From Quatrionicoccus australiensis (GTDB lineage: Bacteria > Pseudomonadota > Gammaproteobacteria > Burkholderiales > Rhodocyclaceae), in contig NZ_JAHBAH010000002.1 of the NCBI RefSeq assembly GCF_020510425.1, forward strand, positions 62,001-126,000: DNA of 64,000 nucleotides. Direction: 5' to 3'. Below, piece after piece: positions 1 to 64,000 of the stretch (within the stretch, counting starts at the first letter, position 1; each line of letters opens with the position of its first letter). The position numbers were made by a program, and so were the translations under genes. Below the pieces are notes generated by a model. That model did no database searches, was not told the DNA's origin, and worked only from the letters and a program-made list of their open reading frames with translations.

Positions 1-37
1 GGGCCACGATTGCGAGCATCTTCTTGAACATTTTCAT
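1..37 (-). CDS. Start of a gene cut by the window edge (probable secreted protein)
   Basis: Only the first 12 codons are visible, reading MKMFKKMLAIVA on the minus strand from ATG at 37. A strong ribosome binding site (GAGGAG) lies just upstream. Lysines followed by a hydrophobic stretch look like the start of a signal peptide. The gene lies downstream of the CzcE-like gene on the same strand and may be transcribed with it. Its function cannot be told from this fragment. Confidence 0.55.
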   Translation of the reverse strand, partial: MKMFKKMLAIVA

Positions 38-104
38 CTCCTCATGAATAGGTGCTGTTGTACTGCGATATCAATATTAAGGATTCGATCCTGACAATTT
101 GCCA

Positions 105-136
105 ACGGCTGGGTGACAATTGCATCACCTAGCCGT
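105..136 (-). terminator. Imperfect inverted repeat after the CzcE-like gene
   Basis: ACGGCT-GGTGA and TCACC-AGCCGT face each other across a short loop, directly after the stop codon of the minus-strand gene at 145. No clear T run follows, so it could be a weak terminator or an mRNA-stabilising hairpin. Confidence 0.35.
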
Positions 137-144
137 CAGGTTGA

Positions 145-537
145 TCAGCCGCCCTGATAGGCAGGGTTTTCGGTCACGTAGACGGTGATGCCGTCGGCTC
201 CCGATATGATCTTGGAAAGTGGAAACGGCGCGGTCCCCAGCGTGTCGAAGGTCCAGACGACGCTCTTGCCAGCGACGTTGATCTTGATGGTCTCCAGACG
301 CGTGACGTTCAGATATTTGCTACCGCTGGACAGAGTGACCTCTCGGTCGGCGTTTTTCGTGGCCGTGTAACCAAACGAAGCCAGTTGATTTGCCGTCGGT
401 GCGCTCTTGGTTTCTGAAACGTGGCTCAGCCAATGGTTGGTGCCGGCCTCGGAATAATCCTCGTGAGCGTAGCTCGTTCCAGCTGCAGCGAGGCTGATCG
501 CAGCGATCAGGGCTAATTGGGAAAATTTCGTTTTCAT
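145..537 (-). CDS. CzcE-family periplasmic metal-binding protein
   Basis: A 130-residue protein with a clear N-terminal signal peptide (residues 1-23, ending in SYA before HEDYSEAG). The body shows the pattern of CzcE-like proteins: a segment YLNVTRLETIKINV, then VVWTFDTLGTAPFPLSKI and a closing TVYVTENPAYQGG. CzcE proteins are small periplasmic copper/heavy-metal binders found in metal-resistance loci. The ATG at 537 follows a good ribosome binding site (AAGGAGAG); longer readings in this frame lack such a site. No other metal-resistance gene is visible in the window. The family assignment is from motif memory, not a search. Confidence 0.65.
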   Translation of the reverse strand: MKTKFSQLALIAAISLAAAGTSYAHEDYSEAGTNHWLSHVSETKSAPTANQLASFGYTATKNADREVTLSSGSKYLNVTRLETIKINVAGKSVVWTFDTLGTAPFPLSKIISGADGITVYVTENPAYQGG

Positions 538-1127
538 GGTTCTCTCCTTGTGACATCGGGTTAATCGTGTCGGACTCATTTCGTCCAACCGTGATGTCAT
601 CTTAGGAGTCCGATACCAACAGGACGCTGACCCCCGCGTTACATTTTTGAAAGCTTTTCGCCGGAAATGGTCAGGGAGAGAGGTGCCCGTCGCTTTCGCA
701 CCAACGTTACTTGGTTTTTCTGTCGAAGCAGAGTTTGTTAGATATAAATGCTGCCGTTCCTCGCTTCTGCTTACTGCGCGGCAGGTAACCAGCAGTTTGC
801 TGACCGAAGAGTGAAGTGATTCGAACGGCCGGATTGGCCGAGAAGCTCGAATTGGCGATCCGGCAGCTTTTAAAGTGGAGCAGCCCGTTGAATGGCCGCA
901 ACCCGAACAGACTGAAAGTCCGGTTGTGGCCGTACCCGGACCTTGGGGCGCTGCCCCAAACCCCGCACTCGCCGTGGGGCAGCCGGGGCGGGTTAAAAAC
1001 CAACCCACCCCAGCAGCCGGGAGCGTTGGGTCGCGTCGTTCAGTCAAGGGCTTTCGCGGCATAAACAGGCTTCCTCCCGCAAGCGGGCCCCTCCTATTTA
1101 TTCCACGGTCCCTTGACAGCCCGTCGC
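538..1127. other. Long intergenic region with inverted repeats, no gene recognised
   Basis: The open frames here are short and unconvincing. Two structures stand out. A spaced inverted repeat (GTCGGACTC at 569-577 and GAGTCCGAT at 606-614) lies upstream of the CzcE-like gene and could be an operator. A perfect hairpin (TTGGGGC-GCT-GCCCCAA, 943-959) sits in very GC-rich DNA downstream of the helicase gene. Confidence 0.4.
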
Positions 1128-3401
1128 TCATTTCAGTCCCTTGGTCAGCAATCTCGGCAACATCACATTCCGACGAGCGGCGGTGGCTGGGGCTTTGATG
1201 GAGGCGTTCGTAGCATCCAGATCTCCCACCAGCACCACCTGATCGACGCCCCGGGTGACTGCTGTGTAGATCAGGGTTTGGTCAAGCAAGCGAGACTTGC
1301 GGATCGGCACGATCACCCGCGTGAACTGGCTCCCCTGACTCTTGTGCACCGTGATGCTGTAGCTGTGGCTGAGAGTCTGGACCTGGGTGGAGTCAAGCAG
1401 GTACTCACCGCCTTCAAACATGCAGCGGCAGCAGGGGTCATCCGGTTCGCTGACCGGCAACGCTCCGACAATGCGCCCGAGACTGCCATTGCGCAGGCCA
1501 AGCTTGTAGTTGTTTTCGGTGAAGATGACTAAATCGCCCACGCACAGAGGTATGCGGTCGAGCGTATTGGCGGCGACGTTGCCGTACTCGGCGTCCAGCG
1601 CCATGACCACCTCGCCATCGGCCTGATAGCGATTGTGCAGGGCGACATTGAGGTTCTTCACCCCGCCCAGGTTGGCGTTGGTGATGGAGAGGATTTGCAC
1701 GGCGTAGTCAGTGCCATTGCCGCCCAAGTCTTCGTAAATGGCCTGTACCGTATCCTCAAGTCGCGCGTCATCGCAGGGCACGAAGGACACCCCTGATCCC
1801 TTGCCCTGGTACTCCACCCAGGCCGGCACCTGATGGGCGCGGATCGCGGCGGCAACTTGCGGGATGCCACTGGCGCTGCTCTGGCGCTTGACCACCTTCA
1901 GTTCGGTTTGCGGGATGCTCGGCAGCTCCGCCAAGGCATGCAGGACGAGTCCGGGGCCGATGGGCGGAAGCTGGCTGGGGTCGCCGACGAGAATCAGGCG
2001 CACACCCGAGGGGATATGGCGCAACAACCGATACATCAGGATCACATCGACCATCGAGACTTCATCGACGACGACTGCGCTACCGATTTCGATGGAACCC
2101 GGCTCGATCCCGGCAAGAAAGCCGGCGATGGTCATGGCCTCGCGTTGGGTGGCCTCCGCCATGCGCTGGGCGGCACGGCCGGCCAAGGCAAGCTGATAGA
2201 TCGGCATATTCTCACGCTGATCCCCCAGTGCTTCATACAGCGCCTTGAGCACGGTGGTCTTGCCGGTGCCGGCTCCACCCAAGATCAGGCTCAGATGATT
2301 GGCGGCCGAGGTACGCACAGCGAGGCGCTGTTCCTCGGACAGGGTGATTCCGTGCGTGGCCTCATAGTCGTCAATGACTTGTTCAATGCCCCTGGGGTGG
2401 GGGGCGATCTGCGCGAAGAGGCCGGACTGTCCTGATTCATCCTCGCCCGCGACCATTTCGTGCAGGCGACGGGCAACGTAGCTTTCGATCAACCATGCGC
2501 CATGGGCTTGCAGGAGGCCGTCAATGCGGTGAAATGGAATGCCAGATACATCCTCCGATTGGGGATCATTTTGTGGCAAAGGATTCAGCGCCCGCTCGGC
2601 CAGCTCAGCGCTGTCCAGAAGCCGGGACAGGCGTGTGCGGGCCTCGCTCTCGGGGAGGCAGGTGTGGCCGTGCCTCATGCTGCCGTACAGCACGTCCTCG
2701 ACCGCTCCGGCGAGGCGGCGGGGATCGTCTTCGGCGATGCCGAGGCGGGTGCGGACAAAGGTATCGACTTTCTTCCAGTCGGCCTCGAAGGAGATCAGGG
2801 CATAGGGGTTGGCCTCGATCTTCTCCTGCGCCTCGCCCTTCCAGTAGCTGACGACGCTCTGGCCCATCTTGCGGCTCATGCCCGCGCGATCCAGCCAGAG
2901 CAGGGCATTGGCAACCTTGAACTTGTCGAAGGCGTTGCATAGCAGCTCAGCGGCTTCCGCGCTGATGATCTGGGTCAGGGCCTCCAGGTCGCGGTCTTCA
3001 ATGAGGTCAGCCAGATCGGGACCGAAGCGGTCATACAGCCGTCTGGCCTTGACCTGCCCGATCCCGGCACAGTCGGGGCAGTTGGCGATCCAATCGATCA
3101 TGTTGCGCCCGGTGGGTCGCAGCATCTCGGCGGCGGTGGCGTTGATGACCTGCTCATGCCGGAGGATGGCGGTACTGCCGACGGTCGCGCTGCGCATCGT
3201 CACCGGCCCCTCGATGAGCCAAACCTGACCCTTCTCTATCAGGCTAGCATCCGGAAGGAGGCGGTAGTCGGAGACGACGGCGTAGTGCTCTGCGCCATCG
3301 GTCACGCCGGCGAACACGGCACCACCGGCCTTGCCGCGACTGCGGATCGACGTGATGCGCAGGCTGACATTCACCATCGGCGGGGTGAGCCGGGCGTTCA
3401 T
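1128..3401 (-). CDS. RecD2-like superfamily 1 DNA helicase
   Basis: A 757-residue ATP-dependent helicase of the RecD2 type. A helix-hairpin-helix stretch (GIGQVKARRLYDRFG) lies near residue 115. The Walker A motif GGAGTGKTT is near residue 375, followed by a Walker B-like VVVDEVSMVD, the helicase motif VGDPSQLPPIGPG and a C-terminal UvrD-type motif SITVHKSQGSQF. RecD2 enzymes unwind DNA 5' to 3' outside the RecBCD complex. It is the last gene of an operon: its start overlaps the end of the preceding gene by four bases (3398-3401). The context (VPA1267-like and GmtX-like genes) suggests it belongs to a mobile island rather than to core repair. Confidence 0.8.
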   Translation of the reverse strand: MNARLTPPMVNVSLRITSIRSRGKAGGAVFAGVTDGAEHYAVVSDYRLLPDASLIEKGQVWLIEGPVTMRSATVGSTAILRHEQVINATAAEMLRPTGRNMIDWIANCPDCAGIGQVKARRLYDRFGPDLADLIEDRDLEALTQIISAEAAELLCNAFDKFKVANALLWLDRAGMSRKMGQSVVSYWKGEAQEKIEANPYALISFEADWKKVDTFVRTRLGIAEDDPRRLAGAVEDVLYGSMRHGHTCLPESEARTRLSRLLDSAELAERALNPLPQNDPQSEDVSGIPFHRIDGLLQAHGAWLIESYVARRLHEMVAGEDESGQSGLFAQIAPHPRGIEQVIDDYEATHGITLSEEQRLAVRTSAANHLSLILGGAGTGKTTVLKALYEALGDQRENMPIYQLALAGRAAQRMAEATQREAMTIAGFLAGIEPGSIEIGSAVVVDEVSMVDVILMYRLLRHIPSGVRLILVGDPSQLPPIGPGLVLHALAELPSIPQTELKVVKRQSSASGIPQVAAAIRAHQVPAWVEYQGKGSGVSFVPCDDARLEDTVQAIYEDLGGNGTDYAVQILSITNANLGGVKNLNVALHNRYQADGEVVMALDAEYGNVAANTLDRIPLCVGDLVIFTENNYKLGLRNGSLGRIVGALPVSEPDDPCCRCMFEGGEYLLDSTQVQTLSHSYSITVHKSQGSQFTRVIVPIRKSRLLDQTLIYTAVTRGVDQVVLVGDLDATNASIKAPATAARRNVMLPRLLTKGLK

Positions 3402-3868
3402 GCGGGCAGCAGCCTTCCGGTACGAGAAAGGTGAGCATCCAGATGCTCGAAGCGGCGCAACCGCTCACGCAAGCTGGCGACTTCGGCCTTGAGGCTGGCG
3501 TTCTGTTCTTCCAGCGCCTTGACCCGCGCTTCCGCGCGACCCTTGGCGGCCATGATCCGCTTGTCGATGACTTTCTCGGAGGCGGCTGCGGCCTCATTGG
3601 AAGCGTCAGGAGCGGTTCTTAGGGGTTGGGTGAGGCCAAGGGTTGTCAATCGACTCTCCAGGGCCTCCAGAGCCTCCTTGACGGCCGGGTTCTGACGCAT
3701 GACCGACAGGGAGAAGTCGCATTCGGCGGCAATCTCGCTGCGGTTGAGCTTGTCGCCTCGCAGGTAGTCGTGCCAGTCGTTGGTGACCTCGCGCTCAGCG
3801 ATCCACGATTGGAACTTGGCGAGGTTGTCACGTGCGAGTTGCTGGCCGGATTGGTTGGATTGGCTCAT
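3398..3868 (-). CDS. VPA1267-like protein of a mobile island
   Basis: A 156-residue protein. The N-terminal half contains a short HTH-like stretch (KLNRSEIAAECDFSLSVM). The C-terminal third is a predicted coiled coil (ALEEQNASLKAEVASL), ending in RFEHLDAHLSRTGRLLPA. This layout, and especially the C-terminal ending, matches my memory of the VPA1267 family that accompanies gamma-mobile-trio genes. It overlaps both neighbours by four bases (ATGA), so the three genes are probably translationally coupled. Its molecular role is unknown. Confidence 0.6.
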   Translation of the reverse strand: MSQSNQSGQQLARDNLAKFQSWIAEREVTNDWHDYLRGDKLNRSEIAAECDFSLSVMRQNPAVKEALEALESRLTTLGLTQPLRTAPDASNEAAAASEKVIDKRIMAAKGRAEARVKALEEQNASLKAEVASLRERLRRFEHLDAHLSRTGRLLPA

Positions 3869-4473
3869 ACCCGCTTTCCCTTCACTTCCAGCATTGGCGT
3901 TCTGTCACTCCTGCCGAGGATTTTGGCGATGGCGGTGGCGAAGCCCGGATTGAAGACGAAGCGCCCGCGTTCATCTACGATCTCCCCGGTATCGCCGATA
4001 CGCAGCTTTTGCTGAGCCAGGGACTTGGGATCGATGGCGGCAGCGAGAGCATTGCGTTCGGAATCGGTGAGTTGCGCTGCCGGTTCGATTATCGCTACAT
4101 TCGTTGATCCCTTAGCAATCTCAGCCCCCAACGGCCTCATGTCGATGGGAACGACTGTCACGCTCTTGAGCATGTTGAGTTCGGCGCGAATCTTGTCGCG
4201 CTCAATGATCGCCATCTGACAAAGGCTACGGACGGCCGGGTCTTCAATCTTCTTGAGGAAGGCATGCTTGTCAGCTGGTGCAAGCTGGGCCTTGACCGCT
4301 TTCGACGGCTTGGGACCGTTGTAGGCTTCCCACGCCTTGATCAGTGCTGCGTAGTCTTCCGACTGCTTGTTGTAGATCGTGCGCGCCTTGAAGAGTCCAT
4401 GGCTCTCAGCAACGCGGGCCATGTTGGCTATGCTCAGGTCGCGGGCGCCCTGGCTGTGCCGGCTGTATTCCAA
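3865..4473 (-). CDS. gmtX: GmtX-like protein; start unresolved
   Basis: Residues such as LSIANMARVAESHG, YNKQSEDYAALIKAWEAY and a C-terminal DERGRFVFNPGFATAI resemble GmtX of the gamma-mobile-trio elements. The listed start is a TTG at 4473, but the conserved region clearly continues upstream in the same frame (KEEKLRKIHELCS) to a stop at 4558-4560, with no ATG or GTG. This upstream part overlaps the end of the tandem-HTH gene in another frame. Either the gene starts at a non-standard codon, or a one-base frameshift near 4520-4530 separates what was one HTH-GmtX protein. The family name is from memory and moderately secure. Confidence 0.55.
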   Translation of the reverse strand: MEYSRHSQGARDLSIANMARVAESHGLFKARTIYNKQSEDYAALIKAWEAYNGPKPSKAVKAQLAPADKHAFLKKIEDPAVRSLCQMAIIERDKIRAELNMLKSVTVVPIDMRPLGAEIAKGSTNVAIIEPAAQLTDSERNALAAAIDPKSLAQQKLRIGDTGEIVDERGRFVFNPGFATAIAKILGRSDRTPMLEVKGKRV

Positions 4474-5111
4474 TGAGCACAGCTCATGGATCTTGCGCAG
4501 CTTCTCTTCCTTGTCGCGACGATTTCCATAGCGCGTATCGCCTGAGCGCGAAGGGCGTCATCAGTGCTCTTCTTTCTGTATATCCCTAATGCCGCATAGA
4601 TAACCCGTCGTGGAAGTTTCAGTTGCTCGGCAATCTGCCCGTATTTCTTACCAGTCTGGCGCGCATGCCATATTGCTGCCGTTTGCTCATCAGAAAGTTG
4701 GTAGTCGCTGGCGACATTTTTGATGTGATAGTCAACTGTTCCGACGCTGTAGCCTAATTCGCGAGCGATCGTTTTTGCTGATTCACCCTCAATTGCGCGG
4801 CGTATGATTTCCTTTCTGACCTCTTGTGGCACTTCGGGCAGTTTTCGAATGACGTGCTTGGTGTAATCCTGAACGGTTACTTTGGATAGGCCGAACTCCT
4901 TCGCGAGAGCGTTCTTTGTCTCGCCACTTTCGACGCGTCTTACGATCTCCATTTTCTGCTCACGCGTAACACGTGGCGGCACTTTCGGCGCGCGGTCATA
5001 GACAAGGTGGACGGCAATACCCATCGTTTTTGCGATAACAGTACGTATCTCACCATCCGCCGCTCGTCTCTGAATTTCGTCCTTTTGCGCCTGCGTTAGC
5101 TTGCTTTTCAA
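4434..5111 (-). CDS. Protein with four tandem helix-turn-helix repeats
   Basis: Residues 1-160 hold four repeats of about 40 residues, each of the form QKxEIxRRxxxGExxxxIAKxxGxxxxTVxxx. The clearest are EIVRRVESGETKNALAKEF and EIIRRAIEGESAKTIAREL. Such repeats resemble resolvase or transposase DNA-reading modules. From about residue 195 the frame turns unconvincing (Cys/Arg/Ser-rich), exactly where the neighbouring frame begins to show GmtX-like sequence. The real product may therefore end or shift near 4520. It starts at ATG 5109-5111, only nine bases after the stop of a truncated upstream gene, so it was part of the same operon. Confidence 0.6.
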   Translation of the reverse strand: MKSKLTQAQKDEIQRRAADGEIRTVIAKTMGIAVHLVYDRAPKVPPRVTREQKMEIVRRVESGETKNALAKEFGLSKVTVQDYTKHVIRKLPEVPQEVRKEIIRRAIEGESAKTIARELGYSVGTVDYHIKNVASDYQLSDEQTAAIWHARQTGKKYGQIAEQLKLPRRVIYAALGIYRKKSTDDALRAQAIRAMEIVATRKRSCARSMSCAHWNTAGTARAPAT

Positions 5112-5120
5112 CTTTGTCCC

Positions 5121-5270
5121 TCAGTTATCAAGTTCGCTTGTCAGCGCTAATTGCTGCGATGGAACCATCAGGTTATTTTGACGCAAGGTCTCTACGCCCT
5201 TGCGCAGCGTGTCCTGCGCCTCATTAAATTCGGCTTGGGTATATACAATCTGACTATCTGGCGAGCAATG
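5121..5270 (-). pseudogene. C-terminal fragment of a truncated operon gene
   Basis: Reading minus from about 5270 to a TGA at 5121-5123 gives a coding-like tail (SQIVYTQAEFNEAQDTLRK, later ending QQLALTSELDN). The stop lies nine bases before the start of the tandem-HTH gene, as expected in an operon. No start is present, because the frame runs into a umuC-like fragment on the other strand. By position it could be the end of a gmtZ-type gene, but the sequence alone does not show that. Confidence 0.4.
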
Positions 5271-5304
5271 GTGCATGAGTCGCTGGACGATGATCGGATC
5301 GATG

Positions 5305-5622
5305 CCCCCCCGTCGCGTACGCTGGGCGATTCGGATCCTGACGCGAATCTACCGACCCGGTTTCGCGTACCAGAAGGCCGGCTGCATGCTTTCGGATATC
5401 CGGCCCCGGTCGATGGCGCAGGCGTCACTCTTCACCCCGGAAAGTCACGGCCGTTCGGGACGCCTAATGGCCGTGATGGACGCGATCAACTGCCGGTGGG
5501 GCCGGGGAACCATGCGCGTGGCGGCCGAAGGCGTCAACAAGGCCTGGCGGATGAAAAGGGGCAATCTGTCACCCCGGTACACCACGGAATGGTCGGAGCT
5601 GCCTCCGGTGAGAGCGGGATGA
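5305..5622 (+). pseudogene. umuC 3'-end fragment (DNA polymerase V, DUF4113 region)
   Basis: The frame reads IYRPGFAYQKAGCMLSDI, then LMAVMDAINCRWGRGTMRVA and RGNLSPRYTTEWSELP, which is the typical C-terminal tail of UmuC. The polymerase body is absent, so this is a relic of about 100 codons. It faces the broken island operon to its left, marking a recombination junction near 5270-5305. The 150 bases after its stop, up to the methyltransferase gene, hold nothing I recognise. Confidence 0.65.
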
Positions 5623-5770
5623 CACTCCATTTCCGGTTCCGATTGATTGGCGGTGCGGAGGCACTTCGCTTACCATCCTCCGTTTGCCATCGAAATGTGA
5701 TCGCGACTTGCGAATCCGCACAAAAAACCGATACTCGGCAATACGATTTACATGAAAGACCGACCCGCCG

Positions 5771-7591
5771 ATGGCGATAAGCACCCCCCCCCCTCGCGAC
5801 AACGCGCTCGACTCGCTTGAGGCGCTCTACGCAAAGCCGCTACCGTCGTCGCGGTCCGGCCCGCTATACAACGCCTTCTCGTACCCTACGAAAATCTCAC
5901 CGGAAGCGATTGCCGTCTTCATCGCGACCCATACCCGCCCGGGCGCGGTGGTACTTGACGTTTTCGGCGGGAGCGGAACCACCGGACTCGCAGCCCTGCT
6001 TTGCGACAAACCTACGGACGAAATGCTACGCATGGCCGCCGAGCTCGGCGTTGCGCCAACCTGGGGTCCTCGGAATGCGGAAATTTACGAGCTGAGCACG
6101 CTCGGTTCTTTCGTCGCGTCGACCTTATGCGCCCCGCCCGATCCCGAAGATTTCGACAAAGCCGCAAAGAAACTCATAGCCGCAGCCGAAGAAGCCTTCG
6201 GGGCGGGGTACGAAGCTCTCGATCCTGAAGGAATCCCAGGCAAAATTCGGCACGTCATCTGGTCCGACGTCCTCGTTTGTCCGAACTGCGGGCAGGAAAC
6301 CTCATATTGGAAGGCCGCAATACGACGTTCCCCGTTGCGACTGGACAGCTCCTTTGAATGCAGCGGTTGCGGTGTCTCGAAGCAGATCGACTCGTGCACC
6401 AGAGCCGTAGAAAAGTGGTTCGACCCGCTGCTCGGGCGCGAAATCGAGAGGAAAAAACGCGTACCAGCCCAAGTTTACGGACGTTCTTCGGCGAGGAATT
6501 GGAACAGGGACCCGACTCCGGCGGACGACGAGATTTTTCTCGTCTCGGAAACCTCATCGCTACCCTCGTCGGCACCGCTCGCGGAGATTTTCCGCGGAGA
6601 CCTGTACCGCGCGGGATACCACACGGGAATCACCCATCTGCACCATTTCTATACAGCCCGGAACTTCCGTGCGGTATCGATCTTGTGGGAACTGGTCGGG
6701 ACGTTTCCAGAAAGCGTACGCGACGCCCTGAAGCTCGTCGTCCTCAGTTACAACTCTTCGCACTCGACGCTCATGACGAGGGTTGTGGTCAAGGCCGGAC
6801 AGACCGACCTCGTACTAACGGGAGCGCAAAGCGGAGTCCTCTACGTCAGCGGGCTTCCCGTGGAAAAGAACGTGTTCGAGGGCCTCAGGAGAAAAGCTTC
6901 GGCCCTGAAAAAAGCGTTCCAGACCGTTTCCGGCAGCGGCAGTAAAGTCCGCGTCACCAACGCCAGCAGCGCTTCCCTGGCCCTGCCGGACGGGAGCGTT
7001 GATTACGTCTTCACCGATCCCCCATTTGGCGACTACATCCCCTACGCGGAGATAAACCAGATCAACGAGATTTGGCTCGGCCGAACCACAGACCGGAACG
7101 AGGAAATCATCGTCAGCGGCGCCCAAGGGAAGAGCGTGTCGGACTATTCGTCGATGATGTCCAAGGTCTTCGGAGAGATTTACCGCGTATTGAAACCCGA
7201 GGCCGTCGCCACGGTCGTTTTCCACTCCGCGAGCTCGTCGGTATGGCGGGCACTCTCGACCGCCTATGGCACGGCCGGTTTCGGCGTCCGCGCGACGAGC
7301 GTCCTAGACAAGCTGCAGGCCAGTTTCAAGCAGGTGGTTTCATCCGTATCGGTAAAAGGGGATCCGCTCATCCTTCTGAGCAAATGCGCGGATCGCGCGT
7401 CCGGGCCGGCGAAATCCACCGACGACGTGATCGAGGAAATTTTCCGGACTTCGGAATCCGGAAGCGAAACGGAACGCGATAGGCAGAGGCTCTATTCACG
7501 CTTCGTGTCGCGCTGTCTCGAACTTGGGATGGAAGTCGAGATGGGCGCGAAGGAATTCTATGATCGGGCGGACTCGGCACTAAGGAATTAG
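5771..7591 (+). CDS. DNA methyltransferase with zinc-ribbon insertion
   Basis: A 606-residue SAM-dependent DNA methyltransferase of the amino-methylating kind. Motif I (DVFGGSGTTG) is near residue 65 and motif IV (FTDPPFGDY) near residue 415, with a typical later segment YRVLKPEAVATVVFHS. Between the motifs lies a zinc ribbon (CPNCG near residue 170, CSGCG near 197), probably in the target-recognition region. This order resembles DUF1156-type methyltransferases and not small solitary enzymes. It is the first of three closely spaced plus-strand methyltransferase genes; the next starts five bases after its stop. The ribosome binding site at ATG 5771 is poor. The base modified is not predictable. 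Confidence 0.75.
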   Translation: MAISTPPPRDNALDSLEALYAKPLPSSRSGPLYNAFSYPTKISPEAIAVFIATHTRPGAVVLDVFGGSGTTGLAALLCDKPTDEMLRMAAELGVAPTWGPRNAEIYELSTLGSFVASTLCAPPDPEDFDKAAKKLIAAAEEAFGAGYEALDPEGIPGKIRHVIWSDVLVCPNCGQETSYWKAAIRRSPLRLDSSFECSGCGVSKQIDSCTRAVEKWFDPLLGREIERKKRVPAQVYGRSSARNWNRDPTPADDEIFLVSETSSLPSSAPLAEIFRGDLYRAGYHTGITHLHHFYTARNFRAVSILWELVGTFPESVRDALKLVVLSYNSSHSTLMTRVVVKAGQTDLVLTGAQSGVLYVSGLPVEKNVFEGLRRKASALKKAFQTVSGSGSKVRVTNASSASLALPDGSVDYVFTDPPFGDYIPYAEINQINEIWLGRTTDRNEEIIVSGAQGKSVSDYSSMMSKVFGEIYRVLKPEAVATVVFHSASSSVWRALSTAYGTAGFGVRATSVLDKLQASFKQVVSSVSVKGDPLILLSKCADRASGPAKSTDDVIEEIFRTSESGSETERDRQRLYSRFVSRCLELGMEVEMGAKEFYDRADSALRN

Positions 7592-7595
7592 GCCC

Positions 7596-9650
7596 ATGAA
7601 CGCCAAGAGAAACTTAGCACTCAGCGAAGGGTTCACTGACGAAACAGCGAGGCGCAAGCGCCTCGGCCAGTATTTTACCGGCATGCCGCTCGCCCGTTTG
7701 CTGGCGGCGATTTCGAATGCCGACTCCGCCCGATCGATCATCGACCCTATGGCAGGCAGCGGCGACATGCTCGTCGCTTGCCGGGAGTACGGCGCCACTA
7801 CCGCGGAATTCGCCGCGGTGGAAATCGACCCAATCGCGGCGGAAACATGTGCCGCCCGCGCGCCTTGGTCCCAAACCGTTCAGGGCAACGCGTTCGATCC
7901 GAAAACCCTGGCCCGCCTGAAGGCCTCCGAATGGGACCTCGTCATTACGAATCCGCCGTACGTTCGCTACCAATCACTCGCCAAGGCGGCGGGGAATGAC
8001 TTTCCCCTCCCCTCGTCCAGGGGGATACGGTCCGGGCTGATCGAATTCGTCAAGACCGCTTCGAGCCTAGATCCCGAAGACCGTCGCCTGTTTTCCGATC
8101 TGGTAAACGGATATTCCGGACTGGCAGACCTCGCCGTTCCGGCATGGATACTGTGCGCGGCCCTATGCGCACCGGGTGGCAAAATCGCAGTCGTCTTGCC
8201 CGAGTCCTGGTTGAGCCGGGAATATTCTGCGATCGTCCAATACCTGCTGCTCAGGTGGTTTCGCATAAAGTACGTCGTGGAAGACGCCGACGCGGCATGG
8301 TTTTCGGACGCGCAGGTAAAAACATCGCTGCTCGTCGCCGAACGCGTTCCTCGCAGGGACGGCGCGTTCGATCGGGACGTGGCGGAAACTTTCTTGAGAG
8401 TGCGTCTCTCGTCAGGGGCGGCGGGATCCGAAAGCCTCGTCGAGCGATTACATAAGGGTTCCGTTGGCGACCCCGAATGGCAATTCGCCGAATTGCTTCG
8501 CGATTTGTCACTTTCGAAAAGGAGCCTCCATACCGCCCACATCGAAGCCGAGCGCGTGCCCGTCTCGCGATTGGCGGACAACGCCCTATCCCGATGCACC
8601 AGACAGAAATGGCTTGCGATAGCGGAACCCACTCTCGGCCCGAATACCGTTTCCGGCCATAGTCTGCCCCACGCGCTTGAGGTTTGGATGGCCGGAACCC
8701 AGGCGACGGGAATGCTGACGACGCTCGAGGACCAGGGAGTCAAAGTCGGCCAAGGTCTCCGAACGGGAGCGAACGGATTTTTCTACGTCGATGTGGAAAA
8801 CCGAACCGCACGGCGCGGATTCGCCTGGGTCCGCTCTGGCGCCCAGTTCGGCGGGGCGGTTTTCGAAGTCCCATCTGACGCGCTGGTTCCGGCTTTGAGG
8901 AAACAGGCCGAATTGCCCGATGGCTACCAGGTGGATTCCGATGCCCTCCGCGGCGCGGTGTTGGCGTTGCAATCGTACGCGCTCCCGGAAGATCGCGGAA
9001 ATTCTCCGTACCGGGAAATGCCCCCGGCATTGGCCTGCCACATCCGAACGGCCGCCGCCTTGGATTTCGACGGTAAAAAAATTCCCGAGCTATCCGCAGT
9101 TTCTCCGAACGTCAGGAAAGGTTCCCCGGCGACGGAAACGCCGCCCCGTTTCTGGTACATGCTGCCCGACTTCGCAAACCGGCACAGGCCGGATCTGCTT
9201 ATTCCGCGAGTGAACGGCAGTTCGCCGAAAACGTACCTGAACGGTCCCGGCCGGCCGGTCGTAGACGCGAACTTCTCCACTCTAACCTGTCCGCAAGGCT
9301 CTCTGGCCAACGCCTGGTCCCTGTTGGCGCTGCTCAATTCGTCCTGGTGTCGGTCCGCCCTGGAGGAGTCCGCCTCGGTGATGGGCGGAGGAGCGTTGAA
9401 AATAGAGGCGGCCCATATTCGCCGCCTTCCAATTCCCGAATTGGACGTCGCGGGTTGGAATCGGCTTTCCGTTCTAGGGGCGGCCTTGGCCGGCGGGGAA
9501 GACGTCCTCCGGAACATAGACGAGCTCGTCGTCTCATCCCTTCTCGGCCGGCTGGCCATGAAAAAGGAATATGCCGAACTGGAGCAAATCATGGAGAATT
9601 CACGCCTACGGCGCGAACGGATCGGCCGGAAGAGCGCGAAACATCAATAA
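7596..9650 (+). CDS. N6-adenine DNA methyltransferase (class I, Eco57I/TaqI-like)
   Basis: A 684-residue protein. The N-terminal methyltransferase domain shows GQYFTGMPLA, motif I DPMAGSGDML near residue 50 and the N6-adenine motif IV ITNPPYVRY near residue 118. The long C-terminal half is likely the target-recognition domain; it includes a late segment typical of type I/IIG specificity regions (GGGALKIEAAHIRRLPIP). It lies between two other methyltransferase genes with gaps of 4 and 11 bases, so the three form one transcription unit. No separate specificity subunit is visible, so each enzyme probably recognises DNA through its own domain. Confidence 0.8.
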   Translation: MNAKRNLALSEGFTDETARRKRLGQYFTGMPLARLLAAISNADSARSIIDPMAGSGDMLVACREYGATTAEFAAVEIDPIAAETCAARAPWSQTVQGNAFDPKTLARLKASEWDLVITNPPYVRYQSLAKAAGNDFPLPSSRGIRSGLIEFVKTASSLDPEDRRLFSDLVNGYSGLADLAVPAWILCAALCAPGGKIAVVLPESWLSREYSAIVQYLLLRWFRIKYVVEDADAAWFSDAQVKTSLLVAERVPRRDGAFDRDVAETFLRVRLSSGAAGSESLVERLHKGSVGDPEWQFAELLRDLSLSKRSLHTAHIEAERVPVSRLADNALSRCTRQKWLAIAEPTLGPNTVSGHSLPHALEVWMAGTQATGMLTTLEDQGVKVGQGLRTGANGFFYVDVENRTARRGFAWVRSGAQFGGAVFEVPSDALVPALRKQAELPDGYQVDSDALRGAVLALQSYALPEDRGNSPYREMPPALACHIRTAAALDFDGKKIPELSAVSPNVRKGSPATETPPRFWYMLPDFANRHRPDLLIPRVNGSSPKTYLNGPGRPVVDANFSTLTCPQGSLANAWSLLALLNSSWCRSALEESASVMGGGALKIEAAHIRRLPIPELDVAGWNRLSVLGAALAGGEDVLRNIDELVVSSLLGRLAMKKEYAELEQIMENSRLRRERIGRKSAKHQ

Positions 9651-9661
9651 AAGCTGACCGA

Positions 9662-12600
9662 ATGAAAAACAATTACGATATCGCCGCCGTCAAAGCCTGC
9701 ATGGCGGACGCCCTCGCGCTCATCTCTGACGGGGAATCCGAGCGCGTGATTCAACAGCGTTTCGAAGCCCACCTGCAGCGGATGTTTCCCAAATTGCCGT
9801 GGTGGGTCGAGTACCACGGACGGGGAGCCGAACAGCACGTCCGTTTCTCCAAGGACGGAAAAACGTCCAGCGGGTTCGTCGACGCGCTGGTCGGGCTTAC
9901 AGCTATCGAATACGAGAAGGACCTGTCGCGAAACACCCTGTTCGACCACGGCCTCGACCAAGTCAAGGACTACTGTGCCGGCCTCCTGAACCGGGGTTCC
10001 CCACCGGACTTAGTGATAGGCGTCCTCTCCGATACGGTGCGTTGGCGGGCTTACAGGATAACTTCGATAGCGGAAACGGATCCGGCAGCGAAGACCGTCT
10101 ACGGACGCGAACATTTGGAACTTGAGGAAATCGGGTCCCTCAACGTCACGGTCCCTGACGATCGCACCGCAGTTTCGTTGGTTGAATTCTTGCTCCGTTA
10201 CCTTGGCCGCGAAGGGGCAAGGCCGCTCGGTGCCGAAACCCTGGCGCGAGATCTCGGCTTCGAAAGCGCGTTCTGCGATCGACACATCGACCCGATACGC
10301 TCCCTCGTCGACGGCGCATTCGCATCCAATCGGAAGTACGCCGGCCTCATCGAAAAGCTTTGGAAGGACTTCGTAGCCTATTTGGGCGACAACGGCGCCG
10401 CCGGAGGCTTCGACCGCGAAGTCTATGTCAGGGAGCTCTATCTCCTTACCTTGGCCAAGCTTCTCTGCGCGAACGTTATCGAAAAACGCGCCCTCGTGAG
10501 CGACGACTCGGAAATCCGGACGATACTGGATGGTGCCCATTTCAAGATCAAAGGCCTCGCCAACCTGGTCGAATATGACTATTTCGGTTGGCTGAACGAA
10601 GAACCCCACGTTTCCGCCCTGGTACCCGTAGCGATAGACATCCAGGACGACTTGCGAGCCTACGATTTTAACTCCCCTCCCTCCGAGGATCTTTTCGGCG
10701 GCACGATGGCTCAACTTGCAAAACGCTCGCAGCGGCTGCTGTTGGGACAGGAATGGACGCCCGCATGGCTGGCTGCCGAAGTCGTCGGCCGTACGTTCGA
10801 ATCCCTTCCTGAAAACGAAGATCCCCGGCTTGTCGACATGTGCTGCGGATCTGGCGCGATGATCGTCGAAGCCGTCAAGCTCGCCGAGCGTCGGCTCTCG
10901 GCTTCCGGGGCTCCGAAGGACGCCGCCTACGTAACCCGTCTCGCGCATTCGATTACGGGATTCGACATAGACCCGCTGGCGGTGATGCTCGCGAAAGTCG
11001 GCTGGGTCGTTGCGGCCCGAGACAGCCTGGAGCCTTTCGGCTCCTTCCAAGTTTCGATTCCCATTTACCACGCGGATTCCCTCTTCGCCGCCACCCCACT
11101 ATCGAAAAAGGTGGACGAGGAAACCGGTTCCGACCGATACGAGCTCGTTCTCGACGACCGCACCGTCGTCCTTCCATCGTTCCTCGTCTCCCCCGAGCAC
11201 CGCGCCCTTTTCGACGCGCTTCTCAACGGAGGGTATTCTGTGGCCATGGCCAGCGCCGCGGAACCCTCCCCGTCGTATTCCGAGGAAGATCTCGCCGCCC
11301 TTCTCGACGAGTCCGAACAGAACGCCGGTTTGTCGCTGACTGCCGACGGGAAAGCATCGGCACTCGCGTTCTGTAGCGAACTGGTCGACGCTTTGGACAC
11401 CCTGCAACGCGACGGACGGAACGGAATCTGGGCCTTCGTTCTCCGGAACAGCTACAGGCCGGGGCTCGTTACCGGTCTTTTCAACGGGGTCGTTTCCAAT
11501 CCGCCCTGGCTCGCGCTAAGCAAGATCGCGGACAACCCCTATAAGGCGGTCCTCCGGAAACGGGCCGAAGCTTACGGGATCAAGCCGCCGGGGCCTTCGC
11601 ACCTCCACATCGAACTCGCGACGATATTCCTGCTCCACGCAGCGGAACGCTATCTCCGCCCGTCCGGTGCGATCGGGTGCGTCCTGCCCGAAACGGTTCT
11701 GAGCGGACACCACCACAACCCGTTCCGGACAGGCGCGTTCATGAACGGCGGCCGGCCCGTGCTGCTCGCCGTGGAAGAGCTTTGGCGGGTTGAAAAAGGG
11801 ACTTTCAAGAACGAAGCGATAGTGCTGTTCGCCAAAAAGGAACGCCGGGCATCGTTCGCGGTTGCGCCGATTCGGGGGAAAACGGTTTTCCCGGGCGGCA
11901 ACTCCGGTTCTTCGTTCAGGGAAATCGTCCAGGGCAGCCGTATCGCGTGGAGCGACAAGCCGACCGTTGGTACCGGAGGTCGCGGATTCTTCCAGCCGGC
12001 GGATTTCCGCCAAGGTGCCGACGTGATGCCGAGGACGCTCGTTTTCCACGAAACCGCCCCTCTCGCCGGAGGCAAGTTTTCGCTCGGGCCGATCGACCGC
12101 CAGGCGAGCAAATTGAAATACCTCGTAACGGGCGCCCATAAGAGCAAGGATTTCGCGTTGCCGTCCTGCGTCGTTCCCGACCACTACGTGTTCGACGTGC
12201 TCATGTCGAACCACCTTACGGCATTCGACGTCGTTTCTCCGGCCAAGGGCTTCCTTCCGATCGAACGGAACCCTTCCGGCGCCTGGACGCCGGTGACCTC
12301 CACGAGGCTGGCGACCCAACCGACAGCGAAGCAGGCCTTCGACCGGATTTTCGCAGCTGCGGGCGCCGGCACCGGTCCCGCGGAGTTCTTCGCGAAAATC
12401 GACACGGCCAGACGGAAGCTCGCGAACCAGTCGGTCCCCTCTTCGGGCTGGCTGGTATTCACCGGTGCAGGCGGAGATAATCCGTGTTCCGGTTACGTTC
12501 CGGCGGCGTCGGTCAACGCCAACGGCAAGCTCATCATCGACCAGACGCTCTACTGTGCCGGAGTCGAAACCGAAGACGAAGCGATCTACCTTACCGGACT

Positions 12601-12922
12601 GCTCAACAGCGAAGCGCTCAACGACGTAATCAAGGAATTCCAACCCCGGGGCCAGTTCGGCGCCCGGCACGTCCATACGCTGCCGTTCGGCGTGACCCCG
12701 AAGTTCGACCCATCGGACGCGGCACACGCTGACGTGGTCGACAAGACGAAGGTCCTCATCGGCGAGTGGCGCGCAGCGAAATCCGGAGATCCCGCGTTGG
12801 CTGCCCTTTTGGATCCGAATCTTTCCCTCGCCCAAAGGCGCAGGAAAATCCGAAGGAAAATCCAGACTTTGCCCGGATACGCCGATTACCACCTCGCCTG
12901 CCGGAACTTGTACGGCGTCTAA
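9662..12922 (+). CDS. Large N6-adenine methyltransferase, possible type IIG-like nuclease fusion
   Basis: A 1086-residue protein. The start is placed at ATG 9662, 11 bases after the previous stop; the longer frame from 9347 overlaps that gene and looks non-coding. The N-terminal 130 residues contain GFVDALVG followed by AIEYEKDL, an arrangement compatible with a PD-(D/E)XK nuclease core. The methyltransferase motif I (DMCCGSGAM) is near residue 390 and motif IV (VVSNPPWLAL) near residue 613; a target-recognition region follows. This order is like type IIG restriction enzymes or BREX/PglX-type proteins. With two further methyltransferases upstream, it may be the cutting component of a defence system. 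The nuclease call is an inference. Confidence 0.7.
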   Translation: MKNNYDIAAVKACMADALALISDGESERVIQQRFEAHLQRMFPKLPWWVEYHGRGAEQHVRFSKDGKTSSGFVDALVGLTAIEYEKDLSRNTLFDHGLDQVKDYCAGLLNRGSPPDLVIGVLSDTVRWRAYRITSIAETDPAAKTVYGREHLELEEIGSLNVTVPDDRTAVSLVEFLLRYLGREGARPLGAETLARDLGFESAFCDRHIDPIRSLVDGAFASNRKYAGLIEKLWKDFVAYLGDNGAAGGFDREVYVRELYLLTLAKLLCANVIEKRALVSDDSEIRTILDGAHFKIKGLANLVEYDYFGWLNEEPHVSALVPVAIDIQDDLRAYDFNSPPSEDLFGGTMAQLAKRSQRLLLGQEWTPAWLAAEVVGRTFESLPENEDPRLVDMCCGSGAMIVEAVKLAERRLSASGAPKDAAYVTRLAHSITGFDIDPLAVMLAKVGWVVAARDSLEPFGSFQVSIPIYHADSLFAATPLSKKVDEETGSDRYELVLDDRTVVLPSFLVSPEHRALFDALLNGGYSVAMASAAEPSPSYSEEDLAALLDESEQNAGLSLTADGKASALAFCSELVDALDTLQRDGRNGIWAFVLRNSYRPGLVTGLFNGVVSNPPWLALSKIADNPYKAVLRKRAEAYGIKPPGPSHLHIELATIFLLHAAERYLRPSGAIGCVLPETVLSGHHHNPFRTGAFMNGGRPVLLAVEELWRVEKGTFKNEAIVLFAKKERRASFAVAPIRGKTVFPGGNSGSSFREIVQGSRIAWSDKPTVGTGGRGFFQPADFRQGADVMPRTLVFHETAPLAGGKFSLGPIDRQASKLKYLVTGAHKSKDFALPSCVVPDHYVFDVLMSNHLTAFDVVSPAKGFLPIERNPSGAWTPVTSTRLATQPTAKQAFDRIFAAAGAGTGPAEFFAKIDTARRKLANQSVPSSGWLVFTGAGGDNPCSGYVPAASVNANGKLIIDQTLYCAGVETEDEAIYLTGLLNSEALNDVIKEFQPRGQFGARHVHTLPFGVTPKFDPSDAAHADVVDKTKVLIGEWRAAKSGDPALAALLDPNLSLAQRRRKIRRKIQTLPGYADYHLACRNLYGV

Positions 12923-13042
12923 CATTCAGTTTTTTCCGGGGGCAAACCGATCGATGCGTTTCGAAAGTTGGAAATGGACCGGAAAGCAGATCCTGCGCGA
13001 GTTCTGGATTCACCTGCTCGTCACGCCGGCATGGACGGCGTA
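12920..13042 (+). repeat. Copy 1 of a ~120-bp repeat (truncated ORF start)
   Basis: It begins at the stop codon of the large methyltransferase (TAACATTCAGTTTTTTCCGG) and matches 23970-24092 with few differences. It encodes a short frame from ATG 12955 (FESWKWTGKQILREFWIHLL) that stops after 29 codons here but runs on in the second copy. Both copies sit downstream of a defence-type gene set. Confidence 0.7.
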
Positions 13043-13520
13043 GTTTGACGACAAAGAGGAGCAAAGGTAGTCTCGTCTGTGTGAAGAAAAAGCTCACCAA
13101 CCTTCCTTTGAATACACTGTTGTACACAGCTCGGCTTGCTGGTCAACGTGCTGCTGCCAACGCGACAGCGGCTGGTCGCCAGGTTGTAGGGTGGAAGGAT
13201 GGCCGTCTTGTTGAGTACGGACATGATGTTTTCCCTTTTCTTGGGCCAGCTACTGCTGGCCATGGAGACAAACCGGTTTGATCAGGTGCGCGAGTCTTGC
13301 GATTTGAGTCCGTAAGAATGACTTCCTGCAAGGGCTTGTCAAAGGTCTCCGGCTTAGAACCCCCATTTACGCGGCGGGCTCTCGCTTGAGGAACTTGTCG
13401 ATGAGCGGCTTGGTGGTGTGACGCCTTTATGGAGACTTGGCTTATCCATCCGAGGGTTCCCTTACATCTTCTGGCCGTCAACGTGCTCTCGAGATTCAGC
13501 GTGCATCCAAAGCAAAGGCT
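13043..13520. other. Intergenic stretch, no gene recognised
   Basis: Several short frames exist on both strands, but none has a recognisable family or a convincing start. The segment separates the 120-bp repeat from the attC site and may hold decayed mobile-element DNA. Confidence 0.4.
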
Positions 13521-13592
13521 GCCTAACATTCCAATTCACCGGACCTCCGGCAAGCTGCGCTTGCCTTCGTCCGGTGATTTTCAACGTTGGGC
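13521..13592 (+). other. Integron attC recombination site
   Basis: A 72-bp element with outer boxes GCCTAAC (13521-13527) and GTTGGGC (13586-13592), matching the RYYYAAC/GTTRRRY consensus. Inside are paired arms: TCACCGGAC with GTCCGGTGA, and GGCAAGC with GCTTGCC. This is the classic folded structure of an integron 59-base element. The next gene starts ten bases after the core site, as in a gene cassette. Confidence 0.85.
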
Positions 13593-13601
13593 CTATTGAC
13601 C

Positions 13602-14258
13602 ATGCAGCCGCTAACGCTTGTCACGACAAGATCACCCGACCAGGTGACGCCGGCCATTTCAGCCGGATGCACGCGTCTAGTTCCAGGGGGAACCCCTATA
13701 TTTGTTGAACGGCGCCCTTTCGAAGGCGCGAGAATTAACAAATGCACATTCAACGTCCGGCAATTCCTGGCCGAAAACCCGGGTGAACTGGTGCTCGGGT
13801 GGGAAGTGTGCGTGTGGGATGGAGTACTCATCGACTGCATTGGTCACGCTGTTGTTAAGAACGAGGATCGCCTACGCTGTGTAACCCCATCCAAGTATGG
13901 TGACAGCAGGCTTCTGTTCTTGCCTGATCCGAGAATTTATTTCGACTTCGACGATCCAATGGCAAGAATGCCCGCGAAACGAGTTCCCCTCTCTACGCGG
14001 CCAGAGGTTCTTCGGTTGATTGATGTGGACGCCGCTGAACACACAATCAAAATCAAATATCCGGTGTCTTCTGGGCCAGTGATGGTCCAAGGAGAGGACG
14101 CCGTGGCACTAGAACGCCTAGCAAAAGAAAAGCAGCGACTGTCGCTGAAACTAATACTCATGACAAGCGACAACACAACAAAATGCCCATGCGGCAGCGG
14201 AAAGAAGTTTCGAAAATGCCATCGCGCAACCATTGAACAGATGCTTAAGTATCACTAG
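13602..14258 (+). CDS. SEC-C motif protein in an integron cassette
   Basis: A 218-residue protein starting at ATG 13602, ten bases after the attC core; an upstream TTG in frame overlaps the attC and is less likely. The C-terminus carries a SEC-C zinc-binding motif (CPCGSGKKFRKCH). The rest shows no domain I know. SEC-C motifs bind zinc and in SecA help bind SecB or ribosomes; small SEC-C proteins are common in integron cassettes and defence loci, with mostly unknown roles. No promoter is evident inside the cassette. No integrase gene (intI) was seen in the window. Confidence 0.75.
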   Translation: MQPLTLVTTRSPDQVTPAISAGCTRLVPGGTPIFVERRPFEGARINKCTFNVRQFLAENPGELVLGWEVCVWDGVLIDCIGHAVVKNEDRLRCVTPSKYGDSRLLFLPDPRIYFDFDDPMARMPAKRVPLSTRPEVLRLIDVDAAEHTIKIKYPVSSGPVMVQGEDAVALERLAKEKQRLSLKLILMTSDNTTKCPCGSGKKFRKCHRATIEQMLKYH

Positions 14259-14277
14259 CAGGTCTACCCGTGCTTAG

Positions 14278-14332
14278 GCTGAACCCATCACTCCACCGGA
14301 CCTGAGCGGAAAACCGCACAGGCCGGTTAGCT
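14278..14332 (+). other. Degenerate attC-like site closing the cassette
   Basis: About 20 bases after the SEC-C gene lies an imperfect inverted repeat (ACCGGACCTG / CAGGCCGGT around GCGG-AAAA-CCGC). It is flanked by GCTGAAC (14278) and GTTAGCT (14326), each one change from the attC boxes. Its position is where a cassette should end. Confidence 0.45.
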
Positions 14333-14504
14333 CCGCGGCGAACGTCCGCTTTCCCAAGCTGCCGACTTCCGCATTGGGTCGGGAGCGGTCGGTCGTTGAG
14401 GCACTACGAACGCTAGCCCCCCCGGCCGGAAGCAGTCCTCCGGAACGGCCGGCTCAAGCCAGCGTGAGCTCTCTCGCCTAGCATCGCCGCTGAATGTGCA
14501 TGGC

Positions 14505-17500
14505 TTAGAGCGAGTAGCCGTTCTTCGCCGTTTTCAAGAGAGATTGTCCGTAGCTGCTTGGCCGCTTGATCTGCCTGCTTGCGAACACGTTGATGTCCAG
14601 GTCCAGCTTCCCACGGGCAGTGGTGATCTGTTTGAGGCCTACCGGCGTAAGAACGAGGTAGCAACCCTCGCCCCACAGAGACTCCTCATCGATATCAACC
14701 GGTCCAGCGTCACGCCACCAATGGAGTTTCGCAACTACATCTCCGCTCGCGTCGAGGAAGACGCTCGGTTCGTTGTCATGCGCGTGCCAGCGAAGCCTCA
14801 TCACCCAGTTCGGGCACAACACGAAAGTATAGGCTGCTGCGTCGAAGCCCATGTCCACAGAGCAAACAACTCGCCTTACCAGCGTTGGTGCCAATTCATC
14901 GTCAAGTGCGAGGTACTGACCTAGCCAAACAGCAATTGGAAGCTTGGTATAGCAGTCGTCGAAGTCTCCACCGTCAGTCTGTACCGAGGGTGCTCTAAAA
15001 CGGTAGAGGCGGTGCTCCGATAGGCGCGGCCTAAAAATCTTGAAGAGCGACACCTCGGCCACGACCTGGCCGTAGTGGGATTCAGGGAAAGGCGCAACGT
15101 CGCTGTCGACCTCACCAACCCACTTCTGCTCTCGCTCGGACCAACCGGCACTTCGGTCAATCAGCGGCATTCGAATCCATTCGGGACGCACTCGCGGGAG
15201 CTTCAGCGGCCGAGGGGGAAGCGGGCAACCCAAACACTCCAGCAGCGTCGACCTGTCGCGGCCGGTCAGCTTGCCGGCCAGCCGCAGTTCGCCCGCTACG
15301 TGGCGAAGGGCGGCAATGGCAATGTAGGCATGAGGCTTCTGGTAAGTGATCTGCATGTCGAGGACGCGAAGCTGAGCCTCAAGCCTATTGACGCCAGAGG
15401 GCCCGAACGCCTCAAGTCCTCCCCAATCTTGGATGAACATCGCCGCGCGGCGGCGGACTGTCATCTCGTCAATGCCTGCCACCTTCGCAATGTGCCGTGC
15501 CGTCGAGCTCAAGATCTGGGTCCAGCCAAGCGTCGACTCGACGCGCATTGCACCAGTTCTCTCGTCCCTGAACGCAGGATCGCTCTCTGAAGGGGGCTCG
15601 AGTTCGAGGCTATAGAAGAGCGGCAGTGGCATCGCATCCAAGGAGACAGCCCACCCCCACCGATGCGACAAGAGCGCAGCTGACTCTGCCACCGCGATGT
15701 CGCGATGGCTGACCAACGCAGCCACGGCGGTGCCTAGCTCGGGTGCAAGGTCCGCGCTGTCAGCAGCCAGCAGCGTTCCAAGCGCCTGCAAGGGGGCATC
15801 GGATTCACCGGTTAGAAGTCGCCGCATAAGGGACTTGAACAAAGCTTGACCGTGTCTGGCTTGCCTTGCCAATCGCAGCGTGCAATTACGTGCGTGTCGC
15901 TGAACTTCTGCAACAGGCAGCCGATAGGCAAAGTGCAGCAAGTCCTCCAGAAGATCGGTGTCGCCGAGCGGAAGCTCACTCGGCTGGAAGGGCCGTCCCA
16001 GTTGGAACTCGCGAGTGCCGGCCATCTGCTCCTCAAGCAACGACCAGATGGCCGGCCAGTCCGGTGTCGCGCTGATTACTGGCAATATCGAATCCAGGTC
16101 TGTCAGCAGCGACTGAGTGCTCTCCTGGCCCGCCGTCACTGAATCGACGATGTTCTCGAAGGCGGCGGGGGACGTGGCTGGTCCCTCCAAAAGCTGCTTC
16201 GCCTCAAAGTAGAGGAACTTGCCGCCACCCATCCACTGGCTCCAGGAACTCCAAGGGTCCTTGCTTGTCTCGTAGCCTTGCATCAGCTTTTTGGCGTACT
16301 TGACATCTCCCGCCGCAGCCAACCGCTTCACCATTAGGAAGCGGCAGCGCGCGTTTTCCTGCAAGACCTGCCAGCGCTCAAACATCCTCTGCACCAGAGA
16401 AAGCGGAGCTGTCTCGGCCAGATCTCTGAAACGGTACGGGGCGTTGTAGTTTAGTTCGTCGCCATCCGCTTCAAACGCGCGCTCAAGCTCCTCGAGAGTA
16501 ACCTCTGAGTCGTACTTGCTGGGCGTGAATGAGTGCCGCGGTTCCGGCGCTTCTGATGCCCACCGAGCGACAGCGGCGTCGAGCTCGGCGGATGAGAACC
16601 CATGTTTTCCAGCAGCGGTGCGAAGGCGTTTGAGCAGTCCGACCCTCTCGTGTGCTCTGCTGGCGACCTCGATCGCTCCAAATAGCATTAGCGAGAGAGG
16701 CTCAATCTGGCCGGGGCCTGCAGCGTCGGCTGCGACGTCGATGAAGTCGCCGACATGGTACGGATCTCGGTAATGCGGCTCCATGTAGAACGGCAGGCAT
16801 AGCCCACACCAGACTGCCGTGCAAGGCAAGACAAATTCGGGGCTTCGCCGGACCATCCCCGACATAAGTAGGTCAACGCGGTTCGGCCAGCCAATCAGAT
16901 GCCAAGCCGCCAGTGTCTCTGAAACCTCGAAGCCGAAGCGAGGCCCGACTTGCATCGCTTCCTCAATGAGCGACATCGTCAGGCGATGCGCGGCCGCCGC
17001 CCCTTCCGTTTCGGTCATGCCACCGACCTGGCGCATCAAGTTTGAGACCCGCTTGACACGGTTCTCCGGGTCAGCGGTGTTCGCAAGGACCAGAATGTCC
17101 CGCCAGATTGCGTACTGTGGGTCCTTTTTGGGTGCCAGCGCGTAGCCAAGGCATTGCTCGGGAACTGTCGCCAGCAACTGTTTTGCCCGTTCCACATCCC
17201 CGACCGCAGCCAACGCGATGGCCAAATCTGCCAACCCGTCGATCTGCTCGCTCGGCGTGCTCTCTTGAAGCTCCGTCGCGAGGTCGTTTAGCCGGTCGAC
17301 GGCCCTCACACGGTCACCGTCAACCCGATACGCATCGACGGCCAATCTGCGTCGCAGGTACGCAGTACCCCCCAGCGTGGATGAGGCGATGGCTGCATCA
17401 ACTTCTCGAAGTACGGCGCGGTATTCATCCTCGCCACACTTGGCGCCAAGCGTCAGCAGCGCTTGCGCGAGCACGGGGACCGCTTTGAAGGCCTGCTGGA

Positions 17501-20500
17501 TGCGATATGACTCGTTGCCGCCGTCTGATGTCAGACGCAGGGCGTATCTTAGCGCAACGCGGGCTTCCTCCTGGATGCTGCCAGCTGGCACGGTCGCGTT
17601 GTCGATGGCGGCGCGAGCTAGAAGCACACCTATCTTCGAGGCGTGGTGCTGGAACAGATGAAGGAAGGAGTGCTTCGACAGTGTCGCGTTTGGTATCGGC
17701 TTGTTGAGCAACGTGCAAAGTTTCGCGTGATGCATCACCGCGCCGACCAGATCACCCAGCCCAGCCAAGTCCGTCTCGTCATCGCACATTGAGATCATCG
17801 GTGCGGCCAACTTGTCGAACAGGGCCTCGGCAAGGTCACAACGGCCAGCTTGGAATGCAATCAGTGCCATACGGCGACGGTAGCCATTGGGCACGTTTCC
17901 GAAGCCAGGAAGGACGGCGGCGGCATCAAACAGGGAAAGCGCTTGCGCGACGTCGCCACGCCGACTTGCCACAAGCCCTGCGTGAACCATTACAGACGGC
18001 TTGTCTTCACCGGCTACACCGAGATCGCTGCAGAGTTCTTGTGGATCAGCATCAACCTTCCGAAGGAGCATCGCCTCTGCGGCTTCTCTCCTCAAATGCT
18101 GGCGCAGCGAGGCGACAGTTTCTGGATCTAACTTTTCGGGCTGGTGTAGCCCCTCCGCGGCGAGGTGGTCAATCGCTGTCTGGATCTGCTCGCTGTCTCG
18201 GAAGTTAACGGCGCGCCTTGCCCACCTTTCAAATTCCTCGATGTTGTGATTGAGGCCGTGGTTCTGGAACTTGGACGTATGGAGCTGCGCTAGCGGCTCA
18301 AGGCTTTCAAACAGCTCCTTCGCGCGCTCGAAATCGCCTCGCGCCAACAGAGCGTCGACAACCTCGTAGCCCTGGCTGGGGAAATACTGCACAAAGGAGA
18401 GGGCGGCATCAATGTCCCCGACTGCCAGCATCGCCAGCGGAAGCTGGTTGGCGTACTCAAGGGCTGTTTCGCGCCGGCCCACTTCGTCACAACACAGCAG
18501 CAGGCGTGTGAAGACGGTCGCATCGTGCGTTCCACGCACTGCCAGCAGAGCTAGCTGGATATCGGCGTGGATCTCGGCAATAGAACGCCCGTCAGCCAGT
18601 TGCTGCCTGAAGCGAGCAGGCACCGCTAGTGCAAGTACATCGGCCACGTCGCCGGCACGGGCGCGGTAGCGCAGCTCAAGCCAGCGCTGCGCTGATTCGG
18701 GTGGCGCATTCGTCGCCAATTGGGCAAGGTCGCGATACACCCGCGGGGAGTACTCAGCGTCGAGGCTTCCGAGGCGGATCCGCGGTTGAGCGATGACGAA
18801 CAGCCTGAAGCTGTTGTGGAAGACACTCCACCCCTGGGGTGAACTCCGAAGCAGGTGCCGTGCAACGACGAGGGCCCGCTCAATCGCAGACTCCTTGACC
18901 ACCGTGGCCAGCAGCCGCAGGTCCAGGGGGGCCTCGGCGCGGGCGATAAAGCCCAGTACGTCCATTGCATCGTTGTCGCTCGCAATCTCGCGCCAGGCTG
19001 CGGCGTACACAGTCTCAATATCGCCGTCGAACGGCATCCCGCCACTGAGAAGGTGCTTGCGGCCGACATCGTCAGCGTGCAGCAGCGCCTGAATCAAGTA
19101 GCGGGTCGCCAACGGATGGCCATGCGTGAGATTGCTCAGGTCCAATCGCGGAATCTCGTCAGGCAGACCAAGCGCGTCCGCCATCCGAGCGACATCCTCG
19201 CGGCTGAGGGGCCCCATAAATACCAGCCGCTCGTTCTTCTCCGCCTGTTCCTTGACGGCGGGTTTTAGATTGACGAGATCTAACCGCTGCGTGCCGAGGA
19301 CGAACACAACGCCTTTCGGGATGGCCGCGGGAAGAGGCAGTTCGCCCAGCAGCGAGTTGGTCGGCCTCTCTTCGCGGGGCACATGGTCGAGCCCGTCGAC
19401 GACGATGATTGTCCTGATACAGTCGCGGTCGAAGCGTTCACCAGCCTGGCGCATCAGAACGCCGAACTGTTCACGCCTCTCGTGCAGCGAGTCATCGCGA
19501 AGCCGCAGCCCAATCAAGCCGCTGTTACGCAGCTGTGTAGCGATGTCGGTTAGGAAGTTGTCAGCCTCACCGCGACCCACGCCTTGGGCGGCACCCGGCA
19601 CGAACGCTAGGTAGCGGACGCACCGGACATTTGCTTCAGTGGCCAGTGCGACCTGCAAGAGGGTAGATTTCCCGGAGCCAGGTGGGCCTATGAGCGAGAC
19701 GTAGCCCTGGTCGGCGGCATGCAGCGCGGCCAGCAGCTTGAGCTCGGTGTCGCGGTTGCGCTGTACGTAGGCTCCGACCGGGAACCGGTGGATGAGGAGC
19801 GTCTTGGCCGGGTCGCGCCAGCCAAGCTCACGAAGCAACTCGTCACGCGTCCACCTGTCCTTGTCGCGTGCATCGGCGACCAGCTTGGGCAGCACGCTGG
19901 CAATCTCAGATGCCTGTCGCGCCTGCTCTGCGTTCAGCTTATGGGACTGGATGAAGTCGGCCGCGGCACCGCACACCACCCGAAGGCAGTTCAAGAACTG
20001 TTCGAAGCCGCCATCGCTCAGTCCAGCCTCACGACGCAGGTGGTCAACTAGCCGACTCCATTCGGACGTGTACCAATCTTTGAGCGGGCGACTCGGATGC
20101 TGCCGGAGCTCTTCTAGAAAGGCCGCACTGTGGGCCGGCGTACCACCGCCTGGCTTGTCGGTAATCGAAGGGAAGTCGTTGACGACAAGGCGGATCTCGA
20201 CACCGCTTCCCGAGTTGCCATTGCGCAGGCACTGCCAAGCGTGAACCAGCGGCTTCATGAGGCCGTTTGCGCCAGTTAACAGCGTCTCAACAGTGAAGGT
20301 GCTCGGGAACTTGGACGTCTTGAACTGGTGGCCGACCACCAATCCATCGAAGCCGAGCACTAAGTCGTCGGCGATGCCCGCGTTGCGATCGGCCACGCCG
20401 ACCCAAAGCAGCTCGTCGCGCTCGAGCGCGGCGTAGATGGCAGCACCCGCCCGCTCATACTGGCCGATATATCCACGGAGTGCTCGGCGTTCGCCTTCCG

Positions 20501-20552
20501 CCGGCGCAGTTGCAGGAGCTGCAGCGGTGGATGGATTCGGTTTCTTGGACAT
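14505..20552 (-). CDS. Avs-like STAND NTPase with N-terminal Cap4-type nuclease
   Basis: A protein of about 2015 residues. Its N-terminal 100 residues contain RRALRGYIGQYERAGAA, then DDLVLGFDGLVVGHQFKTSK, a D-...-QxK core as in Cap4/PD-(D/E)XK effector nucleases. An AAA/STAND ATPase follows, with Walker A GPPGSGKST near residue 290 and a Walker B-like IIVVDGLDHV about 90 residues later. Some 1200 residues of helical TPR-like repeats come next, ending in a separate C-terminal region. This nuclease-NTPase-repeat layout is that of Avs antiviral sensors, which bind a phage protein and then cleave DNA. The start is placed at ATG 20552 (MSKKPNPS); a TTG at 20591 is an alternative. It stands alone, convergent with the integron cassette. 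Confidence 0.75.
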   Translation of the reverse strand: MSKKPNPSTAAAPATAPAEGERRALRGYIGQYERAGAAIYAALERDELLWVGVADRNAGIADDLVLGFDGLVVGHQFKTSKFPSTFTVETLLTGANGLMKPLVHAWQCLRNGNSGSGVEIRLVVNDFPSITDKPGGGTPAHSAAFLEELRQHPSRPLKDWYTSEWSRLVDHLRREAGLSDGGFEQFLNCLRVVCGAAADFIQSHKLNAEQARQASEIASVLPKLVADARDKDRWTRDELLRELGWRDPAKTLLIHRFPVGAYVQRNRDTELKLLAALHAADQGYVSLIGPPGSGKSTLLQVALATEANVRCVRYLAFVPGAAQGVGRGEADNFLTDIATQLRNSGLIGLRLRDDSLHERREQFGVLMRQAGERFDRDCIRTIIVVDGLDHVPREERPTNSLLGELPLPAAIPKGVVFVLGTQRLDLVNLKPAVKEQAEKNERLVFMGPLSREDVARMADALGLPDEIPRLDLSNLTHGHPLATRYLIQALLHADDVGRKHLLSGGMPFDGDIETVYAAAWREIASDNDAMDVLGFIARAEAPLDLRLLATVVKESAIERALVVARHLLRSSPQGWSVFHNSFRLFVIAQPRIRLGSLDAEYSPRVYRDLAQLATNAPPESAQRWLELRYRARAGDVADVLALAVPARFRQQLADGRSIAEIHADIQLALLAVRGTHDATVFTRLLLCCDEVGRRETALEYANQLPLAMLAVGDIDAALSFVQYFPSQGYEVVDALLARGDFERAKELFESLEPLAQLHTSKFQNHGLNHNIEEFERWARRAVNFRDSEQIQTAIDHLAAEGLHQPEKLDPETVASLRQHLRREAAEAMLLRKVDADPQELCSDLGVAGEDKPSVMVHAGLVASRRGDVAQALSLFDAAAVLPGFGNVPNGYRRRMALIAFQAGRCDLAEALFDKLAAPMISMCDDETDLAGLGDLVGAVMHHAKLCTLLNKPIPNATLSKHSFLHLFQHHASKIGVLLARAAIDNATVPAGSIQEEARVALRYALRLTSDGGNESYRIQQAFKAVPVLAQALLTLGAKCGEDEYRAVLREVDAAIASSTLGGTAYLRRRLAVDAYRVDGDRVRAVDRLNDLATELQESTPSEQIDGLADLAIALAAVGDVERAKQLLATVPEQCLGYALAPKKDPQYAIWRDILVLANTADPENRVKRVSNLMRQVGGMTETEGAAAAHRLTMSLIEEAMQVGPRFGFEVSETLAAWHLIGWPNRVDLLMSGMVRRSPEFVLPCTAVWCGLCLPFYMEPHYRDPYHVGDFIDVAADAAGPGQIEPLSLMLFGAIEVASRAHERVGLLKRLRTAAGKHGFSSAELDAAVARWASEAPEPRHSFTPSKYDSEVTLEELERAFEADGDELNYNAPYRFRDLAETAPLSLVQRMFERWQVLQENARCRFLMVKRLAAAGDVKYAKKLMQGYETSKDPWSSWSQWMGGGKFLYFEAKQLLEGPATSPAAFENIVDSVTAGQESTQSLLTDLDSILPVISATPDWPAIWSLLEEQMAGTREFQLGRPFQPSELPLGDTDLLEDLLHFAYRLPVAEVQRHARNCTLRLARQARHGQALFKSLMRRLLTGESDAPLQALGTLLAADSADLAPELGTAVAALVSHRDIAVAESAALLSHRWGWAVSLDAMPLPLFYSLELEPPSESDPAFRDERTGAMRVESTLGWTQILSSTARHIAKVAGIDEMTVRRRAAMFIQDWGGLEAFGPSGVNRLEAQLRVLDMQITYQKPHAYIAIAALRHVAGELRLAGKLTGRDRSTLLECLGCPLPPRPLKLPRVRPEWIRMPLIDRSAGWSEREQKWVGEVDSDVAPFPESHYGQVVAEVSLFKIFRPRLSEHRLYRFRAPSVQTDGGDFDDCYTKLPIAVWLGQYLALDDELAPTLVRRVVCSVDMGFDAAAYTFVLCPNWVMRLRWHAHDNEPSVFLDASGDVVAKLHWWRDAGPVDIDEESLWGEGCYLVLTPVGLKQITTARGKLDLDINVFASRQIKRPSSYGQSLLKTAKNGYSL

Positions 20553-21310
20553 TTTCGGAGCAATAGAAATGGATTCGGTAGTTGACGCCAACCGGGAGAA
20601 AAAACTGCTTCAGCATCACCTGGGGCATCCAGCACTAGAGGATACATGCTGCTGAGTTATCGAACGCCGTTCTCAAACGAAGTCTGGCCTGTGCCGATCG
20701 AAGCGGTCATTGGCGAGGTCGATCGTGAATGACTCAGATCGACCCGACGTAACCAAGATGAAGAAGCTGTCATGCCCAGTCTGAAAATGGCAATGGCCGG
20801 TCTGTACTCAGCACCGGCCATTTTCCATTGAGGTCGCCACCGGCCGCTTTGGCCGAGGTGCTGTCTGTTGCTGCTCGCATGAGACCGGATCTCGGCCAAT
20901 CCGGCCGTTCAGGGATTGCTACGCGGCGGTCCGCAGTGGGCCGAATACCTGCCGGTCAGTACCAAAGCCGGGCGAACGGCAGCTTTCTCTTTCGATGAAT
21001 GCGTTCTCAGCCCAAAGCCGTCATAGGCCATCTTGAAAACCGAACGTTCAGGAACGTTGAAGTTCAGCCGACGGGCAAAAGCGCAGCTTTTGGCCGGTCG
21101 ACTGCAACGCAGTGTTGGGCGCACAACTAAGCAATGTCAGCCCCGCTGGCAAACCCGAACGAAACCGCGGAGGCGGCCAAAAAACCGAACGGGCGGGTTT
21201 AGCGCGCGTGGCCTACAAATTCCACCGCACAATTTCTTGCTTTAGTAAAATAAACCCTTATAAATTTAATTAGTCTCCGCCATTAATTAAGCGGCCTTAA
21301 CTAAGCGCCC
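20553..21310. other. Intergenic region with hairpin and weak attC-like end
   Basis: No gene is convincing here. A strong hairpin (AATGGCCGGT at 20792 pairing with ACCGGCCATT at 20813, then TTTT) could terminate transcription. Near 21040-21120 an imperfect inverted repeat ends in GTTGGGC (21114-21120), like an attC core box, but its partner box is unclear. The last 70 bases before the Fic gene are strongly AT-rich and probably hold its promoter. Confidence 0.4.
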
Positions 21311-22516
21311 ATGCCCACCACTCAGACCGACCAGTCCCAAGACCCGAACGCCACGCGGATCGGGCGCCTCGTCATGACCGTCGCTTTCAACGAAACCATG
21401 AACGCCTACGTGCCGCAGCCGCTTCCCCCGTCGCCGCCCCTGGTCCTCTCCGACGAGCTGCTGAACCGCCTGAGCGAGGCTGACCGGGCCGTCGGGCGGC
21501 TGGACGGCGTGGCCATGCTGCTACCGGACAAGGCCCTATTCCTCTACATGTACGTCCGAAAGGAAGCCGTACTTTCTTCCCAGATCGAGGGAACGCAGTC
21601 CACGCTCGACGAGCTGCTCCGTTACGAGAACGAGGCGCTGGCAGGCAAGCCACTCGACGACATCACGGAAGTTTCGAACTACGTCGACGCGATGATGTAC
21701 GGCCTCGAACGCCTGAAAGATCCCAAGGGCCTGCCGCTGTGCCTGCGGCTGCTGCGGGAGATGCACGCGCGCCTGCTCCAGAAGGGGCGCGGTGAAAACA
21801 AGGATCCTGGCGAATTCCGCCGCTCGCAGAACTGGCTTGGCGGAACCCGTCCGGGCAACGCCCAGTTCGTCCCGCCGCCGGTCAACGAAATGGATGCATG
21901 CCTGAGCGACCTGGAGCGCTTCATGCAGGACGACTCGCGGCCCATCCCGCCGCTCGTGAAAGCCGGCCTGCTCCACGTCCAGTTCGAAACGATCCATCCT
22001 TTCCTCGACGGCAACGGACGCCTCGGACGCCTGCTGATCGCGCTCTTCCTGGTCGATAAAGGGGTGCTGCGCGAACCGCTGCTCTACCTAAGCCTCTACC
22101 TGAAAACCCGGCGGGAGGACTATTACCGGCTCCTGCAGGAGGTCCGCGTGAAAGGAAACTGGGAAACCTGGCTGGAGTTTTTCCTCGAGGGCGTCGCCTA
22201 CACCGCCAACAACGCCTACGAAAGCGCCATGGGCATCGTCTCCCTCTTCCGGAGCGACCGCGAGCGGATCGCCGCCGCCGGCGACCAGACCAATTCGATG
22301 CTCCGCATCCACGAACTGTTGCAGATCCACCCGTTCCTGAACGCCGCGCAGGCGCAGCGGAAAACGGGCCTGAGCGCCCCGACGGTCAACAAGGCGTTCG
22401 AGGGCCTCGAAGGGCTCGGAATCGTCCACGAGGTGACCGGCAAGCAGCGCGGCCGGGTCTTCGCGTACGGAGCCTTCCTCGACATCCTCGACGCCGGCAC
22501 CGACGTCGCGGCGTAA
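21311..22516 (+). CDS. Fic-domain AMP-transferase with inhibitory motif
   Basis: A 401-residue Fic protein. The catalytic motif HPFLDGNGRLGR (near residue 229) matches HPFx(D/E)GNGRxxR, so the enzyme should be active and move a nucleotide part, usually AMP, onto a target hydroxyl. An N-terminal SSQIEG (residues 89-94) fits the self-inhibitory motif (S/T)xxxE(G/N) of class II Fic proteins. The C-terminal 90 residues look like a winged helix (AQAQRKTGLSAPTVNKAFEG). The gene is 27 bases upstream of a PD-(D/E)XK nuclease-like gene, so the two are probably co-expressed. An AT-rich promoter region precedes ATG 21311. Confidence 0.88.
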   Translation: MPTTQTDQSQDPNATRIGRLVMTVAFNETMNAYVPQPLPPSPPLVLSDELLNRLSEADRAVGRLDGVAMLLPDKALFLYMYVRKEAVLSSQIEGTQSTLDELLRYENEALAGKPLDDITEVSNYVDAMMYGLERLKDPKGLPLCLRLLREMHARLLQKGRGENKDPGEFRRSQNWLGGTRPGNAQFVPPPVNEMDACLSDLERFMQDDSRPIPPLVKAGLLHVQFETIHPFLDGNGRLGRLLIALFLVDKGVLREPLLYLSLYLKTRREDYYRLLQEVRVKGNWETWLEFFLEGVAYTANNAYESAMGIVSLFRSDRERIAAAGDQTNSMLRIHELLQIHPFLNAAQAQRKTGLSAPTVNKAFEGLEGLGIVHEVTGKQRGRVFAYGAFLDILDAGTDVAA

Positions 22517-22543
22517 TTGCCGGCATTAACCCAAGGGCGAGCC

Positions 22544-23809
22544 ATGATCAAATACGTCGAAAAAAGCTCAGGCCTCCTGTTTTCCACGCACGATCTCCAC
22601 GCGATCATGGGCAGTCAAACGGCCGCCATGCGCGCTGAGGTCAACGCCATGGATCCGAACCGCCTGCTCAACACTTCTCCGGCGGACCTGGCCCAATACC
22701 TTGCCGAAAAGTACCGCCTCCGCGCGCCAAGCCTCATTCGCGACGCTTGGTCGGCAGCGGAAACGGAAACACGGATAGATGTTCGACACGACCAGCGCCG
22801 GCACGTTTCGGACCGCAGCCGACCTTGCCTAGTTCCTGGCCAGCGGATCGACGTCGAAGTGCCGATCGACGGCGACGCGGAACTGATGTACGCCCGGGCG
22901 AGCACTTTCAACTTCTCCCCTCCCCGCGCCACCGTGCGCGGCGGATCGCTGTTTCTCGTGATCGAAATCCCCCACGACTCGGGAGACCGGAACCTGCGCG
23001 GCGAAATCGACAGCACGCTCGCCGCCGTGGACGAGCACCTAGGCTGGATCCGAAACGACCTGGCGGGTTTCAACGCGTCCTTACCGGGCGCGGCTACCCA
23101 AGCAGTATCCGACCGCAGACAACGCGTACTGGCGAACCAGGGCCGTGCCGCCGCCTTGGGCATCCCTTTAAAAAGACGTGACGGCGCTCCCGCGACGTAC
23201 GCGGTCCCAGACGTCCGCAAAAGGGCGGTCCCGAAGCTTCCGGCTGCCGCGTCCCTTCCGTACGAACCGGAGCCGATCCTTGAAACGGAACACTACGAGC
23301 ACGTGCTGGAAGTGGTCCAGAACATGGTCCAGGTCATGGAGCGAAGCCCTTCGTCCTTCTCCCACATGGGCGAGGAAGCACTCCGGGACCACTTCCTCGT
23401 GCAGCTTAACGGCCATTTCGAAGGGCGGGCGACAGGCGAGACTTTCAATTACGGCGGAAAAACGGACATTCTCCTCCGGGAAAACGGTCGTAACGTCTTC
23501 ATCGCCGAATGCAAGTTCTGGAAGGGCCCGAAACACTACCAGGAGACGATCGACCAACTGCTCGGGTACTCGTCCTGGCGCGACGCGAAGGTAGCGATCC
23601 TGGTTTTTAACCGGGGAACGGCGGCCTCGACCGTCCTCGCCGGCGTCCGGGAACGGACGGAATCCCACCCGAACCGGAAACGGACGACGGAATGGAAGCA
23701 CGAAAGCGGATACCGCTACGTCTTCCACCATCCTGGCGATACGAACCGGGAACTCACGCTCACCGTTCTCGTTTTCGACGTCCCCGAGGATCCGGGCAAG
23801 CGAGGCTGA
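22544..23809 (+). CDS. PD-(D/E)XK nuclease-like protein paired with Fic
   Basis: A 421-residue protein from ATG 22544, behind a weak AAGGGCGAG site; the frame extends upstream only by a non-ATG start. The C-terminal domain has GGKTDILLRENGR, then VFIAECKFWKG (residues about 305-330), the D-ExK core of restriction-like endonucleases, and later GYSSWRDAKVAILVFNRG. The first 250 residues have no domain I recognise. It follows the Fic gene by 27 bases and is followed by a terminator hairpin, so the pair forms an operon. A defence or toxin role is plausible but is inferred from context only. Confidence 0.7.
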   Translation: MIKYVEKSSGLLFSTHDLHAIMGSQTAAMRAEVNAMDPNRLLNTSPADLAQYLAEKYRLRAPSLIRDAWSAAETETRIDVRHDQRRHVSDRSRPCLVPGQRIDVEVPIDGDAELMYARASTFNFSPPRATVRGGSLFLVIEIPHDSGDRNLRGEIDSTLAAVDEHLGWIRNDLAGFNASLPGAATQAVSDRRQRVLANQGRAAALGIPLKRRDGAPATYAVPDVRKRAVPKLPAAASLPYEPEPILETEHYEHVLEVVQNMVQVMERSPSSFSHMGEEALRDHFLVQLNGHFEGRATGETFNYGGKTDILLRENGRNVFIAECKFWKGPKHYQETIDQLLGYSSWRDAKVAILVFNRGTAASTVLAGVRERTESHPNRKRTTEWKHESGYRYVFHHPGDTNRELTLTVLVFDVPEDPGKRG

Positions 23810-23810
23810 A

Positions 23811-23840
23811 GGATTCCGGGCTAGTTAGCCCGGATCCTTT
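23811..23840 (+). terminator. Hairpin terminator after the Fic/nuclease operon
   Basis: CCGGGCT-AGTT-AGCCCGG, extended by GGAT/ATCC, starts two bases after the stop codon and is followed by TTT. Confidence 0.7.
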
Positions 23841-23969
23841 GAATAGCCGCGTAATCGGCATCGATGCCGAAAATCGCCTTTATGAGTTGCGGCCGGACGT
23901 ACATGTCGTACGGCGACCGGAACGAGTCGAACCCGACCAACGTTACGAATACCGACCGGAGAAGCGGGA

Positions 23970-24092
23970 TAACATTCAGTTTTTTCCGGGGCCAAGCCGA
24001 TGCATTTCGAAAGTTGGAAATGGACCGGAAAGCAGATCCTGCGCGAGTTCTGGATTCACCTGCTCACTACGCCGGCATGGAAGGCGTACGCC
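23970..24092 (+). repeat. Copy 2 of the ~120-bp repeat
   Basis: Nearly identical to 12920-13042, from TAACATTCAGTTTTTTCCGG to the bases around GCCGGCATGGAAGGCGTA. In this copy the frame continues past the repeat, so this is probably the more complete version. Confidence 0.7.
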
Positions 24093-24329
24093 TTGTGGGG
24101 GAAGACGAGTAGCATGGCCTTGTCAGGAAACCTGAGGACGGTCTCGAAATTGGTCGGTGCCGGGATGGACCGGATCGCCGACGGGCTGTACGTCAACCTG
24201 CTCAAGCCGATGGAATTGGTAGCCCGCGCCAATATCGATCGCCATGGCCGATACGAAACCTCCCGAACATTGCGCAGAACTTCTAGATTTCTGAGCGGTA
24301 CGGAATGCCCTGTGCAGAATATCACCTGA
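24000..24329 (+). CDS. Hypothetical protein sharing its start with the 120-bp repeat
   Basis: A 109-residue frame whose first 29 residues (HFESWKWTGKQILREFWIHL) are duplicated in the truncated copy at 12955. No domain is recognised. The protein-level agreement between the copies fits coding sequence, but nucleotide-level duplication explains it equally well, and the C-terminal part looks weak. Confidence 0.3.
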   Translation: MHFESWKWTGKQILREFWIHLLTTPAWKAYALWGKTSSMALSGNLRTVSKLVGAGMDRIADGLYVNLLKPMELVARANIDRHGRYETSRTLRRTSRFLSGTECPVQNIT

Positions 24330-24536
24330 GTTAACCATGTCTTCTCATCAATGCTGACCGGTAAATATCTGGCTCCAGACCAATTCGACATAGCAACAAT
24401 GGAAATGCCACCAGGCAAGTTCGGCCAAGGGCAGCCTGACGATCTCGGCACTTAAGGGACCTATAGTTATCCTCAGGGTCAATCTTGAATGATTTTCGGA
24501 ACTTCGGGACATGCGTCATTGGATCTCCCCGAAAAT

Positions 24537-25337
24537 TCAATCGTTGCCGTAGGGATCTGCAATGATGAAGCGAAATCCGATGTTGTCGTTTGGCCAGAGC
24601 GAAAACATGCGTTTGGCCAACGAAACCCCTTTGTCTGTATCGCGCTCAGCGAGATAACCCAGTACCAGCCCGTGTGCCAGGCGGTGAAATGGCCGGTTGG
24701 ATAGGCACGCGTACGGCATCAGCAATTCCTTGGCCTTGTGCTCGTCGGTGCACTTGGCAATCATCTCGAAGATCGATGCAACCAGCGGCTCCGCGAGACT
24801 GATGGCCTTTTTGTTCTGCCCGATATGGACGTAGGCTCCAACCCGAAAGGCAAATCCGTCGAGGAACGCCGGTTCCTGCTTGGTAAGTTTGTCGGCGAGA
24901 CGAAGCAGTTTGTTGAGCGACGTCGGCGAGTAGTCGTCAAAGTCGCCCGTGAGCCCGCCTTCCATATCGCAAGCCTCGTCGAATTGGTCCGTCACCTTGT
25001 CTAGGATATTTTCCCCAGAATATCCGGTAACGTTTAAGCCTAATTGGCCATAGGCCATCTTTTTGGGCCTCTTAGCGTTGCCATTAAGGTCGTATATGGG
25101 CCAGGACTCAACGCCTTGGTAGGCAACAAACAATGCTCCGAGTCCGGGAGAGTCTGGCCGTTTCTGATCTGTTCCCTTGTGAGCTTCCGACATTGCGTGA
25201 AAGCTAGGATACCCGTGAGTTCTGGCAATCAGTTCCTGAAAATCGGCAAGTTTGCCCCCTTCGGGGTGTTCTGCGAGGAAGGCAGGGAAAAGACGGCGAA
25301 GGTTTTTCGCCTGCTTTTTGGCTTGTTCAATCGACAT
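24537..25337 (-). CDS. Hypothetical protein with helical repeat C-terminus
   Basis: About 266 residues. The N-terminus (QAKKQAKNLRRLFPAFLAEH, then IARTHGYPSFHAM) resembles a short N-terminal module seen in several plasmid and mobile-element proteins. The C-terminal half is helical and TPR-like (LAHGLVLGYLAERDTDKGV, LAKRMFSLWPNDN). Start MSIEQAKK at 25337 is preferred; an ATG four codons earlier is also possible. It stands alone between the defence island and the replication origin. I do not recognise a function. Confidence 0.6.
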   Translation of the reverse strand: MSIEQAKKQAKNLRRLFPAFLAEHPEGGKLADFQELIARTHGYPSFHAMSEAHKGTDQKRPDSPGLGALFVAYQGVESWPIYDLNGNAKRPKKMAYGQLGLNVTGYSGENILDKVTDQFDEACDMEGGLTGDFDDYSPTSLNKLLRLADKLTKQEPAFLDGFAFRVGAYVHIGQNKKAISLAEPLVASIFEMIAKCTDEHKAKELLMPYACLSNRPFHRLAHGLVLGYLAERDTDKGVSLAKRMFSLWPNDNIGFRFIIADPYGND

Positions 25338-25396
25338 GATCCATTCCATAAACTATGGCGGTGACAAGGTAGTAAGCCCGCTTTCTACGCCACGTA

Positions 25397-25582
25397 TAAC
25401 GCCAAGGTTATGAACATGGAGAGAGGGAAATCTTCGTTCCGGAACCCATCAGGTTTCGCCGTTACGGGCGGCAGGCAATCCGTGATGCCTTCGTCCATTA
25501 TGCTTTCCAGGATAGGAGTGTCAAGACAGCCATGTCGTCATCAACTGGAGTTGGCGATGTCATCTACAATCCATTCGAATAA
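25397..25582 (+). pseudogene. Coding-like remnant without a start
   Basis: A frame with coding character (IRFRRYGRQAIRDAFVHYAF ... GVGDVIYNPFE) ends at TAA 25580-25582. An in-frame stop precedes it and there is no start codon. It is probably the 3' end of a lost gene. The bases from here to the iterons at 25865 otherwise show only AT-rich DNA. Confidence 0.3.
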
Positions 25583-25864
25583 CTGCTAATCAGGCTCAAT
25601 AACAGCTCGTTGCCCAGGTAGAGGACGGCATGTACTACTTGGTTGGATGGACTCGTGTATGTCTACTAAGGAGCGATTTAGCCGTCAAACGTGCGTTCTT
25701 TGCTAAGCCATCTACCGATATTGTTTCCCGTAGATGCTCACCTATCCCTGTGGGTGGAGAGAGTGCTGGTGGTAGATTTCAATATTGACGGTTGTTAATA
25801 AAACAGTAAGCACTTACATACAAATTCACGAAAAGGCTCACCTGAACATAATTATGGCGATATA

Positions 25865-26306
25865 GGTGAGCGATACGGGAAATAAGAGAGTTCGCTTAGT
25901 AGCTTTGCAAGCTGCTTGAGGTGAGCTTTTAAGGAAACAACAAAAAAACACTCCCCTATTGAGTGCTTTATTGAGTTAACAAGCTTAAGTAAACAAGATT
26001 AAGCTAGCTCAAACCCTTGTGGCACAAGGCTTCCAGAGCGTTTTGGTGAGCGCTACAGGAAATGAATGACTTTAAGGTGAGCTTGGCAGGAAAATGAATG
26101 TTCCTGGGTGAGCGATCAAGGAAATTTAGGTGAGGCCCACGGGAAATCAGCGACTTAAAGTGAGCGATCCAGGAAATGAGCGCGGTTCCTGTGTCTAGGT
26201 GAGCTGTACAGGAAACATTCTTGGGTGAGCCAAAAAGGAAATGATATTGGCGCACCTTTAAGGTGAGGGATAAAGGAAATATTGATAGGTGAGTTATAAG
26301 TGAAAT
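25865..26306 (+). other. Iteron-type replication origin
   Basis: About eleven direct repeats of the pattern GGTGAGCNNNNNAGGAAAT. Copies start near 25865, 25920, 26045, 26076, 26107, 26129, 26160, 26198, 26224, 26261 and 26288. They lie just upstream of the rep gene, next to an AT-rich stretch at about 25780-25830 that could be the melting region. This is the standard layout of an iteron-controlled plasmid origin. No clear DnaA box was found. Confidence 0.85.
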
Positions 26307-26361
26307 GCGCTTGATCTCAGGTGATTGCACCAAACTCACCTATAGTGCATGATGCTAAATC

Positions 26362-27696
26362 ATGGCTCAAAACCCAAACACTTCCGGTACCGAAAAGGCG
26401 ACAGCAGTAGTTGTCGCAGATCGCGCTCGCGAGGTCAGAAAGCACAATACAGAGATTGGCTATCGAGTCCAATCCGGGCACTTGTCGCTGCTGAGCCGGA
26501 AGATGATCAACGTCTTGCTGTACTACGCACAGCGTATGCGCGGAGAAGAGGACGCTGAAGGTAAATACTGGGTTGAAGTGTCCAAGATCGTCAAGGACGC
26601 AAAATTTAACTCGCGAGACTACGAGTTGTTGCGCGAAAGCCTCGATGAGCTGCAATCGGTCAAGATTATTCGACAGACAGAAAACGGCGGCATTACGTCC
26701 GACGTGCTGATCCCCAGCTTTACGATCGACAACATGGTCCACTCAACCAACGAGGCGCTGTCCACCGGTCAGAAAAAGCGAGGAGGAAAACTAATCGTCG
26801 GCTTTTCGCTTCCGGTTGGCGTCAAAGAGTTGCTTCTCAATCCGAAAAGCAACTACACGGTGCTTCCGATCAACTACGTCGCTAGCCTACGGACAATTGG
26901 TGGTCTGGTTCTGTACGAGATCACCAAGCGCTATTCCACGAACCCGTCAGGAGTTACCAATCGCGAGACCTGGCAGTGGTGGTGGAGGATTCTCACCGGG
27001 GCCGCGGATGGAGCAACGCACCCGGAATACAAATATTTCAAGCGCGACGTTATCAAGAAGGCTGTTGATGAAATCAATTCGGTCACCGATCTTCGCATCG
27101 AGCTGATTGAGTTCAAGGAAGGGCGCTGGATCAAGGATCTGCAATTTACCGTTGAGCTGGCCAAGCAGGGCAGCTTTGACCTCGATCCGCCGCCGATCGA
27201 TAACACGCTGCTGTCTCGCATTACAGCCCTTGGCGTCTCAACCTCCGAGGCGGAAAAACTCATTTCCAAGCACGGCGAAGATGAGCTGAAGGCCAACCTC
27301 GAAGTTGTCGAAGAGCGAGTATCGAAGCCCAACTTGCCTCAACTCGATTCTCCGGCTGCGTACCTCAAGACAGCCCTCAAAAACCGCTACGGTGACGGTC
27401 GAAAGGCTCAGAAAGAGGCTAGCACCAAGCAAGCAGAGAAGGTGGCCAAGAAGGTTGCCGAGACAAATGCAGCAGCAGAAGAGGAACAAAATCTTCGCAG
27501 AAGCCTTGCAAACGAGGCTAGGGACCGGTTTGAGGCACTTTCCGAACAGGAACAACAGGAACTACTCAGTCGCTTCATAGAGACGCTAAAAGGCCCTGCG
27601 CTTACGTCTTTTCGGAAGTCCGGACTCAAGACACAACTGGTCTCGGCAACATTCAACGGCTGGTTGGTAGAGGCTTTTGCTCTATCGGGCGCTTAA
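26362..27696 (+). CDS. Plasmid replication initiator (Rep_3/RepB type)
   Basis: A 444-residue protein. The N-terminal half reads like the paired winged-helix domains of Rep_3 initiators (SGHLSLLSRKMINVLLYYAQ, VASLRTIGGLVLYEITKRY, TWQWWWRILTGA). The C-terminal third is a charged, coiled region (residues about 340-400), longer than in small initiators. It lies 55 bases downstream of the last iteron, which it should bind both to start replication and to limit its own expression. parA begins 115 bases downstream. Confidence 0.85.
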   Translation: MAQNPNTSGTEKATAVVVADRAREVRKHNTEIGYRVQSGHLSLLSRKMINVLLYYAQRMRGEEDAEGKYWVEVSKIVKDAKFNSRDYELLRESLDELQSVKIIRQTENGGITSDVLIPSFTIDNMVHSTNEALSTGQKKRGGKLIVGFSLPVGVKELLLNPKSNYTVLPINYVASLRTIGGLVLYEITKRYSTNPSGVTNRETWQWWWRILTGAADGATHPEYKYFKRDVIKKAVDEINSVTDLRIELIEFKEGRWIKDLQFTVELAKQGSFDLDPPPIDNTLLSRITALGVSTSEAEKLISKHGEDELKANLEVVEERVSKPNLPQLDSPAAYLKTALKNRYGDGRKAQKEASTKQAEKVAKKVAETNAAAEEEQNLRRSLANEARDRFEALSEQEQQELLSRFIETLKGPALTSFRKSGLKTQLVSATFNGWLVEAFALSGA

Positions 27697-27810
27697 ACCG
27701 TGTTGTTTCGATTTTTCAACAACAATATTAAATAATCGCAATATCCTATTGTTATCGTGATGGATGTCATATAGCATGACAGCCATTGTTATTCGCAATG
27801 GGGTTAAAAT

Positions 27811-28890
27811 ATGTCGGAAACACAAGCAGTTAGCGCTCTCCGCGACCCGACTTTCCGTGGAAAGTTTGTTTGTGATGCTTTGGTGTGGCCTTCCATCTCT
27901 CTCCACATACTGAAAAAACTGACAGGAAAAGAGACGGGCGATGGCGCTCGGCATGTATATCGTCCTGCGGATGTACGAAAGCTAAAGCTTGCCCAGTACG
28001 AAAACGAAGAATCGTCGGTCAATCGTAAGCCCCCACCGGTTGTGAATTGCCGCATGGCCAAGGGCGGAACAGGTAAGACAACTGTTGCTGCCAATCTAGG
28101 AACTGCGTTCTCGTTCATGGGCTACAAGACCCTGATGATCGACGCTGATCCTCAAGCCTCCCTGACCAACATGATGGGAATTGACGCCTCCTCCGAGGAC
28201 ATCACGCACATCGGGCACCTGATGGAGCAGTTTGTTGGAAACAAGGGCCATGTTGACGTTGCCTCAGCAGTTCGCAATGTCTTTTCGGAAGGTATGCTGG
28301 ACATCATTCCCGCTGATATCACCCTGACTAACGCAGATGGCTGGTTGATGAACCAGATGCAACGTGAGACTGTGTTCGATCGCCTTCTGGTAAGCAATAA
28401 GGACTTCTTTGAGCAATACGACGTAATCGTTGTCGACTCTGCTCCCGGTACGTCGCTTCTCTCGATGAATATCATGGTAGCTACCCGTACGCAGCTCGCT
28501 GTGTGTTGGCTCGATCGCGAAAATCTCAAGGCCTTGCCGATCCTTCTTGGTAATGTCGATGAGATCAATGCTGCTTACCCGAACCATGCTTCAGACGTTG
28601 AGATTGTCGCTAACGGTTATTCTGCGATCTACAAGCAATCGAAGGAAGCGCTGGAGGTGTTGGTTGCTAAGTATCCGCACCAGCTCAATGAGAACGTGAT
28701 CCAGCAATTCTCTGGTTTTCATCGTCAGCAAGCGCTGCCCGGTGGTGAATGCAAAGGAGCCGTTGTTGAGCAAGACCAAAGCTCTCCTGGTGCAAAGGCC
28801 ATGCTTGATCTGGCCAAGTCGCTTCTAGGTCGATACAAGATTACGCTTGCCGGATTCGACGAGTCGATTCCATCTACACGCGGCAACTAA
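27811..28890 (+). CDS. parA: ParA partition ATPase
   Basis: A 359-residue type Ia partition ATPase. About 80 N-terminal residues carry a MerR/HTH-like DNA-binding region. A deviant Walker A motif follows (KGGTGKTTVAANLG, near residue 90), then MIDADPQASLTNMMG and VIVVDSAPG. ParA uses ATP to move plasmid copies apart and usually represses its own operon through the N-terminal HTH. The parB gene starts 12 bases downstream. Confidence 0.92.
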   Translation: MSETQAVSALRDPTFRGKFVCDALVWPSISLHILKKLTGKETGDGARHVYRPADVRKLKLAQYENEESSVNRKPPPVVNCRMAKGGTGKTTVAANLGTAFSFMGYKTLMIDADPQASLTNMMGIDASSEDITHIGHLMEQFVGNKGHVDVASAVRNVFSEGMLDIIPADITLTNADGWLMNQMQRETVFDRLLVSNKDFFEQYDVIVVDSAPGTSLLSMNIMVATRTQLAVCWLDRENLKALPILLGNVDEINAAYPNHASDVEIVANGYSAIYKQSKEALEVLVAKYPHQLNENVIQQFSGFHRQQALPGGECKGAVVEQDQSSPGAKAMLDLAKSLLGRYKITLAGFDESIPSTRGN

Positions 28891-28901
28891 GGGAGATTGC
28901 C

Positions 28902-29885
28902 ATGGCTAAGCTCAGCGGTTTGATTGGTAGCGGCAAGGTTGGCAAGGCTGACCAGAAGGTGGTCGATGCGATGCCGGATGCACCGGCTGCTGCCGCGCTA
29001 GACTCTAGCAATGAAGCGTCAACTCCTGAGGCGCTAGACTCTAGCACTCATGCTACTGTCGCCAAGACCAAGGCCGCGCTAGACTCTAGCACTGCCAAAA
29101 CAGCCGTTACCGAGATGGCAGTTTCCTGCATTCGCCCTTCTCCGTACCAAGTGCGAGCCGTGGCTGACACCGACTACATCGAAACGTTGATGGCCAGTGT
29201 CGCCCAGTCTGGCGTTATCAGCCCAATCGTTGTTCGAGCGCTAGACTCTAGCATCCACGAAGTTATTGCTGGCCACCATCGCCTTGAGGCATGCCGTCGT
29301 CTCGGCCATTCCAGTGTGCCGGTTGTTGTTCGCAAAATGACCGATGCTCAGGCGGCATGTGCGCTGACCTCCGATAACTTCGTACGCAAAGAACTGTCGG
29401 ATTACGAGCGCTACAAGCATGCAAAGCTCCTAAAGGATCACGAGTTCTGCAAAACGAACAGTGAGATCGGGCAGGTTCTGGGCGTGTCTCGCCAACTCGT
29501 TGGCTTCCTCTTTGGTTTCGATGATTTCCCGGCTGGTGCAAAAGCGATCCTCGAAGTGAACCCCAAGATTCTTGGTGCCACTCAAGCCAATGAACTTAGG
29601 GATATCGCCCGTGAGGAACCGGATGTTTTCACCGAGGCGATTGCTCTGCTGGCTGAGGAAAAGCTGCGTCAGAACCAGATTCGCCAATGGGTCGAGTCGA
29701 AGTTTAGATCTGCGTCGGTTCGTATGCAGCGCCGCCAAGAAATCAAAATCCAGAAGCCCGGTTTGCGCTCGCCAATCAAGCTGACCTACACTGACCGCGA
29801 AGCAAAAATTCAGGCTGAAGGCCTGGATGTCGAGAAGCTCAAGAAGCTGATTGAAGACAACCTGGACAGCTTGATTACTCAATAG
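28902..29885 (+). CDS. parB: ParB partition protein with embedded palindromes
   Basis: A 327-residue ParB. The ParB/Srx-type domain (SCIRPSPYQVRA, then HEVIAGHHRLEACRRLG) spans roughly residues 73-145. An HTH follows (SEIGQVLGVSRQLVGFLFG), then a C-terminal part. ParB binds a centromere (parS) and works with ParA. Four times (residues 32-36, 44-48, 59-63, 113-117) the protein contains ALDSS, each encoded by exactly the same DNA palindrome. Three lie in a probably disordered N-terminal tail and one in a loop of the ParB domain, where most relatives have no such insert. A terminator follows at 29887. Confidence 0.9.
   Translation: MAKLSGLIGSGKVGKADQKVVDAMPDAPAAAALDSSNEASTPEALDSSTHATVAKTKAALDSSTAKTAVTEMAVSCIRPSPYQVRAVADTDYIETLMASVAQSGVISPIVVRALDSSIHEVIAGHHRLEACRRLGHSSVPVVVRKMTDAQAACALTSDNFVRKELSDYERYKHAKLLKDHEFCKTNSEIGQVLGVSRQLVGFLFGFDDFPAGAKAILEVNPKILGATQANELRDIAREEPDVFTEAIALLAEEKLRQNQIRQWVESKFRSASVRMQRRQEIKIQKPGLRSPIKLTYTDREAKIQAEGLDVEKLKKLIEDNLDSLITQ
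28997..29252. repeat. Four GCTAGACTCTAGC palindromes inside parB (putative parS)
   Basis: The 13-bp palindrome GCTAGA-C-TCTAGC occurs at 28997, 29033, 29078 and 29240, always within the 16-mer GCGCTAGACTCTAGCA and always in the same reading frame. Identity at every base, although the code would allow other codons, points to selection on the DNA rather than on the peptide. A centromere is the obvious candidate. Confidence 0.75.
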
Positions 29886-29886
29886 C

Positions 29887-29910
29887 TAACGCCCTACGGG
29901 GCGTTTTTGT
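29887..29910 (+). terminator. Terminator of the parAB operon
   Basis: AACGCCC-TAC-GGGGCGTT followed by TTTT, directly after the parB stop. Confidence 0.85.
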
Positions 29911-29920
29911 TGAAGCAAGG

Positions 29921-30600
29921 TTGGCAAGGCTGACCGGAATGGTCGATGCGATGCCGGATGCACCGGCTGCTGCCGCGCTAGACTCTAGCAATGAAGCGTC
30001 AACTCCTGAGGCGCTAGACTCTAGCACTCATGCTACTGTCGCCAAGACCAAGGCCGCGCTAGACTCTAGCACTGCCAAAACAGCCGTTACCGAGATGGCA
30101 GTTTCCTGCATTCGCCCTTCTCCGTACCAAGTGCGAGCCGTGGCTGACACCGACTACATCGAAACGTTGATGGCCAGTGTCGCCCAGTCTGGCGTTATCA
30201 GCCCAATCGTTGTTTGAGCGCTAGACTCTAGCATCCACGAAGTTATTGCTGGCCACCATCGCCTTGAGGCGTGCCGTCGTCTCGGCCATTCCAGTGTGCC
30301 GGTTGTTGTTCGCAAAATGACCGATGCTCAGGCGGCATGTGCGCTGACCTCCGATAACTTCGTACGCAAAGAGCTGTCGGATTACGAGCGCTACAAGCAT
30401 GCAAAGCTCCTAAAGGATCGCGAGTTCTGCAAAACGAATAGTGAGATCGGGCAGGTTCTGGGCGTGTCTCGCCAACTCGTTGGCTTCCGAATTGGCTTCG
30501 ATGTTTTCTCGGTTGGTGCAAAAGCGATCACTTGAAGTGACCCCAAAGACTCTTGGTGCCACTCAGGCCAATGAACTTAGGGATATCGCCCGTGAGGAAG
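29921..30600 (+). pseudogene. Decayed second copy of parB
   Basis: From about 29921 the sequence repeats parB with few changes, but it lacks the first ~18 codons. It has a nonsense change (CGA to TGA at 30215-30217, right before the fourth palindrome) and frame disruptions near 30500-30535. Homology ends near 30597. It is a recent duplication of the preceding gene. All four palindromes survive intact. Confidence 0.85.
29977..30232. repeat. Second set of four palindromes in the parB pseudogene
   Basis: GCTAGACTCTAGC at 29977, 30013, 30058 and 30220, with the same spacing (36, 45 and 162 bp) as in the intact gene. With parB this gives eight identical sites within 1.25 kb. Confidence 0.75.
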
Positions 30601-30850
30601 CCGAGGCAAAGAGAGATAGCGATCGCCTTTATGCCGAAGAGGCGCGTCTGAATGTAATGGTTGTTGAGTTGTTTGGAAAAAGTCCGAAGAAGCCAGATGT
30701 GGTTAGCTTTTCAGCCGATCTGGCTGAATCAACGCTTTTTTGCAAAGCCAATCGAAACAAGCCTCGCGGGCTGATCGACACCTTTGGCAACTCAGGTCTC
30801 GTCCGGGATCTTGTCCATCATGCCAAATTAATGTTGATTAGCGGTTTTTC
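30598..30850 (+). pseudogene. Unrelated coding tail fused to the parB relic
   Basis: After parB homology ends, the frame continues with a different coding-like sequence (EEAEAKRDSDRLYAEEARL, KSPKKPDVVSFSADLAES, LIDTFGNSGLVRDLVHHAKL) that runs into the convergent integrase gene. It may be the end of another plasmid gene joined by the duplication. I do not recognise it. Confidence 0.35.
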
Positions 30851-32761
30851 TCAAGACAGCTGGGCAAAGGCCATCAGTTTCTCAACGGCGGATTTCCGCC
30901 GTTTTCTACTTGCATGGGTGTAGATCGCGGTAACGGCGACGCTGCTATGCCCGAGGTTCTCCTGCACCTCATGGATCTCTGCTCCGGCTTCCAATGCGTG
31001 CGTGGCGTGCGTGTGGCGCAGCCAATGCGTTGAAGCCTGGATCAAGTGCCCGGCATCCATCGCTGTTTCCATTTTTGAGGCAGCAATCTTGAAATGGGCT
31101 TTGAACATCCGGTAGATCTGGGACTCGGACATTGGCTGCCGTTCGTAGAAGTCTTTTTTCTTGACCCGCCATGAGCCATCGCCAAGGGTCAGGAAAATCC
31201 GTTGTCCTTCAGGCCATGATGCAACATCACGACCAAGGCCAATCACCTCTCCGTAATGGGACATAGCTGCCATGACTGCATTCGGAATCGGCACAGTCCG
31301 GAGCTTGTTTCGCTTGCCAAGCACCTCGATGTCCCAGCCGTTTCCATCAAGCGCACGTTTGATGCCGGGATTAGGCTTACCTGGATATTCTTTATGCAAA
31401 GCTATGCGGGCTTCGGTAATTTCAGAAAGACGCAGACCCAGGCCATAGGCAAACACCAATGCAAGGTAGAGCCGGTGAAACTTTTCACTGCGATCCATCT
31501 CATTTGTGGCTGCAATGACTGTATGCCATTGCTCCATCGTGAGGCTGTGATCTGCGCGAATTTTCGCTTCAGGTGAGTAGTTACAGGAAACGCCATCCCA
31601 CGGGTTGGAATCCAAATATTTCTGACGAACGAGCCATTCGCACATCGTTGTTAGAGTTGAGATTGCCTGCTTCTGACTGGTAGGTGACAACGGTCCGGCA
31701 AAGGGTTTCCAGTCGTCACACCATCGAGGCGTGGAGCGGGCACCGATCCAACGTTCTCGGGGCAGGTTCCAGAACCAGAGCTTCCCTTCCTCCAGAGAGT
31801 CGAGGAAATCCCGATAGCTGATGCAATCTTCTATAGTTGCGGAGGAGAGGGCTTTTTGACGCTCGAAGACCATCCAAAGCAGGAAGCGTTCAGCCTGCCC
31901 TCGATAACTGCGGACTGTGTGTTCCTTCGAGCCAATGCTCCTTAGCCACGTATTTATGGCGTCAAAGTCGTCTCGGGCTTCCATTTTGTTCGAATAACAA
32001 CGGTTTGATCCGGAAATCCCGCTCAGATCGTTCGGGAGCATCAACCGCTCCATGGGAACAATGTCTGCTTCGAGAGGCATCAACCGTGGATTTGGCTTGG
32101 TAATAACAGGAAGGTTTTCCGACAGCATGAGCTTGTTCTCCGCCATCCAGCGCTGGATACGCTGGGCTGCGACAGGTCCGACTTTCGGCACCTTCCGGTA
32201 CCAAAGCTGCCCACGCTTCTTCATGCTGTCTGCCAATTTGCGCAAATCCCCTAAGTCAGCGGCGATCAGACGCTCTGCAATTGCTTTCTCCAACCAGGCG
32301 TCCACAGGATCATCTTGCTTCGGATCTTCAGCAATCCAGTCTTCCAGCCAAGTCACCGTATCGCGCAGTTTTCGGATCAATCGCTCGTTGCGGTGAGCTT
32401 TACGGGAAATGGATTTGTCTGTTGCGGAACCGTAGCGCTCTTCGAAAAGCTCGACCAGCTCAGCTTCTGTGTAGAAAAAGTCCGGATCGACCTCGGCCTG
32501 AAAATCATTAAGGCTGACCGTTGGCTGGGTTTCGATGCGCTGGATTTGAGATGGAGAAAGCTTGAGCAGTCGCGCCAGTGGTGGCTTTGATTTACGAGCT
32601 GCCGAATACAGTTCGTCCTGCAACCAACGCAACGTTTGCTTTGCGCGAGGAAGATCACGCCCGGTGACCAGGTAGCGTTCGCCAAGGTCAGCAAGGTTCA
32701 AACCTTCAAGCCAGCCACGATAAAAGGCAAAGTGTGCGCCGTTGATTTTCCGGTCGGTCAT
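30851..32761 (-). CDS. Large tyrosine recombinase/integrase
   Basis: A 636-residue tyrosine recombinase. The catalytic residues are visible in GLRLSEITEARI (first Arg), HWLRHTHATHALEAG (H-x-x-R) and NLGHSSVAVTAIYTHAS (His and Tyr nucleophile). A core-binding SAM-like domain lies around residues 265-400 (VRSYRGQAERFLLWMVF). The first 260 residues are an unusual long extension. Its place next to parAB suggests resolution of plasmid multimers or integration. The ATG at 32761 lacks a clear ribosome binding site. Confidence 0.85.
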   Translation of the reverse strand: MTDRKINGAHFAFYRGWLEGLNLADLGERYLVTGRDLPRAKQTLRWLQDELYSAARKSKPPLARLLKLSPSQIQRIETQPTVSLNDFQAEVDPDFFYTEAELVELFEERYGSATDKSISRKAHRNERLIRKLRDTVTWLEDWIAEDPKQDDPVDAWLEKAIAERLIAADLGDLRKLADSMKKRGQLWYRKVPKVGPVAAQRIQRWMAENKLMLSENLPVITKPNPRLMPLEADIVPMERLMLPNDLSGISGSNRCYSNKMEARDDFDAINTWLRSIGSKEHTVRSYRGQAERFLLWMVFERQKALSSATIEDCISYRDFLDSLEEGKLWFWNLPRERWIGARSTPRWCDDWKPFAGPLSPTSQKQAISTLTTMCEWLVRQKYLDSNPWDGVSCNYSPEAKIRADHSLTMEQWHTVIAATNEMDRSEKFHRLYLALVFAYGLGLRLSEITEARIALHKEYPGKPNPGIKRALDGNGWDIEVLGKRNKLRTVPIPNAVMAAMSHYGEVIGLGRDVASWPEGQRIFLTLGDGSWRVKKKDFYERQPMSESQIYRMFKAHFKIAASKMETAMDAGHLIQASTHWLRHTHATHALEAGAEIHEVQENLGHSSVAVTAIYTHASRKRRKSAVEKLMAFAQLS

Positions 32762-33128
32762 CAGTAAGCCATTGAATCGATGTTAAGAAGTTCTTGCAAC
32801 GTAATGAGAATACAGGAAAAACATAAAAATATAAACGCCTGATAATAACAATAATCAAGCATATAAATTATGTACTTTGATCCATGGCGAATTAACTAGG
32901 GGGTCTTAGGCTGCTTTTGCCCAATGCCCCGAAATGGTAAAAATAAGCTGAAGCTAATGGATAGGCAGGCGCCGCCCATAAACTGGCGTTATGTCTAGAA
33001 GTCGAGCGCCAGAGTAACAATCCCCCGGTAGAGCCGGTGGCCTTAATTATGTGAGCCGCTCAAAGCGGCTATGCGGGGACTCTAACGCGGCCCCGAATTC
33101 TTGGCGCCATCCTCTGGCGCCCCATCGG
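32762..33128. other. AT-rich spacer plus IS200-like end hairpins
   Basis: 32762-32930 is AT-rich and probably carries the integrase promoter. From about 32980 the DNA becomes a chain of hairpins: CTGGCG / CGCCAG (around 32981-33013), CCGGTAGAGCCGG, GCCGCTCAAAGCGGC (33056-33070) and GGCGCC...GGCGCC near 33100-33120. Subterminal hairpins of this sort mark ends of IS200/IS605 elements and fit the transposase relic next to them. Confidence 0.4.
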
Positions 33129-33476
33129 TCACACGAGATTGAACTGATCCAACCGCTCGTCCTCCTTCTCTTGATCTCGGATGCACTTCCGAATCACCCC
33201 TTCATCTCGCCCAACCGTCGACACGAAATATCCTCTTGCCCAGAAGTACTGAACGACAAAATTGCGCATTCGCTCTCCGTACACTCTGGCTATGTGGATC
33301 GCACTTTTACTGTTTATATTGATCGCTATGAGCACCTCTCCCAGTGCCATGTGGAGCTCGCCGCAATGCGGACAGAGGCGGGATATGGCCGCTGGCTCGG
33401 CTTTGATGTGGTATTCGTCCTCAAGCTCCTTCCGGTCAAGTTCTCGGAGGCCGGGGAGGTTCAGGATGCCAGTCAT
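33129..33476 (-). pseudogene. Chimeric transposase relic (ISL3-like start joined to IS200 end)
   Basis: The 115-codon frame joins two unrelated pieces. Residues 1-42 (TGILNLPGLRELDRKELE, CPHCGELH) look like the zinc-finger start of an ISL3-family transposase. Residues from about 48 on (ARVYGERMRNFVVQYFWARG, YFVSTVGRDEGVIRKCIR) are the C-terminal end of an IS200/IS605 TnpA, with part of the enzyme missing. It is a product of IS insertion and deletion and is unlikely to be active. Confidence 0.6.
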
Positions 33477-33492
33477 TTTGCGGATTTCAGAT

Positions 33493-33529
33493 GTAAAAAA
33501 CCCCCGGCAGCAGAACTGCGCGGGGGTTG
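33493..33529 (-). terminator. Terminator after the higBA-like operon
   Basis: On the minus strand AACCCCCGCGCAG...CTGC-CGGGGGTTTTTT forms a GC-rich stem with a T run, 8 bases after the antitoxin stop. Confidence 0.75.
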
Positions 33530-33536
33530 GTGAGAA

Positions 33537-33869
33537 TTACTGGACAGACAACTGAACGTGCTTGCCTGTCCTTGCCAGCATGTCCACCAATGCGTCAATG
33601 GTGAATTTAATGGCCTTCTTGTTGATTACGTCGGAAACACGCGGACGTGTCACGCCAAGAATCTCCGCCGCTTCAGCTTGCTTGAGCTTCTTCGCTTCAA
33701 TCCATCCCGCCAGTTCGGTCATCAAGGAATCTTTGATGGACAGCTTTTCGGAGATGATTCGTTGCGATTCAGCCTTCAGCGCTGCCGCTTCTTTCGGTTC
33801 GAACCCCAAGTCTGCGAACACGTTGCCGCCGACAGGGGTAATGTGCATGGATTTGGTCTCGATGCTCAT
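33537..33869 (-). CDS. XRE-family antitoxin (HigA-like)
   Basis: A 110-residue protein with a C-terminal HTH (KLKQAEAAEILGVTRPRVSD) typical of HigA-type antitoxins. Its start overlaps the stop of the RelE-like toxin gene by four bases, giving a toxin-first operon. The antitoxin neutralises the toxin and normally represses the operon. A GC-rich terminator follows. On a plasmid such a pair promotes retention. Confidence 0.85.
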   Translation of the reverse strand: MSIETKSMHITPVGGNVFADLGFEPKEAAALKAESQRIISEKLSIKDSLMTELAGWIEAKKLKQAEAAEILGVTRPRVSDVINKKAIKFTIDALVDMLARTGKHVQLSVQ

Positions 33870-34213
33870 TTCTTACTCCTTTCCTGGATAACAGCCTTGT
33901 AGCGAGCGGCCGTAATGTCCTTGTCATGTTTGCTGGTTGAAGTCGTCTTCTTCTTGAAGCAGTGCAACACATAAACCGCTTCCGGAAACTTGGCGACGTA
34001 CATTACGCGGAACCAACCGTCGTCGAGATTGATGCGGATTTCTTTCGTTCCCGCACCAACCACATCGAACGGCTTCCAGTCGTCGGGTTCAAGCCCTGCC
34101 TGAACCTGACTAAGCTGGTGTCCTGCCTCCTTGCGAGCATTAGGTGTGAAGATGTCGTCATCCTTGATGTCTCGCAGCGAAGACCCTCGCCAGTCAATCG
34201 GTTTCTCGCTCAT
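33866..34213 (-). CDS. RelE/HigB-family toxin
   Basis: A 115-residue protein with the conserved segment of phage-derived RelE-like toxins: EIRINLDDGWFRVMYVAKF followed by YVLHCFKKKTTSTSKHD. Such toxins cleave mRNA on the ribosome. The partner antitoxin gene lies directly downstream, overlapping by four bases. An N-terminal extension of about 40 residues precedes the core. Confidence 0.85.
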   Translation of the reverse strand: MSEKPIDWRGSSLRDIKDDDIFTPNARKEAGHQLSQVQAGLEPDDWKPFDVVGAGTKEIRINLDDGWFRVMYVAKFPEAVYVLHCFKKKTTSTSKHDKDITAARYKAVIQERSKK

Positions 34214-34259
34214 ATGCCTCCCTTACATTAGTGTATCAAATTTTGTACGCGATGCAAGG

Positions 34260-34568
34260 TCAGCCATGGCACGGACAGGGATTGCCCGTGCCGTCGTTGC
34301 AAGAACTGCATTTGGCCATTTCCGCAGACTCAGCAGCAAAGTTGTAGCCGTACTGCCAGGCTTGCAACAGAGCCGGCTCATCCCGGAACAGCGCAGGCGG
34401 CTCGTGCTCATCATTCCGGTAATAGCAAAGCCCTCATTCTTCAGCATCCCTCATTACGTCATACATTTCTTCAGAAGAAGCGTCAGACGGCATCAAGAGA
34501 TTGGTAAACTTGGCTTGAACGTAAGCAATGCGGACTTTTAGCGTCCCGCCCAAAGAGGAAAGTGACAC
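34260..34568 (-). pseudogene. Small ORF interrupted by one in-frame TGA
   Basis: From GTG 34568, behind a GGAG site, 44 codons read coding-like (LKVRIAYVQAKFTNLLMP) to a TGA at 34434-34436. The same frame then continues for 57 codons (NDEHEPPALFRDEPALLQAW, then CSSCNDGTGNPCPCHG) to a second TGA at 34260. The ending has a Cys-rich CxxC...CPC pattern. The whole looks like one small protein broken by a nonsense codon; no start codon could serve the second half well. The family is unknown. Confidence 0.4.
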
Positions 34569-34981
34569 TTGAATAACTCCTTAAAAATACGCGGAGCCAT
34601 ACCCTATGCGGGCATAGCGTACCCGCAGGGTTTTGAGATTTGCGCCCTCAAGCTGTATAGCTCTTGAGCTTTCGTTTCTGACGAAACAGTGACGTTACAA
34701 CTTGTATTGGCAGACCACGACCCTACAAAAAGTCGTGCTCAATTTTGACAGGCTGTGATGGCCGCAATAGCCCGGTGACAGCTCACCTTGCAAGGTGCTC
34801 AATGCACCTGAAAGCAAAGTCATCATACCGGGAGATATGCCGGCGTTCAACTACGCAGGGAGAGATGCACTACACAGGGTAGTCATCGCCAAACCCACAA
34901 GAATTTCCGGAGAATGAAGTTGCTGGCCGATGGCCGTAAAAATCAAAACCAACAACTTTTTCCGGATACCCCGAATTCATT
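34569..34981. other. Intergenic region with short hairpins
   Basis: No gene is recognised. Several small hairpins are visible (for example CTCAAG/CTTGAG at 34647-34668 and GTTTC-TGAC-GAAAC at 34674-34687). They could belong to a small RNA or a plasmid control region, but nothing decides this. Confidence 0.3.
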
Positions 34982-35419
34982 ATGACCATGCGCGAATACG
35001 CGCGGGCATCCGTCATGGATGTGGGTATTCGTATCTCAGGGGTTATGCTGGGCACGGTTGCGATTGGTGCAATTCAAGCGCTTTTATCTGCTATTGCAAC
35101 CGTTATCAGTCGTCTTCCTCCTTGGTTGAAGATGGCTGTAATAGTTGCCGCTATCGTGGCCGTACTCCATCCGCGAACGCGAGTCTGGATTGCCGAACAA
35201 TGGCGGTTGTATAGTCCGGCGGCCTTGAATGTCTGGAATGACCTTGCGCCAGCCATCATGAAATTTGGGCAGCTGGCACAAGCGAAGCGCTTTGCAGCTG
35301 AGGCACTACCTGTGACACCGCATACTTCGGCGGTATCGCAATCAGCATGTGAACATGATCTGACATCAGGTGCCCTTTGCCACCCCGGCATAGCCGGGGG
35401 ATTTCCCGTGATGGTTTAA
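34982..35419 (+). CDS. Hypothetical membrane protein
   Basis: A 145-residue frame. Residues 15-40 (ISGVMLGTVAIGAIQALLSA) and 48-62 (LKMAVIVAAIVAVLHP) are hydrophobic enough for two membrane spans, followed by a basic, aromatic segment (RVWIAEQWRLYSPAALNVW). The tail after residue 110 is less convincing. The ATG at 34982 and one at 34988 are both possible; neither has a strong ribosome binding site. No family is recognised. Confidence 0.4.
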   Translation: MTMREYARASVMDVGIRISGVMLGTVAIGAIQALLSAIATVISRLPPWLKMAVIVAAIVAVLHPRTRVWIAEQWRLYSPAALNVWNDLAPAIMKFGQLAQAKRFAAEALPVTPHTSAVSQSACEHDLTSGALCHPGIAGGFPVMV

Positions 35420-35495
35420 ATCTGCGCTTGCAGATTTATTAAATGATCCGCACACTACTATCTATTGCTTGTCCATCACTACCGCAAGGTTTTTC

Positions 35496-35948
35496 ATGAG
35501 CACACATACGATTGACACCGCCATGGCCCGGCGCCTGGTCGAAGCCAGCGCCATCATGGGTGCTTCCATCATTGGTTTGCCGGGTGGCTGGTCGGTCATG
35601 CTCAAACTCGGCATGACCGAAAAGCCGCTCGGCGTGCAGCGTACTGACAAACCGCGCACCTGGAGCAGCCTGGACACCTGCATGAACTACCTCAAGAACG
35701 AATTGCACATTGTTCGCGTCGACCTGCTCGATGCCAGCAACTACAGCGCAGGCGACGTGACCAAGAGCGCTAGGGCAGATTCTTCCGAGCGCATGAAACG
35801 CGCCCACGAGGCAGCCGCTTACGATAAGTGGTTTCGTGCCCAGGTGCAGGATGCCATTGACGATCCGCGGCCCAGCCTCCCTGGTCATCAAGTATCGGCC
35901 GATTTTGCGGTTCGCCGGAAAGCACTCAAGCAGGCCGCCGATAAATGA
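35496..35948 (+). CDS. Antitoxin of a ParE-type toxin-antitoxin pair
   Basis: A 150-residue protein from ATG 35496; nine further in-frame codons upstream lack a better start. The N-terminus contains ARRLVEASAIMGASIIGLPG, and the C-terminal 35 residues (KWFRAQVQDAIDDPRPSLPG) resemble the toxin-binding tail of ParD/RelB-like antitoxins. Its end overlaps the toxin start by four bases, the usual antitoxin-first layout. The long N-terminal part is not a standard antitoxin fold I know. Confidence 0.7.
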   Translation: MSTHTIDTAMARRLVEASAIMGASIIGLPGGWSVMLKLGMTEKPLGVQRTDKPRTWSSLDTCMNYLKNELHIVRVDLLDASNYSAGDVTKSARADSSERMKRAHEAAAYDKWFRAQVQDAIDDPRPSLPGHQVSADFAVRRKALKQAADK

Positions 35949-36220
35949 TTCGCCTGGTCTGGCGACCGATGGCCTACGAGGACCGGGCGGCAATCATGGA
36001 TTACATAGCCTTGGACAACCCCGGCGCGGCGCTGGAACTGGACGAGGAAATCGAGGCCAAAACCAATGTCCTGGTCAGTCATCCCAAGCTCTACAAGCCA
36101 GGCCGAATGAAGGGCACACGAGAAATGGTAATTCGGCCCAACTATGTTGTGGTCTATCGCGAGATGTCGGCCGAGGTCACTATCTTGCGGGTGCTTCACG
36201 CCGCTCGCCAGTGGCCGTAA
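35945..36220 (+). CDS. RelE/ParE-family toxin
   Basis: A 91-residue toxin of the ParE/RelE superfamily: WRPMAYEDRAAIMDYIA at the start, KLYKPGRMKGTREMVI in the middle and YVVVYREMSAEVTILRVLHA at the end, in the canonical order. ParE-like members act on gyrase, RelE-like ones on translation; the sequence does not settle which. It overlaps the antitoxin gene by four bases. It is the second addiction module of this plasmid backbone. Confidence 0.88.
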   Translation: MIRLVWRPMAYEDRAAIMDYIALDNPGAALELDEEIEAKTNVLVSHPKLYKPGRMKGTREMVIRPNYVVVYREMSAEVTILRVLHAARQWP

Positions 36221-36283
36221 CAGGCTGTTTTTCCTTTTCGGGGCTTTGGGCAAAAAATGTCCGCAAAAGTGCATGCTTCTAAG

Positions 36284-36528
36284 ATGCGATATTGGTTGGT
36301 TATCTCGTGTGATGCACTGGAGGAAGAGCGTTGTTTGGCGGTGTTCTTGGGCATAGCCAAGTGACGGGAAACAAACATATTCCGGTGGCGACGGTGGACA
36401 GGCCGAATTTATTCAACGCATCAGAGTGGTTACATCTTTTGTTAAGGTTTCGTACGATCCCCGGTCGGCCGTCAACTAGAGAGGATCTCATCTTCTTCAG
36501 CTTGATGGATGAGTTGCCTTCCGTTTAA
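36284..36528 (+). pseudogene. Possible small frameshifted ORF
   Basis: From ATG 36284 a 26-codon frame (MRYWLVISCDALEEERCLAV) stops at 36362. A second frame, offset by one, then reads on coherently (NKHIPVATVDRPNLFNASEW ... FSLMDELPSV) to 36528. Together they resemble one ~80-residue protein split by a frameshift. No family is recognised. Confidence 0.25.
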
Positions 36529-36628
36529 GTGCACAGGGAGATTCTGTGAGCTATGGGGCCGATGCTGTTTGTACTCACCGTATGCCAAGAGGTTGAAGGA
36601 TATAAATGCCGAGAACGATAAGCTCGAA

Positions 36629-37325
36629 TTAGCTATAACCGATTGGTAATAATGACTATTTATTGAAAACCGCCATCGTTAATCTGCACCGGCACGATCG
36701 GCTTGTTGCGCTTATTTCGTGATCGCTCCTGATGCAAATTTGACGAAAACCGCCATCGTTAATCGGTGAAGGTCTCGTATAGTTAATTGTAACCAATTGA
36801 TGATAATGACTATTTATTGAAAACCGCCATCGTTAATCTGCACCGGCACGATCGGCTTGTTGCGCTTATTTCGTGATCGCTCCTGATGCAAATTTGACGA
36901 AAACCGCCATCGTTAATCGGTGAAGGTCTCGTATAGTTAATTGTAACCAATTGATGATAATGACTATTTATTGAAAACCGCCATCGTTAATCTGCACCGG
37001 CACGATCGGCTTGTTGCGCTTATTTCGTGATCGCTCCTGATGCAAATTTGACGAAAACCGCCATCGTTAATCGGTGAAGGTCTCGTATAGTTAATTGTAA
37101 CCAATTGATGATAATGACTATTTATTGAAAACCGCCATCGTTAATCTGCACCGGCACGATCGGCTTGTTGCGCTTATTTCGTGATCGCTCCTGATGCAAA
37201 TTTGACGAAAACCACCATCGTTAATCGGTGAAGGTCTCGCATAGGCAATTGTAACCAATTGATGATAATGACTTTTTATTGAAAACCGCCATCGTTAATC
37301 GACACCGGCACGATCTGTTTGTGAT
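36629..37325. repeat. 154-bp tandem repeat array
   Basis: Four to five units of exactly 154 bp, the middle ones identical. Each unit contains the 17-mer AACCGCCATCGTTAATC twice, separated alternately by 80 and 74 bp (start to start). It recurs nine times (first near 36668, last near 37284; one copy has a single change). The outermost partial units are more diverged. No gene lies inside. Confidence 0.9.
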
Positions 37326-37358
37326 CGGAAACAATATAATCTGTCGGACAGTAGATAA

Positions 37359-37392
37359 ACAAAGCCCGGCATTTGCCAGGCTTTTTTTTGGA
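37359..37392 (+). terminator. Rho-independent terminator
   Basis: AGCCCGGCA-TT-TGCCAGGCT followed by eight T residues, on the plus strand, just after the tandem array. No plus-strand gene ends here, so it may end an RNA from the repeat region. Confidence 0.7.
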
Positions 37393-37551
37393 CCTTCCAC
37401 TGTTCGGCCAATGCTGACGTTGGCACTCCGAACAGATTCAGGCGGGAATGCGGCGGTGAACTGCCGTTCAAGTGTGCATCACGTCGAATACCAGCCTAAC
37501 AATTCTGCTTGCTCTCACTATTACCCGTCACGAGCATCCGAGCGCAGGAGG

Positions 37552-37884
37552 TCAGTGAGCAAGCTTCAATGTTGCCACGCCAGCTACGATAAGCAGCACT
37601 CCGATGTATCTCATTACTGAGGACGGATCACCAAAAAATAGCACACCCACTAAAAAGGTTCCGGCAGCGCCTATCCCGGTCCAAACAGCATACGCCGTCC
37701 CCATAGGGATGTGACGTTGAGCTAGCCAGAGGAAAAATCCGCTGGCTGCCATAAACACCAGTGCTACCGCGATACCCTGCCAACGAGTTGCAGGCTCTTG
37801 CGCCCATTTCAACCCGACAGGCCATCCAATTTCCAGCAGTCCAGCCAGCAGCAAATACAACCAACTCCTAGAACGTATCTCCAA
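37552..37884 (-). CDS. Small multidrug resistance (SMR) exporter, SugE/Gdx-like
   Basis: A 110-residue protein with the four membrane spans of SMR transporters. The key Glu is in LLAGLLEIGWPVGLKW; later segments GTAYAVWTGIGAAGTFLVG and MRYIGVLLIVAGVATLKL follow the family pattern. SugE/Gdx-type members export guanidinium or quaternary ammonium ions by proton exchange. The frame has no ATG: the only in-frame start is TTG 37884, and where relatives begin (M-S-W-L-Y) this gene has AGG-AGT-TGG. It may have lost its start codon or now use the TTG. Confidence 0.75.
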   Translation of the reverse strand: MEIRSRSWLYLLLAGLLEIGWPVGLKWAQEPATRWQGIAVALVFMAASGFFLWLAQRHIPMGTAYAVWTGIGAAGTFLVGVLFFGDPSSVMRYIGVLLIVAGVATLKLAH

Positions 37885-38034
37885 TGATGTAGTGGGTCGG
37901 CAATCGTTTCTTTCCAGGTGGAGTCATCGAACATCTCGTACGGCGACCCGAACAGCACACTCACCAAGCTAAGCTTTGGTGAGTATGCAACACGCGAGAA
38001 AATATTGCTCCAACGGCTTGAGACACCCAGCCAA

Positions 38035-38232
38035 TCACGGTCTTGCCTTTGAAAGACTGTACTCCCAGCAATGAAGAGCCATCTCTGCGGATTGCTCAAA
38101 TGCAATACGGGCTACCTCGATATTGAGTTGGGTAATCCGCTCGGCTGCGATCAAGCAGTTATCGCTAAAACATGCAGCCGCCTCCAAGGCGTTCTTTTGT
38201 GTCTCTGCGATAGTAGTGAAAAATGCTTCCAT
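38035..38232 (-). CDS. Short phasin-like protein
   Basis: A 65-residue protein with an excellent start (GGAGAAGTCC before ATG 38232). The sequence is one amphipathic helix (QKNALEAAACFSDNCLIAAE, then ITQLNIEVARIAFEQ), resembling the core of phasins, which coat polyhydroxyalkanoate granules. Phasins are normally 120-180 residues, so this is either truncated or a small variant. The 150 bases after it, up to the SMR gene, contain no clear gene. Confidence 0.5.
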   Translation of the reverse strand: MEAFFTTIAETQKNALEAAACFSDNCLIAAERITQLNIEVARIAFEQSAEMALHCWEYSLSKARP

Positions 38233-38318
38233 TGGACTTCTCCGTTGTTATAAAACATCATTGACATAGTCTGCCGCTGGCCCTGGCCATATCAAACAGT
38301 ACTATGCGGTTGGGAGGG

Positions 38319-38729
38319 CTATTCAGCACTCTGGGTAACGCTTGCGACCTTTAGGTAGCGCATGGAACCATCGGGAAACTCCCAGGCAATTTCCTGCCCC
38401 ACCCGGAGTCCGATCAACGCACTACCCACTGGTGTCAACACGGAGATTTTGCCCATCGCCGGGTCTGATTCATCCGGATAAACCAATTCGATCTCTCGTT
38501 GTGTTCCGATACGGCAGTCGATATAAGTGCAACGGGCGTGCATGCGAACCACGTCCTCTGGGACCTGTTCTGTTTCGACTACAATCGCTCGATCCAGCTC
38601 GTCTGCCAATTTGTCGCTCATTACATATTGACGTAAGCGCAGATAGTCTGCTGTGCCGACAATTGGAGTTTCAAATCCGTCGGATTTGCTGGGTATTTTC
38701 TGGGCTAAAGCAAAATTTTGATGTGTCAT
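38319..38729 (-). CDS. Rnk-like GreA/GreB C-terminal domain regulator
   Basis: A 136-residue protein starting at ATG 38729 (MTHQNFALA); codons further upstream in frame look random. The C-terminal half matches the GreA/GreB C-terminal fold used by Rnk (IELVYPDESDPAMGKISVLT, then PVGSALIGLRVGQEIAWEFP). Rnk proteins bind RNA polymerase through this domain without the coiled-coil finger of GreA and were named as regulators of nucleoside diphosphate kinase. It is transcribed away from the LysR gene at 38841, so the 110 bases between them hold divergent promoters. Confidence 0.8.
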   Translation of the reverse strand: MTHQNFALAQKIPSKSDGFETPIVGTADYLRLRQYVMSDKLADELDRAIVVETEQVPEDVVRMHARCTYIDCRIGTQREIELVYPDESDPAMGKISVLTPVGSALIGLRVGQEIAWEFPDGSMRYLKVASVTQSAE

Positions 38730-38840
38730 GTGAGGGAATGTTAATACTCGCCTCACCATCAGACTAGGCAGAAAAATGGCATCACAATGTAGCCGATCAG
38801 GCAACAATGATTGGGGTTTATCAAGGGAGCGAAAGCATCA

Positions 38841-39743
38841 ATGGCTGATTTGAATCTGATGGCAGTTTTCGCCCGTGTGGTCGAGGCAGGTAGTTTTTCG
38901 GAAGCGGCGCGGCGGATGGGGTGCTCGCGGTCGGCGGTCAGCAAGGCTGTTGCCAAGTTGGAAAAATCGCTTGGCGCTCACCTGCTGAACCGGACAACCC
39001 GCTACCTCAGCCTGACTGAAATCGGCGCCGCGATTGCAGAGCATTGTTCCCGTATCCTTGAGGAAGCAACGGAAGCGGAACAACTGGTCGGCAGCCTGAA
39101 CAGCGAAGCGAGGGGGGTTCTTCGCGTCAGCGCGTCGGTTGCTTTCGGCACGCTGCATGTCGCGCCCGCCCTCGCCAAATTTTTGCCGCTCCATCCGGGA
39201 CTCAAGATAGACCTCAGCATCACCGACCGCTGGGTGAACCTGGCCGAGGAGGGATATGACGTAGCTATCCATGTTACCGGCGACCCCCAGTTGAATCTCG
39301 TGGCACGTCCGCTGGCACCGGTCCGCCGGAAGTTGTGCGCGACACCGGATTACTTTCGTAGGAAGGGTATTCCTCAGACTCCCGCCGATCTGGTTGCTCA
39401 CAACTGTCTGGACTACACGCGCTCTGGAGAGCCAGGGCGCTGGCGCTTTACCGGACCGGAAGGTGAGATTGCCGTACCGGTCAATGGCCCGTTGCATGTC
39501 GATGACGACGAGGCGCTATCGCAAGCCGTCCTCGGTGGGCTAGGGGTAGGCCTGTTGCCGACTTTCATCATTGGCAAGGATCTGCAAAGTGGCAACTTGC
39601 AGGCTGTTTTATCCGAGTACATCCCGGTCGAGCGCTATGTCTATGCAATGTATTTGCCGACACGCCACCTGCCCAGTAAGGTCAGGGTATTCATTGATTT
39701 CATGATTTCCCATATTGGCGAGGAGCCGTACTGGGACCGCTAG
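38841..39743 (+). CDS. LysR-family transcriptional regulator
   Basis: A 300-residue LysR regulator. The N-terminal winged HTH is clear (EAGSFSEAARRMGCSRSAVS, then LNRTTRYLSLTEIG), followed by the periplasmic-binding-like effector domain from about residue 90. The start is ATG 38841 with AAGGGAGCG upstream. Its end overlaps the end of the convergent Crp/Fnr gene by 44 bases. It resembles the regulator at 42653 closely along its length, so the two are probably paralogues. The regulated gene is unknown. Confidence 0.88.
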   Translation: MADLNLMAVFARVVEAGSFSEAARRMGCSRSAVSKAVAKLEKSLGAHLLNRTTRYLSLTEIGAAIAEHCSRILEEATEAEQLVGSLNSEARGVLRVSASVAFGTLHVAPALAKFLPLHPGLKIDLSITDRWVNLAEEGYDVAIHVTGDPQLNLVARPLAPVRRKLCATPDYFRRKGIPQTPADLVAHNCLDYTRSGEPGRWRFTGPEGEIAVPVNGPLHVDDDEALSQAVLGGLGVGLLPTFIIGKDLQSGNLQAVLSEYIPVERYVYAMYLPTRHLPSKVRVFIDFMISHIGEEPYWDR

Positions 39744-40443
39744 GCTGTTCGAATTGGTAGATGCTCAATCGTTTCATGCTGGGAATCGTCAGGTGCCGCC
39801 CATCGACCCGAATCAGGTCGAGATCACTCAGTTCATGCAGGATGCGCGAGAAATGCTCCTTGGTCAGATTTAGCCGTGAGGCGATGGCGCCTTTGCTGAC
39901 CGAAAGGTCGATAGACACTGTTTCACTGCCCGGCTCGCCATTCTTCAGCTGATCGAGCAGGTAGCTGATGATGCGCTGTTTGCCGGTGAGCAGGGTGTAG
40001 CCTTCGACATCAAGCATCAAGTGATGTGTCTGGTGTGCCAGGCTGCCGATCATTTTGCGCATGATGCCGTGATTACGCTCCATTTCGCTGAAGACTGCCG
40101 ATTTCGAGATGTGCAACAGCAAACAGCTGTTGAGTGCCTGGGCCGAAACAGCGTAGGGTTTCTCCAGGAACATCATGGCTTCGCCAAAGCTTTGGCCTTG
40201 TTGAACTATTTCTAGGATTTTCTCGACGCCCTGGGCCGAGGTGAACGACAGCTTGACCTGCCCGAAAACGACGATATGAAACCCGGTGCAGGAATCCCCG
40301 CGATGAAAGATGGTGAATCCCCTGTCACAGCGTACCTCGCGGGCGACCTTGGCGATCTGGGCGATGGCCTCCTCACCGAGTTCATTGAAGATGGCGCTAT
40401 TCTTGAGGTGCGTTTCGATATTGACCCTCTGAAGATCGCGCAT
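39700..40443 (-). CDS. Crp/Fnr-family regulator
   Basis: A 247-residue regulator with an N-terminal cyclic-nucleotide-binding fold (FTIFHRGDSCTGFHIVVFG, GQSFGEAMMFLEKPYAVS) and a C-terminal HTH (SKGAIASRLNLTKEHFSRIL). It lacks the N-terminal Cys cluster that holds the iron-sulfur centre in FNR, so it is more like CRP or DNR-type members. The last ~15 codons overlap the convergent LysR gene. Ligand and targets cannot be told from sequence. Confidence 0.88.
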   Translation of the reverse strand: MRDLQRVNIETHLKNSAIFNELGEEAIAQIAKVAREVRCDRGFTIFHRGDSCTGFHIVVFGQVKLSFTSAQGVEKILEIVQQGQSFGEAMMFLEKPYAVSAQALNSCLLLHISKSAVFSEMERNHGIMRKMIGSLAHQTHHLMLDVEGYTLLTGKQRIISYLLDQLKNGEPGSETVSIDLSVSKGAIASRLNLTKEHFSRILHELSDLDLIRVDGRHLTIPSMKRLSIYQFEQPSGPSTAPRQYGKS

Positions 40444-40452
40444 ACGGGGTTC

Positions 40453-40710
40453 TTACGGCGCCTGGACGGCAGCAAATCTGCGTTCGCGGTTAGTCAGCAG
40501 AAGTCTTTTCAGCAGGATTTTTGCCAAATCTGCCGGCTTGCTGTTGGCTAGTTGCCGGCTTGTGCCCCCCGTTGCAGTCGAAACGACAAGAATCATCCCG
40601 GCAATCCAGTAGTTGCCGGTGATGATCTCGCCATCTATTTCACAGCTGACGGGGTACCTCTCGTACCGTCGATAACCAGGGGCGATCGTATTGCTGCGGA
40701 AGCCTTGCAT
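40453..40710 (-). CDS. Hypothetical protein
   Basis: An 85-residue frame between the Crp/Fnr gene and the DUF465 gene, all on the minus strand with gaps of 9 and 7 bases. That spacing supports a real gene. Recognisable parts are a short hydrophobic stretch (YWIAGMILVVSTATGG) and a basic C-terminus (ILLKRLLLTNRERR). No family is recognised. Confidence 0.4.
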   Translation of the reverse strand: MQGFRSNTIAPGYRRYERYPVSCEIDGEIITGNYWIAGMILVVSTATGGTSRQLANSKPADLAKILLKRLLLTNRERRFAAVQAP

Positions 40711-40717
40711 GCTGTCT

Positions 40718-40948
40718 TCAGGGTTTGACGCGACTGAGGCTGATCTTCTGGAGCAGCCCGTATAGCTCGTCCTTAATCGCCAACTTTTTCTTTTTCAGGA
40801 CCTCAATCTCATCGGGCGTGCCGGACTCCAGCCGGGACTCAATGTTCTTGATCCGCTGATCAAGCGTGTTGTGCTTCTCGAACAGGGACTGGAAGTACCT
40901 GTCGCTGGTCTTTAATTCGGAAATCAGGTCGCGATATTCAGGAAACAT
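40718..40948 (-). CDS. DUF465 (YdcH-like) coiled-coil protein
   Basis: A 76-residue protein of the DUF465/YdcH family: it starts MFPEYRDLISELK and has HNTLDQRIKNIESR and EVLKKKKLAIKDELYGLLQK, all helical and charged. It starts at ATG 40948 behind AAGGAGCTCC. The family is widespread and of unknown function. It lies just downstream of gdhA on the same strand. Confidence 0.85.
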   Translation of the reverse strand: MFPEYRDLISELKTSDRYFQSLFEKHNTLDQRIKNIESRLESGTPDEIEVLKKKKLAIKDELYGLLQKISLSRVKP

Positions 40949-40976
40949 GGGGAGCTCCTTCGGTATTGAAATGGTT

Positions 40977-42320
40977 TTAAATTACGCCCTGGGCGAGCAT
41001 GGCATCGGCCACCTTGACGAAGCCGGCAATGTTGGCGCCATTGACGTAGCTGATCTTGCCGCCTGCATCGCGACCATAGTTCAGGCAGGCTTCATGGATG
41101 TTGCACATGATTTCGTGCAGGCGGGCATCAACCTCGTCGCGCTGCCAAGAAAGACGCATGGCGTTCTGGCTCATTTCCAGGCCGGAAGTGGCCACGCCGC
41201 CGGCATTGCTGGCCTTGCCTGGGGCGTAGAGCACCCCGTTGCCTTCGAAGATCTTCACGGCATCGGCCGTCGATGGCATGTTGGCACCCTCGGCGACGCA
41301 GATCACGCCGTTCTTGACCAGCATCCTGGCATCTTCGCCGTCCACTTCGTTCTGCGTCGCGCACGGCAGGGCGACATCGACCGGCACATGCCACGGGCGC
41401 AAGCCCGGGTGGAAGGCGGCACCGACCCGCTTGGCGTAATCGCTGACGCGGCCGTAAAGATGGTTTTTCACCTCCATCAGTTCGGCCAGTTTTTCCGGCG
41501 TGAAGCCGCTTTCGTCGACGACAGTTCCACTCGAATCTGACACCGTGACGACCTTGGCGCCAAGGGCCATGGCTTTCTCGACTGAATACTGGGCCACATT
41601 GCCGGCGCCGGAAACGCTGACGCGCAGCCCCTCGAAACTGCGGCCGCGCTGCTTGAGCATCTGCTCCGCGAAATAGACCGTGCCGTAGCCAGTCGCTTCG
41701 GGACGGATCAGCGAGCCGCCGAAACTCAGGCCCTTGCCGGTAAACACGCAGTCGGCGCGATTGGAGAGCTTCTTCATCATGCCGGCCATGAAGCCGACTT
41801 CACGTCCGCCGACACCGATGTCGCCGGCCGGAACGTCGGTATCGGAGCCAACATGGCGGAACAGCTCGCTGACGAATGCCTGGCAGAAACGCATCACCTC
41901 GCCCGGACTGCGCCCCTTCGGATCGAAGTCGGAGCCGCCCTTGCCACCGCCCATCGGCAAGGTGGTCAGGGCATTCTTGAAGGTCTGCTCGAAAGCCAGG
42001 AACTTGAGGATCGAAAGGTTGACCGAATGGTGGAAGCGGATGCCGCCCTTGTAGGGGCCGATGGCCGAGGAGTGCTGGATGCGGTAGCCGCGATTGACCT
42101 GAACCTCGCCATGGTCGTCGACCCAGGCGACGCGGAACATGATGATCCGTTCCGGTTCGATCAGGCGGTCGAGCAGCCCGTGTTCGGCATATTTCGAATG
42201 GCGTGCGATGTACGGCCACAAGCTTTCGATGACTTCGCTGACCGCTTGCAGGAATTCAGGCTGCCCCGGATTCCGGCTGGCCACGTGCTGGATGAAGTCC
42301 TCAAAATTCCGGTAACGCAT
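40977..42320 (-). CDS. gdhA: NADP-type glutamate dehydrogenase
   Basis: A 447-residue protein, the usual length of bacterial hexameric GDH. It shows the active-site region KNALTTLPMGGGKGGSDFDP with the catalytic Lys, the preceding YKGGIRFHHSVN, and the NADP-binding Rossmann segment VSVSGAGNVAQYSVEKAMA. It makes glutamate from ammonium and 2-oxoglutarate. The 330 bases upstream, shared with the divergent LysR gene, must hold the promoters of both; no specific box was identified. Confidence 0.95.
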   Translation of the reverse strand: MRYRNFEDFIQHVASRNPGQPEFLQAVSEVIESLWPYIARHSKYAEHGLLDRLIEPERIIMFRVAWVDDHGEVQVNRGYRIQHSSAIGPYKGGIRFHHSVNLSILKFLAFEQTFKNALTTLPMGGGKGGSDFDPKGRSPGEVMRFCQAFVSELFRHVGSDTDVPAGDIGVGGREVGFMAGMMKKLSNRADCVFTGKGLSFGGSLIRPEATGYGTVYFAEQMLKQRGRSFEGLRVSVSGAGNVAQYSVEKAMALGAKVVTVSDSSGTVVDESGFTPEKLAELMEVKNHLYGRVSDYAKRVGAAFHPGLRPWHVPVDVALPCATQNEVDGEDARMLVKNGVICVAEGANMPSTADAVKIFEGNGVLYAPGKASNAGGVATSGLEMSQNAMRLSWQRDEVDARLHEIMCNIHEACLNYGRDAGGKISYVNGANIAGFVKVADAMLAQGVI

Positions 42321-42652
42321 TGTCTCTTCCCTGTCTGATTGCTTGATGAATTTTTTGAAATCGGGTTAAGCCCATGCCGTCGTACCTTGGCAAACCCCTC
42401 CTTGATTGATATTCGAACGGCGACAATCGGCGCCCCGGTTTGGGGCGTAGAATTAAGGTGACACGTGAGCGGACTCAGCTGGGGGTCCCAACGACCATGC
42501 CGAACGAGCTGGTCTGGTCATGTTTGGGCGTCGTGTTGATAAGGTGGCTCGGCCGTTTTTGAAGGCTTTGATGATAGGGTTGGATACGGTGCTTGATAAG
42601 CCATCCTTTTTGAACAAAACTGTTTCTATTTTGATAACAGTTGGTGGGCGCC

Positions 42653-43555
42653 ATGCACGATATCAATGACATGCTGTTCTTCGCCCACGTGGTCAAGGTC
42701 AGGAGCTTTTCCGCGGCGGCTCGACGACTCGATGTCTCCAAGTCGCGGGTGAGCAAGGCGATTGCCCGGCTGGAGAGCGATCTGGGCGTCCGGCTGCTAC
42801 ACCGGAGCACGCGCAGCCTTAGCCTGACCGATGTCGGCGAAGCGTATTTCGAGCACTGCGACCGGATACTGGAAGAACTGAGCTTGGCCGACACGACGAT
42901 TTCCCGTCTGCACCAGGAGCCGCGCGGGAAACTGAAGATCAGTGCTCCCGTGGCGTTCAGTACGATGCATGTGGCCTCCGCCTTGCCGGAGTTCATGGTC
43001 CGCTATCCCGACCTGAACGTCGATCTGACCATCAGCGACCGACTGGTCGACCTGGCCGATGAGGGGTATGACATCGCCCTGCGTATTACCCGCGAACCCG
43101 GACAGAATCTCGTTGCCCGTCAATTGGCCCCGATCCGTCGAAAGATCTGCGCCAGCCCGTCCTACCTTGCCCGCCGGGGAATTCCGCTAAATCCCGAGGA
43201 TCTTGGCCAGCACAATTGTCTGGACTACAGCTTCATGGATACCCAAGGGGTCTGGCATCTCAAGGGCGACAACGGCAATGTCTCGATCCCGGTCACCGGT
43301 AGCCTGCGCATCAATGACGACGAGGCACTTTCCCAGGCCGTGCTCGGCGGCCTCGGGCTGGCTCTGCTGCCGACCTTTATCGTCGGCAAGGATCTGCAGG
43401 AAGGCCGCCTGGTCGAGGTCTTGCCAGGCTATGTGCCAACCGAGCGTTTTATTTTTGCCGTTCATCTGCCGAATCGGCATTTGCCTTTAAAAGTCCGCGC
43501 GTTTATTGAGTTCCTTCTAGATCGTTTTGGACCTACACCGTATTGGGATCTTTAA
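42653..43555 (+). CDS. LysR-family regulator divergent from gdhA
   Basis: A 300-residue LysR regulator: HTH VRSFSAAARRLDVSKSRVSK and LLHRSTRSLSLTDVGEAYF, then the effector domain. It parallels the regulator at 38841 closely along its length and in the ending (PYWDL versus PYWDR). ATG 42653 is preferred; a TTG twelve bases earlier is in frame. Its divergence from gdhA fits control of that gene. The 42321-42652 region upstream contains no gene. Confidence 0.88.
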   Translation: MHDINDMLFFAHVVKVRSFSAAARRLDVSKSRVSKAIARLESDLGVRLLHRSTRSLSLTDVGEAYFEHCDRILEELSLADTTISRLHQEPRGKLKISAPVAFSTMHVASALPEFMVRYPDLNVDLTISDRLVDLADEGYDIALRITREPGQNLVARQLAPIRRKICASPSYLARRGIPLNPEDLGQHNCLDYSFMDTQGVWHLKGDNGNVSIPVTGSLRINDDEALSQAVLGGLGLALLPTFIVGKDLQEGRLVEVLPGYVPTERFIFAVHLPNRHLPLKVRAFIEFLLDRFGPTPYWDL

Positions 43556-43655
43556 TATAGAAGTAGCAGCTTGGAGACTGAAAAAACAGGTCTGAAACTT
43601 AGCTTGAGTCCATAAAACAGTTATTTCCTGCCTCTAAAATATCTCTGTCAGCAAC

Positions 43656-43745
43656 AAATGGCAGCACCTCGGCCAAAGCCGACCTTGGGCTGGCGGTCGG
43701 CATCCGACGGCAATGCAGCAATTAGCTGCCGCTCAACCGGGCGCG
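43656..43745 (+). repeat. Dispersed intergenic repeat, copy A
   Basis: The core 43669-43738 (from TCGGCCAAAGCCGACCTTGG through CATCCGACGGCAA to AATTAGCTGCCGCT) reappears in inverted orientation at 57191-57258 with about four fifths of positions alike. It abuts the cobQ relic. Such palindromic intergenic elements are common in Rhodocyclales-like genomes; their origin is unknown to me. Confidence 0.6.
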
Positions 43746-43777
43746 ATCTGGGGGGGGTAGCGCTTGCGCCCGCCAAA

Positions 43778-43942
43778 TCAGCCACCATCCACCGTCACCG
43801 CCGAGTTCAAGGGCATGTTCTGCGGCTTGAACGACGCCACGAAAATCCCGCACCGCTTGAGAAAGTGGCACAGGGCAGCGACCAGCGTCGATTTGCCAGC
43901 GTTGGAAGTGGTGCCTTGCACTATCAGGGCAGAACCGGTCAT
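43778..43942 (-). pseudogene. cobQ fragment (cobyric acid synthase N-terminus)
   Basis: The 54-codon frame from ATG 43942 is the unmistakable start of Cob[20 protein letters not shown] (P-loop), then [17 protein letters not shown]. It meets a stop exactly where intact CobQ continues with EIGRAQA, and a few further bases still resemble that sequence. The rest of the gene (about 430 residues) is missing, replaced by the dispersed repeat. Confidence 0.8.
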
Positions 43943-43987
43943 GGCGGCCTCGTGAAACGGGAGGCGCATTATCACATTGCCCTTAGT

Positions 43988-45337
43988 TCACCGTGCCAAG
44001 CCGTAATAACCATTTAAATAACGCACCAGCCGTGTTGTCTCCTCCTGCGTTAGCGACTCCACACCGCGTAGCTGGCGGTAGGAGTGCATGCGTGTCAGGC
44101 TCGGCGTCCAGTCGCTGCGCCGCGACAGTAGCAGACGGCGTGCGTCGTGGCAGGCCAGGCATTTTTGTTCGACCAGTTTTTCCGTGCCAGCACCGTCGGG
44201 TTTGAACTGGCCGCTGCGCACTTCCGCGGCGCGTTTCTGGTCCATCTCGGCCTTGCCGGCGATGCGTGAGGCGAACTGCACGTAGCAGACTTCACCGTCG
44301 CGCACTTCGCGGCTGCCCCGCCGTTCCTCGATATTGACCAGGTGTTCGACGTAGTCGCCGTTCTTCGTGCGGCGGTTGATGTTGTAGTTGTAGAACTCGG
44401 AAAACACCACGTCACCGTTGCGCAGCACCTTGACGGCCATTAGTTGGTCGTCGCTATCGGGCCGTTCCGGCAGGTAGGCGACGGCGCCATCCGGGGCGAT
44501 GCGCCCGATACGGCCGCGTTCGTCGCCGGAAAACCACAGCACGCCATCCGCTGCCGCCGACATTTGCTGGATGTAGGTGGCGTCGGGCAGTTTCTGCTCG
44601 GTAAGTTTGCCATCGGCGGCGATGCGCCCCAGCACGAAACGGCAGTGATCGGAGAAGGCGAGGCCGCCGGCGACCGGCGTCAGGTTGCTCGGACAACTGT
44701 TCTCCCACGCCGCCACGGTGGTCCACTGGCCATCGTGCGACAGCGTCGCCAGTTGCCCTTTGGGCCGCGCTCCATTGTGTCCCGGCACGAGGATGGTCAC
44801 CCAGGCGCGGTCCTGGCGGTCGAAGGCCAGTGAAGTCGGCCAGCCCTCGCGCACGGGAAAATCGTGCATCTTTCCCTGACCGTCGATGCGACCGACCTTG
44901 GCGAGCATCGCGCTGCCATGGCCGGCGTGTTCGTCACTGTCGTTTTCATGCCCGGACATCTGCGTGAACCACGCTTCACCCCGGCGGTCGACCGCGACCA
45001 TGCCGGGATGGCCGTCACGAGTAGGAAATTCCCGAATGCGCCCGTCGGGTGCCAGACGACCGATCTTGCCGCCGTCCATTTCGACAAACCAGAGGTTGCC
45101 CCGGCGATCCAGCGTCAGGGCGCTGGGTTCGGCATTTTTCGTCGGCAGCGGATAGGCCTTGACGCTGCCGTCCGGCGCCAGCCGCGACACGGCATTGTTG
45201 TCGCCTTCGGTGAACCAGATGCCGCCGGTTTTATCCTCCACCAGTTGGTAGGAGCCGAAAGGCCGGCAGGCCTGCGCCGGCGTCGCCAGCAGCATGCTCA
45301 GGCTGAAGAGAACGGGGAAAATCGCTTGCTTGCGCAT
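43988..45337 (-). CDS. Secreted beta-propeller protein with C-terminal heme-c domain
   Basis: A 449-residue protein from ATG 45337 (AAGGAG upstream). A signal peptide (residues 1-23, ending TPAQA) precedes six or more repeats like GGIWFTEGDNNAVSRLAPDG and GNLWFVEMDGGKIGRLAPDG, the NHL/streptogramin-lyase type beta-propeller. Near the C-terminus is a heme-c motif CLACH followed by ARRLLLSRRSDWTPSLTRM, very like the heme domain of the quinohemoprotein amine dehydrogenase alpha subunit. It is the last gene of the radical SAM operon. I infer a periplasmic redox or binding protein that may work with the modified peptide; a lyase activity is unlikely. Confidence 0.75.
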   Translation of the reverse strand: MRKQAIFPVLFSLSMLLATPAQACRPFGSYQLVEDKTGGIWFTEGDNNAVSRLAPDGSVKAYPLPTKNAEPSALTLDRRGNLWFVEMDGGKIGRLAPDGRIREFPTRDGHPGMVAVDRRGEAWFTQMSGHENDSDEHAGHGSAMLAKVGRIDGQGKMHDFPVREGWPTSLAFDRQDRAWVTILVPGHNGARPKGQLATLSHDGQWTTVAAWENSCPSNLTPVAGGLAFSDHCRFVLGRIAADGKLTEQKLPDATYIQQMSAAADGVLWFSGDERGRIGRIAPDGAVAYLPERPDSDDQLMAVKVLRNGDVVFSEFYNYNINRRTKNGDYVEHLVNIEERRGSREVRDGEVCYVQFASRIAGKAEMDQKRAAEVRSGQFKPDGAGTEKLVEQKCLACHDARRLLLSRRSDWTPSLTRMHSYRQLRGVESLTQEETTRLVRYLNGYYGLAR

Positions 45338-45354
45338 GCACAACTCCTTGCCAG

Positions 45355-47268
45355 TCAAAAACGCAAAATGAATTCGCCGCGCAGGGTGCGCGGTTCGCCA
45401 TGCCAGAAGAAGCCGCTGACGTAGTCGCGGTCGAAGACGTTGTCCAGCGCCAGCGTCGCTTCCCAGCCTTTGGCCCGCCAACTGGTGGCCAGGTCGAGCA
45501 CGTCGTAGGCCGCCTTTTTCCAGCGGTAGCCCTGGCTATCGACCACGGTATTCGCTTCGTCGGTGTAGGCGCTGCCGACCAGGCGCCATTTGGCGCGGGC
45601 GGAAAATCCTGCGGTCGACGCGTAATTCAGGACAAAATTTGCCTTGTGCCGGGGCATGTCCGGCAGCGCGTTGCCGACCAGTTGCGGCGCCGACTGGTCG
45701 CGGACGATACGGGTCCGGGTGTAGGTGTAATTGGCGTTGAGCTGCCAACGCTCGGCCAGCGGCTGCGACCAGTGCGTTTCCAGCCCGTACGCCCGCACCT
45801 CGCCGACGTTTTGCGCCTGCTGCACCACCGGCGAACCGTAATCGAGGATGCGCACGGCGATCTTGTCCTGCCAGCGCGTCGCAAACAGGGTGATGCCGCC
45901 GTTGCCGCCGGCCAAGTTGCCGAGCAGGGCGAGGTCGGCGGTGGTCGAGCGCTCCGGCTTCAAGGCCGGGTTGGCCAGCGTCACCGAGCCGGCGCTGACA
46001 AAGCCGTTGTACAACTGCGTCGCCTGCGGCGGCGAAAAGCCGCTGCCCAGGCTGCCGCGCAGGCGGGTGGCTTCGCCCAGCGGCCAGGAAAGGGCAATCT
46101 TCGGGCTGGTCGCCGCCTTGACCACACCGCCGCCCAGCGTCTCCTGCCAGGGCGGGCCGGCATCGACCACGCGTGATGACACGTAGCGTTGCCAGTCACG
46201 GCGCAGGCCCAGTTCCAGACGACCGGCGCCGAGCGGCATTTCACCGGCAGCGAACAGCGCCTCCTTGCGGATCAGCGAATCGGCCTGCGTGCGCAAAGCG
46301 CGGCTGGCGTAATCGCTGGCGCTGAATTGTTCCGACAGTTCGATCAGGCTGCCGCCCAGCCGCCCCTGCCAGCCGCCGTCCTGCCAAACCAGCGCCGCCG
46401 AGGCCTCGCGCTGGCGGGAATTCTGGGTCAGCCACTGGTCCGCCGCCAGGCCGGCGGCGTCGATACCGCTACCGCGATCCCGCACCCCGGCCGTGGCGTA
46501 ACGATCTTCGCCCAAGGCGGCCTCCAGAGACCAGCGTTCGTTCACCTTCCAGGAAAACTGGCTGCGGGCAGTATCGGTTTGCCAGTCGAAGGCCCAGTTC
46601 GGGCGCCCGAAAAAGGAACGGTTGTCCGAGTGCTTGAGGTTCAACGAACTGGCAAAATCGCTGCCGTTCCAGGCCAGCTTGCCGTCCACGGAAGTGCCTC
46701 GGCCATGCTCGTCGGCCACTGTGATCTGGTAGGGAAAAGGCGAGCACGGCACGGTGCGGAAACCCTTGTCCTCGCGGCTTTCCGCCAGCAGCGCCCAGGC
46801 CAGCTCGGCGCGTTCGCCGCTGCCGCCCACCCGGGTATAGCTGCCGCCACGGGAATCCAGCCCCTGCGTCAGGTTGACCGCAGGATTCTGCCGACCGCCG
46901 GCCGGCCGCGTCGTCACCGCAATCGCCCCGCCCATCGCCTCGGCGCCGAAACGCGCCGACGCCGCGCCGCGCAACACTTCGATGCGCTCCACCTGCTCCG
47001 GGCGCAAGGCAGACAACTCGCTGACGGAAGAAACGAAGCCATCGACCACCACGGCAATGCCGCGCACCCCGCGCATGCTGATGACGCTGTTGTTCTCGTC
47101 CAGCCCGACTCGCCGCTTCAGCATCTCCAGCAAGCTGGCCGGCTTCTCGCGGGCGATGTCGGCGGCGGTGATAACCGAGACGTCGGTTTCAGCCGTGTTT
47201 TCGCCCTGCGCCAGCACACTCGCCGGCAAGCTCGCCAGCAGAAAAACCAAGCACCAGCTCCGCCGCAT
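45355..47268 (-). CDS. TonB-dependent outer-membrane receptor
   Basis: A 637-residue receptor. The signal peptide (MRRSWCLVFLLASLPASVLA) is followed by a plug domain (DVSVITAADIAREKPASLLE, ISMRGVRGIAVVVDGFVSS, RIEVLRGAASARFGAEAMGG) and a beta-barrel ending in LRGEFILRF, with a terminal Phe as usual. The start codon overlaps the stop of the ABC permease gene (TGATG), so it belongs to the radical SAM operon. TonB receptors import metal chelates, cobalamin and some peptides; here the ligand could be the operon's own product. Confidence 0.88.
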   Translation of the reverse strand: MRRSWCLVFLLASLPASVLAQGENTAETDVSVITAADIAREKPASLLEMLKRRVGLDENNSVISMRGVRGIAVVVDGFVSSVSELSALRPEQVERIEVLRGAASARFGAEAMGGAIAVTTRPAGGRQNPAVNLTQGLDSRGGSYTRVGGSGERAELAWALLAESREDKGFRTVPCSPFPYQITVADEHGRGTSVDGKLAWNGSDFASSLNLKHSDNRSFFGRPNWAFDWQTDTARSQFSWKVNERWSLEAALGEDRYATAGVRDRGSGIDAAGLAADQWLTQNSRQREASAALVWQDGGWQGRLGGSLIELSEQFSASDYASRALRTQADSLIRKEALFAAGEMPLGAGRLELGLRRDWQRYVSSRVVDAGPPWQETLGGGVVKAATSPKIALSWPLGEATRLRGSLGSGFSPPQATQLYNGFVSAGSVTLANPALKPERSTTADLALLGNLAGGNGGITLFATRWQDKIAVRILDYGSPVVQQAQNVGEVRAYGLETHWSQPLAERWQLNANYTYTRTRIVRDQSAPQLVGNALPDMPRHKANFVLNYASTAGFSARAKWRLVGSAYTDEANTVVDSQGYRWKKAAYDVLDLATSWRAKGWEATLALDNVFDRDYVSGFFWHGEPRTLRGEFILRF

Positions 47269-48029
47269 CACCAGGTGAAATTCCGCAGGCGACGCGCCGC
47301 CACCCAATCGGCCAGCGGCACGAGAAGCAGTGTGGTCGCCGCCAGTCCCGCCGCCACCCAGTGGGTCGGCAGACTGCCGCCACCGGTCGCATAGGCCGCC
47401 CGCAGCCCCTCGCTGAGATAGGTGGTCGGCAAGAGCAGCGCCACGCTGTCGAAAGGCGGAATCAGCATGGCGAAGGAGTAGAAGGTACAGCCGAAAAAAG
47501 TCATCGGCATCATCAGCAGGGAAAAAATGTCCTGCCCCTGTTTTGGCGTGGCCGGTGCCAGCAACACCACCACCGCCAGCAACGAAAATAGCAGCGAGCC
47601 GAAAAAGCAGAAATAGGCGATCAGCAACCAGTTTTCCGGGACGATGCCGAGGATGATCCAGATCAGGCCGACCGCCACGGCGGCGCTGGCCATGCCGTAG
47701 AGCGTGCCGCTGGCGAGCAGGGCCAGCAACAGCGCGCGCACGCCGACCGGAGACAGCAGCCAGGCTTCCATGGTCCGGAAGTAAAAGCCGGACAGGATGG
47801 AACTGCCGACCACCAGATACGGCGCGCTCATCAGCGAAATCGCCACCACCCCCGGCGCCATCACCGCTGCATAGTTGCCGGAATTTCCTGCCGGCAGCAT
47901 GCGGCCCACGACATAGCCGAACACGAAGAGATAGATCGCCGGTTGCAGCACCATGCGCGTGAAGCTGACCCGCAACGAGCGGCACTCGACAGCGAAATTG
48001 CGGGCCAGCATGGCCCAGACAAAACTCAT
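47268..48029 (-). CDS. ABC-2 type transporter permease
   Basis: A 253-residue membrane protein with six predicted spans and the ABC-2 permease signature region (MMPMTFFGCTFYSFAMLIPP, followed by LPTTYLSEGLRAAY). It overlaps the upstream ATPase gene by four bases and the downstream receptor gene by one. With the ATPase it forms an exporter, the expected partner of a ribosomally made, enzyme-modified peptide. Confidence 0.9.
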   Translation of the reverse strand: MSFVWAMLARNFAVECRSLRVSFTRMVLQPAIYLFVFGYVVGRMLPAGNSGNYAAVMAPGVVAISLMSAPYLVVGSSILSGFYFRTMEAWLLSPVGVRALLLALLASGTLYGMASAAVAVGLIWIILGIVPENWLLIAYFCFFGSLLFSLLAVVVLLAPATPKQGQDIFSLLMMPMTFFGCTFYSFAMLIPPFDSVALLLPTTYLSEGLRAAYATGGGSLPTHWVAAGLAATTLLLVPLADWVAARRLRNFTW

Positions 48030-48763
48030 CGCCCATCCTCCGCGCCCGCCGCTTCCTGAAACAAGGCTTCCAGGCCGCCATTCAGCCCGGTCGCCAACGC
48101 CGTCGGCGTATCGCAGGCGACAATCCGGCCCCGGCGCAGCAACGCCACCCGGTCACACAGGCGCTCCGCCTCTTCCATGTGGTGGGTAGACAGGAAAACC
48201 GTGCCGCCGCCATCGCGAAAGTCGCGGATATGCCGCCAGATGCTCGCCCGGATTTCCGGGTCTAGACCGCTGGTCGGCTCATCCAGCACCAGCAAGCGCG
48301 GCGAGGTGAGGAAGGCCTTGGCCAGCATCACCTTGCGCTTGGTGCCGCCGGACAGGTGCATGATTTCCGCAGCGGCCTTGTCGGTGAGGCCGAGTTGCTC
48401 CAGCCAGTGACCGACCCGCGTCGTGATGTCAGCCCGGCGCAGGCCGAAATAACGGCAATGGAAAACCAGGTTAGCACGCACATCCAGATCCACGTCGAGG
48501 TTGTTCTCCTGGGGTACCACGCCCAACTGGCGTTTGATCGTTTCCGGCTGCTCGCCGGGATCCAGCCCCAGCACGCGCACCATCCCCCGGCTCGGCCGCA
48601 TCAGGCTGGCCAGAATCTTGATGAGCGTGGTTTTTCCGGCGCCGTTGGCGCCAAGCAAGCCGAATACTTCCCCCGCTTGCACTTGCAACGACAAACCGTC
48701 GAGCGCGTGCTGCCCATTGGGATAGACGACCCCCAGATTGTCGACAACGATAGCGGGTGACAT
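48026..48763 (-). CDS. ABC transporter ATP-binding protein
   Basis: A 245-residue ATPase from ATG 48763 (MSPAIVVDNLGVVYPNG), two bases after the stop of the third radical SAM gene. All motifs are present: Walker A LLGANGAGKTTLIK, signature LSGGTKRKVMLAKA and Walker B LLVLDEPTSGLD. It is of the drug/peptide-exporter type that pairs with ABC-2 permeases. The position inside the operon implies export of the peptide or of a product derived from it. Confidence 0.92.
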   Translation of the reverse strand: MSPAIVVDNLGVVYPNGQHALDGLSLQVQAGEVFGLLGANGAGKTTLIKILASLMRPSRGMVRVLGLDPGEQPETIKRQLGVVPQENNLDVDLDVRANLVFHCRYFGLRRADITTRVGHWLEQLGLTDKAAAEIMHLSGGTKRKVMLAKAFLTSPRLLVLDEPTSGLDPEIRASIWRHIRDFRDGGGTVFLSTHHMEEAERLCDRVALLRRGRIVACDTPTALATGLNGGLEALFQEAAGAEDGR

Positions 48764-48765
48764 TC

Positions 48766-49884
48766 CTACTCCACCCCGATGGCCCTGCGCAGACGACCGG
48801 CCTGCTCGACATCGGCCATGCCTTGCGCCAAATCCGGCGCCAGCGCCCGGAAAGTGGCGTGTATTCGCCCGCAGTAATCCGCCGCCGGCAGCTCGATATT
48901 GCCGTTCGCCAGGGAGGCCTCGGCATAACACTGCCCGCCGCAGACGCCCCGCACCGCACACGCCTGGCAACGCGGCCGGCCCGCCGTGGTCGCCGCGGCA
49001 AAACGGGCAACGATGCGGCGCGAACGCGCATCGGGATAGTCATCGACATGGCCCATGGCCAATTCATCGACCCCGACAAAATGTTCGCACGGGTAGAGCA
49101 TGCCGTCGGCAGCCAGGGCCAGGATGCCGCCCCCGGCCAGGCATGGACGCTCCGCATCTTCACCAGCCACCGTGTGAACGGCCAGACGCAGGGCATGCTC
49201 GCAAGCCGTCGACGTTTCGCCGGCCAGCAGCGCCCGCAGGCCGCGCCGGTTGAGTTCGACCATGACGCGGCTCAGTTGCTGCCGCTCGACCACCGACCAG
49301 TGCACACCCTGGGCCGGCAACACACGCACCGACTGGGCGCCGAGCGTGGACAGAAAAGCGACCGTTCCCACCACCTGCCCGACATTGGCCGGCGTCACCG
49401 TGGCCCGCAGGGCAAACGGGATGCGCCGTTGCCGAAGCTGTTCGAGATTGTCCAGAATAACCGGGAATGCCGGCCGACCATCGCGGAACACCCGCCCGCT
49501 GTTCGCCACGGCATCGCCATCGAGACTGATCGCCAGGTAAGCGATGTGCCTTTCGATGAAATCGAGCATCGCTTCATCGAGCAGCGTTCCGTTGGTGGTC
49601 AGGGCAAAGGACAGCCCGCGCCCGCTTTCGGCCGCGAGGCGGCTGGCGTGGCGAACGGTTTCCTCTAGCAAGGGGAAATTGAGCAGCGGCTCGCCGCCGA
49701 AGAAGGACAGGGTCAGCCGTTCGCCGGCCAAGGGCAGCAGGCGCTCCAGGCCTCGCCGCATGATGGCCTCCGGCATATGGCGTTCCGCCTGGCCGAAGCC
49801 GCCTCCGGCGGCGTAACAGTAGGTGCAGGCCAGATTGCATTCCTGGGCCACCACCAGATAGAGATTGCGCAACACTTCAGACAT
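48766..49884 (-). CDS. Radical SAM/SPASM peptide maturase (third)
   Basis: A 372-residue radical SAM enzyme. The [4Fe-4S] motif CNLACTYC lies at residue 16, so there is no N-terminal peptide-binding extension, unlike the other two. It has FFGGEPLLNFPLL and LTTNGTLLDE in the core, and SPASM cysteines at the end (DGMLYPCEHFVG, CQACAVRGVCGGQCYAEA). It overlaps the upstream radical SAM gene by eight bases. By family it should install thioether or carbon bonds on a peptide or act as a helper maturase. Three such enzymes for one peptide is unusual. Confidence 0.85.
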   Translation of the reverse strand: MSEVLRNLYLVVAQECNLACTYCYAAGGGFGQAERHMPEAIMRRGLERLLPLAGERLTLSFFGGEPLLNFPLLEETVRHASRLAAESGRGLSFALTTNGTLLDEAMLDFIERHIAYLAISLDGDAVANSGRVFRDGRPAFPVILDNLEQLRQRRIPFALRATVTPANVGQVVGTVAFLSTLGAQSVRVLPAQGVHWSVVERQQLSRVMVELNRRGLRALLAGETSTACEHALRLAVHTVAGEDAERPCLAGGGILALAADGMLYPCEHFVGVDELAMGHVDDYPDARSRRIVARFAAATTAGRPRCQACAVRGVCGGQCYAEASLANGNIELPAADYCGRIHATFRALAPDLAQGMADVEQAGRLRRAIGVE

Positions 49885-51241
49885 GGGAAGGCGGCGGCGC
49901 GCCGATCATGCCGCGCACCTTGCGCAACAACACTTGCGCCTGCTCAGGCCGTCCCACGGTGTCGACAAAGGCCACCAGCACCTTCTCGGCCACGGCCTTG
50001 AAAACAGCGCAATGGCCGCGATCCGGCTGGCGGACGGAACCGCTCTGGAACCAGGCATTGGCATAACAGCCGCCACCACACAGGTAACGCGCCCAGCACC
50101 GCTGACAGCCGTCGACCGAACGCAGATCAAGGCCGGCGAAATCTTCGTGCAGGCGCTGGAAATCCGGACTGGCCGGATCGTCCACCCGTCCCATGGCAAA
50201 CGCCGACTGACCGGCCAAGCCATGGCAGGCATAGATAGCCCCATCGGCCATCACCGCCAGGTCGCGCCCGATGTTGCAGTGGCGCAGCAGGCGCCGCTTG
50301 GTCAGCAGGCCGGCGACGATCTGGAAGGTGTATTCGTGCCAGGGTTCGGCGGCTTCGTCGAGGTCGGCCAGGTCCGCCGCAGCGTTCCCGGCCTGCATCG
50401 CCACGTAACGCTCGAACACCTCGCCGGCCAGCGCCCAATCGGCCTCTGCCGGCCCGAAAGCCGGGGTAAGGGCGGCATTGTCGGCTCCCAGGCTGCGCAG
50501 GTAGGCGAGGGATTCCTGATAATGGCCCCCCCCCTGGGCGGTCAGCGTTCCCTTGACAGTAACCCGCAAGCCGGTGTTTTCCTTGAGCAAACGAATCGTC
50601 GCCACCGCCCGGTCGTGAACGCTGTGTTCGCCCTTTTCTGCATGGCGATGCCGGTCATTGACCGCCTTGATGCCGTCCAGACTCACCGTCACCGCCACGA
50701 AATGACGATCCAGCAAGGCCAGTATCTCGCGGTTCATGACCGTGCCGTTGGTGGTCAGGCTGAAGTCGATGCGAATATCCCGTTCCCGCCGCAAACGTTC
50801 GGCGTAGTCGACCAGGGGTTCGATCAGGCCGACGTTCAGCAGGGGTTCGCCGCCATACAGCGCAATGGCATAGAGCACGCCCGGTCGCCAGAAGAAGCGG
50901 TCAATCGCCGCCTTGGCGGTGGCGAAGGACATCATGGCCAACGGCGCCACCGCCCGCCCGCGCTGGTTGTAGCAATATGTGCAAGCCAGATTGCAATCGT
51001 GGGCGGTGTACAAACACAGGCTGCGCACCTCGCCTTCATCACCTCCAACGGGCGGCAGATCGGCTTTCCCCCTGCCCGCCTCCGCCGCGAGCATGGCAGC
51101 CGCCTCCGGTGGCACCTCGCCATGCCCGGCCAGCCAGGATTTCAGGCGTTCGCCGATGCCTTGCGGCACGGCATAGAACTTGCCACTCTCGGGAAAATAG
51201 ACGATGCCGGCCTCGACGATGACATGGCAATCAGGCGCCAT
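49877..51241 (-). CDS. Radical SAM/SPASM peptide maturase (second)
   Basis: A 454-residue enzyme from ATG 51241; an earlier non-ATG start would overlap the previous gene further. About 90 N-terminal residues, possibly a peptide-recognition part, precede the radical SAM motif CNLACTYC. Core segments IALYGGEPLLNVGLIEPL and SLTTNGTVMNRE follow, and the SPASM domain ends it (DGAIYACHGLAGQ, CQRCWARYLCGGGCYANA). It overlaps the first maturase gene by 11 bases, indicating coupled translation. Its closest sequence kin in the window are the two neighbouring maturases, from which it probably arose by duplication. Confidence 0.87.
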   Translation of the reverse strand: MAPDCHVIVEAGIVYFPESGKFYAVPQGIGERLKSWLAGHGEVPPEAAAMLAAEAGRGKADLPPVGGDEGEVRSLCLYTAHDCNLACTYCYNQRGRAVAPLAMMSFATAKAAIDRFFWRPGVLYAIALYGGEPLLNVGLIEPLVDYAERLRRERDIRIDFSLTTNGTVMNREILALLDRHFVAVTVSLDGIKAVNDRHRHAEKGEHSVHDRAVATIRLLKENTGLRVTVKGTLTAQGGGHYQESLAYLRSLGADNAALTPAFGPAEADWALAGEVFERYVAMQAGNAAADLADLDEAAEPWHEYTFQIVAGLLTKRRLLRHCNIGRDLAVMADGAIYACHGLAGQSAFAMGRVDDPASPDFQRLHEDFAGLDLRSVDGCQRCWARYLCGGGCYANAWFQSGSVRQPDRGHCAVFKAVAEKVLVAFVDTVGRPEQAQVLLRKVRGMIGAPPPSHV

Positions 51242-52667
51242 GCACTTCGCCCTGCGCCCGGCTATCCGCTGCACCACCACGGATCGCATTGCCCAACCGA
51301 GTGACCAGTTTGCTGCGCTGTTCCGGTTGCTCCATCAAGGCCACCAGATCGGGCAGCAGTTCCTCGACGACGGTCTTGATGTATTGGCAATGGCGCGCTA
51401 CCGGTGGCGAGATACTGCCATGCTCGGAGAATGAGAACTTGGCGCATGAACCGCCGCACAGGTAGCGCGCCCAGCAGTCGCGACAGCCCTCGCGATTGTC
51501 CACCGTGGCATCTATGAACTGTTGGCGGATGCCCTGGTAACGTTCGCTGGACTTCAGTTCGGGATCGCTGACGTTGCCCATATTGAAATCCTCCAGGCCG
51601 ACGAAGCGGTGGCAAGGATAGACATCCCCCTCAGCCGTCACCGCCAGCAGGTTGGTCCCGGCATTGCAGTGATAGTAGGCATGGCGGCGGGAAACAAAGT
51701 AATAGAGGATGTAGAAGGGATACTCGAAAGCCACCGGCGCTTCGCCATCCATGATGCTGGCGAGACCGCGTCGGTTGATGTCCACAACCTGTTTCAGGAA
51801 ACGCTGGTAGTCGGCATCGCCGATATAAAGCGGGCCATCCTTGGGCGCGTCGACATCGACAATGCCGATACCGCCAGGATTGAAGCTTTCCATATGCTGA
51901 TAAATTTCACCCACCTGATCGCAGCCGGCGCGAGTAACGATGGAGCGGAAGGACCAGCCAAAAGGCGCATCCTTGGTCAGCTTGCGGATATTTTCCTCGG
52001 CCAGGTCGTAGACGCTGTCGCCAGACTTGGCCACCCTTTGAGCGTCGTTCAGTGCTTTCGGGCCATCCAGACTGAAGGTGACATCGCTGATGTGTTCCCG
52101 GAAAAAAGCATCAATTTTCGGGTTGTACAGGGTGCCGTTGGTGACGATACAGAGATTGATATCCGCCTTGCCCTCGTCACGGTAGCTCCGCACCAGCTCA
52201 GCGGTCTTCTCCATCAACGGAAAATTCATCAGGGGTTCGCCGCCGAAAAAAGTGACAAAGTGCTTGCCTTCTCCTCCCGAGAAAAACTGCTCGAAGGTGC
52301 GGTTCATCACCGTTTCGCTCATGCGGCCACGCTTGCCGTATTCGCCTTCGTTGCCGTAACAATAGGCACACTTCAGATTGCATTCCTGACAAACGAAAAG
52401 ATAGGCGCCAATTACCTTGTCGGTAATGTCCTCCGGCGAACGTACCGATTGCGCCGGTTTGGCGCGCTCCATGTAACGGTCGGCAAACTGGTTAACCTCC
52501 TCCCAGCGCGTTGCTTCGCTATCGCCATCGAGTGTTCGCGCCACTTCCACTTTGCGCAGCACACCGTAGGTTTCGGCATCAATGGAAAACAGCGCCACCG
52601 GCAGCGTCAGAAAGAGAAAATGGCGATCATCTTTCCGAAAGACATGAAAATTCTTTTTTTCGAGCAT
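51231..52667 (-). CDS. Radical SAM/SPASM peptide maturase (first), QhpD-like layout
   Basis: A 478-residue enzyme. Residues 1-80 form an N-terminal domain (FHVFRKDDRHFLFLTLP) suited to binding a leader peptide. The radical SAM motif is C96-x3-C100-x2-C103 (CNLKCAYC). Core segments TFFGGEPLMNFPLMEK and IVTNGTLYNPK and a SPASM domain (DVYPCHRFVG, CRDCWARYLCGGSC) follow. Length and order fit QhpD-type maturases that make thioether links within a small protein. It is the gene nearest the Cys-rich peptide (68 bases away) and therefore the prime candidate for modifying it. Confidence 0.88.
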   Translation of the reverse strand: MLEKKNFHVFRKDDRHFLFLTLPVALFSIDAETYGVLRKVEVARTLDGDSEATRWEEVNQFADRYMERAKPAQSVRSPEDITDKVIGAYLFVCQECNLKCAYCYGNEGEYGKRGRMSETVMNRTFEQFFSGGEGKHFVTFFGGEPLMNFPLMEKTAELVRSYRDEGKADINLCIVTNGTLYNPKIDAFFREHISDVTFSLDGPKALNDAQRVAKSGDSVYDLAEENIRKLTKDAPFGWSFRSIVTRAGCDQVGEIYQHMESFNPGGIGIVDVDAPKDGPLYIGDADYQRFLKQVVDINRRGLASIMDGEAPVAFEYPFYILYYFVSRRHAYYHCNAGTNLLAVTAEGDVYPCHRFVGLEDFNMGNVSDPELKSSERYQGIRQQFIDATVDNREGCRDCWARYLCGGSCAKFSFSEHGSISPPVARHCQYIKTVVEELLPDLVALMEQPEQRSKLVTRLGNAIRGGAADSRAQGEVHGA

Positions 52668-52685
52668 GGTTTTTCCAAGAGGGAA

Positions 52686-52699
52686 GCCCGGCCACGGGC
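52686..52699 (-). promoter_or_regulatory. Hairpin between peptide gene and maturase
   Basis: GCCCG-TGGC-CGGGC folds into a short GC-rich hairpin in the 68-base gap. Such partial terminators often let the small precursor be made in excess over its enzymes. No T run follows, so the effect is a guess. Confidence 0.35.
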
Positions 52700-52735
52700 G
52701 GTTTCGTTAATGGTTGGAAAAAAAGCCGGCGCTGT

Positions 52736-52861
52736 TCAGCGCATGGCCCCGCACTTGCACATCATCCCGCCTTGCGTGCCGCAGCAAGCCATGGCGGTCA
52801 TTACTTCAAATGCTTCATTACAGCCTTCCAGAGTCTCAAAACTAATTTCCTTGATTTCCAT
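52736..52861 (-). CDS. 41-residue Cys-rich precursor peptide for the radical SAM enzymes
   Basis: A short gene with a very good ribosome binding site (AAGGAGATTCAC before ATG 52861) at the head of the operon. The product has a leader-like acidic half (MEIKEISFETLEGCNEAFE) and a Cys/Gly/Met-rich tail (MACCGTQGGMMCKCGAMR). It has five Cys (14, 26, 27, 35, 37) and five Met besides the first. Size, position and composition are those of a RiPP precursor or a small modified subunit. I know no named family with this CC-x7-CxC pattern. It could be cross-linked through Cys thioethers and may bind metal. Confidence 0.75.
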   Translation of the reverse strand: MEIKEISFETLEGCNEAFEVMTAMACCGTQGGMMCKCGAMR

Positions 52862-52965
52862 GTGAATCTCCTTGAAGAGTTTTTGCGCGTGGCCAGGCTA
52901 AACAGGTCAGGTATGCCGCGAACGGCGCAAGAAGCGGTCGCGGCACCTTTTGCAGATCAGGCTTG

Positions 52966-55215
52966 CTAGAACTTCGCACTCACCCCAGCCCAGAAATTGC
53001 GGCGATCTGCGTGTTCGTATTCCCAGACGACGTATTTGCTGTCGAACAGGTTGTTGACCGCGACAAACACCTCGCTACCGGGTACCGGCAGCTTCATGGA
53101 AACCTTGGCGTCGGCGACGAAATAGTCGGAGGCACGATGGTCGGAGGTATTGGCATCGGTGAAATAGATGGAACTGACATAGCGGCCGCCGATGCGCGCC
53201 TCCCATTGACTGGATGGCGCGTAAACCAGACCCAGATTCAACTTGTGGGGTGCGATGCGCTGGGTGTGCTTGCCCTCCAGCGTCGTGTCATTGGGATTCT
53301 TGCGAATCACCGAGTCGGTGTAGCTGTAATTGGCATAGGGTTTCCAGCCGCCGGGCAGGCTGCCGTCAAAGCCCAGTTCAAAGCCGTTTACCGTCGTCTT
53401 GCCGATATTCACGTACTGCCAGGCCGGGCCGACCGGGATGGTGGAAATCTTGTCCTGATAGTCGGTGTGGTACAGGGCTGCGCGTAACTTGCCCCAGGGT
53501 AGCTGGTGATTGGCCCCGATCTCGTAGGTCGTTGAGGTCTCCGGCTTCAAACCGGTATTGTCGAGCCACATTGGATTACCGCCAGACGATTTCATCCAGT
53601 TCAGTGCCGGCACATAGGCCGTTCCGGCAGACAGATAAACCGAACTCGCCGGCGACAGGTGGTAGCGCAGACCCAGCCGTGGATTGAAGACGCCGTCCGA
53701 TGAATCGGGATAGGTCGTCGCACCGTTGCTCTTGTCACCATGCATCTTGATCCAGTCGTAGCGCCCCCCAACGGTCAGCGTCAGATCATCAAAACGATGC
53801 TCATCCTGGGCAAACAGGCCAGTTGTCGTTTCCTGAGAATCTGTACGGGAGCTACCTCCATTCAGGAAATCATCCCAACCGACTTGATACCAGGCTGTTT
53901 GATAGGACGCTCCAACAATCAAGGTGTTGCCAGCAACTGGATGCAGTTCCGTCTGCGCTTCGACGGTATCCGTCCGGCTCTTGCGATACCAGGTGGCAGC
54001 GAGAATATAACTGCCCATGTTGTAATTCCACGCTTGGTCATCCCACGGCATGAATTGCAGCAATTCCGCATGGCGATATGTCAATTTGACCGAGTTTTGA
54101 TTGGCAAAATCCTTGCGGTACCCAAGTGAATAAGCATCACCTTCGTTCTTGACGCGAAAATTGGGACGCCCACCGAACATGTCCGTATCAGTTCTGAATT
54201 GCTGGAAGCCAAAGGTGATTTCCTGATCGTCTGACGGGCGAATACCACCATTGAGGTTCCATTTTTTATCCGTCCATGCCCTCGATTTCAGATCTTTGCT
54301 TCCATCCGGATCAAGTTCCCGTTGCGCGACATAGCCATCTGTACGGAAATCGAACACGGACAACCGAAAGTCGACTACTTCGTTCGCCATCCCGGCTGCC
54401 GCCCCAAATGACCGCGCATCATGCGAACCCAAAGCCGCTTCTACCTCAGCCCCGGCCGGACCGCTCCAGCGTTTCGGAATAACGTTGACCACGCCGCCGA
54501 TCACGTTTGGCCCATAAAGTGCAGACGCCGGACCACGCACGAGTTCGATCCGCTCGACATCCTGTGCAACAAGAAAATTGAAGCCACCACGGCCAACCAC
54601 GCTCGATATGGACGAGTCGGTCGGCATGCCATCGACCAGAACCACCGATGTCGCGCCAGCGAATGAACCGCCAACCCCACGTATGGAAGGACCACCGTTG
54701 CCCCCTATGGCCGAACTTTCATTGAAGTCCACCCCTTCCATATTGCGCAGGGCGTCCTCCACCTTGAGCAGGTGCTGGCGCCCGATGTCCTTGCTGGTAA
54801 TCACACTGACACTCGCCGGCACCTCATCAATCCGCCGCTCCGTCCGCGTCGCCGTGACCACGATTTCGCTCAGGCTCTGCTCGGCATGTGGAGCCGCGAC
54901 AATCACGTAGCTGTCGCCATCGCGACGGAATTCCAGGCCGCTGCCTTGCAACAAACGACCAAGTGCCTCTTCAACACTCATTTCACCCCGAATGGCCTTG
55001 ACCTTCTTGCTGCCGACGAGATCGGCCGCATGAACGATCTGCACCCCGCTCTGGTTGGCCAGTTGGCGCAACGCAGAAGCTAGCTCCTGCTGGGCAATTT
55101 CAACACTGACGTTCGGTCCGGCCAGCACAGCACCGGCCTGGCAGGCCAGCCATACAGCGACGGCAAGGTATTTGCGGACGTTCTCCGAACGGGCCGGCGT
55201 TTGTTTCTGCAGCAT
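52966..55215 (-). CDS. FecA-type TonB-dependent receptor with STN signalling domain
   Basis: A 749-residue receptor from ATG 55215 (GGGGGAAAC upstream). After a signal peptide comes an STN domain (ASALRQLANQSGVQIVHAAD ... LGRLLQGSGLEFRRD). Then follow the TonB box region (SEIVVTATRTERRIDEVPAS), the plug (RIELVRGPASALYGPNVIGG) and the barrel, ending RRNFWAGVSAKF. STN domains pass a ligand signal to a FecR-like protein, and exactly such a regulator pair is encoded divergently at 55357-56873. A hairpin near 52915-52945 may end the transcript before the peptide operon. Confidence 0.92.
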   Translation of the reverse strand: MLQKQTPARSENVRKYLAVAVWLACQAGAVLAGPNVSVEIAQQELASALRQLANQSGVQIVHAADLVGSKKVKAIRGEMSVEEALGRLLQGSGLEFRRDGDSYVIVAAPHAEQSLSEIVVTATRTERRIDEVPASVSVITSKDIGRQHLLKVEDALRNMEGVDFNESSAIGGNGGPSIRGVGGSFAGATSVVLVDGMPTDSSISSVVGRGGFNFLVAQDVERIELVRGPASALYGPNVIGGVVNVIPKRWSGPAGAEVEAALGSHDARSFGAAAGMANEVVDFRLSVFDFRTDGYVAQRELDPDGSKDLKSRAWTDKKWNLNGGIRPSDDQEITFGFQQFRTDTDMFGGRPNFRVKNEGDAYSLGYRKDFANQNSVKLTYRHAELLQFMPWDDQAWNYNMGSYILAATWYRKSRTDTVEAQTELHPVAGNTLIVGASYQTAWYQVGWDDFLNGGSSRTDSQETTTGLFAQDEHRFDDLTLTVGGRYDWIKMHGDKSNGATTYPDSSDGVFNPRLGLRYHLSPASSVYLSAGTAYVPALNWMKSSGGNPMWLDNTGLKPETSTTYEIGANHQLPWGKLRAALYHTDYQDKISTIPVGPAWQYVNIGKTTVNGFELGFDGSLPGGWKPYANYSYTDSVIRKNPNDTTLEGKHTQRIAPHKLNLGLVYAPSSQWEARIGGRYVSSIYFTDANTSDHRASDYFVADAKVSMKLPVPGSEVFVAVNNLFDSKYVVWEYEHADRRNFWAGVSAKF

Positions 55216-55356
55216 GTTTCCCCCTGATAACAAATGGCGACGAAATGCGCCTTCACCTACCAAGACGAATGCAGCGACGACCTCCCTACCTGAAACCGGC
55301 AAGCTGCGACAACATGTCACATGGAAATCACCCGGCAAGGCCTTTAGCATTGCCGC
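55216..55356. promoter_or_regulatory. Divergent promoter region of receptor and sigma factor
   Basis: These 141 bases separate the STN receptor gene (minus) from the ECF sigma gene (plus), so both promoters must lie here. I could not identify a -35/-10 pair or a Fur box with confidence. Confidence 0.45.
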
Positions 55357-55896
55357 ATGTCCTTCACCCTTGCCCTGAAGTCCCCTGGCGAACTCGACCT
55401 GGCGCAGCTTTACCGCGAGCATTTCGACCATTTGCGGGATTACCTGGCGCGCCGGCTCGATTGCCGCGATGCCGGCCGGGATGCTGCACAGGAGATTTTT
55501 CTTCGCTTGCTGCTGAAACCGCCGGTCGAGACCATTCAAAATCCCCGCGCTTTCCTGTTGCGCAGCGGGCGCAATCTGCTCATCGATCTGGCGCGCCTGG
55601 CCAAGACCCGGCCGCTGCTGCTGCCGATTGACGATTTTCAGGATTCCCTGCCCGACCCGGTGGCTGACCCGGCGCGCATTGCCTCGGCGCGGCAGCAACT
55701 ACAGGCCCTGGCAGAAGGCATCGAAACCCTGCCGCCCAAGTGCCGGCAGGTTTTTTTCCTGCATCGCTTCGACGCCCTGACCCAGAACGAAATCGCTGCG
55801 CAGATGGGCATTTCGGCCAAAATGGTGGAAAAGCAACTGGCCAACGCCATGCTGCAATTGCGGCGCCTGTGGAGCAAGCATTCGGCTGGCGTTTGA
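55357..55896 (+). CDS. ECF sigma factor (FecI-like)
   Basis: A 179-residue sigma-70 family member of the ECF type. It has region 2 (ELDLAQLYREHFDHLRDYLA, RDAAQEIFLRLLL, NPRAFLLRSGRNLLIDLAR) and region 4 (LPPKCRQVFFLHRFDALTQN, EIAAQMGISAKMVEKQL), and lacks regions 1 and 3. FecI-like factors are released by a FecR partner when the outer-membrane receptor binds ligand. The fecR-like gene starts 32 bases downstream and the STN receptor is divergent, completing the three-part circuit. Confidence 0.92.
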   Translation: MSFTLALKSPGELDLAQLYREHFDHLRDYLARRLDCRDAGRDAAQEIFLRLLLKPPVETIQNPRAFLLRSGRNLLIDLARLAKTRPLLLPIDDFQDSLPDPVADPARIASARQQLQALAEGIETLPPKCRQVFFLHRFDALTQNEIAAQMGISAKMVEKQLANAMLQLRRLWSKHSAGV

Positions 55897-55928
55897 CATC
55901 CCGCCCCAGCCTGCCGAGAATCCGGCGC

Positions 55929-56873
55929 ATGCCCCATTCGCCCCAAGCCTCTCCAGCCGCTGACAACAGCGAACGCGCCCAGGAAGAAGCCGCCTTCTGG
56001 TTTGCCCGACTGCATGGCGAAAATGTTTCCCGCGAGGAAAGGGCGACCTTTGCCGGCTGGCTGGCAGGCAGCCCGGAAAACGCCCGGGAATTCGGAATTC
56101 TTGAGCAAATCTGGAACCACTCGGCCTGCCTTGCACCGCAAGCCAAGCCGCGCGCGCGACGGTTGTTGCATGGTGCCGCCGGACTGGCCGCCATGGCCCT
56201 GCTGGCCAGCTGGCTGTTCCATACCGCGCCGGGCGAGCTGGTCGCCACCGGCATCGGCGAGCGGAAGCACCTGCAACTCAGCGATGGCAGCGAACTGGAC
56301 CTTGCTCCGCGCACCCGCTTGCACTTCCGCCTGGACAAGGATCAGCGCCATATTGAGCTGCATGAGGGGCAGATCGCCATCAACGTTGGCGCTGATCCGC
56401 AACGACCGCTGGAAGTTGTGGCCAATGGGCATCACATCCGCGATATCGGCACCCGTTTCGTGGTGGAAACCGGGGCGAAGCAGACCCGCGTCAGCGTCGC
56501 CGAGGGCCTGGTGGAAATCCGGCCGGCCAATGGCGATGCAGCGACGCAGCGTCTCGCGGCGGGCGAAGAGGTATCCGTGACTGATGGAAAAATCGGCCCG
56601 GTTTTGGCCGTTGACCGCAGCATTTTGCTGGCGTGGACCAAAGGCCAACTCGCATTTGAAGGCCAGCCGTTAAACGAGGTGATCGCCACCCTCAACCGCT
56701 TCCGCAAGACGCCGATCATCCTGGACGAGCCAAATCTCGGCGGCATGCGCATCAGCGGCGTTTTTCTGATCGACAAGGAAGAAACCGCGCTGATCGCCTT
56801 GAGACAAATCGCCGGTCTGCGCTTTCTGGAAAGCAACGGGATGGTGCACGCCAGCACCGATCATTCCCGCTGA
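55929..56873 (+). CDS. FecR-like anti-sigma/transmembrane sensor
   Basis: A 314-residue protein from ATG 55929; the frame upstream overlaps the sigma gene and is not coding. The cytoplasmic start has the typical DUF4880-like segment (AAFWFARLHGENVSREERAT), then one membrane span (GLAAMALLASWLF, near residues 90-105). The periplasmic FecR domain follows (GIGERKHLQLSDGSELDLAP, IGTRFVVETGAKQTRVSVAE), with a C-terminal STN-like part (IATLNRFRKTPIILD). It relays the receptor signal to the sigma factor. Confidence 0.92.
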   Translation: MPHSPQASPAADNSERAQEEAAFWFARLHGENVSREERATFAGWLAGSPENAREFGILEQIWNHSACLAPQAKPRARRLLHGAAGLAAMALLASWLFHTAPGELVATGIGERKHLQLSDGSELDLAPRTRLHFRLDKDQRHIELHEGQIAINVGADPQRPLEVVANGHHIRDIGTRFVVETGAKQTRVSVAEGLVEIRPANGDAATQRLAAGEEVSVTDGKIGPVLAVDRSILLAWTKGQLAFEGQPLNEVIATLNRFRKTPIILDEPNLGGMRISGVFLIDKEETALIALRQIAGLRFLESNGMVHASTDHSR

Positions 56874-56877
56874 CCCT

Positions 56878-57105
56878 TCAACAACCGAATGGTTGTGGCA
56901 CGTTCATTTGCTTCGCCAACGCCAAACGACTAACAGTGGCGGAACGCTCCCCGTCCGATCCGGTGACCGCCCCGGCCGAGGCTGGGAACCTGTGGAAGCT
57001 CGACGACGCCAAAGGGGTTACCTCTGCGATTACATCAGCGGGGTCGGCGTAACATATGGAAGTTGCAATAAAAAAGACAACATACACCAAGCCCCCAAAT
57101 TTCAT
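56878..57105 (-). CDS. Small predicted secreted protein ending in Cys
   Basis: A 75-residue protein with a strong ribosome binding site (TTGGAGGAACTG before ATG 57105). It has a signal peptide of about 20 residues (MKFGGLVYVVFFIATSICYA), after which the mature part is Ser/Ala-rich and ends PQPFGC. There is no other Cys in the mature part. It is convergent with the fecR-like gene, only four bases from its stop. A role in the neighbouring receptor system is possible but rests on position only. Confidence 0.5.
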   Translation of the reverse strand: MKFGGLVYVVFFIATSICYADPADVIAEVTPLASSSFHRFPASAGAVTGSDGERSATVSRLALAKQMNVPQPFGC

Positions 57106-57190
57106 CAGTTCCTCCAATAGCATTGGTGATTAAATGGGCCGGGCTCGACTGTACTGATGCCCTAAGAGGGCATTGAACTCGATCAGTGGC

Positions 57191-57258
57191 TAAGCGGCAG
57201 CTAATTGTCACGTTGCCGTCGGATTCCAACTGTCGCCCCAAGGTCGGCTTTGGCCGAC
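57191..57258 (-). repeat. Dispersed intergenic repeat, copy B
   Basis: The reverse complement matches the core at 43669-43738 (TCGGCCAAAGCCGACCTTGG, ATCCGACGGCAA, AATTAGCTGCCGCT). The rest of the gap 57106-57463 has no gene; its final part is likely the promoter of the large ATPase. Confidence 0.6.
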
Positions 57259-57463
57259 ATCCAGCCGGCAGCAACTCGGCCAAAACTGTCTATGGGGTGC
57301 CCGACAATAGAGGTCGGCTATGCGCCAGTTACTCGCCGTTCGGCTCGGAATCCCCGCTAGCCGGAGCTTTCATAGCGGATGACCTAAGCCAACACGTTCC
57401 TGTCACTAATATAAACTGGAGGCATAATTGGATCCAACTTACATAGGAAACCGAGGACAACTA

Positions 57464-60400
57464 ATGACAAGGACAATCTGTGTTGCGCGGGTGGAAGAAA
57501 CGAGTCTCTGGAAGGCGCTATCGAATCGAAATACAGAAGCCGCAAAGCACTTGGGTCCTAATGTTGTCGCGGTATGCAACGAGGCTGCTGATCGGATGAA
57601 GGCAATGGCCGGATACGCACCGCAGTACACGCTTCATGATGAACGCCACCTACTTAGAACCACCGAACTGATGAGCTTGCTGCTAGGTGACGAAGTAAAG
57701 AAACTCAATGAGGTTGAACTGGCTCTTCTGATTCTTTCGGCGTTTTTTCACGACCAAGGAATGCTGCCCTCTGATAGTGATTTGTCGTTGCTTAGGAAGT
57801 CCGATGAGTTCAAGCTTTTTCAGGATAACTGGCGCGTAGATCATCCAAACTACGCAGAAACATCGAGGCAACTAGCCGACCCCACAGTTTCCACCGAACG
57901 AAAGGAGCGGTTGGGCGCGCAGATTGGCGAACTCGATACTGCGATGCTTACCGATTTCCTGCGCCGAGGACACGGACGAAGGTCATCCGAGCATATCCTA
58001 TCCCGTCATCATAGTGACAAGCGCATTGAGGTACAAGGTGTAAACCTTTCGCCGTTGATTGCGCGATTATGCGAAGGGCACGCGCTACCTGCCGACGATA
58101 TAAATCCAAGTCAGGGTTTTAGATACGACGAGCAAGTCGGAACCTATTGCGTCAACATGCCTTTTCTCGCGGCGGTTCTGAGGCTCGCCGACATTCTCGA
58201 CTTCGACCGTGAACGCACACCCGAGGTGCTTTTCAAGAGCATCCACTTCACGTCTCCCGTAAGCTTGTTCGAATGGGAAAAACACCGTGCCGTCGAGGGG
58301 TGGACAATTTCCGAGGAACTGATCCGGTTCTCAGTGAAATGCAAGCACCCGGCGTATCAAGCAGCCGCACTCGCTTACATGGGTTGGATCGATCAGGAGC
58401 TTGAAGCTGCGCATTCGATTTGCCGCCGACAACCACGGGACATTAGCGGTTATCACCTACGACTTCCGACCCATGTCGATCGATCTCGAATCGAACCCGA
58501 TGGTGACTCCTACCGATATCACGACCTCGAATTCTCCCTTTCCAGAGACGAAATTATTCGTCTGCTGATGACCGACGAACTCTACGGCGGAGAACACCTG
58601 TGCATCCGAGAACTGTTGCAAAATTCGCTCGACGCACTGAGGTATCGCCAAGCGCTCTTTGCGGAATCAGACACACAGTGGAGCAAAGGCAAAGTTGAGT
58701 TTTGCCATTTTGTTGATGACGATGGCTACGAGGTTGTCGAGTGTCGAGACAACGGCGTGGGGATGGACGAAGGCATCATCCGCCGGTTCCTTGTGAAAGT
58801 TGGCAGAAGCTACTACCGGTCTCCGGACTTCGAACGCGAGCGAACGAGATTGAGAGCATCCGGTAATGACTTCGACCCCTGCTCCCGATTCGGCATTGGC
58901 TTCATGTCCTGCTTTATGTTGGGTGACAGGATAACTATTGAAACGCGCAAGGACTACGGACACGGGCGACAGTGGGGAGAGCCGCTTGTCGTCGAAATCC
59001 AGGGCTTGAGCGGCCTGCTCGTAGTTAGAAAGGGAAGTGACCAACAGCCTATCGGCACGACCGTAAGGATCGTGTCGCGCAAGAAGCCGTCGTTTCTCGA
59101 CAATTGGTCGGACAAGGTCAAACTCACAACCGTGCTCAGAGGCTATGCCCTGGCAACCGAATTCCCGGTTATCGGGAAATGTGAAGTTCCCGAAATTAAA
59201 GACACAGTGACAATCCCCGTCACGATCGACAAAACGCCAACGGTGCTCGAATCAGCCAATATCAAAGCTGCGGTGACTTTCGATCAAGACCTTTCTGAAG
59301 TATCAAAATCTTTACGGGGATTCGTCCGGGATTCTGTCTTGGTCGACGATCATGGATTACCTTCAGTCGACAATTGTGAGGCAGAGTGGATAGCGAATAC
59401 TGCGGGCCCAGGAAAAAAGTGGATATTACGTTCTCGTACCGGAACAACTTCGTTTGAACGCAATATCCATGGTTACGTTTCCGTTTGTGTCGACGGGATA
59501 TTGGTCGGAGGCGACCCGGGGCGGCATTCTGACGGGGATACACTCCGATATCGGCTGGGATCGTGTAACTCGGGTATCTATTGCGAATCGCCCGCATTAA
59601 TCGATACAAGAGGTGACCTTAAACCTGAAATCACGCCCAGCCGGACTCCTCCAAAGGACAACTTTTCGAGGCAACTCCCGGGCTGGAGTCGACTAAATAG
59701 TTTCTTCAATATTGGTGTAGGGATGCTATGGAAACAACTGGCCAACTACCATTCCAAAGGGCTTTTGCCACAAGCTTTTTGGCAGCTGACAGTCATCTAC
59801 AGCATTCCTGTTGAATGGATTCCACCATCAACGTTATGGGAAACGCTTTCCGTGTCCTTGGTCGATAATAATAATGGGGTTGTATGGCGCAAAGTTCGTG
59901 AACTCGGCGAACTCTTGATGTGTGCGGACGGAGAGGAAACCTTTGCCCTGCGAGACAAACAGGGTGCTAGCGTCGCTCCTTCACAATTTCTGAAAGATTG
60001 GGAAGTAAAAGGCGAGGATCATCCGTCGCTGTCTTGGCGAATGAGATCAAGCGTTCTGCTTATGAGTGCTTTGGATATTAGGGACGATCAAGTAGTTGTT
60101 AATCCGACAGTCCAACCCGACCGGGGCATACCGTTAGGAATGTACACTCGGCGCGGGGCAGTCGGTGTGGCTGGTTTTTTCCTCGCCTACGCAGGCTCTG
60201 CCACAAATGCCATTGCAGTCGAGACACCTTACCCGACCGCCAATAGGAACCATCCTCTTGTTGCGCTGGCGCATCAAAGTATTAATGCAAATGAGCCGAC
60301 CGACCTGCAACGGTTCGCGCAGGGGTTCGTTGCATGTATTTCGGAAACGGTCAGTAGCAAAATAAATACCCCTTCTATAGAGACAGTGGGCTATTGGCAA

Positions 60401-60553
60401 AAACGTGTTGGGCATCTTTACTTCGCGGTTCAGTGGGACCAATGCGAACAGAGCCTCAAGCCGCCTTACCAGCTCTGGACAAAAGCTAAAGGGTGGTTCT
60501 CATTTAGTGAAGTCGACTTCACGCGATGGAAAGACGCGGAACTTACCAGCTAG
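57464..60553 (+). CDS. HD-domain protein with HSP90-like ATPase
   Basis: A 1029-residue protein; ATG 57464 is chosen over a TTG at 57428. An HD-type domain comes first (YTLHDERHLLRTTELM and SAFFHDQGML, residues 50-100). A GHKL/HSP90-type ATP-binding domain follows: N-box ELLQNSLDALRYRQ near residue 381, DNGVGMDE near 428 and FGIGFMSCFM near 476. The remaining 500 residues are unassigned. HSP90-like ATPases joined to other domains recur among single-gene phage-defence candidates. It stands alone with its own upstream region. A defence role is inferred, not shown. Confidence 0.75.
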   Translation: MTRTICVARVEETSLWKALSNRNTEAAKHLGPNVVAVCNEAADRMKAMAGYAPQYTLHDERHLLRTTELMSLLLGDEVKKLNEVELALLILSAFFHDQGMLPSDSDLSLLRKSDEFKLFQDNWRVDHPNYAETSRQLADPTVSTERKERLGAQIGELDTAMLTDFLRRGHGRRSSEHILSRHHSDKRIEVQGVNLSPLIARLCEGHALPADDINPSQGFRYDEQVGTYCVNMPFLAAVLRLADILDFDRERTPEVLFKSIHFTSPVSLFEWEKHRAVEGWTISEELIRFSVKCKHPAYQAAALAYMGWIDQELEAAHSICRRQPRDISGYHLRLPTHVDRSRIEPDGDSYRYHDLEFSLSRDEIIRLLMTDELYGGEHLCIRELLQNSLDALRYRQALFAESDTQWSKGKVEFCHFVDDDGYEVVECRDNGVGMDEGIIRRFLVKVGRSYYRSPDFERERTRLRASGNDFDPCSRFGIGFMSCFMLGDRITIETRKDYGHGRQWGEPLVVEIQGLSGLLVVRKGSDQQPIGTTVRIVSRKKPSFLDNWSDKVKLTTVLRGYALATEFPVIGKCEVPEIKDTVTIPVTIDKTPTVLESANIKAAVTFDQDLSEVSKSLRGFVRDSVLVDDHGLPSVDNCEAEWIANTAGPGKKWILRSRTGTTSFERNIHGYVSVCVDGILVGGDPGRHSDGDTLRYRLGSCNSGIYCESPALIDTRGDLKPEITPSRTPPKDNFSRQLPGWSRLNSFFNIGVGMLWKQLANYHSKGLLPQAFWQLTVIYSIPVEWIPPSTLWETLSVSLVDNNNGVVWRKVRELGELLMCADGEETFALRDKQGASVAPSQFLKDWEVKGEDHPSLSWRMRSSVLLMSALDIRDDQVVVNPTVQPDRGIPLGMYTRRGAVGVAGFFLAYAGSATNAIAVETPYPTANRNHPLVALAHQSINANEPTDLQRFAQGFVACISETVSSKINTPSIETVGYWQKRVGHLYFAVQWDQCEQSLKPPYQLWTKAKGWFSFSEVDFTRWKDAELTS

Positions 60554-61070
60554 TAATTACTACGAAGCCGCTCCACCAACAAATTGTTGGTTCCTTGAAG
60601 TCAGCTAACGGATACCTTGCCTGAGGTGCCCCCGGATTTAGTGCCAAGGGCGTTTTAGTAAAAGTCCTTGCTGAGCCGAAGCGGCCGGCGCGTTGGTAGA
60701 TTTCCAACTGGGCGTCGACATCCGAGCAAACACCCGCCAGGATCTCTTCGGCGACAATGCGATGGGGTTCAATTCTTTTTTCGTACTTCTCAAAGAGTTG
60801 TCGCTCTTCTTCGTCGGACTCGTGGCCATCGAGGGCGTAGAAAGCATAGAAATCGTGATATTCGGAGCAGAAGGCGTCGAAACTCATTCGGCCTTGCGCG
60901 CACAGGCGAATCAGGTTGTCGTGATGATCGAGGGAGCCGATCAGGTGGTATTCGGACTCAAAGATGACCATGGAGTATGGGGCCCAACGTAGAGCTAACC
61001 GGCGCTGCGCAGCTTCATCGCGCAGCGTCCAGCGACCGAAGGGAGCGAGGTTGAGCGCCGGGTCATGCAT
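60543..61070 (-). CDS. Hypothetical acidic protein
   Basis: A 175-residue frame from ATG 61070 (MHDPALNLAPFGRW). Residues 1-130 look like a real protein rich in acidic and aromatic residues (MVIFESEYHLIGSLDHHDN, SEYHDFYAFYALDGHESD). The last 45 residues are less convincing and overlap the end of the convergent ATPase gene by 11 bases, so the gene may be truncated near 60660. No family is recognised. Confidence 0.5.
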   Translation of the reverse strand: MHDPALNLAPFGRWTLRDEAAQRRLALRWAPYSMVIFESEYHLIGSLDHHDNLIRLCAQGRMSFDAFCSEYHDFYAFYALDGHESDEEERQLFEKYEKRIEPHRIVAEEILAGVCSDVDAQLEIYQRAGRFGSARTFTKTPLALNPGAPQARYPLADFKEPTICWWSGFVVITSW

Positions 61071-61106
61071 GCTTTTCCACCAGCAATTCTTTTGACACAA
61101 AGCGGC

Positions 61107-61436
61107 ATGCCTCTATTTCAAGATGCTTGATGGAGCCCTTGGTGCGGGCGCCATCAACTGAAAGGAGGCTCGGACAGGCATGCAGGTCGAGGTGGGCCAA
61201 AGCAGGCAATTTGTCGATTCCGTCAAGTGTCTTGAGTTTGCGCGAGGTATCCGCCGGGGATGCTGCTCAAGGTCATTCTCTGCGCCTACGCTCAGGGTGT
61301 GGTGAGCAGCCGGGGCATTGAGCGGCTGTGCCGCGAACACGTCACTTTCATCGCTCTCAGCGGCGACTCCGTGCCGCACTTTACGACGCTGAGGGCATCA
61401 CGGAACCTAGAGGCGCTTCTCGCCGTAGTGGCCTAG
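61107..61436 (+). pseudogene. IS1182-family transposase relic
   Basis: The frame from ATG 61107 starts MPLF like IS1182 transposases but has two early stops. From 61260 it reads clearly GMLLKVILCAYAQGVVSSRG, IERLCREHVTFIAL and SGDSVPHFTTL, the N-terminal domain of these enzymes. Homology ends near 61400-61436, where a TonB-receptor relic begins. More than three quarters of the gene is missing. Confidence 0.75.
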
Positions 61437-61439
61437 AGT

Positions 61440-61911
61440 GGTCCAACAATTTCACCCCCATGTGTGGCATGATCGTCGATGCCGACTTGGCCTTATCGAA
61501 AGCACGCTTCAAGGACGAAGTAAACGGTGGGCGTCATGTTCCGAACGCTATCCCTTTGACCGCATCAGTTGGTCTGAATGTGGACGACGGTGGTCCCTGG
61601 TTTCGCGGTATGCGACTGTGCTACCCGGGTCCTACGATCTGGAAGAAAAGGGCGTGGAAAAATCACGAGCCTTCTGGATGATCAACCTGAAGATGGGCTA
61701 CCGCTTCAATAAGCAATGGCAGACGACCATCGATGTCCTGAATCTGTTCAACAAGCAGGCCAATGACATCGAATACTGGGGCGGAGCCTGCACACGGAAT
61801 GAGGCAACTCTTGGAACGGGCGGCTGCGGTGGTGGCAGCGCAATTGATGGCAGACCGATTCATCCGCTTGAATCGAGAACGATACGCCTCGGCTTAAAGG
61901 TGAATTTTTAA
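61440..61911 (+). pseudogene. C-terminal relic of a TonB-dependent receptor
   Basis: The first part reads MIVDADLALSKARFKDE and GVNVDDGG-like barrel strands in one frame. After a frameshift near 61620-61650 it continues RAFWMINLKMGYRFNKQWQT, DVLNLFNKQANDIEYW and ends SRTIRLGLKVNF with the terminal Phe of the barrel. The plug and most of the barrel are gone, cut at the IS1182 relic. It lies beside the cbpAB-like genes and may once have served them. Confidence 0.75.
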
Positions 61912-62008
61912 ATCGAGTTCTGGGCGGCGCAAAAACCACCTAATTTTGCTGGCCCGCAATCGACAAAGTGGCGGAGAGCTCCACTTCAAGCAACCCTCCG
62001 CCATTTCT

Positions 62009-63379
62009 TCAACTCAGCGCAAAAACGGTTTCCGTCCCGTCGTCCCAGCCGTCCCACAGATAGTCATCGGCCTTGCCATCGGCGATCAGGCGCAGGGCGT
62101 AATTGACCTGTTCCTTGTAGAAATCGCAGAAGGCGCCGATCTTGTCCATGCCGCCGTTCATCTCGAAGGCTTCGGCCGGACAGGGCGAGCCGCAGAAATG
62201 GCGGATCGCACAGTCGCCGCAGGGGCTGAACTGGTCGACATCGCGCGTCGTCACCGTCTGGAAGGCCGGCGAGGTCAGAGCCGCTTCGACGTCATCGACC
62301 AGCAGGTTGCCGCCCCGGAAATCGGGCAGGCCGATAAACTCGCTGCACGGGTAGAGGCTGCCGTCGGCGGCTAGTGCGAAGAAGGCACGACCGCCGCCAC
62401 AGGGCGAGATGTCGCACATCAGGCGGCGCGCCGTCGGGGCCAGGATTCCGATCAGGATATTGGCGAAATTGGCCACCATCAGCTTGCGGCCGGTCTCCCG
62501 GTACAACTCGTGGGTCCGATCCATGGCGGCGAAGAAGGCCTTGGCCATGTCGCCGTCGGCCGGCTTGACGCCGCGCGCCCCGGGCTGGGTGCAGCGCACG
62601 GTGTTGAGCATGCAAGTCGGCACTTCATGGGCGTGGAAGAGTTCGATCATGCGCGTCAGGTGAGGCAGGTTCTCGGTCGTGCAGGTCGTGATGACGCTCC
62701 ACGAGCCGTAGCCGCGCAGCTTCTCCATCGTGCGCAGCACCTTGTCGTGCACGCTCTTTCCGCCCCAGGTCCGGCGCGTTGCATCGGTGATCTCAGCCAT
62801 CGGGCCGTCGAGCGAGAGGCCGATACTGACGTTGCGCAAGGTCAGGAAATCGAGCGCCGCGTCGTCGAGCAGCGTGCCGTTGGTCTGTAGGCCGAAAATG
62901 AAGTCATCGCCGAAGGCATCAATCGCCGCGAAGACGGCGGCCTGGTTCATCAGTGGCTCGGCGCCGTGGAAAATTGCGCGCGGCTTGCGGCCGTCCGGCA
63001 TGACCGAGCGAAAGTAGTCACGCAGCTTGCCCAGCGAGGCGAGCAGTGTGTCGACCGGCATATGGCTGCCACCGCTGCGTTGGGTACCGGGCAGGTAGCA
63101 GTAGGTGCAGTTGAGATTGCAGCGCTCGGTCGGATTGAGATAGACGCCGGAGGGCTTCAGTTCAAAGCGCAAGGCATGCAATTCCTGCCGGAAACCCTCG
63201 GCTTTTTCGCGATAGGCCGCAAGTGCCGCCGGATCGAGTCCATCGTCGACCTTGTTCTTGTCGACTAAAGCCCAGAAGGCGGTGTCCGGATCGGTCAAGG
63301 CGGCGTAGATATCGTGGCCAATGTCCACCGGCAGGAAGCGCGGGTCGCCCAGCGCTCCCATAGGAAGAGCAGCGGTCAT
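62009..63379 (-). CDS. cbpB: Peptide-modifying radical SAM/SPASM enzyme, CbpB-like
   Basis: A 456-residue radical SAM enzyme. It has an N-terminal domain of about 100 residues, the motif CNLNCTYCYLPG, core segments FHGAEPLMNQAAVF and LQTNGTLLDDAALDF, and a SPASM end (GSLYPCSEFIGLPDF, CGDCAIRHFCGSPCPAEA). The start ATG 63379 overlaps the peptide gene stop (ATGA). Paired with a small peptide and a cobalamin riboswitch, it matches my memory of the CbpA/CbpB systems. The substrate is almost certainly the upstream peptide; the chemistry is unknown. Confidence 0.8.
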   Translation of the reverse strand: MTAALPMGALGDPRFLPVDIGHDIYAALTDPDTAFWALVDKNKVDDGLDPAALAAYREKAEGFRQELHALRFELKPSGVYLNPTERCNLNCTYCYLPGTQRSGGSHMPVDTLLASLGKLRDYFRSVMPDGRKPRAIFHGAEPLMNQAAVFAAIDAFGDDFIFGLQTNGTLLDDAALDFLTLRNVSIGLSLDGPMAEITDATRRTWGGKSVHDKVLRTMEKLRGYGSWSVITTCTTENLPHLTRMIELFHAHEVPTCMLNTVRCTQPGARGVKPADGDMAKAFFAAMDRTHELYRETGRKLMVANFANILIGILAPTARRLMCDISPCGGGRAFFALAADGSLYPCSEFIGLPDFRGGNLLVDDVEAALTSPAFQTVTTRDVDQFSPCGDCAIRHFCGSPCPAEAFEMNGGMDKIGAFCDFYKEQVNYALRLIADGKADDYLWDGWDDGTETVFALS

Positions 63380-63525
63380 TTGGCCGCCTTCCTGTCCATC
63401 AGTACATAGTGCGACAGGCCCATGCCTTCCGGGTTGCAGCTCTTGCGCACGGCGATGGTCGGGACGGCCGGCGTAGCCTGGGTCGTTTGCGGGGTTTTGA
63501 CGGTTGAAGTCACGGTTTGGGTCAT
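63376..63525 (-). CDS. cbpA: Modified-peptide precursor, CbpA-like
   Basis: A 49-residue peptide from ATG 63525 with GAGGAG upstream. The first half is Thr/Val/Pro/Gln-rich (TSTVKTPQTTQATPAVP). The C-terminal part (RKSCNPEGMGLSHYVLMDRK) has one Cys and the conserved-looking GMGLSHYVLMD. It is fused by ATGA overlap to the radical SAM gene and lies right behind a riboswitch-terminator unit. The name rests on memory of the family, supported by the gene order. Confidence 0.75.
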   Translation of the reverse strand: MTQTVTSTVKTPQTTQATPAVPTIAVRKSCNPEGMGLSHYVLMDRKAAK

Positions 63526-63542
63526 GTTCCACTCCTCGGGAA

Positions 63543-63602
63543 TAAAAACAAAAAGGGCTCCGGCTGACCGCACGCTTTGCGCATGCGGTCAGCCGGAGCC
63601 CT
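63543..63602 (-). terminator. Riboswitch-linked terminator
   Basis: A long perfect stem (GGGCTCCGGCTGACCGCA with its complement, 63555-63601) followed on the minus strand by TTTTTGTTTTT. It lies between the cobalamin riboswitch and cbpA, so ligand binding can switch transcription off. Confidence 0.88.
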
Positions 63603-63614
63603 TGCCTTGGCTCC

Positions 63615-63815
63615 TGATTGGTATCGATTCGTCTTCTGGCTTCCGGATCATCCGAAGCGCTGCGCCTTCCCTGCAAGGTATATCTCGCAAGTGGCTGGTC
63701 TGCTAACCATGCAGCCTTCGTCCCCGGTTACAGCGGCGGGCCCGCCACGGATTCGCACCGTGTTCCGTATCTCGATACCGATAGGAGCGCGGATTGTCTC
63801 AAAATGCCGCGGAAA
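63615..63815 (-). ncRNA. Cobalamin riboswitch
   Basis: On the minus strand the conserved core is clear: GGTGCGAATCCGTGGCGGGC, then CCGCTGTAACCGGGGACGAA, the junction GCCACT, GGAAGGCG, and the B12 box region GGAAGCCAGAAGAC. The aptamer is followed by a strong terminator and then cbpA. High cobalamin should therefore lower expression of the peptide and its enzyme. The 185 bases beyond it to the window end show no gene. Confidence 0.92.
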
Positions 63816-64000
63816 TGGTCAAGTCTCTTAACCTCTCTTCATGACGACAGATGCATCCAATTCAGATATGGTGCCATCGAATTGCCGGTAATCAAGATGC
63901 CTTACTGGTCGTTGCCTAGCCCCCTCGGTCCCAATGATTGTTAAGGCCCACGATGAGCCGGCGACCAGTCGTCACGAATGACTCCCGCAATTTGTTACCT

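Follow-up and report, generated by a model that had tools for sequence, protein, structure and literature searches.

What does the plasmid-borne gene cluster of Quatrionicoccus australiensis that codes for a short Cys-rich peptide together with radical SAM enzymes, an exporter and receptors produce, and what becomes of the product? The window, namely the whole stretch of 64,000 nucleotides that was analyzed, had been described in a first-pass annotation as containing eight minus-strand genes at 43988–52861, and all eight proved to be genuine and to lie at those positions. The tight packing claimed for them was also borne out: neighboring genes overlap or are separated by at most 17 nt, except for the 68-nt gap between the peptide and rSAM1 genes. 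The full unit reaches position 56873: upstream of the peptide it also takes in the gene for TonB1, a receptor carrying an STN domain, a putative ECF promoter, and the divergently oriented fecI and fecR genes, none of which that annotation had included. The features are as follows, with gene coordinates given as working starts.

55929..56873, plus strand: FecR-type anti-sigma factor (PF04773, 71.7 bits against a cut-off of 24; PF16220)
55357..55896, plus strand: FecI-type ECF sigma factor (Sigma70 r2/r4 Pfam domains; NCBIfam FecI-like models below equivalog cut-offs)
55262..55289, minus strand: putative ECF promoter GTAGGGA-N15-CGTCTT, 46 nt before TonB1
52966..55215, minus strand: TonB1, outer-membrane receptor with Plug and barrel domains and an STN signalling domain (PF07660, 46.4 bits)
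52736..52861, minus strand: 41-aa Cys-rich precursor peptide (AAGGAG ribosome site; conserved in relatives)
51231..52667, minus strand: rSAM1, radical SAM/SPASM maturase with a peptide-binding-like N-terminal domain
49877..51289, minus strand: rSAM2, radical SAM/SPASM maturase
48766..49884, minus strand: rSAM3, radical SAM/SPASM maturase without the N-terminal extension
48026..48763, minus strand: ABC exporter ATPase (PF00005; best model DrrA-type, below cut-off)
47268..48029, minus strand: ABC-2 type permease (PF01061, 44.9 bits)
45355..47268, minus strand: TonB2, second TonB-dependent receptor (PF00593, PF07715; no STN match)
43988..45337, minus strand: secreted Vgb-type beta-propeller with a c-type heme domain at its C terminus (motif CLACH and an invariant Met)

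The peptide, which had no match in NCBIfam or Pfam, possesses an acidic leader, and no leader protease is encoded in the operon. Cys26-Cys27 is kept in all 42 unique precursors, and Cys35 and Cys37 are kept in 41 of the 42. Among nine peptide copies, pairwise dN was 0–0.37 and dS exceeded 0.5 or was undefined for every pair except L019/L020 (dS 0.04), while variable sites at codon positions 1, 2 and 3 numbered 20, 15 and 38, respectively, out of 41 each. A conserved short precursor adjoins SPASM maturases, as in radical SAM/SPASM RiPP systems in the broad sense.

The three maturases are paralogous peptide-type radical SAM/SPASM enzymes. In a tree of 40 rows, rSAM1, rSAM2, rSAM3 and the enzymes of one-enzyme loci (type B, as distinct from the three-enzyme type A) each formed a group with support of 98–100; a joint clade of type B and rSAM1 was not relied on because its support was only 80/71 and the branches were long. 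Residues 7–68 of the rSAM1 model form three strands and two helices, a candidate RRE-like domain, and the model aligns with 5wgg, which we take to be CteB, from residue 3 and with TigE from residue 1. In the structure searches, the match lists were filled by one domain each, the radical SAM core or the propeller core. The equivalog cut-offs for ranthipeptide maturases lay well above the scores of the three enzymes, the best scores being 218.7 bits against 340 for PapB, 200.5 against 425 for SCIFF and 241.0 against 518.7 for nif11. The annotation had proposed a peptide that is made, cross-linked and exported; the conserved gene set agrees with its production, modification and export, and the kinship of the enzymes, as the sole basis, suggests that the peptide is probably cross-linked by all three.

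A search for the gene order in other genomes, which the annotation had suggested, recovered the same order with proteins of 36–70% identity, the exception being TonB2 of L024 (87%). The small peptide is present in 9/9 three-enzyme loci with readable DNA upstream of rSAM1 and in 6/6 one-enzyme relatives, including Methylobacter tundripaludum SV96 and M. marinus A45, the latter with a split permease gene. A TonB2 counterpart is missing from the L021 and L027 loci. In the viral collection, only distant relatives of the enzymes were found (12 loci, 24–29% identity). The plasmid collection gave 187 records in the protein search, all below 60% identity and the best 31% among the matches listed, and no match in the DNA search.

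An ECF sigma factor, a FecR protein and an STN-bearing TonB receptor are encoded together at the locus, as in FecIRA-type surface signalling, and FecI/FecR homologues accompany 13 of 15 loci. The same -10 element precedes TonB1 in most FecIR-linked loci, counted with a pattern derived from those very sequences. In the two loci without FecI/FecR, L018 and L029, the promoter and the STN domain are apparently missing as well, and therefore the proposed feedback is not universal. Control by Fur was rejected: in 13 upstream regions, no Fur box scored above the shuffle maximum, which L022 equaled.

Based on these features, the product seems to be sensed and re-imported through the outer-membrane receptors. 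Of the two fates that the annotation had offered, re-uptake in the manner of a metallophore is favored because the FecI/FecR/STN-TonB module and the putative ECF promoter travel with the operon. We judge it moderately probable that the product of the operon is a ribosomal peptide metallophore of the thioether type, governed by a FecIRA/MbnIRT-like feedback loop, in which the metal, the product and the modification are all predicted. In the proposed pathway, the acidic leader would be recognized and bound by rSAM1, and perhaps also by rSAM2, and all three enzymes would form thioether-type bonds around the conserved Cys residues. The ABC pair could then export the product, which outside the cell would bind a soft metal, most likely copper. 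Binding of the loaded peptide by TonB1 may free FecI via FecR, and the freed FecI would then drive transcription of TonB1, of the peptide gene and of the genes that follow it, a positive feedback. TonB1 and/or TonB2 would import the loaded peptide, and the heme-propeller may act as an accessory periplasmic protein that helps to load, reduce or release the metal. However, the thioether bonds could consume thiols required for metal binding, which argues against a metallophore.

Copper is weakly indicated as the metal because of the Cys/Met/His conservation, the lack of a Fur box and the presence of NosZ-like genes in 6/6 carriers, three of which score below the cut-off of the family. In one carrier family, 20 of 22 genomes have NosZ and only 2 of these have the operon; the co-occurrence is suggestive, yet confounded by kinship, and was not accepted as proof of copper.

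The other fate, a periplasmic redox complex, would make the locus a quinohemoprotein-like enzyme; we regard this as unlikely. The cross-linked peptide would then dock on the heme-propeller as a small subunit or a carrier of the cofactor, much like the gamma subunit of quinohemoprotein amine dehydrogenase (QHNDH), and the TonB receptors would import the substrate. The available part of the qhpA-G description likewise has a small peptide with Cys cross-links (predicted here), a SPASM maturase, an efflux ABC transporter and a heme protein (PMC7876137). The heme domain, which alone had no match under E 1 among solved structures, weakly matches PF09098/QHNDH alpha (profile E 1e-4 to 1jju), and the propeller-heme gene has been retained in all 8 complete type A loci and in 5 of the 6 type B loci. 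Nevertheless, the QhpA alpha subunit models (PF09098/TIGR03908) gave only sub-threshold matches, of 19.2 bits against 274 and, as the best score genome-wide, 20.5 against 25.2, for the propeller gene itself, and the three maturases scored 164.6, 161.9 and 176.3 bits against a QhpD (TIGR03906) cut-off of 453. Membership in QHNDH was rejected, although the heme domain and the maturases are weakly related to their QHNDH counterparts. Two Vgb models (cut-off 600) also left the propeller short of the curated score for Virginiamycin B lyase. In contrast to qhp, the operon families include neither a protease (QhpE) nor a flavoprotein monooxygenase, there is no QhpA equivalog or QhpG, and two TonB receptors and FecIR are present instead. 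The available description of qhp mentions no FecIR/STN sensing and gives QHNDH alpha two c hemes (PMC7876137), whereas the protein here has a single CxxCH, and the window peptide contains no Trp for making a quinone. A redox complex is further weakened because the L027 locus has the peptide, enzyme, exporter, TonB1 and FecIR but no propeller, either at the locus or by profile search of a genome whose completeness is not stated, although 13 of 14 loci reaching past the maturases have one. Judging from gene content, the propeller-heme gene is accessory.

Less probable still is a secreted peptide that detoxifies a metal or oxidant by sequestration rather than acquisition. A Cys-rich exported peptide would suit this role, and captophorins, in the available part of their description, are tied to copper detoxification (PMC12668002). 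The contig also carries a gene with a CzcE domain, but no metal efflux family occurs among the operon proteins, and the two TonB receptors and FecIR indicate ligand uptake and sensing. The surface signalling module, exporter and peptide could also be read as a peptide signal or antimicrobial with TonB1/FecIR as a self-sensing receptor, which is slightly more improbable again: the core is almost invariant over the 42 unique precursors, an invariance that competition peptides mostly lack, and no additional operon gene is suited as an immunity protein. It is very improbable that the peptide gives rise to a diffusible redox cofactor that TonB receptors scavenge like PQQ and the heme-propeller enzyme uses. 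In favor of it, the layout of propeller and c-heme resembles that of quinohemoprotein dehydrogenases and SPASM enzymes make PQQ and mycofactocin, but the objections to the redox enzyme apply equally and positive feedback from an external ligand would better suit a metallophore.

For the favored metallophore, a close comparison is methanobactin group I (MbnIRT, MbnA, MbnB/C, MbnM). As far as the available part of its description goes, it shares with the locus a short precursor with Cys in a C-terminal core, an exporter, a FecI/FecR pair with a TonB transporter bearing an N-terminal signalling extension, the lack of an evident leader protease and, in some operons, a heme protein of unclear role. 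The same description has MbnB/MbnC, a MATE exporter and a Lys/Arg-rich leader, whereas three radical SAM/SPASM enzymes of another family, an ABC-2 exporter and an acidic leader are encoded here. Membership was rejected, as MbnB (MNIO, PF05114) had no match among the nine operon proteins, the single match in the genome lying on another contig (C1). The Itf cluster of Bacteroides thetaiotaomicron shares a precursor, a radical SAM enzyme, an ABC transporter and a TonB-dependent transporter, but the available text describes a YcaO enzyme and a C39-peptidase transporter and mentions neither FecIR nor a heme-propeller nor any additional radical SAM enzyme (PMC11002830). No NCBIfam or Pfam equivalog describes the set, and a literature search, which covered few subscription journals, yielded no paper on it; the annotation's view that the combination matches no characterized class thus stands. 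The locus resembles a not yet described peptide system that would scavenge a metal, for instance copper.

In the available parts of the sources, ribosomal peptides that bind copper either come from MNIO enzymes (methanobactins and captophorins; PMC12668002 for the latter) or are made as a lanthipeptide (noursin), in contrast to the radical SAM enzymes here. We tentatively propose that the loci may represent a first class of peptide metallophores made by radical SAM enzymes, probably chalkophores, under autoinducing FecIRA control. Its one-enzyme form (C...G.MC...H core) would belong to methanotrophs and relatives and its three-enzyme form (CC..QGG..C.CG core) to Proteobacteria that cycle sulfur, iron and nitrogen, with plasmids and recombination as the means of spread. 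Such a RiPP class, having a receptor and a sensor of its own, would be open to testing and amenable to culture study because the two Methylobacter strains carry the one-enzyme form. If true, the radical SAM route would be new chemistry for metal capture and may account for the supply of copper to the copper enzymes of microbes living where sulfide is plentiful and copper scarce.

All eight minus-strand genes that the first-pass annotation had assigned to the operon are present, and the following genes lie next to them:

52966-55215, same strand as the operon and upstream of it: TonB1, a second TonB receptor with an STN domain
55357-55896, divergent from TonB1: FecI
55929-56873, divergent from TonB1: FecR

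The end of TonB1 is separated from the start of the peptide gene by 104 nt. The genome comprises two contigs (4.3 Mb), of which the operon-bearing one (C2; 145,710 bases) is probably a plasmid because ParA- and ParB-type genes are found on it (window 27811-29885). The same contig also encodes a protein whose CzcE domain is associated with heavy-metal resistance (window 145-1131, minus strand), a 1041-residue HD-CE/HATPase-like protein (57428-60553, plus strand), perhaps a defence gene, and a short frame that looks, by eye, like the C-terminus of a TonB receptor (61438-61911, plus strand) and is apparently a fragment. Window 62009-63676 and about 63376-63525 (both minus strand) contain another radical SAM peptide system, distinct from the operon; its maturase is CbpB (TIGR04163, 736 bits, cut-off 375), and the small peptide frame directly upstream may be a CbpA-type precursor. 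The single MNIO gene (PF05114), located outside the window on the other contig (C1:3974768-3975559), possibly represents another metal-peptide system.

The first maturase, rSAM1, was searched against 5.8 billion proteins; the best 120 of 321 matches include 58 at 53–97% identity, one of them a fragment, followed by matches of at most 42%. In the species-genome collection, 80 of 116 relatives were retained by the pattern scan, eight of which (L018-L025) are 61–70% identical to rSAM1. Together with one further genome from the class-wide search (L116), the three-maturase type A thus comprises 10 genomes including the window, with a complete operon in eight; L018 ends inside rSAM3 at a contig end, and L025 is only 3.5 kb long. 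Two loci had each been fetched twice (L020/L110 and L023/L111) and were counted once, and the matches in G406 and G573 were equated with L025 and L019 by contig positions. Seven of the eight complete type A operons share the order TonB1, peptide, rSAM1, rSAM2, rSAM3, ATPase, permease, TonB2 and propeller; in L021, TonB2 is missing from that position. Type B consists of six loci (L026-L031) with a single maturase each (33–41% rSAM identity), and its hosts include Methylobacter marinus A45, M. tundripaludum SV96, a Methyloversatilis MAG and a Schekmanbacteria MAG. TonB1, peptide and rSAM are followed in five of the six by propeller, TonB2, ATPase and permease in variable order, and L027 (Phaeospirillum MAG) contains only TonB1, peptide, rSAM, exporter and FecIR; a search of its genome, a MAG of unstated completeness, detected no propeller. 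The L026 permease is interrupted by a transposase-like gene, and the L031 maturase is frameshifted. The heme motif of the propeller is CxxxCH in type B (C-termini of L026 and L028-L031), in contrast to CxxCH in type A. In the Schekmanbacteria MAG (L029), two small proteins that contain Cys, His and Met, have hydrophobic N-termini and match no NCBIfam model (6299-6685 and 6883-7350) adjoin the type B system.

The co-occurrence of the small peptide with the operon was borne out: it is encoded in all nine type A loci with readable upstream DNA and in all six type B loci, two peptides being identical in each set. A peptide profile search yielded 34 clusters, one near-identical to the window's own peptide. 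In the 42 unique type A peptides, C26, C27 and Gly38 are invariant, C35 and C37 occur in 41, C14 in 38 and Met34 in 31; the exception for C35 and C37 is P0282, the tail of which is aberrant. Common to all five unique type B peptides are a C, G-x-M-C, and a His in the last or next-to-last position. The peptide is under strong purifying selection. Among ranthipeptide maturases, the structure 5wgg is CteB. No leader protease is encoded by the operon, and specific proteases are likewise not evident in methanobactin operons, according to PMC3621798.

FecI/FecR homologues accompany eight of the nine type A loci that include upstream DNA and five of six type B loci, the two loci without them being L018 and L029; L026 has FecI and FecR at opposite locus ends. 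STN was detected by Pfam in 11 of 13 TonB1 proteins (the set without L027 and L116), and the TonB1 proteins of L018 and L029, which begin close to the plug, are apparently the two that lack it. Because the promoter patterns were derived from the same sequences in which they were counted and several loci are related, their counts constitute support rather than proof: 10 of the 15 loci have a CGTCT[TC] -10 element no more than 90 nt from TonB1, versus 3.7% of random 90-nt windows, and a stricter two-part pattern, counted on both strands of 14 loci (650,654 bases), has six occurrences, always directly before TonB1. The stricter pattern does not fit the window, L021 or L024, which have GTAGGGA-N15-CGTCTT there. 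Variants of the -10 element are CGTCGT (L030 and L116) and CGTCAA (L027), and none precedes TonB1 in L018 or L029. No Fur box exceeded shuffles in 13 upstream regions. Palindromes seen by eye upstream of fecI, GTGCCAATTGGCAC in L023 and GTGCCATATGACAC in L019 and L020, are a possible operator for some regulator.

Copper is the best guess for the metal, with low confidence. NosZ, a copper enzyme, has a family match in all six carriers examined from four genera (three exceeding the curated cut-off) and in 62 of the 369 genomes of the class, but 20 of the 22 genomes of one carrier family also match, and only two of these possess the operon. Three type B hosts belong to Methylobacter, which are methanotrophs with copper enzymes.

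With the own genome included, rSAM1 is present in 3 of the 200 order-level and 3 of the 369 class-level genomes, as well as in 2 of 22 from one carrier's family; the propeller profile recovers the same three class genomes, namely the own genome and two from one other genus. Compared with L024, the window DNA is 65–71% identical over most of the alignable front part (one 55-nt piece, 80%), and 86–91% from TonB2 into the propeller; a further stretch of 90% lies at the C-terminal end of the propeller. The TonB2 proteins (window 45355-47268; L024:15379-17277) are 87% identical, and the remaining operon proteins 39–63%. On this alignment, the jumps in identity mark a recombination mosaic. Patchy occurrence, the probable plasmid location and the mosaic together suggest that the operon spread horizontally.

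No description of the operon's gene set was found in a literature search. The operon is not itself a methanobactin because it lacks MbnB; it is proposed to work like a group I methanobactin. Most probably, the peptide would be matured in the cytoplasm, exported, and would then capture metal outside the cell. Binding of the metal-loaded peptide to TonB1 would be signaled via FecR to FecI, so that more receptor and peptide would be made; the peptide would be taken up through TonB1/TonB2 and periplasmic metal handling aided by the heme-propeller. The same loop has been proposed for MbnI, MbnR and MbnT of methanobactin (PMC3621798).
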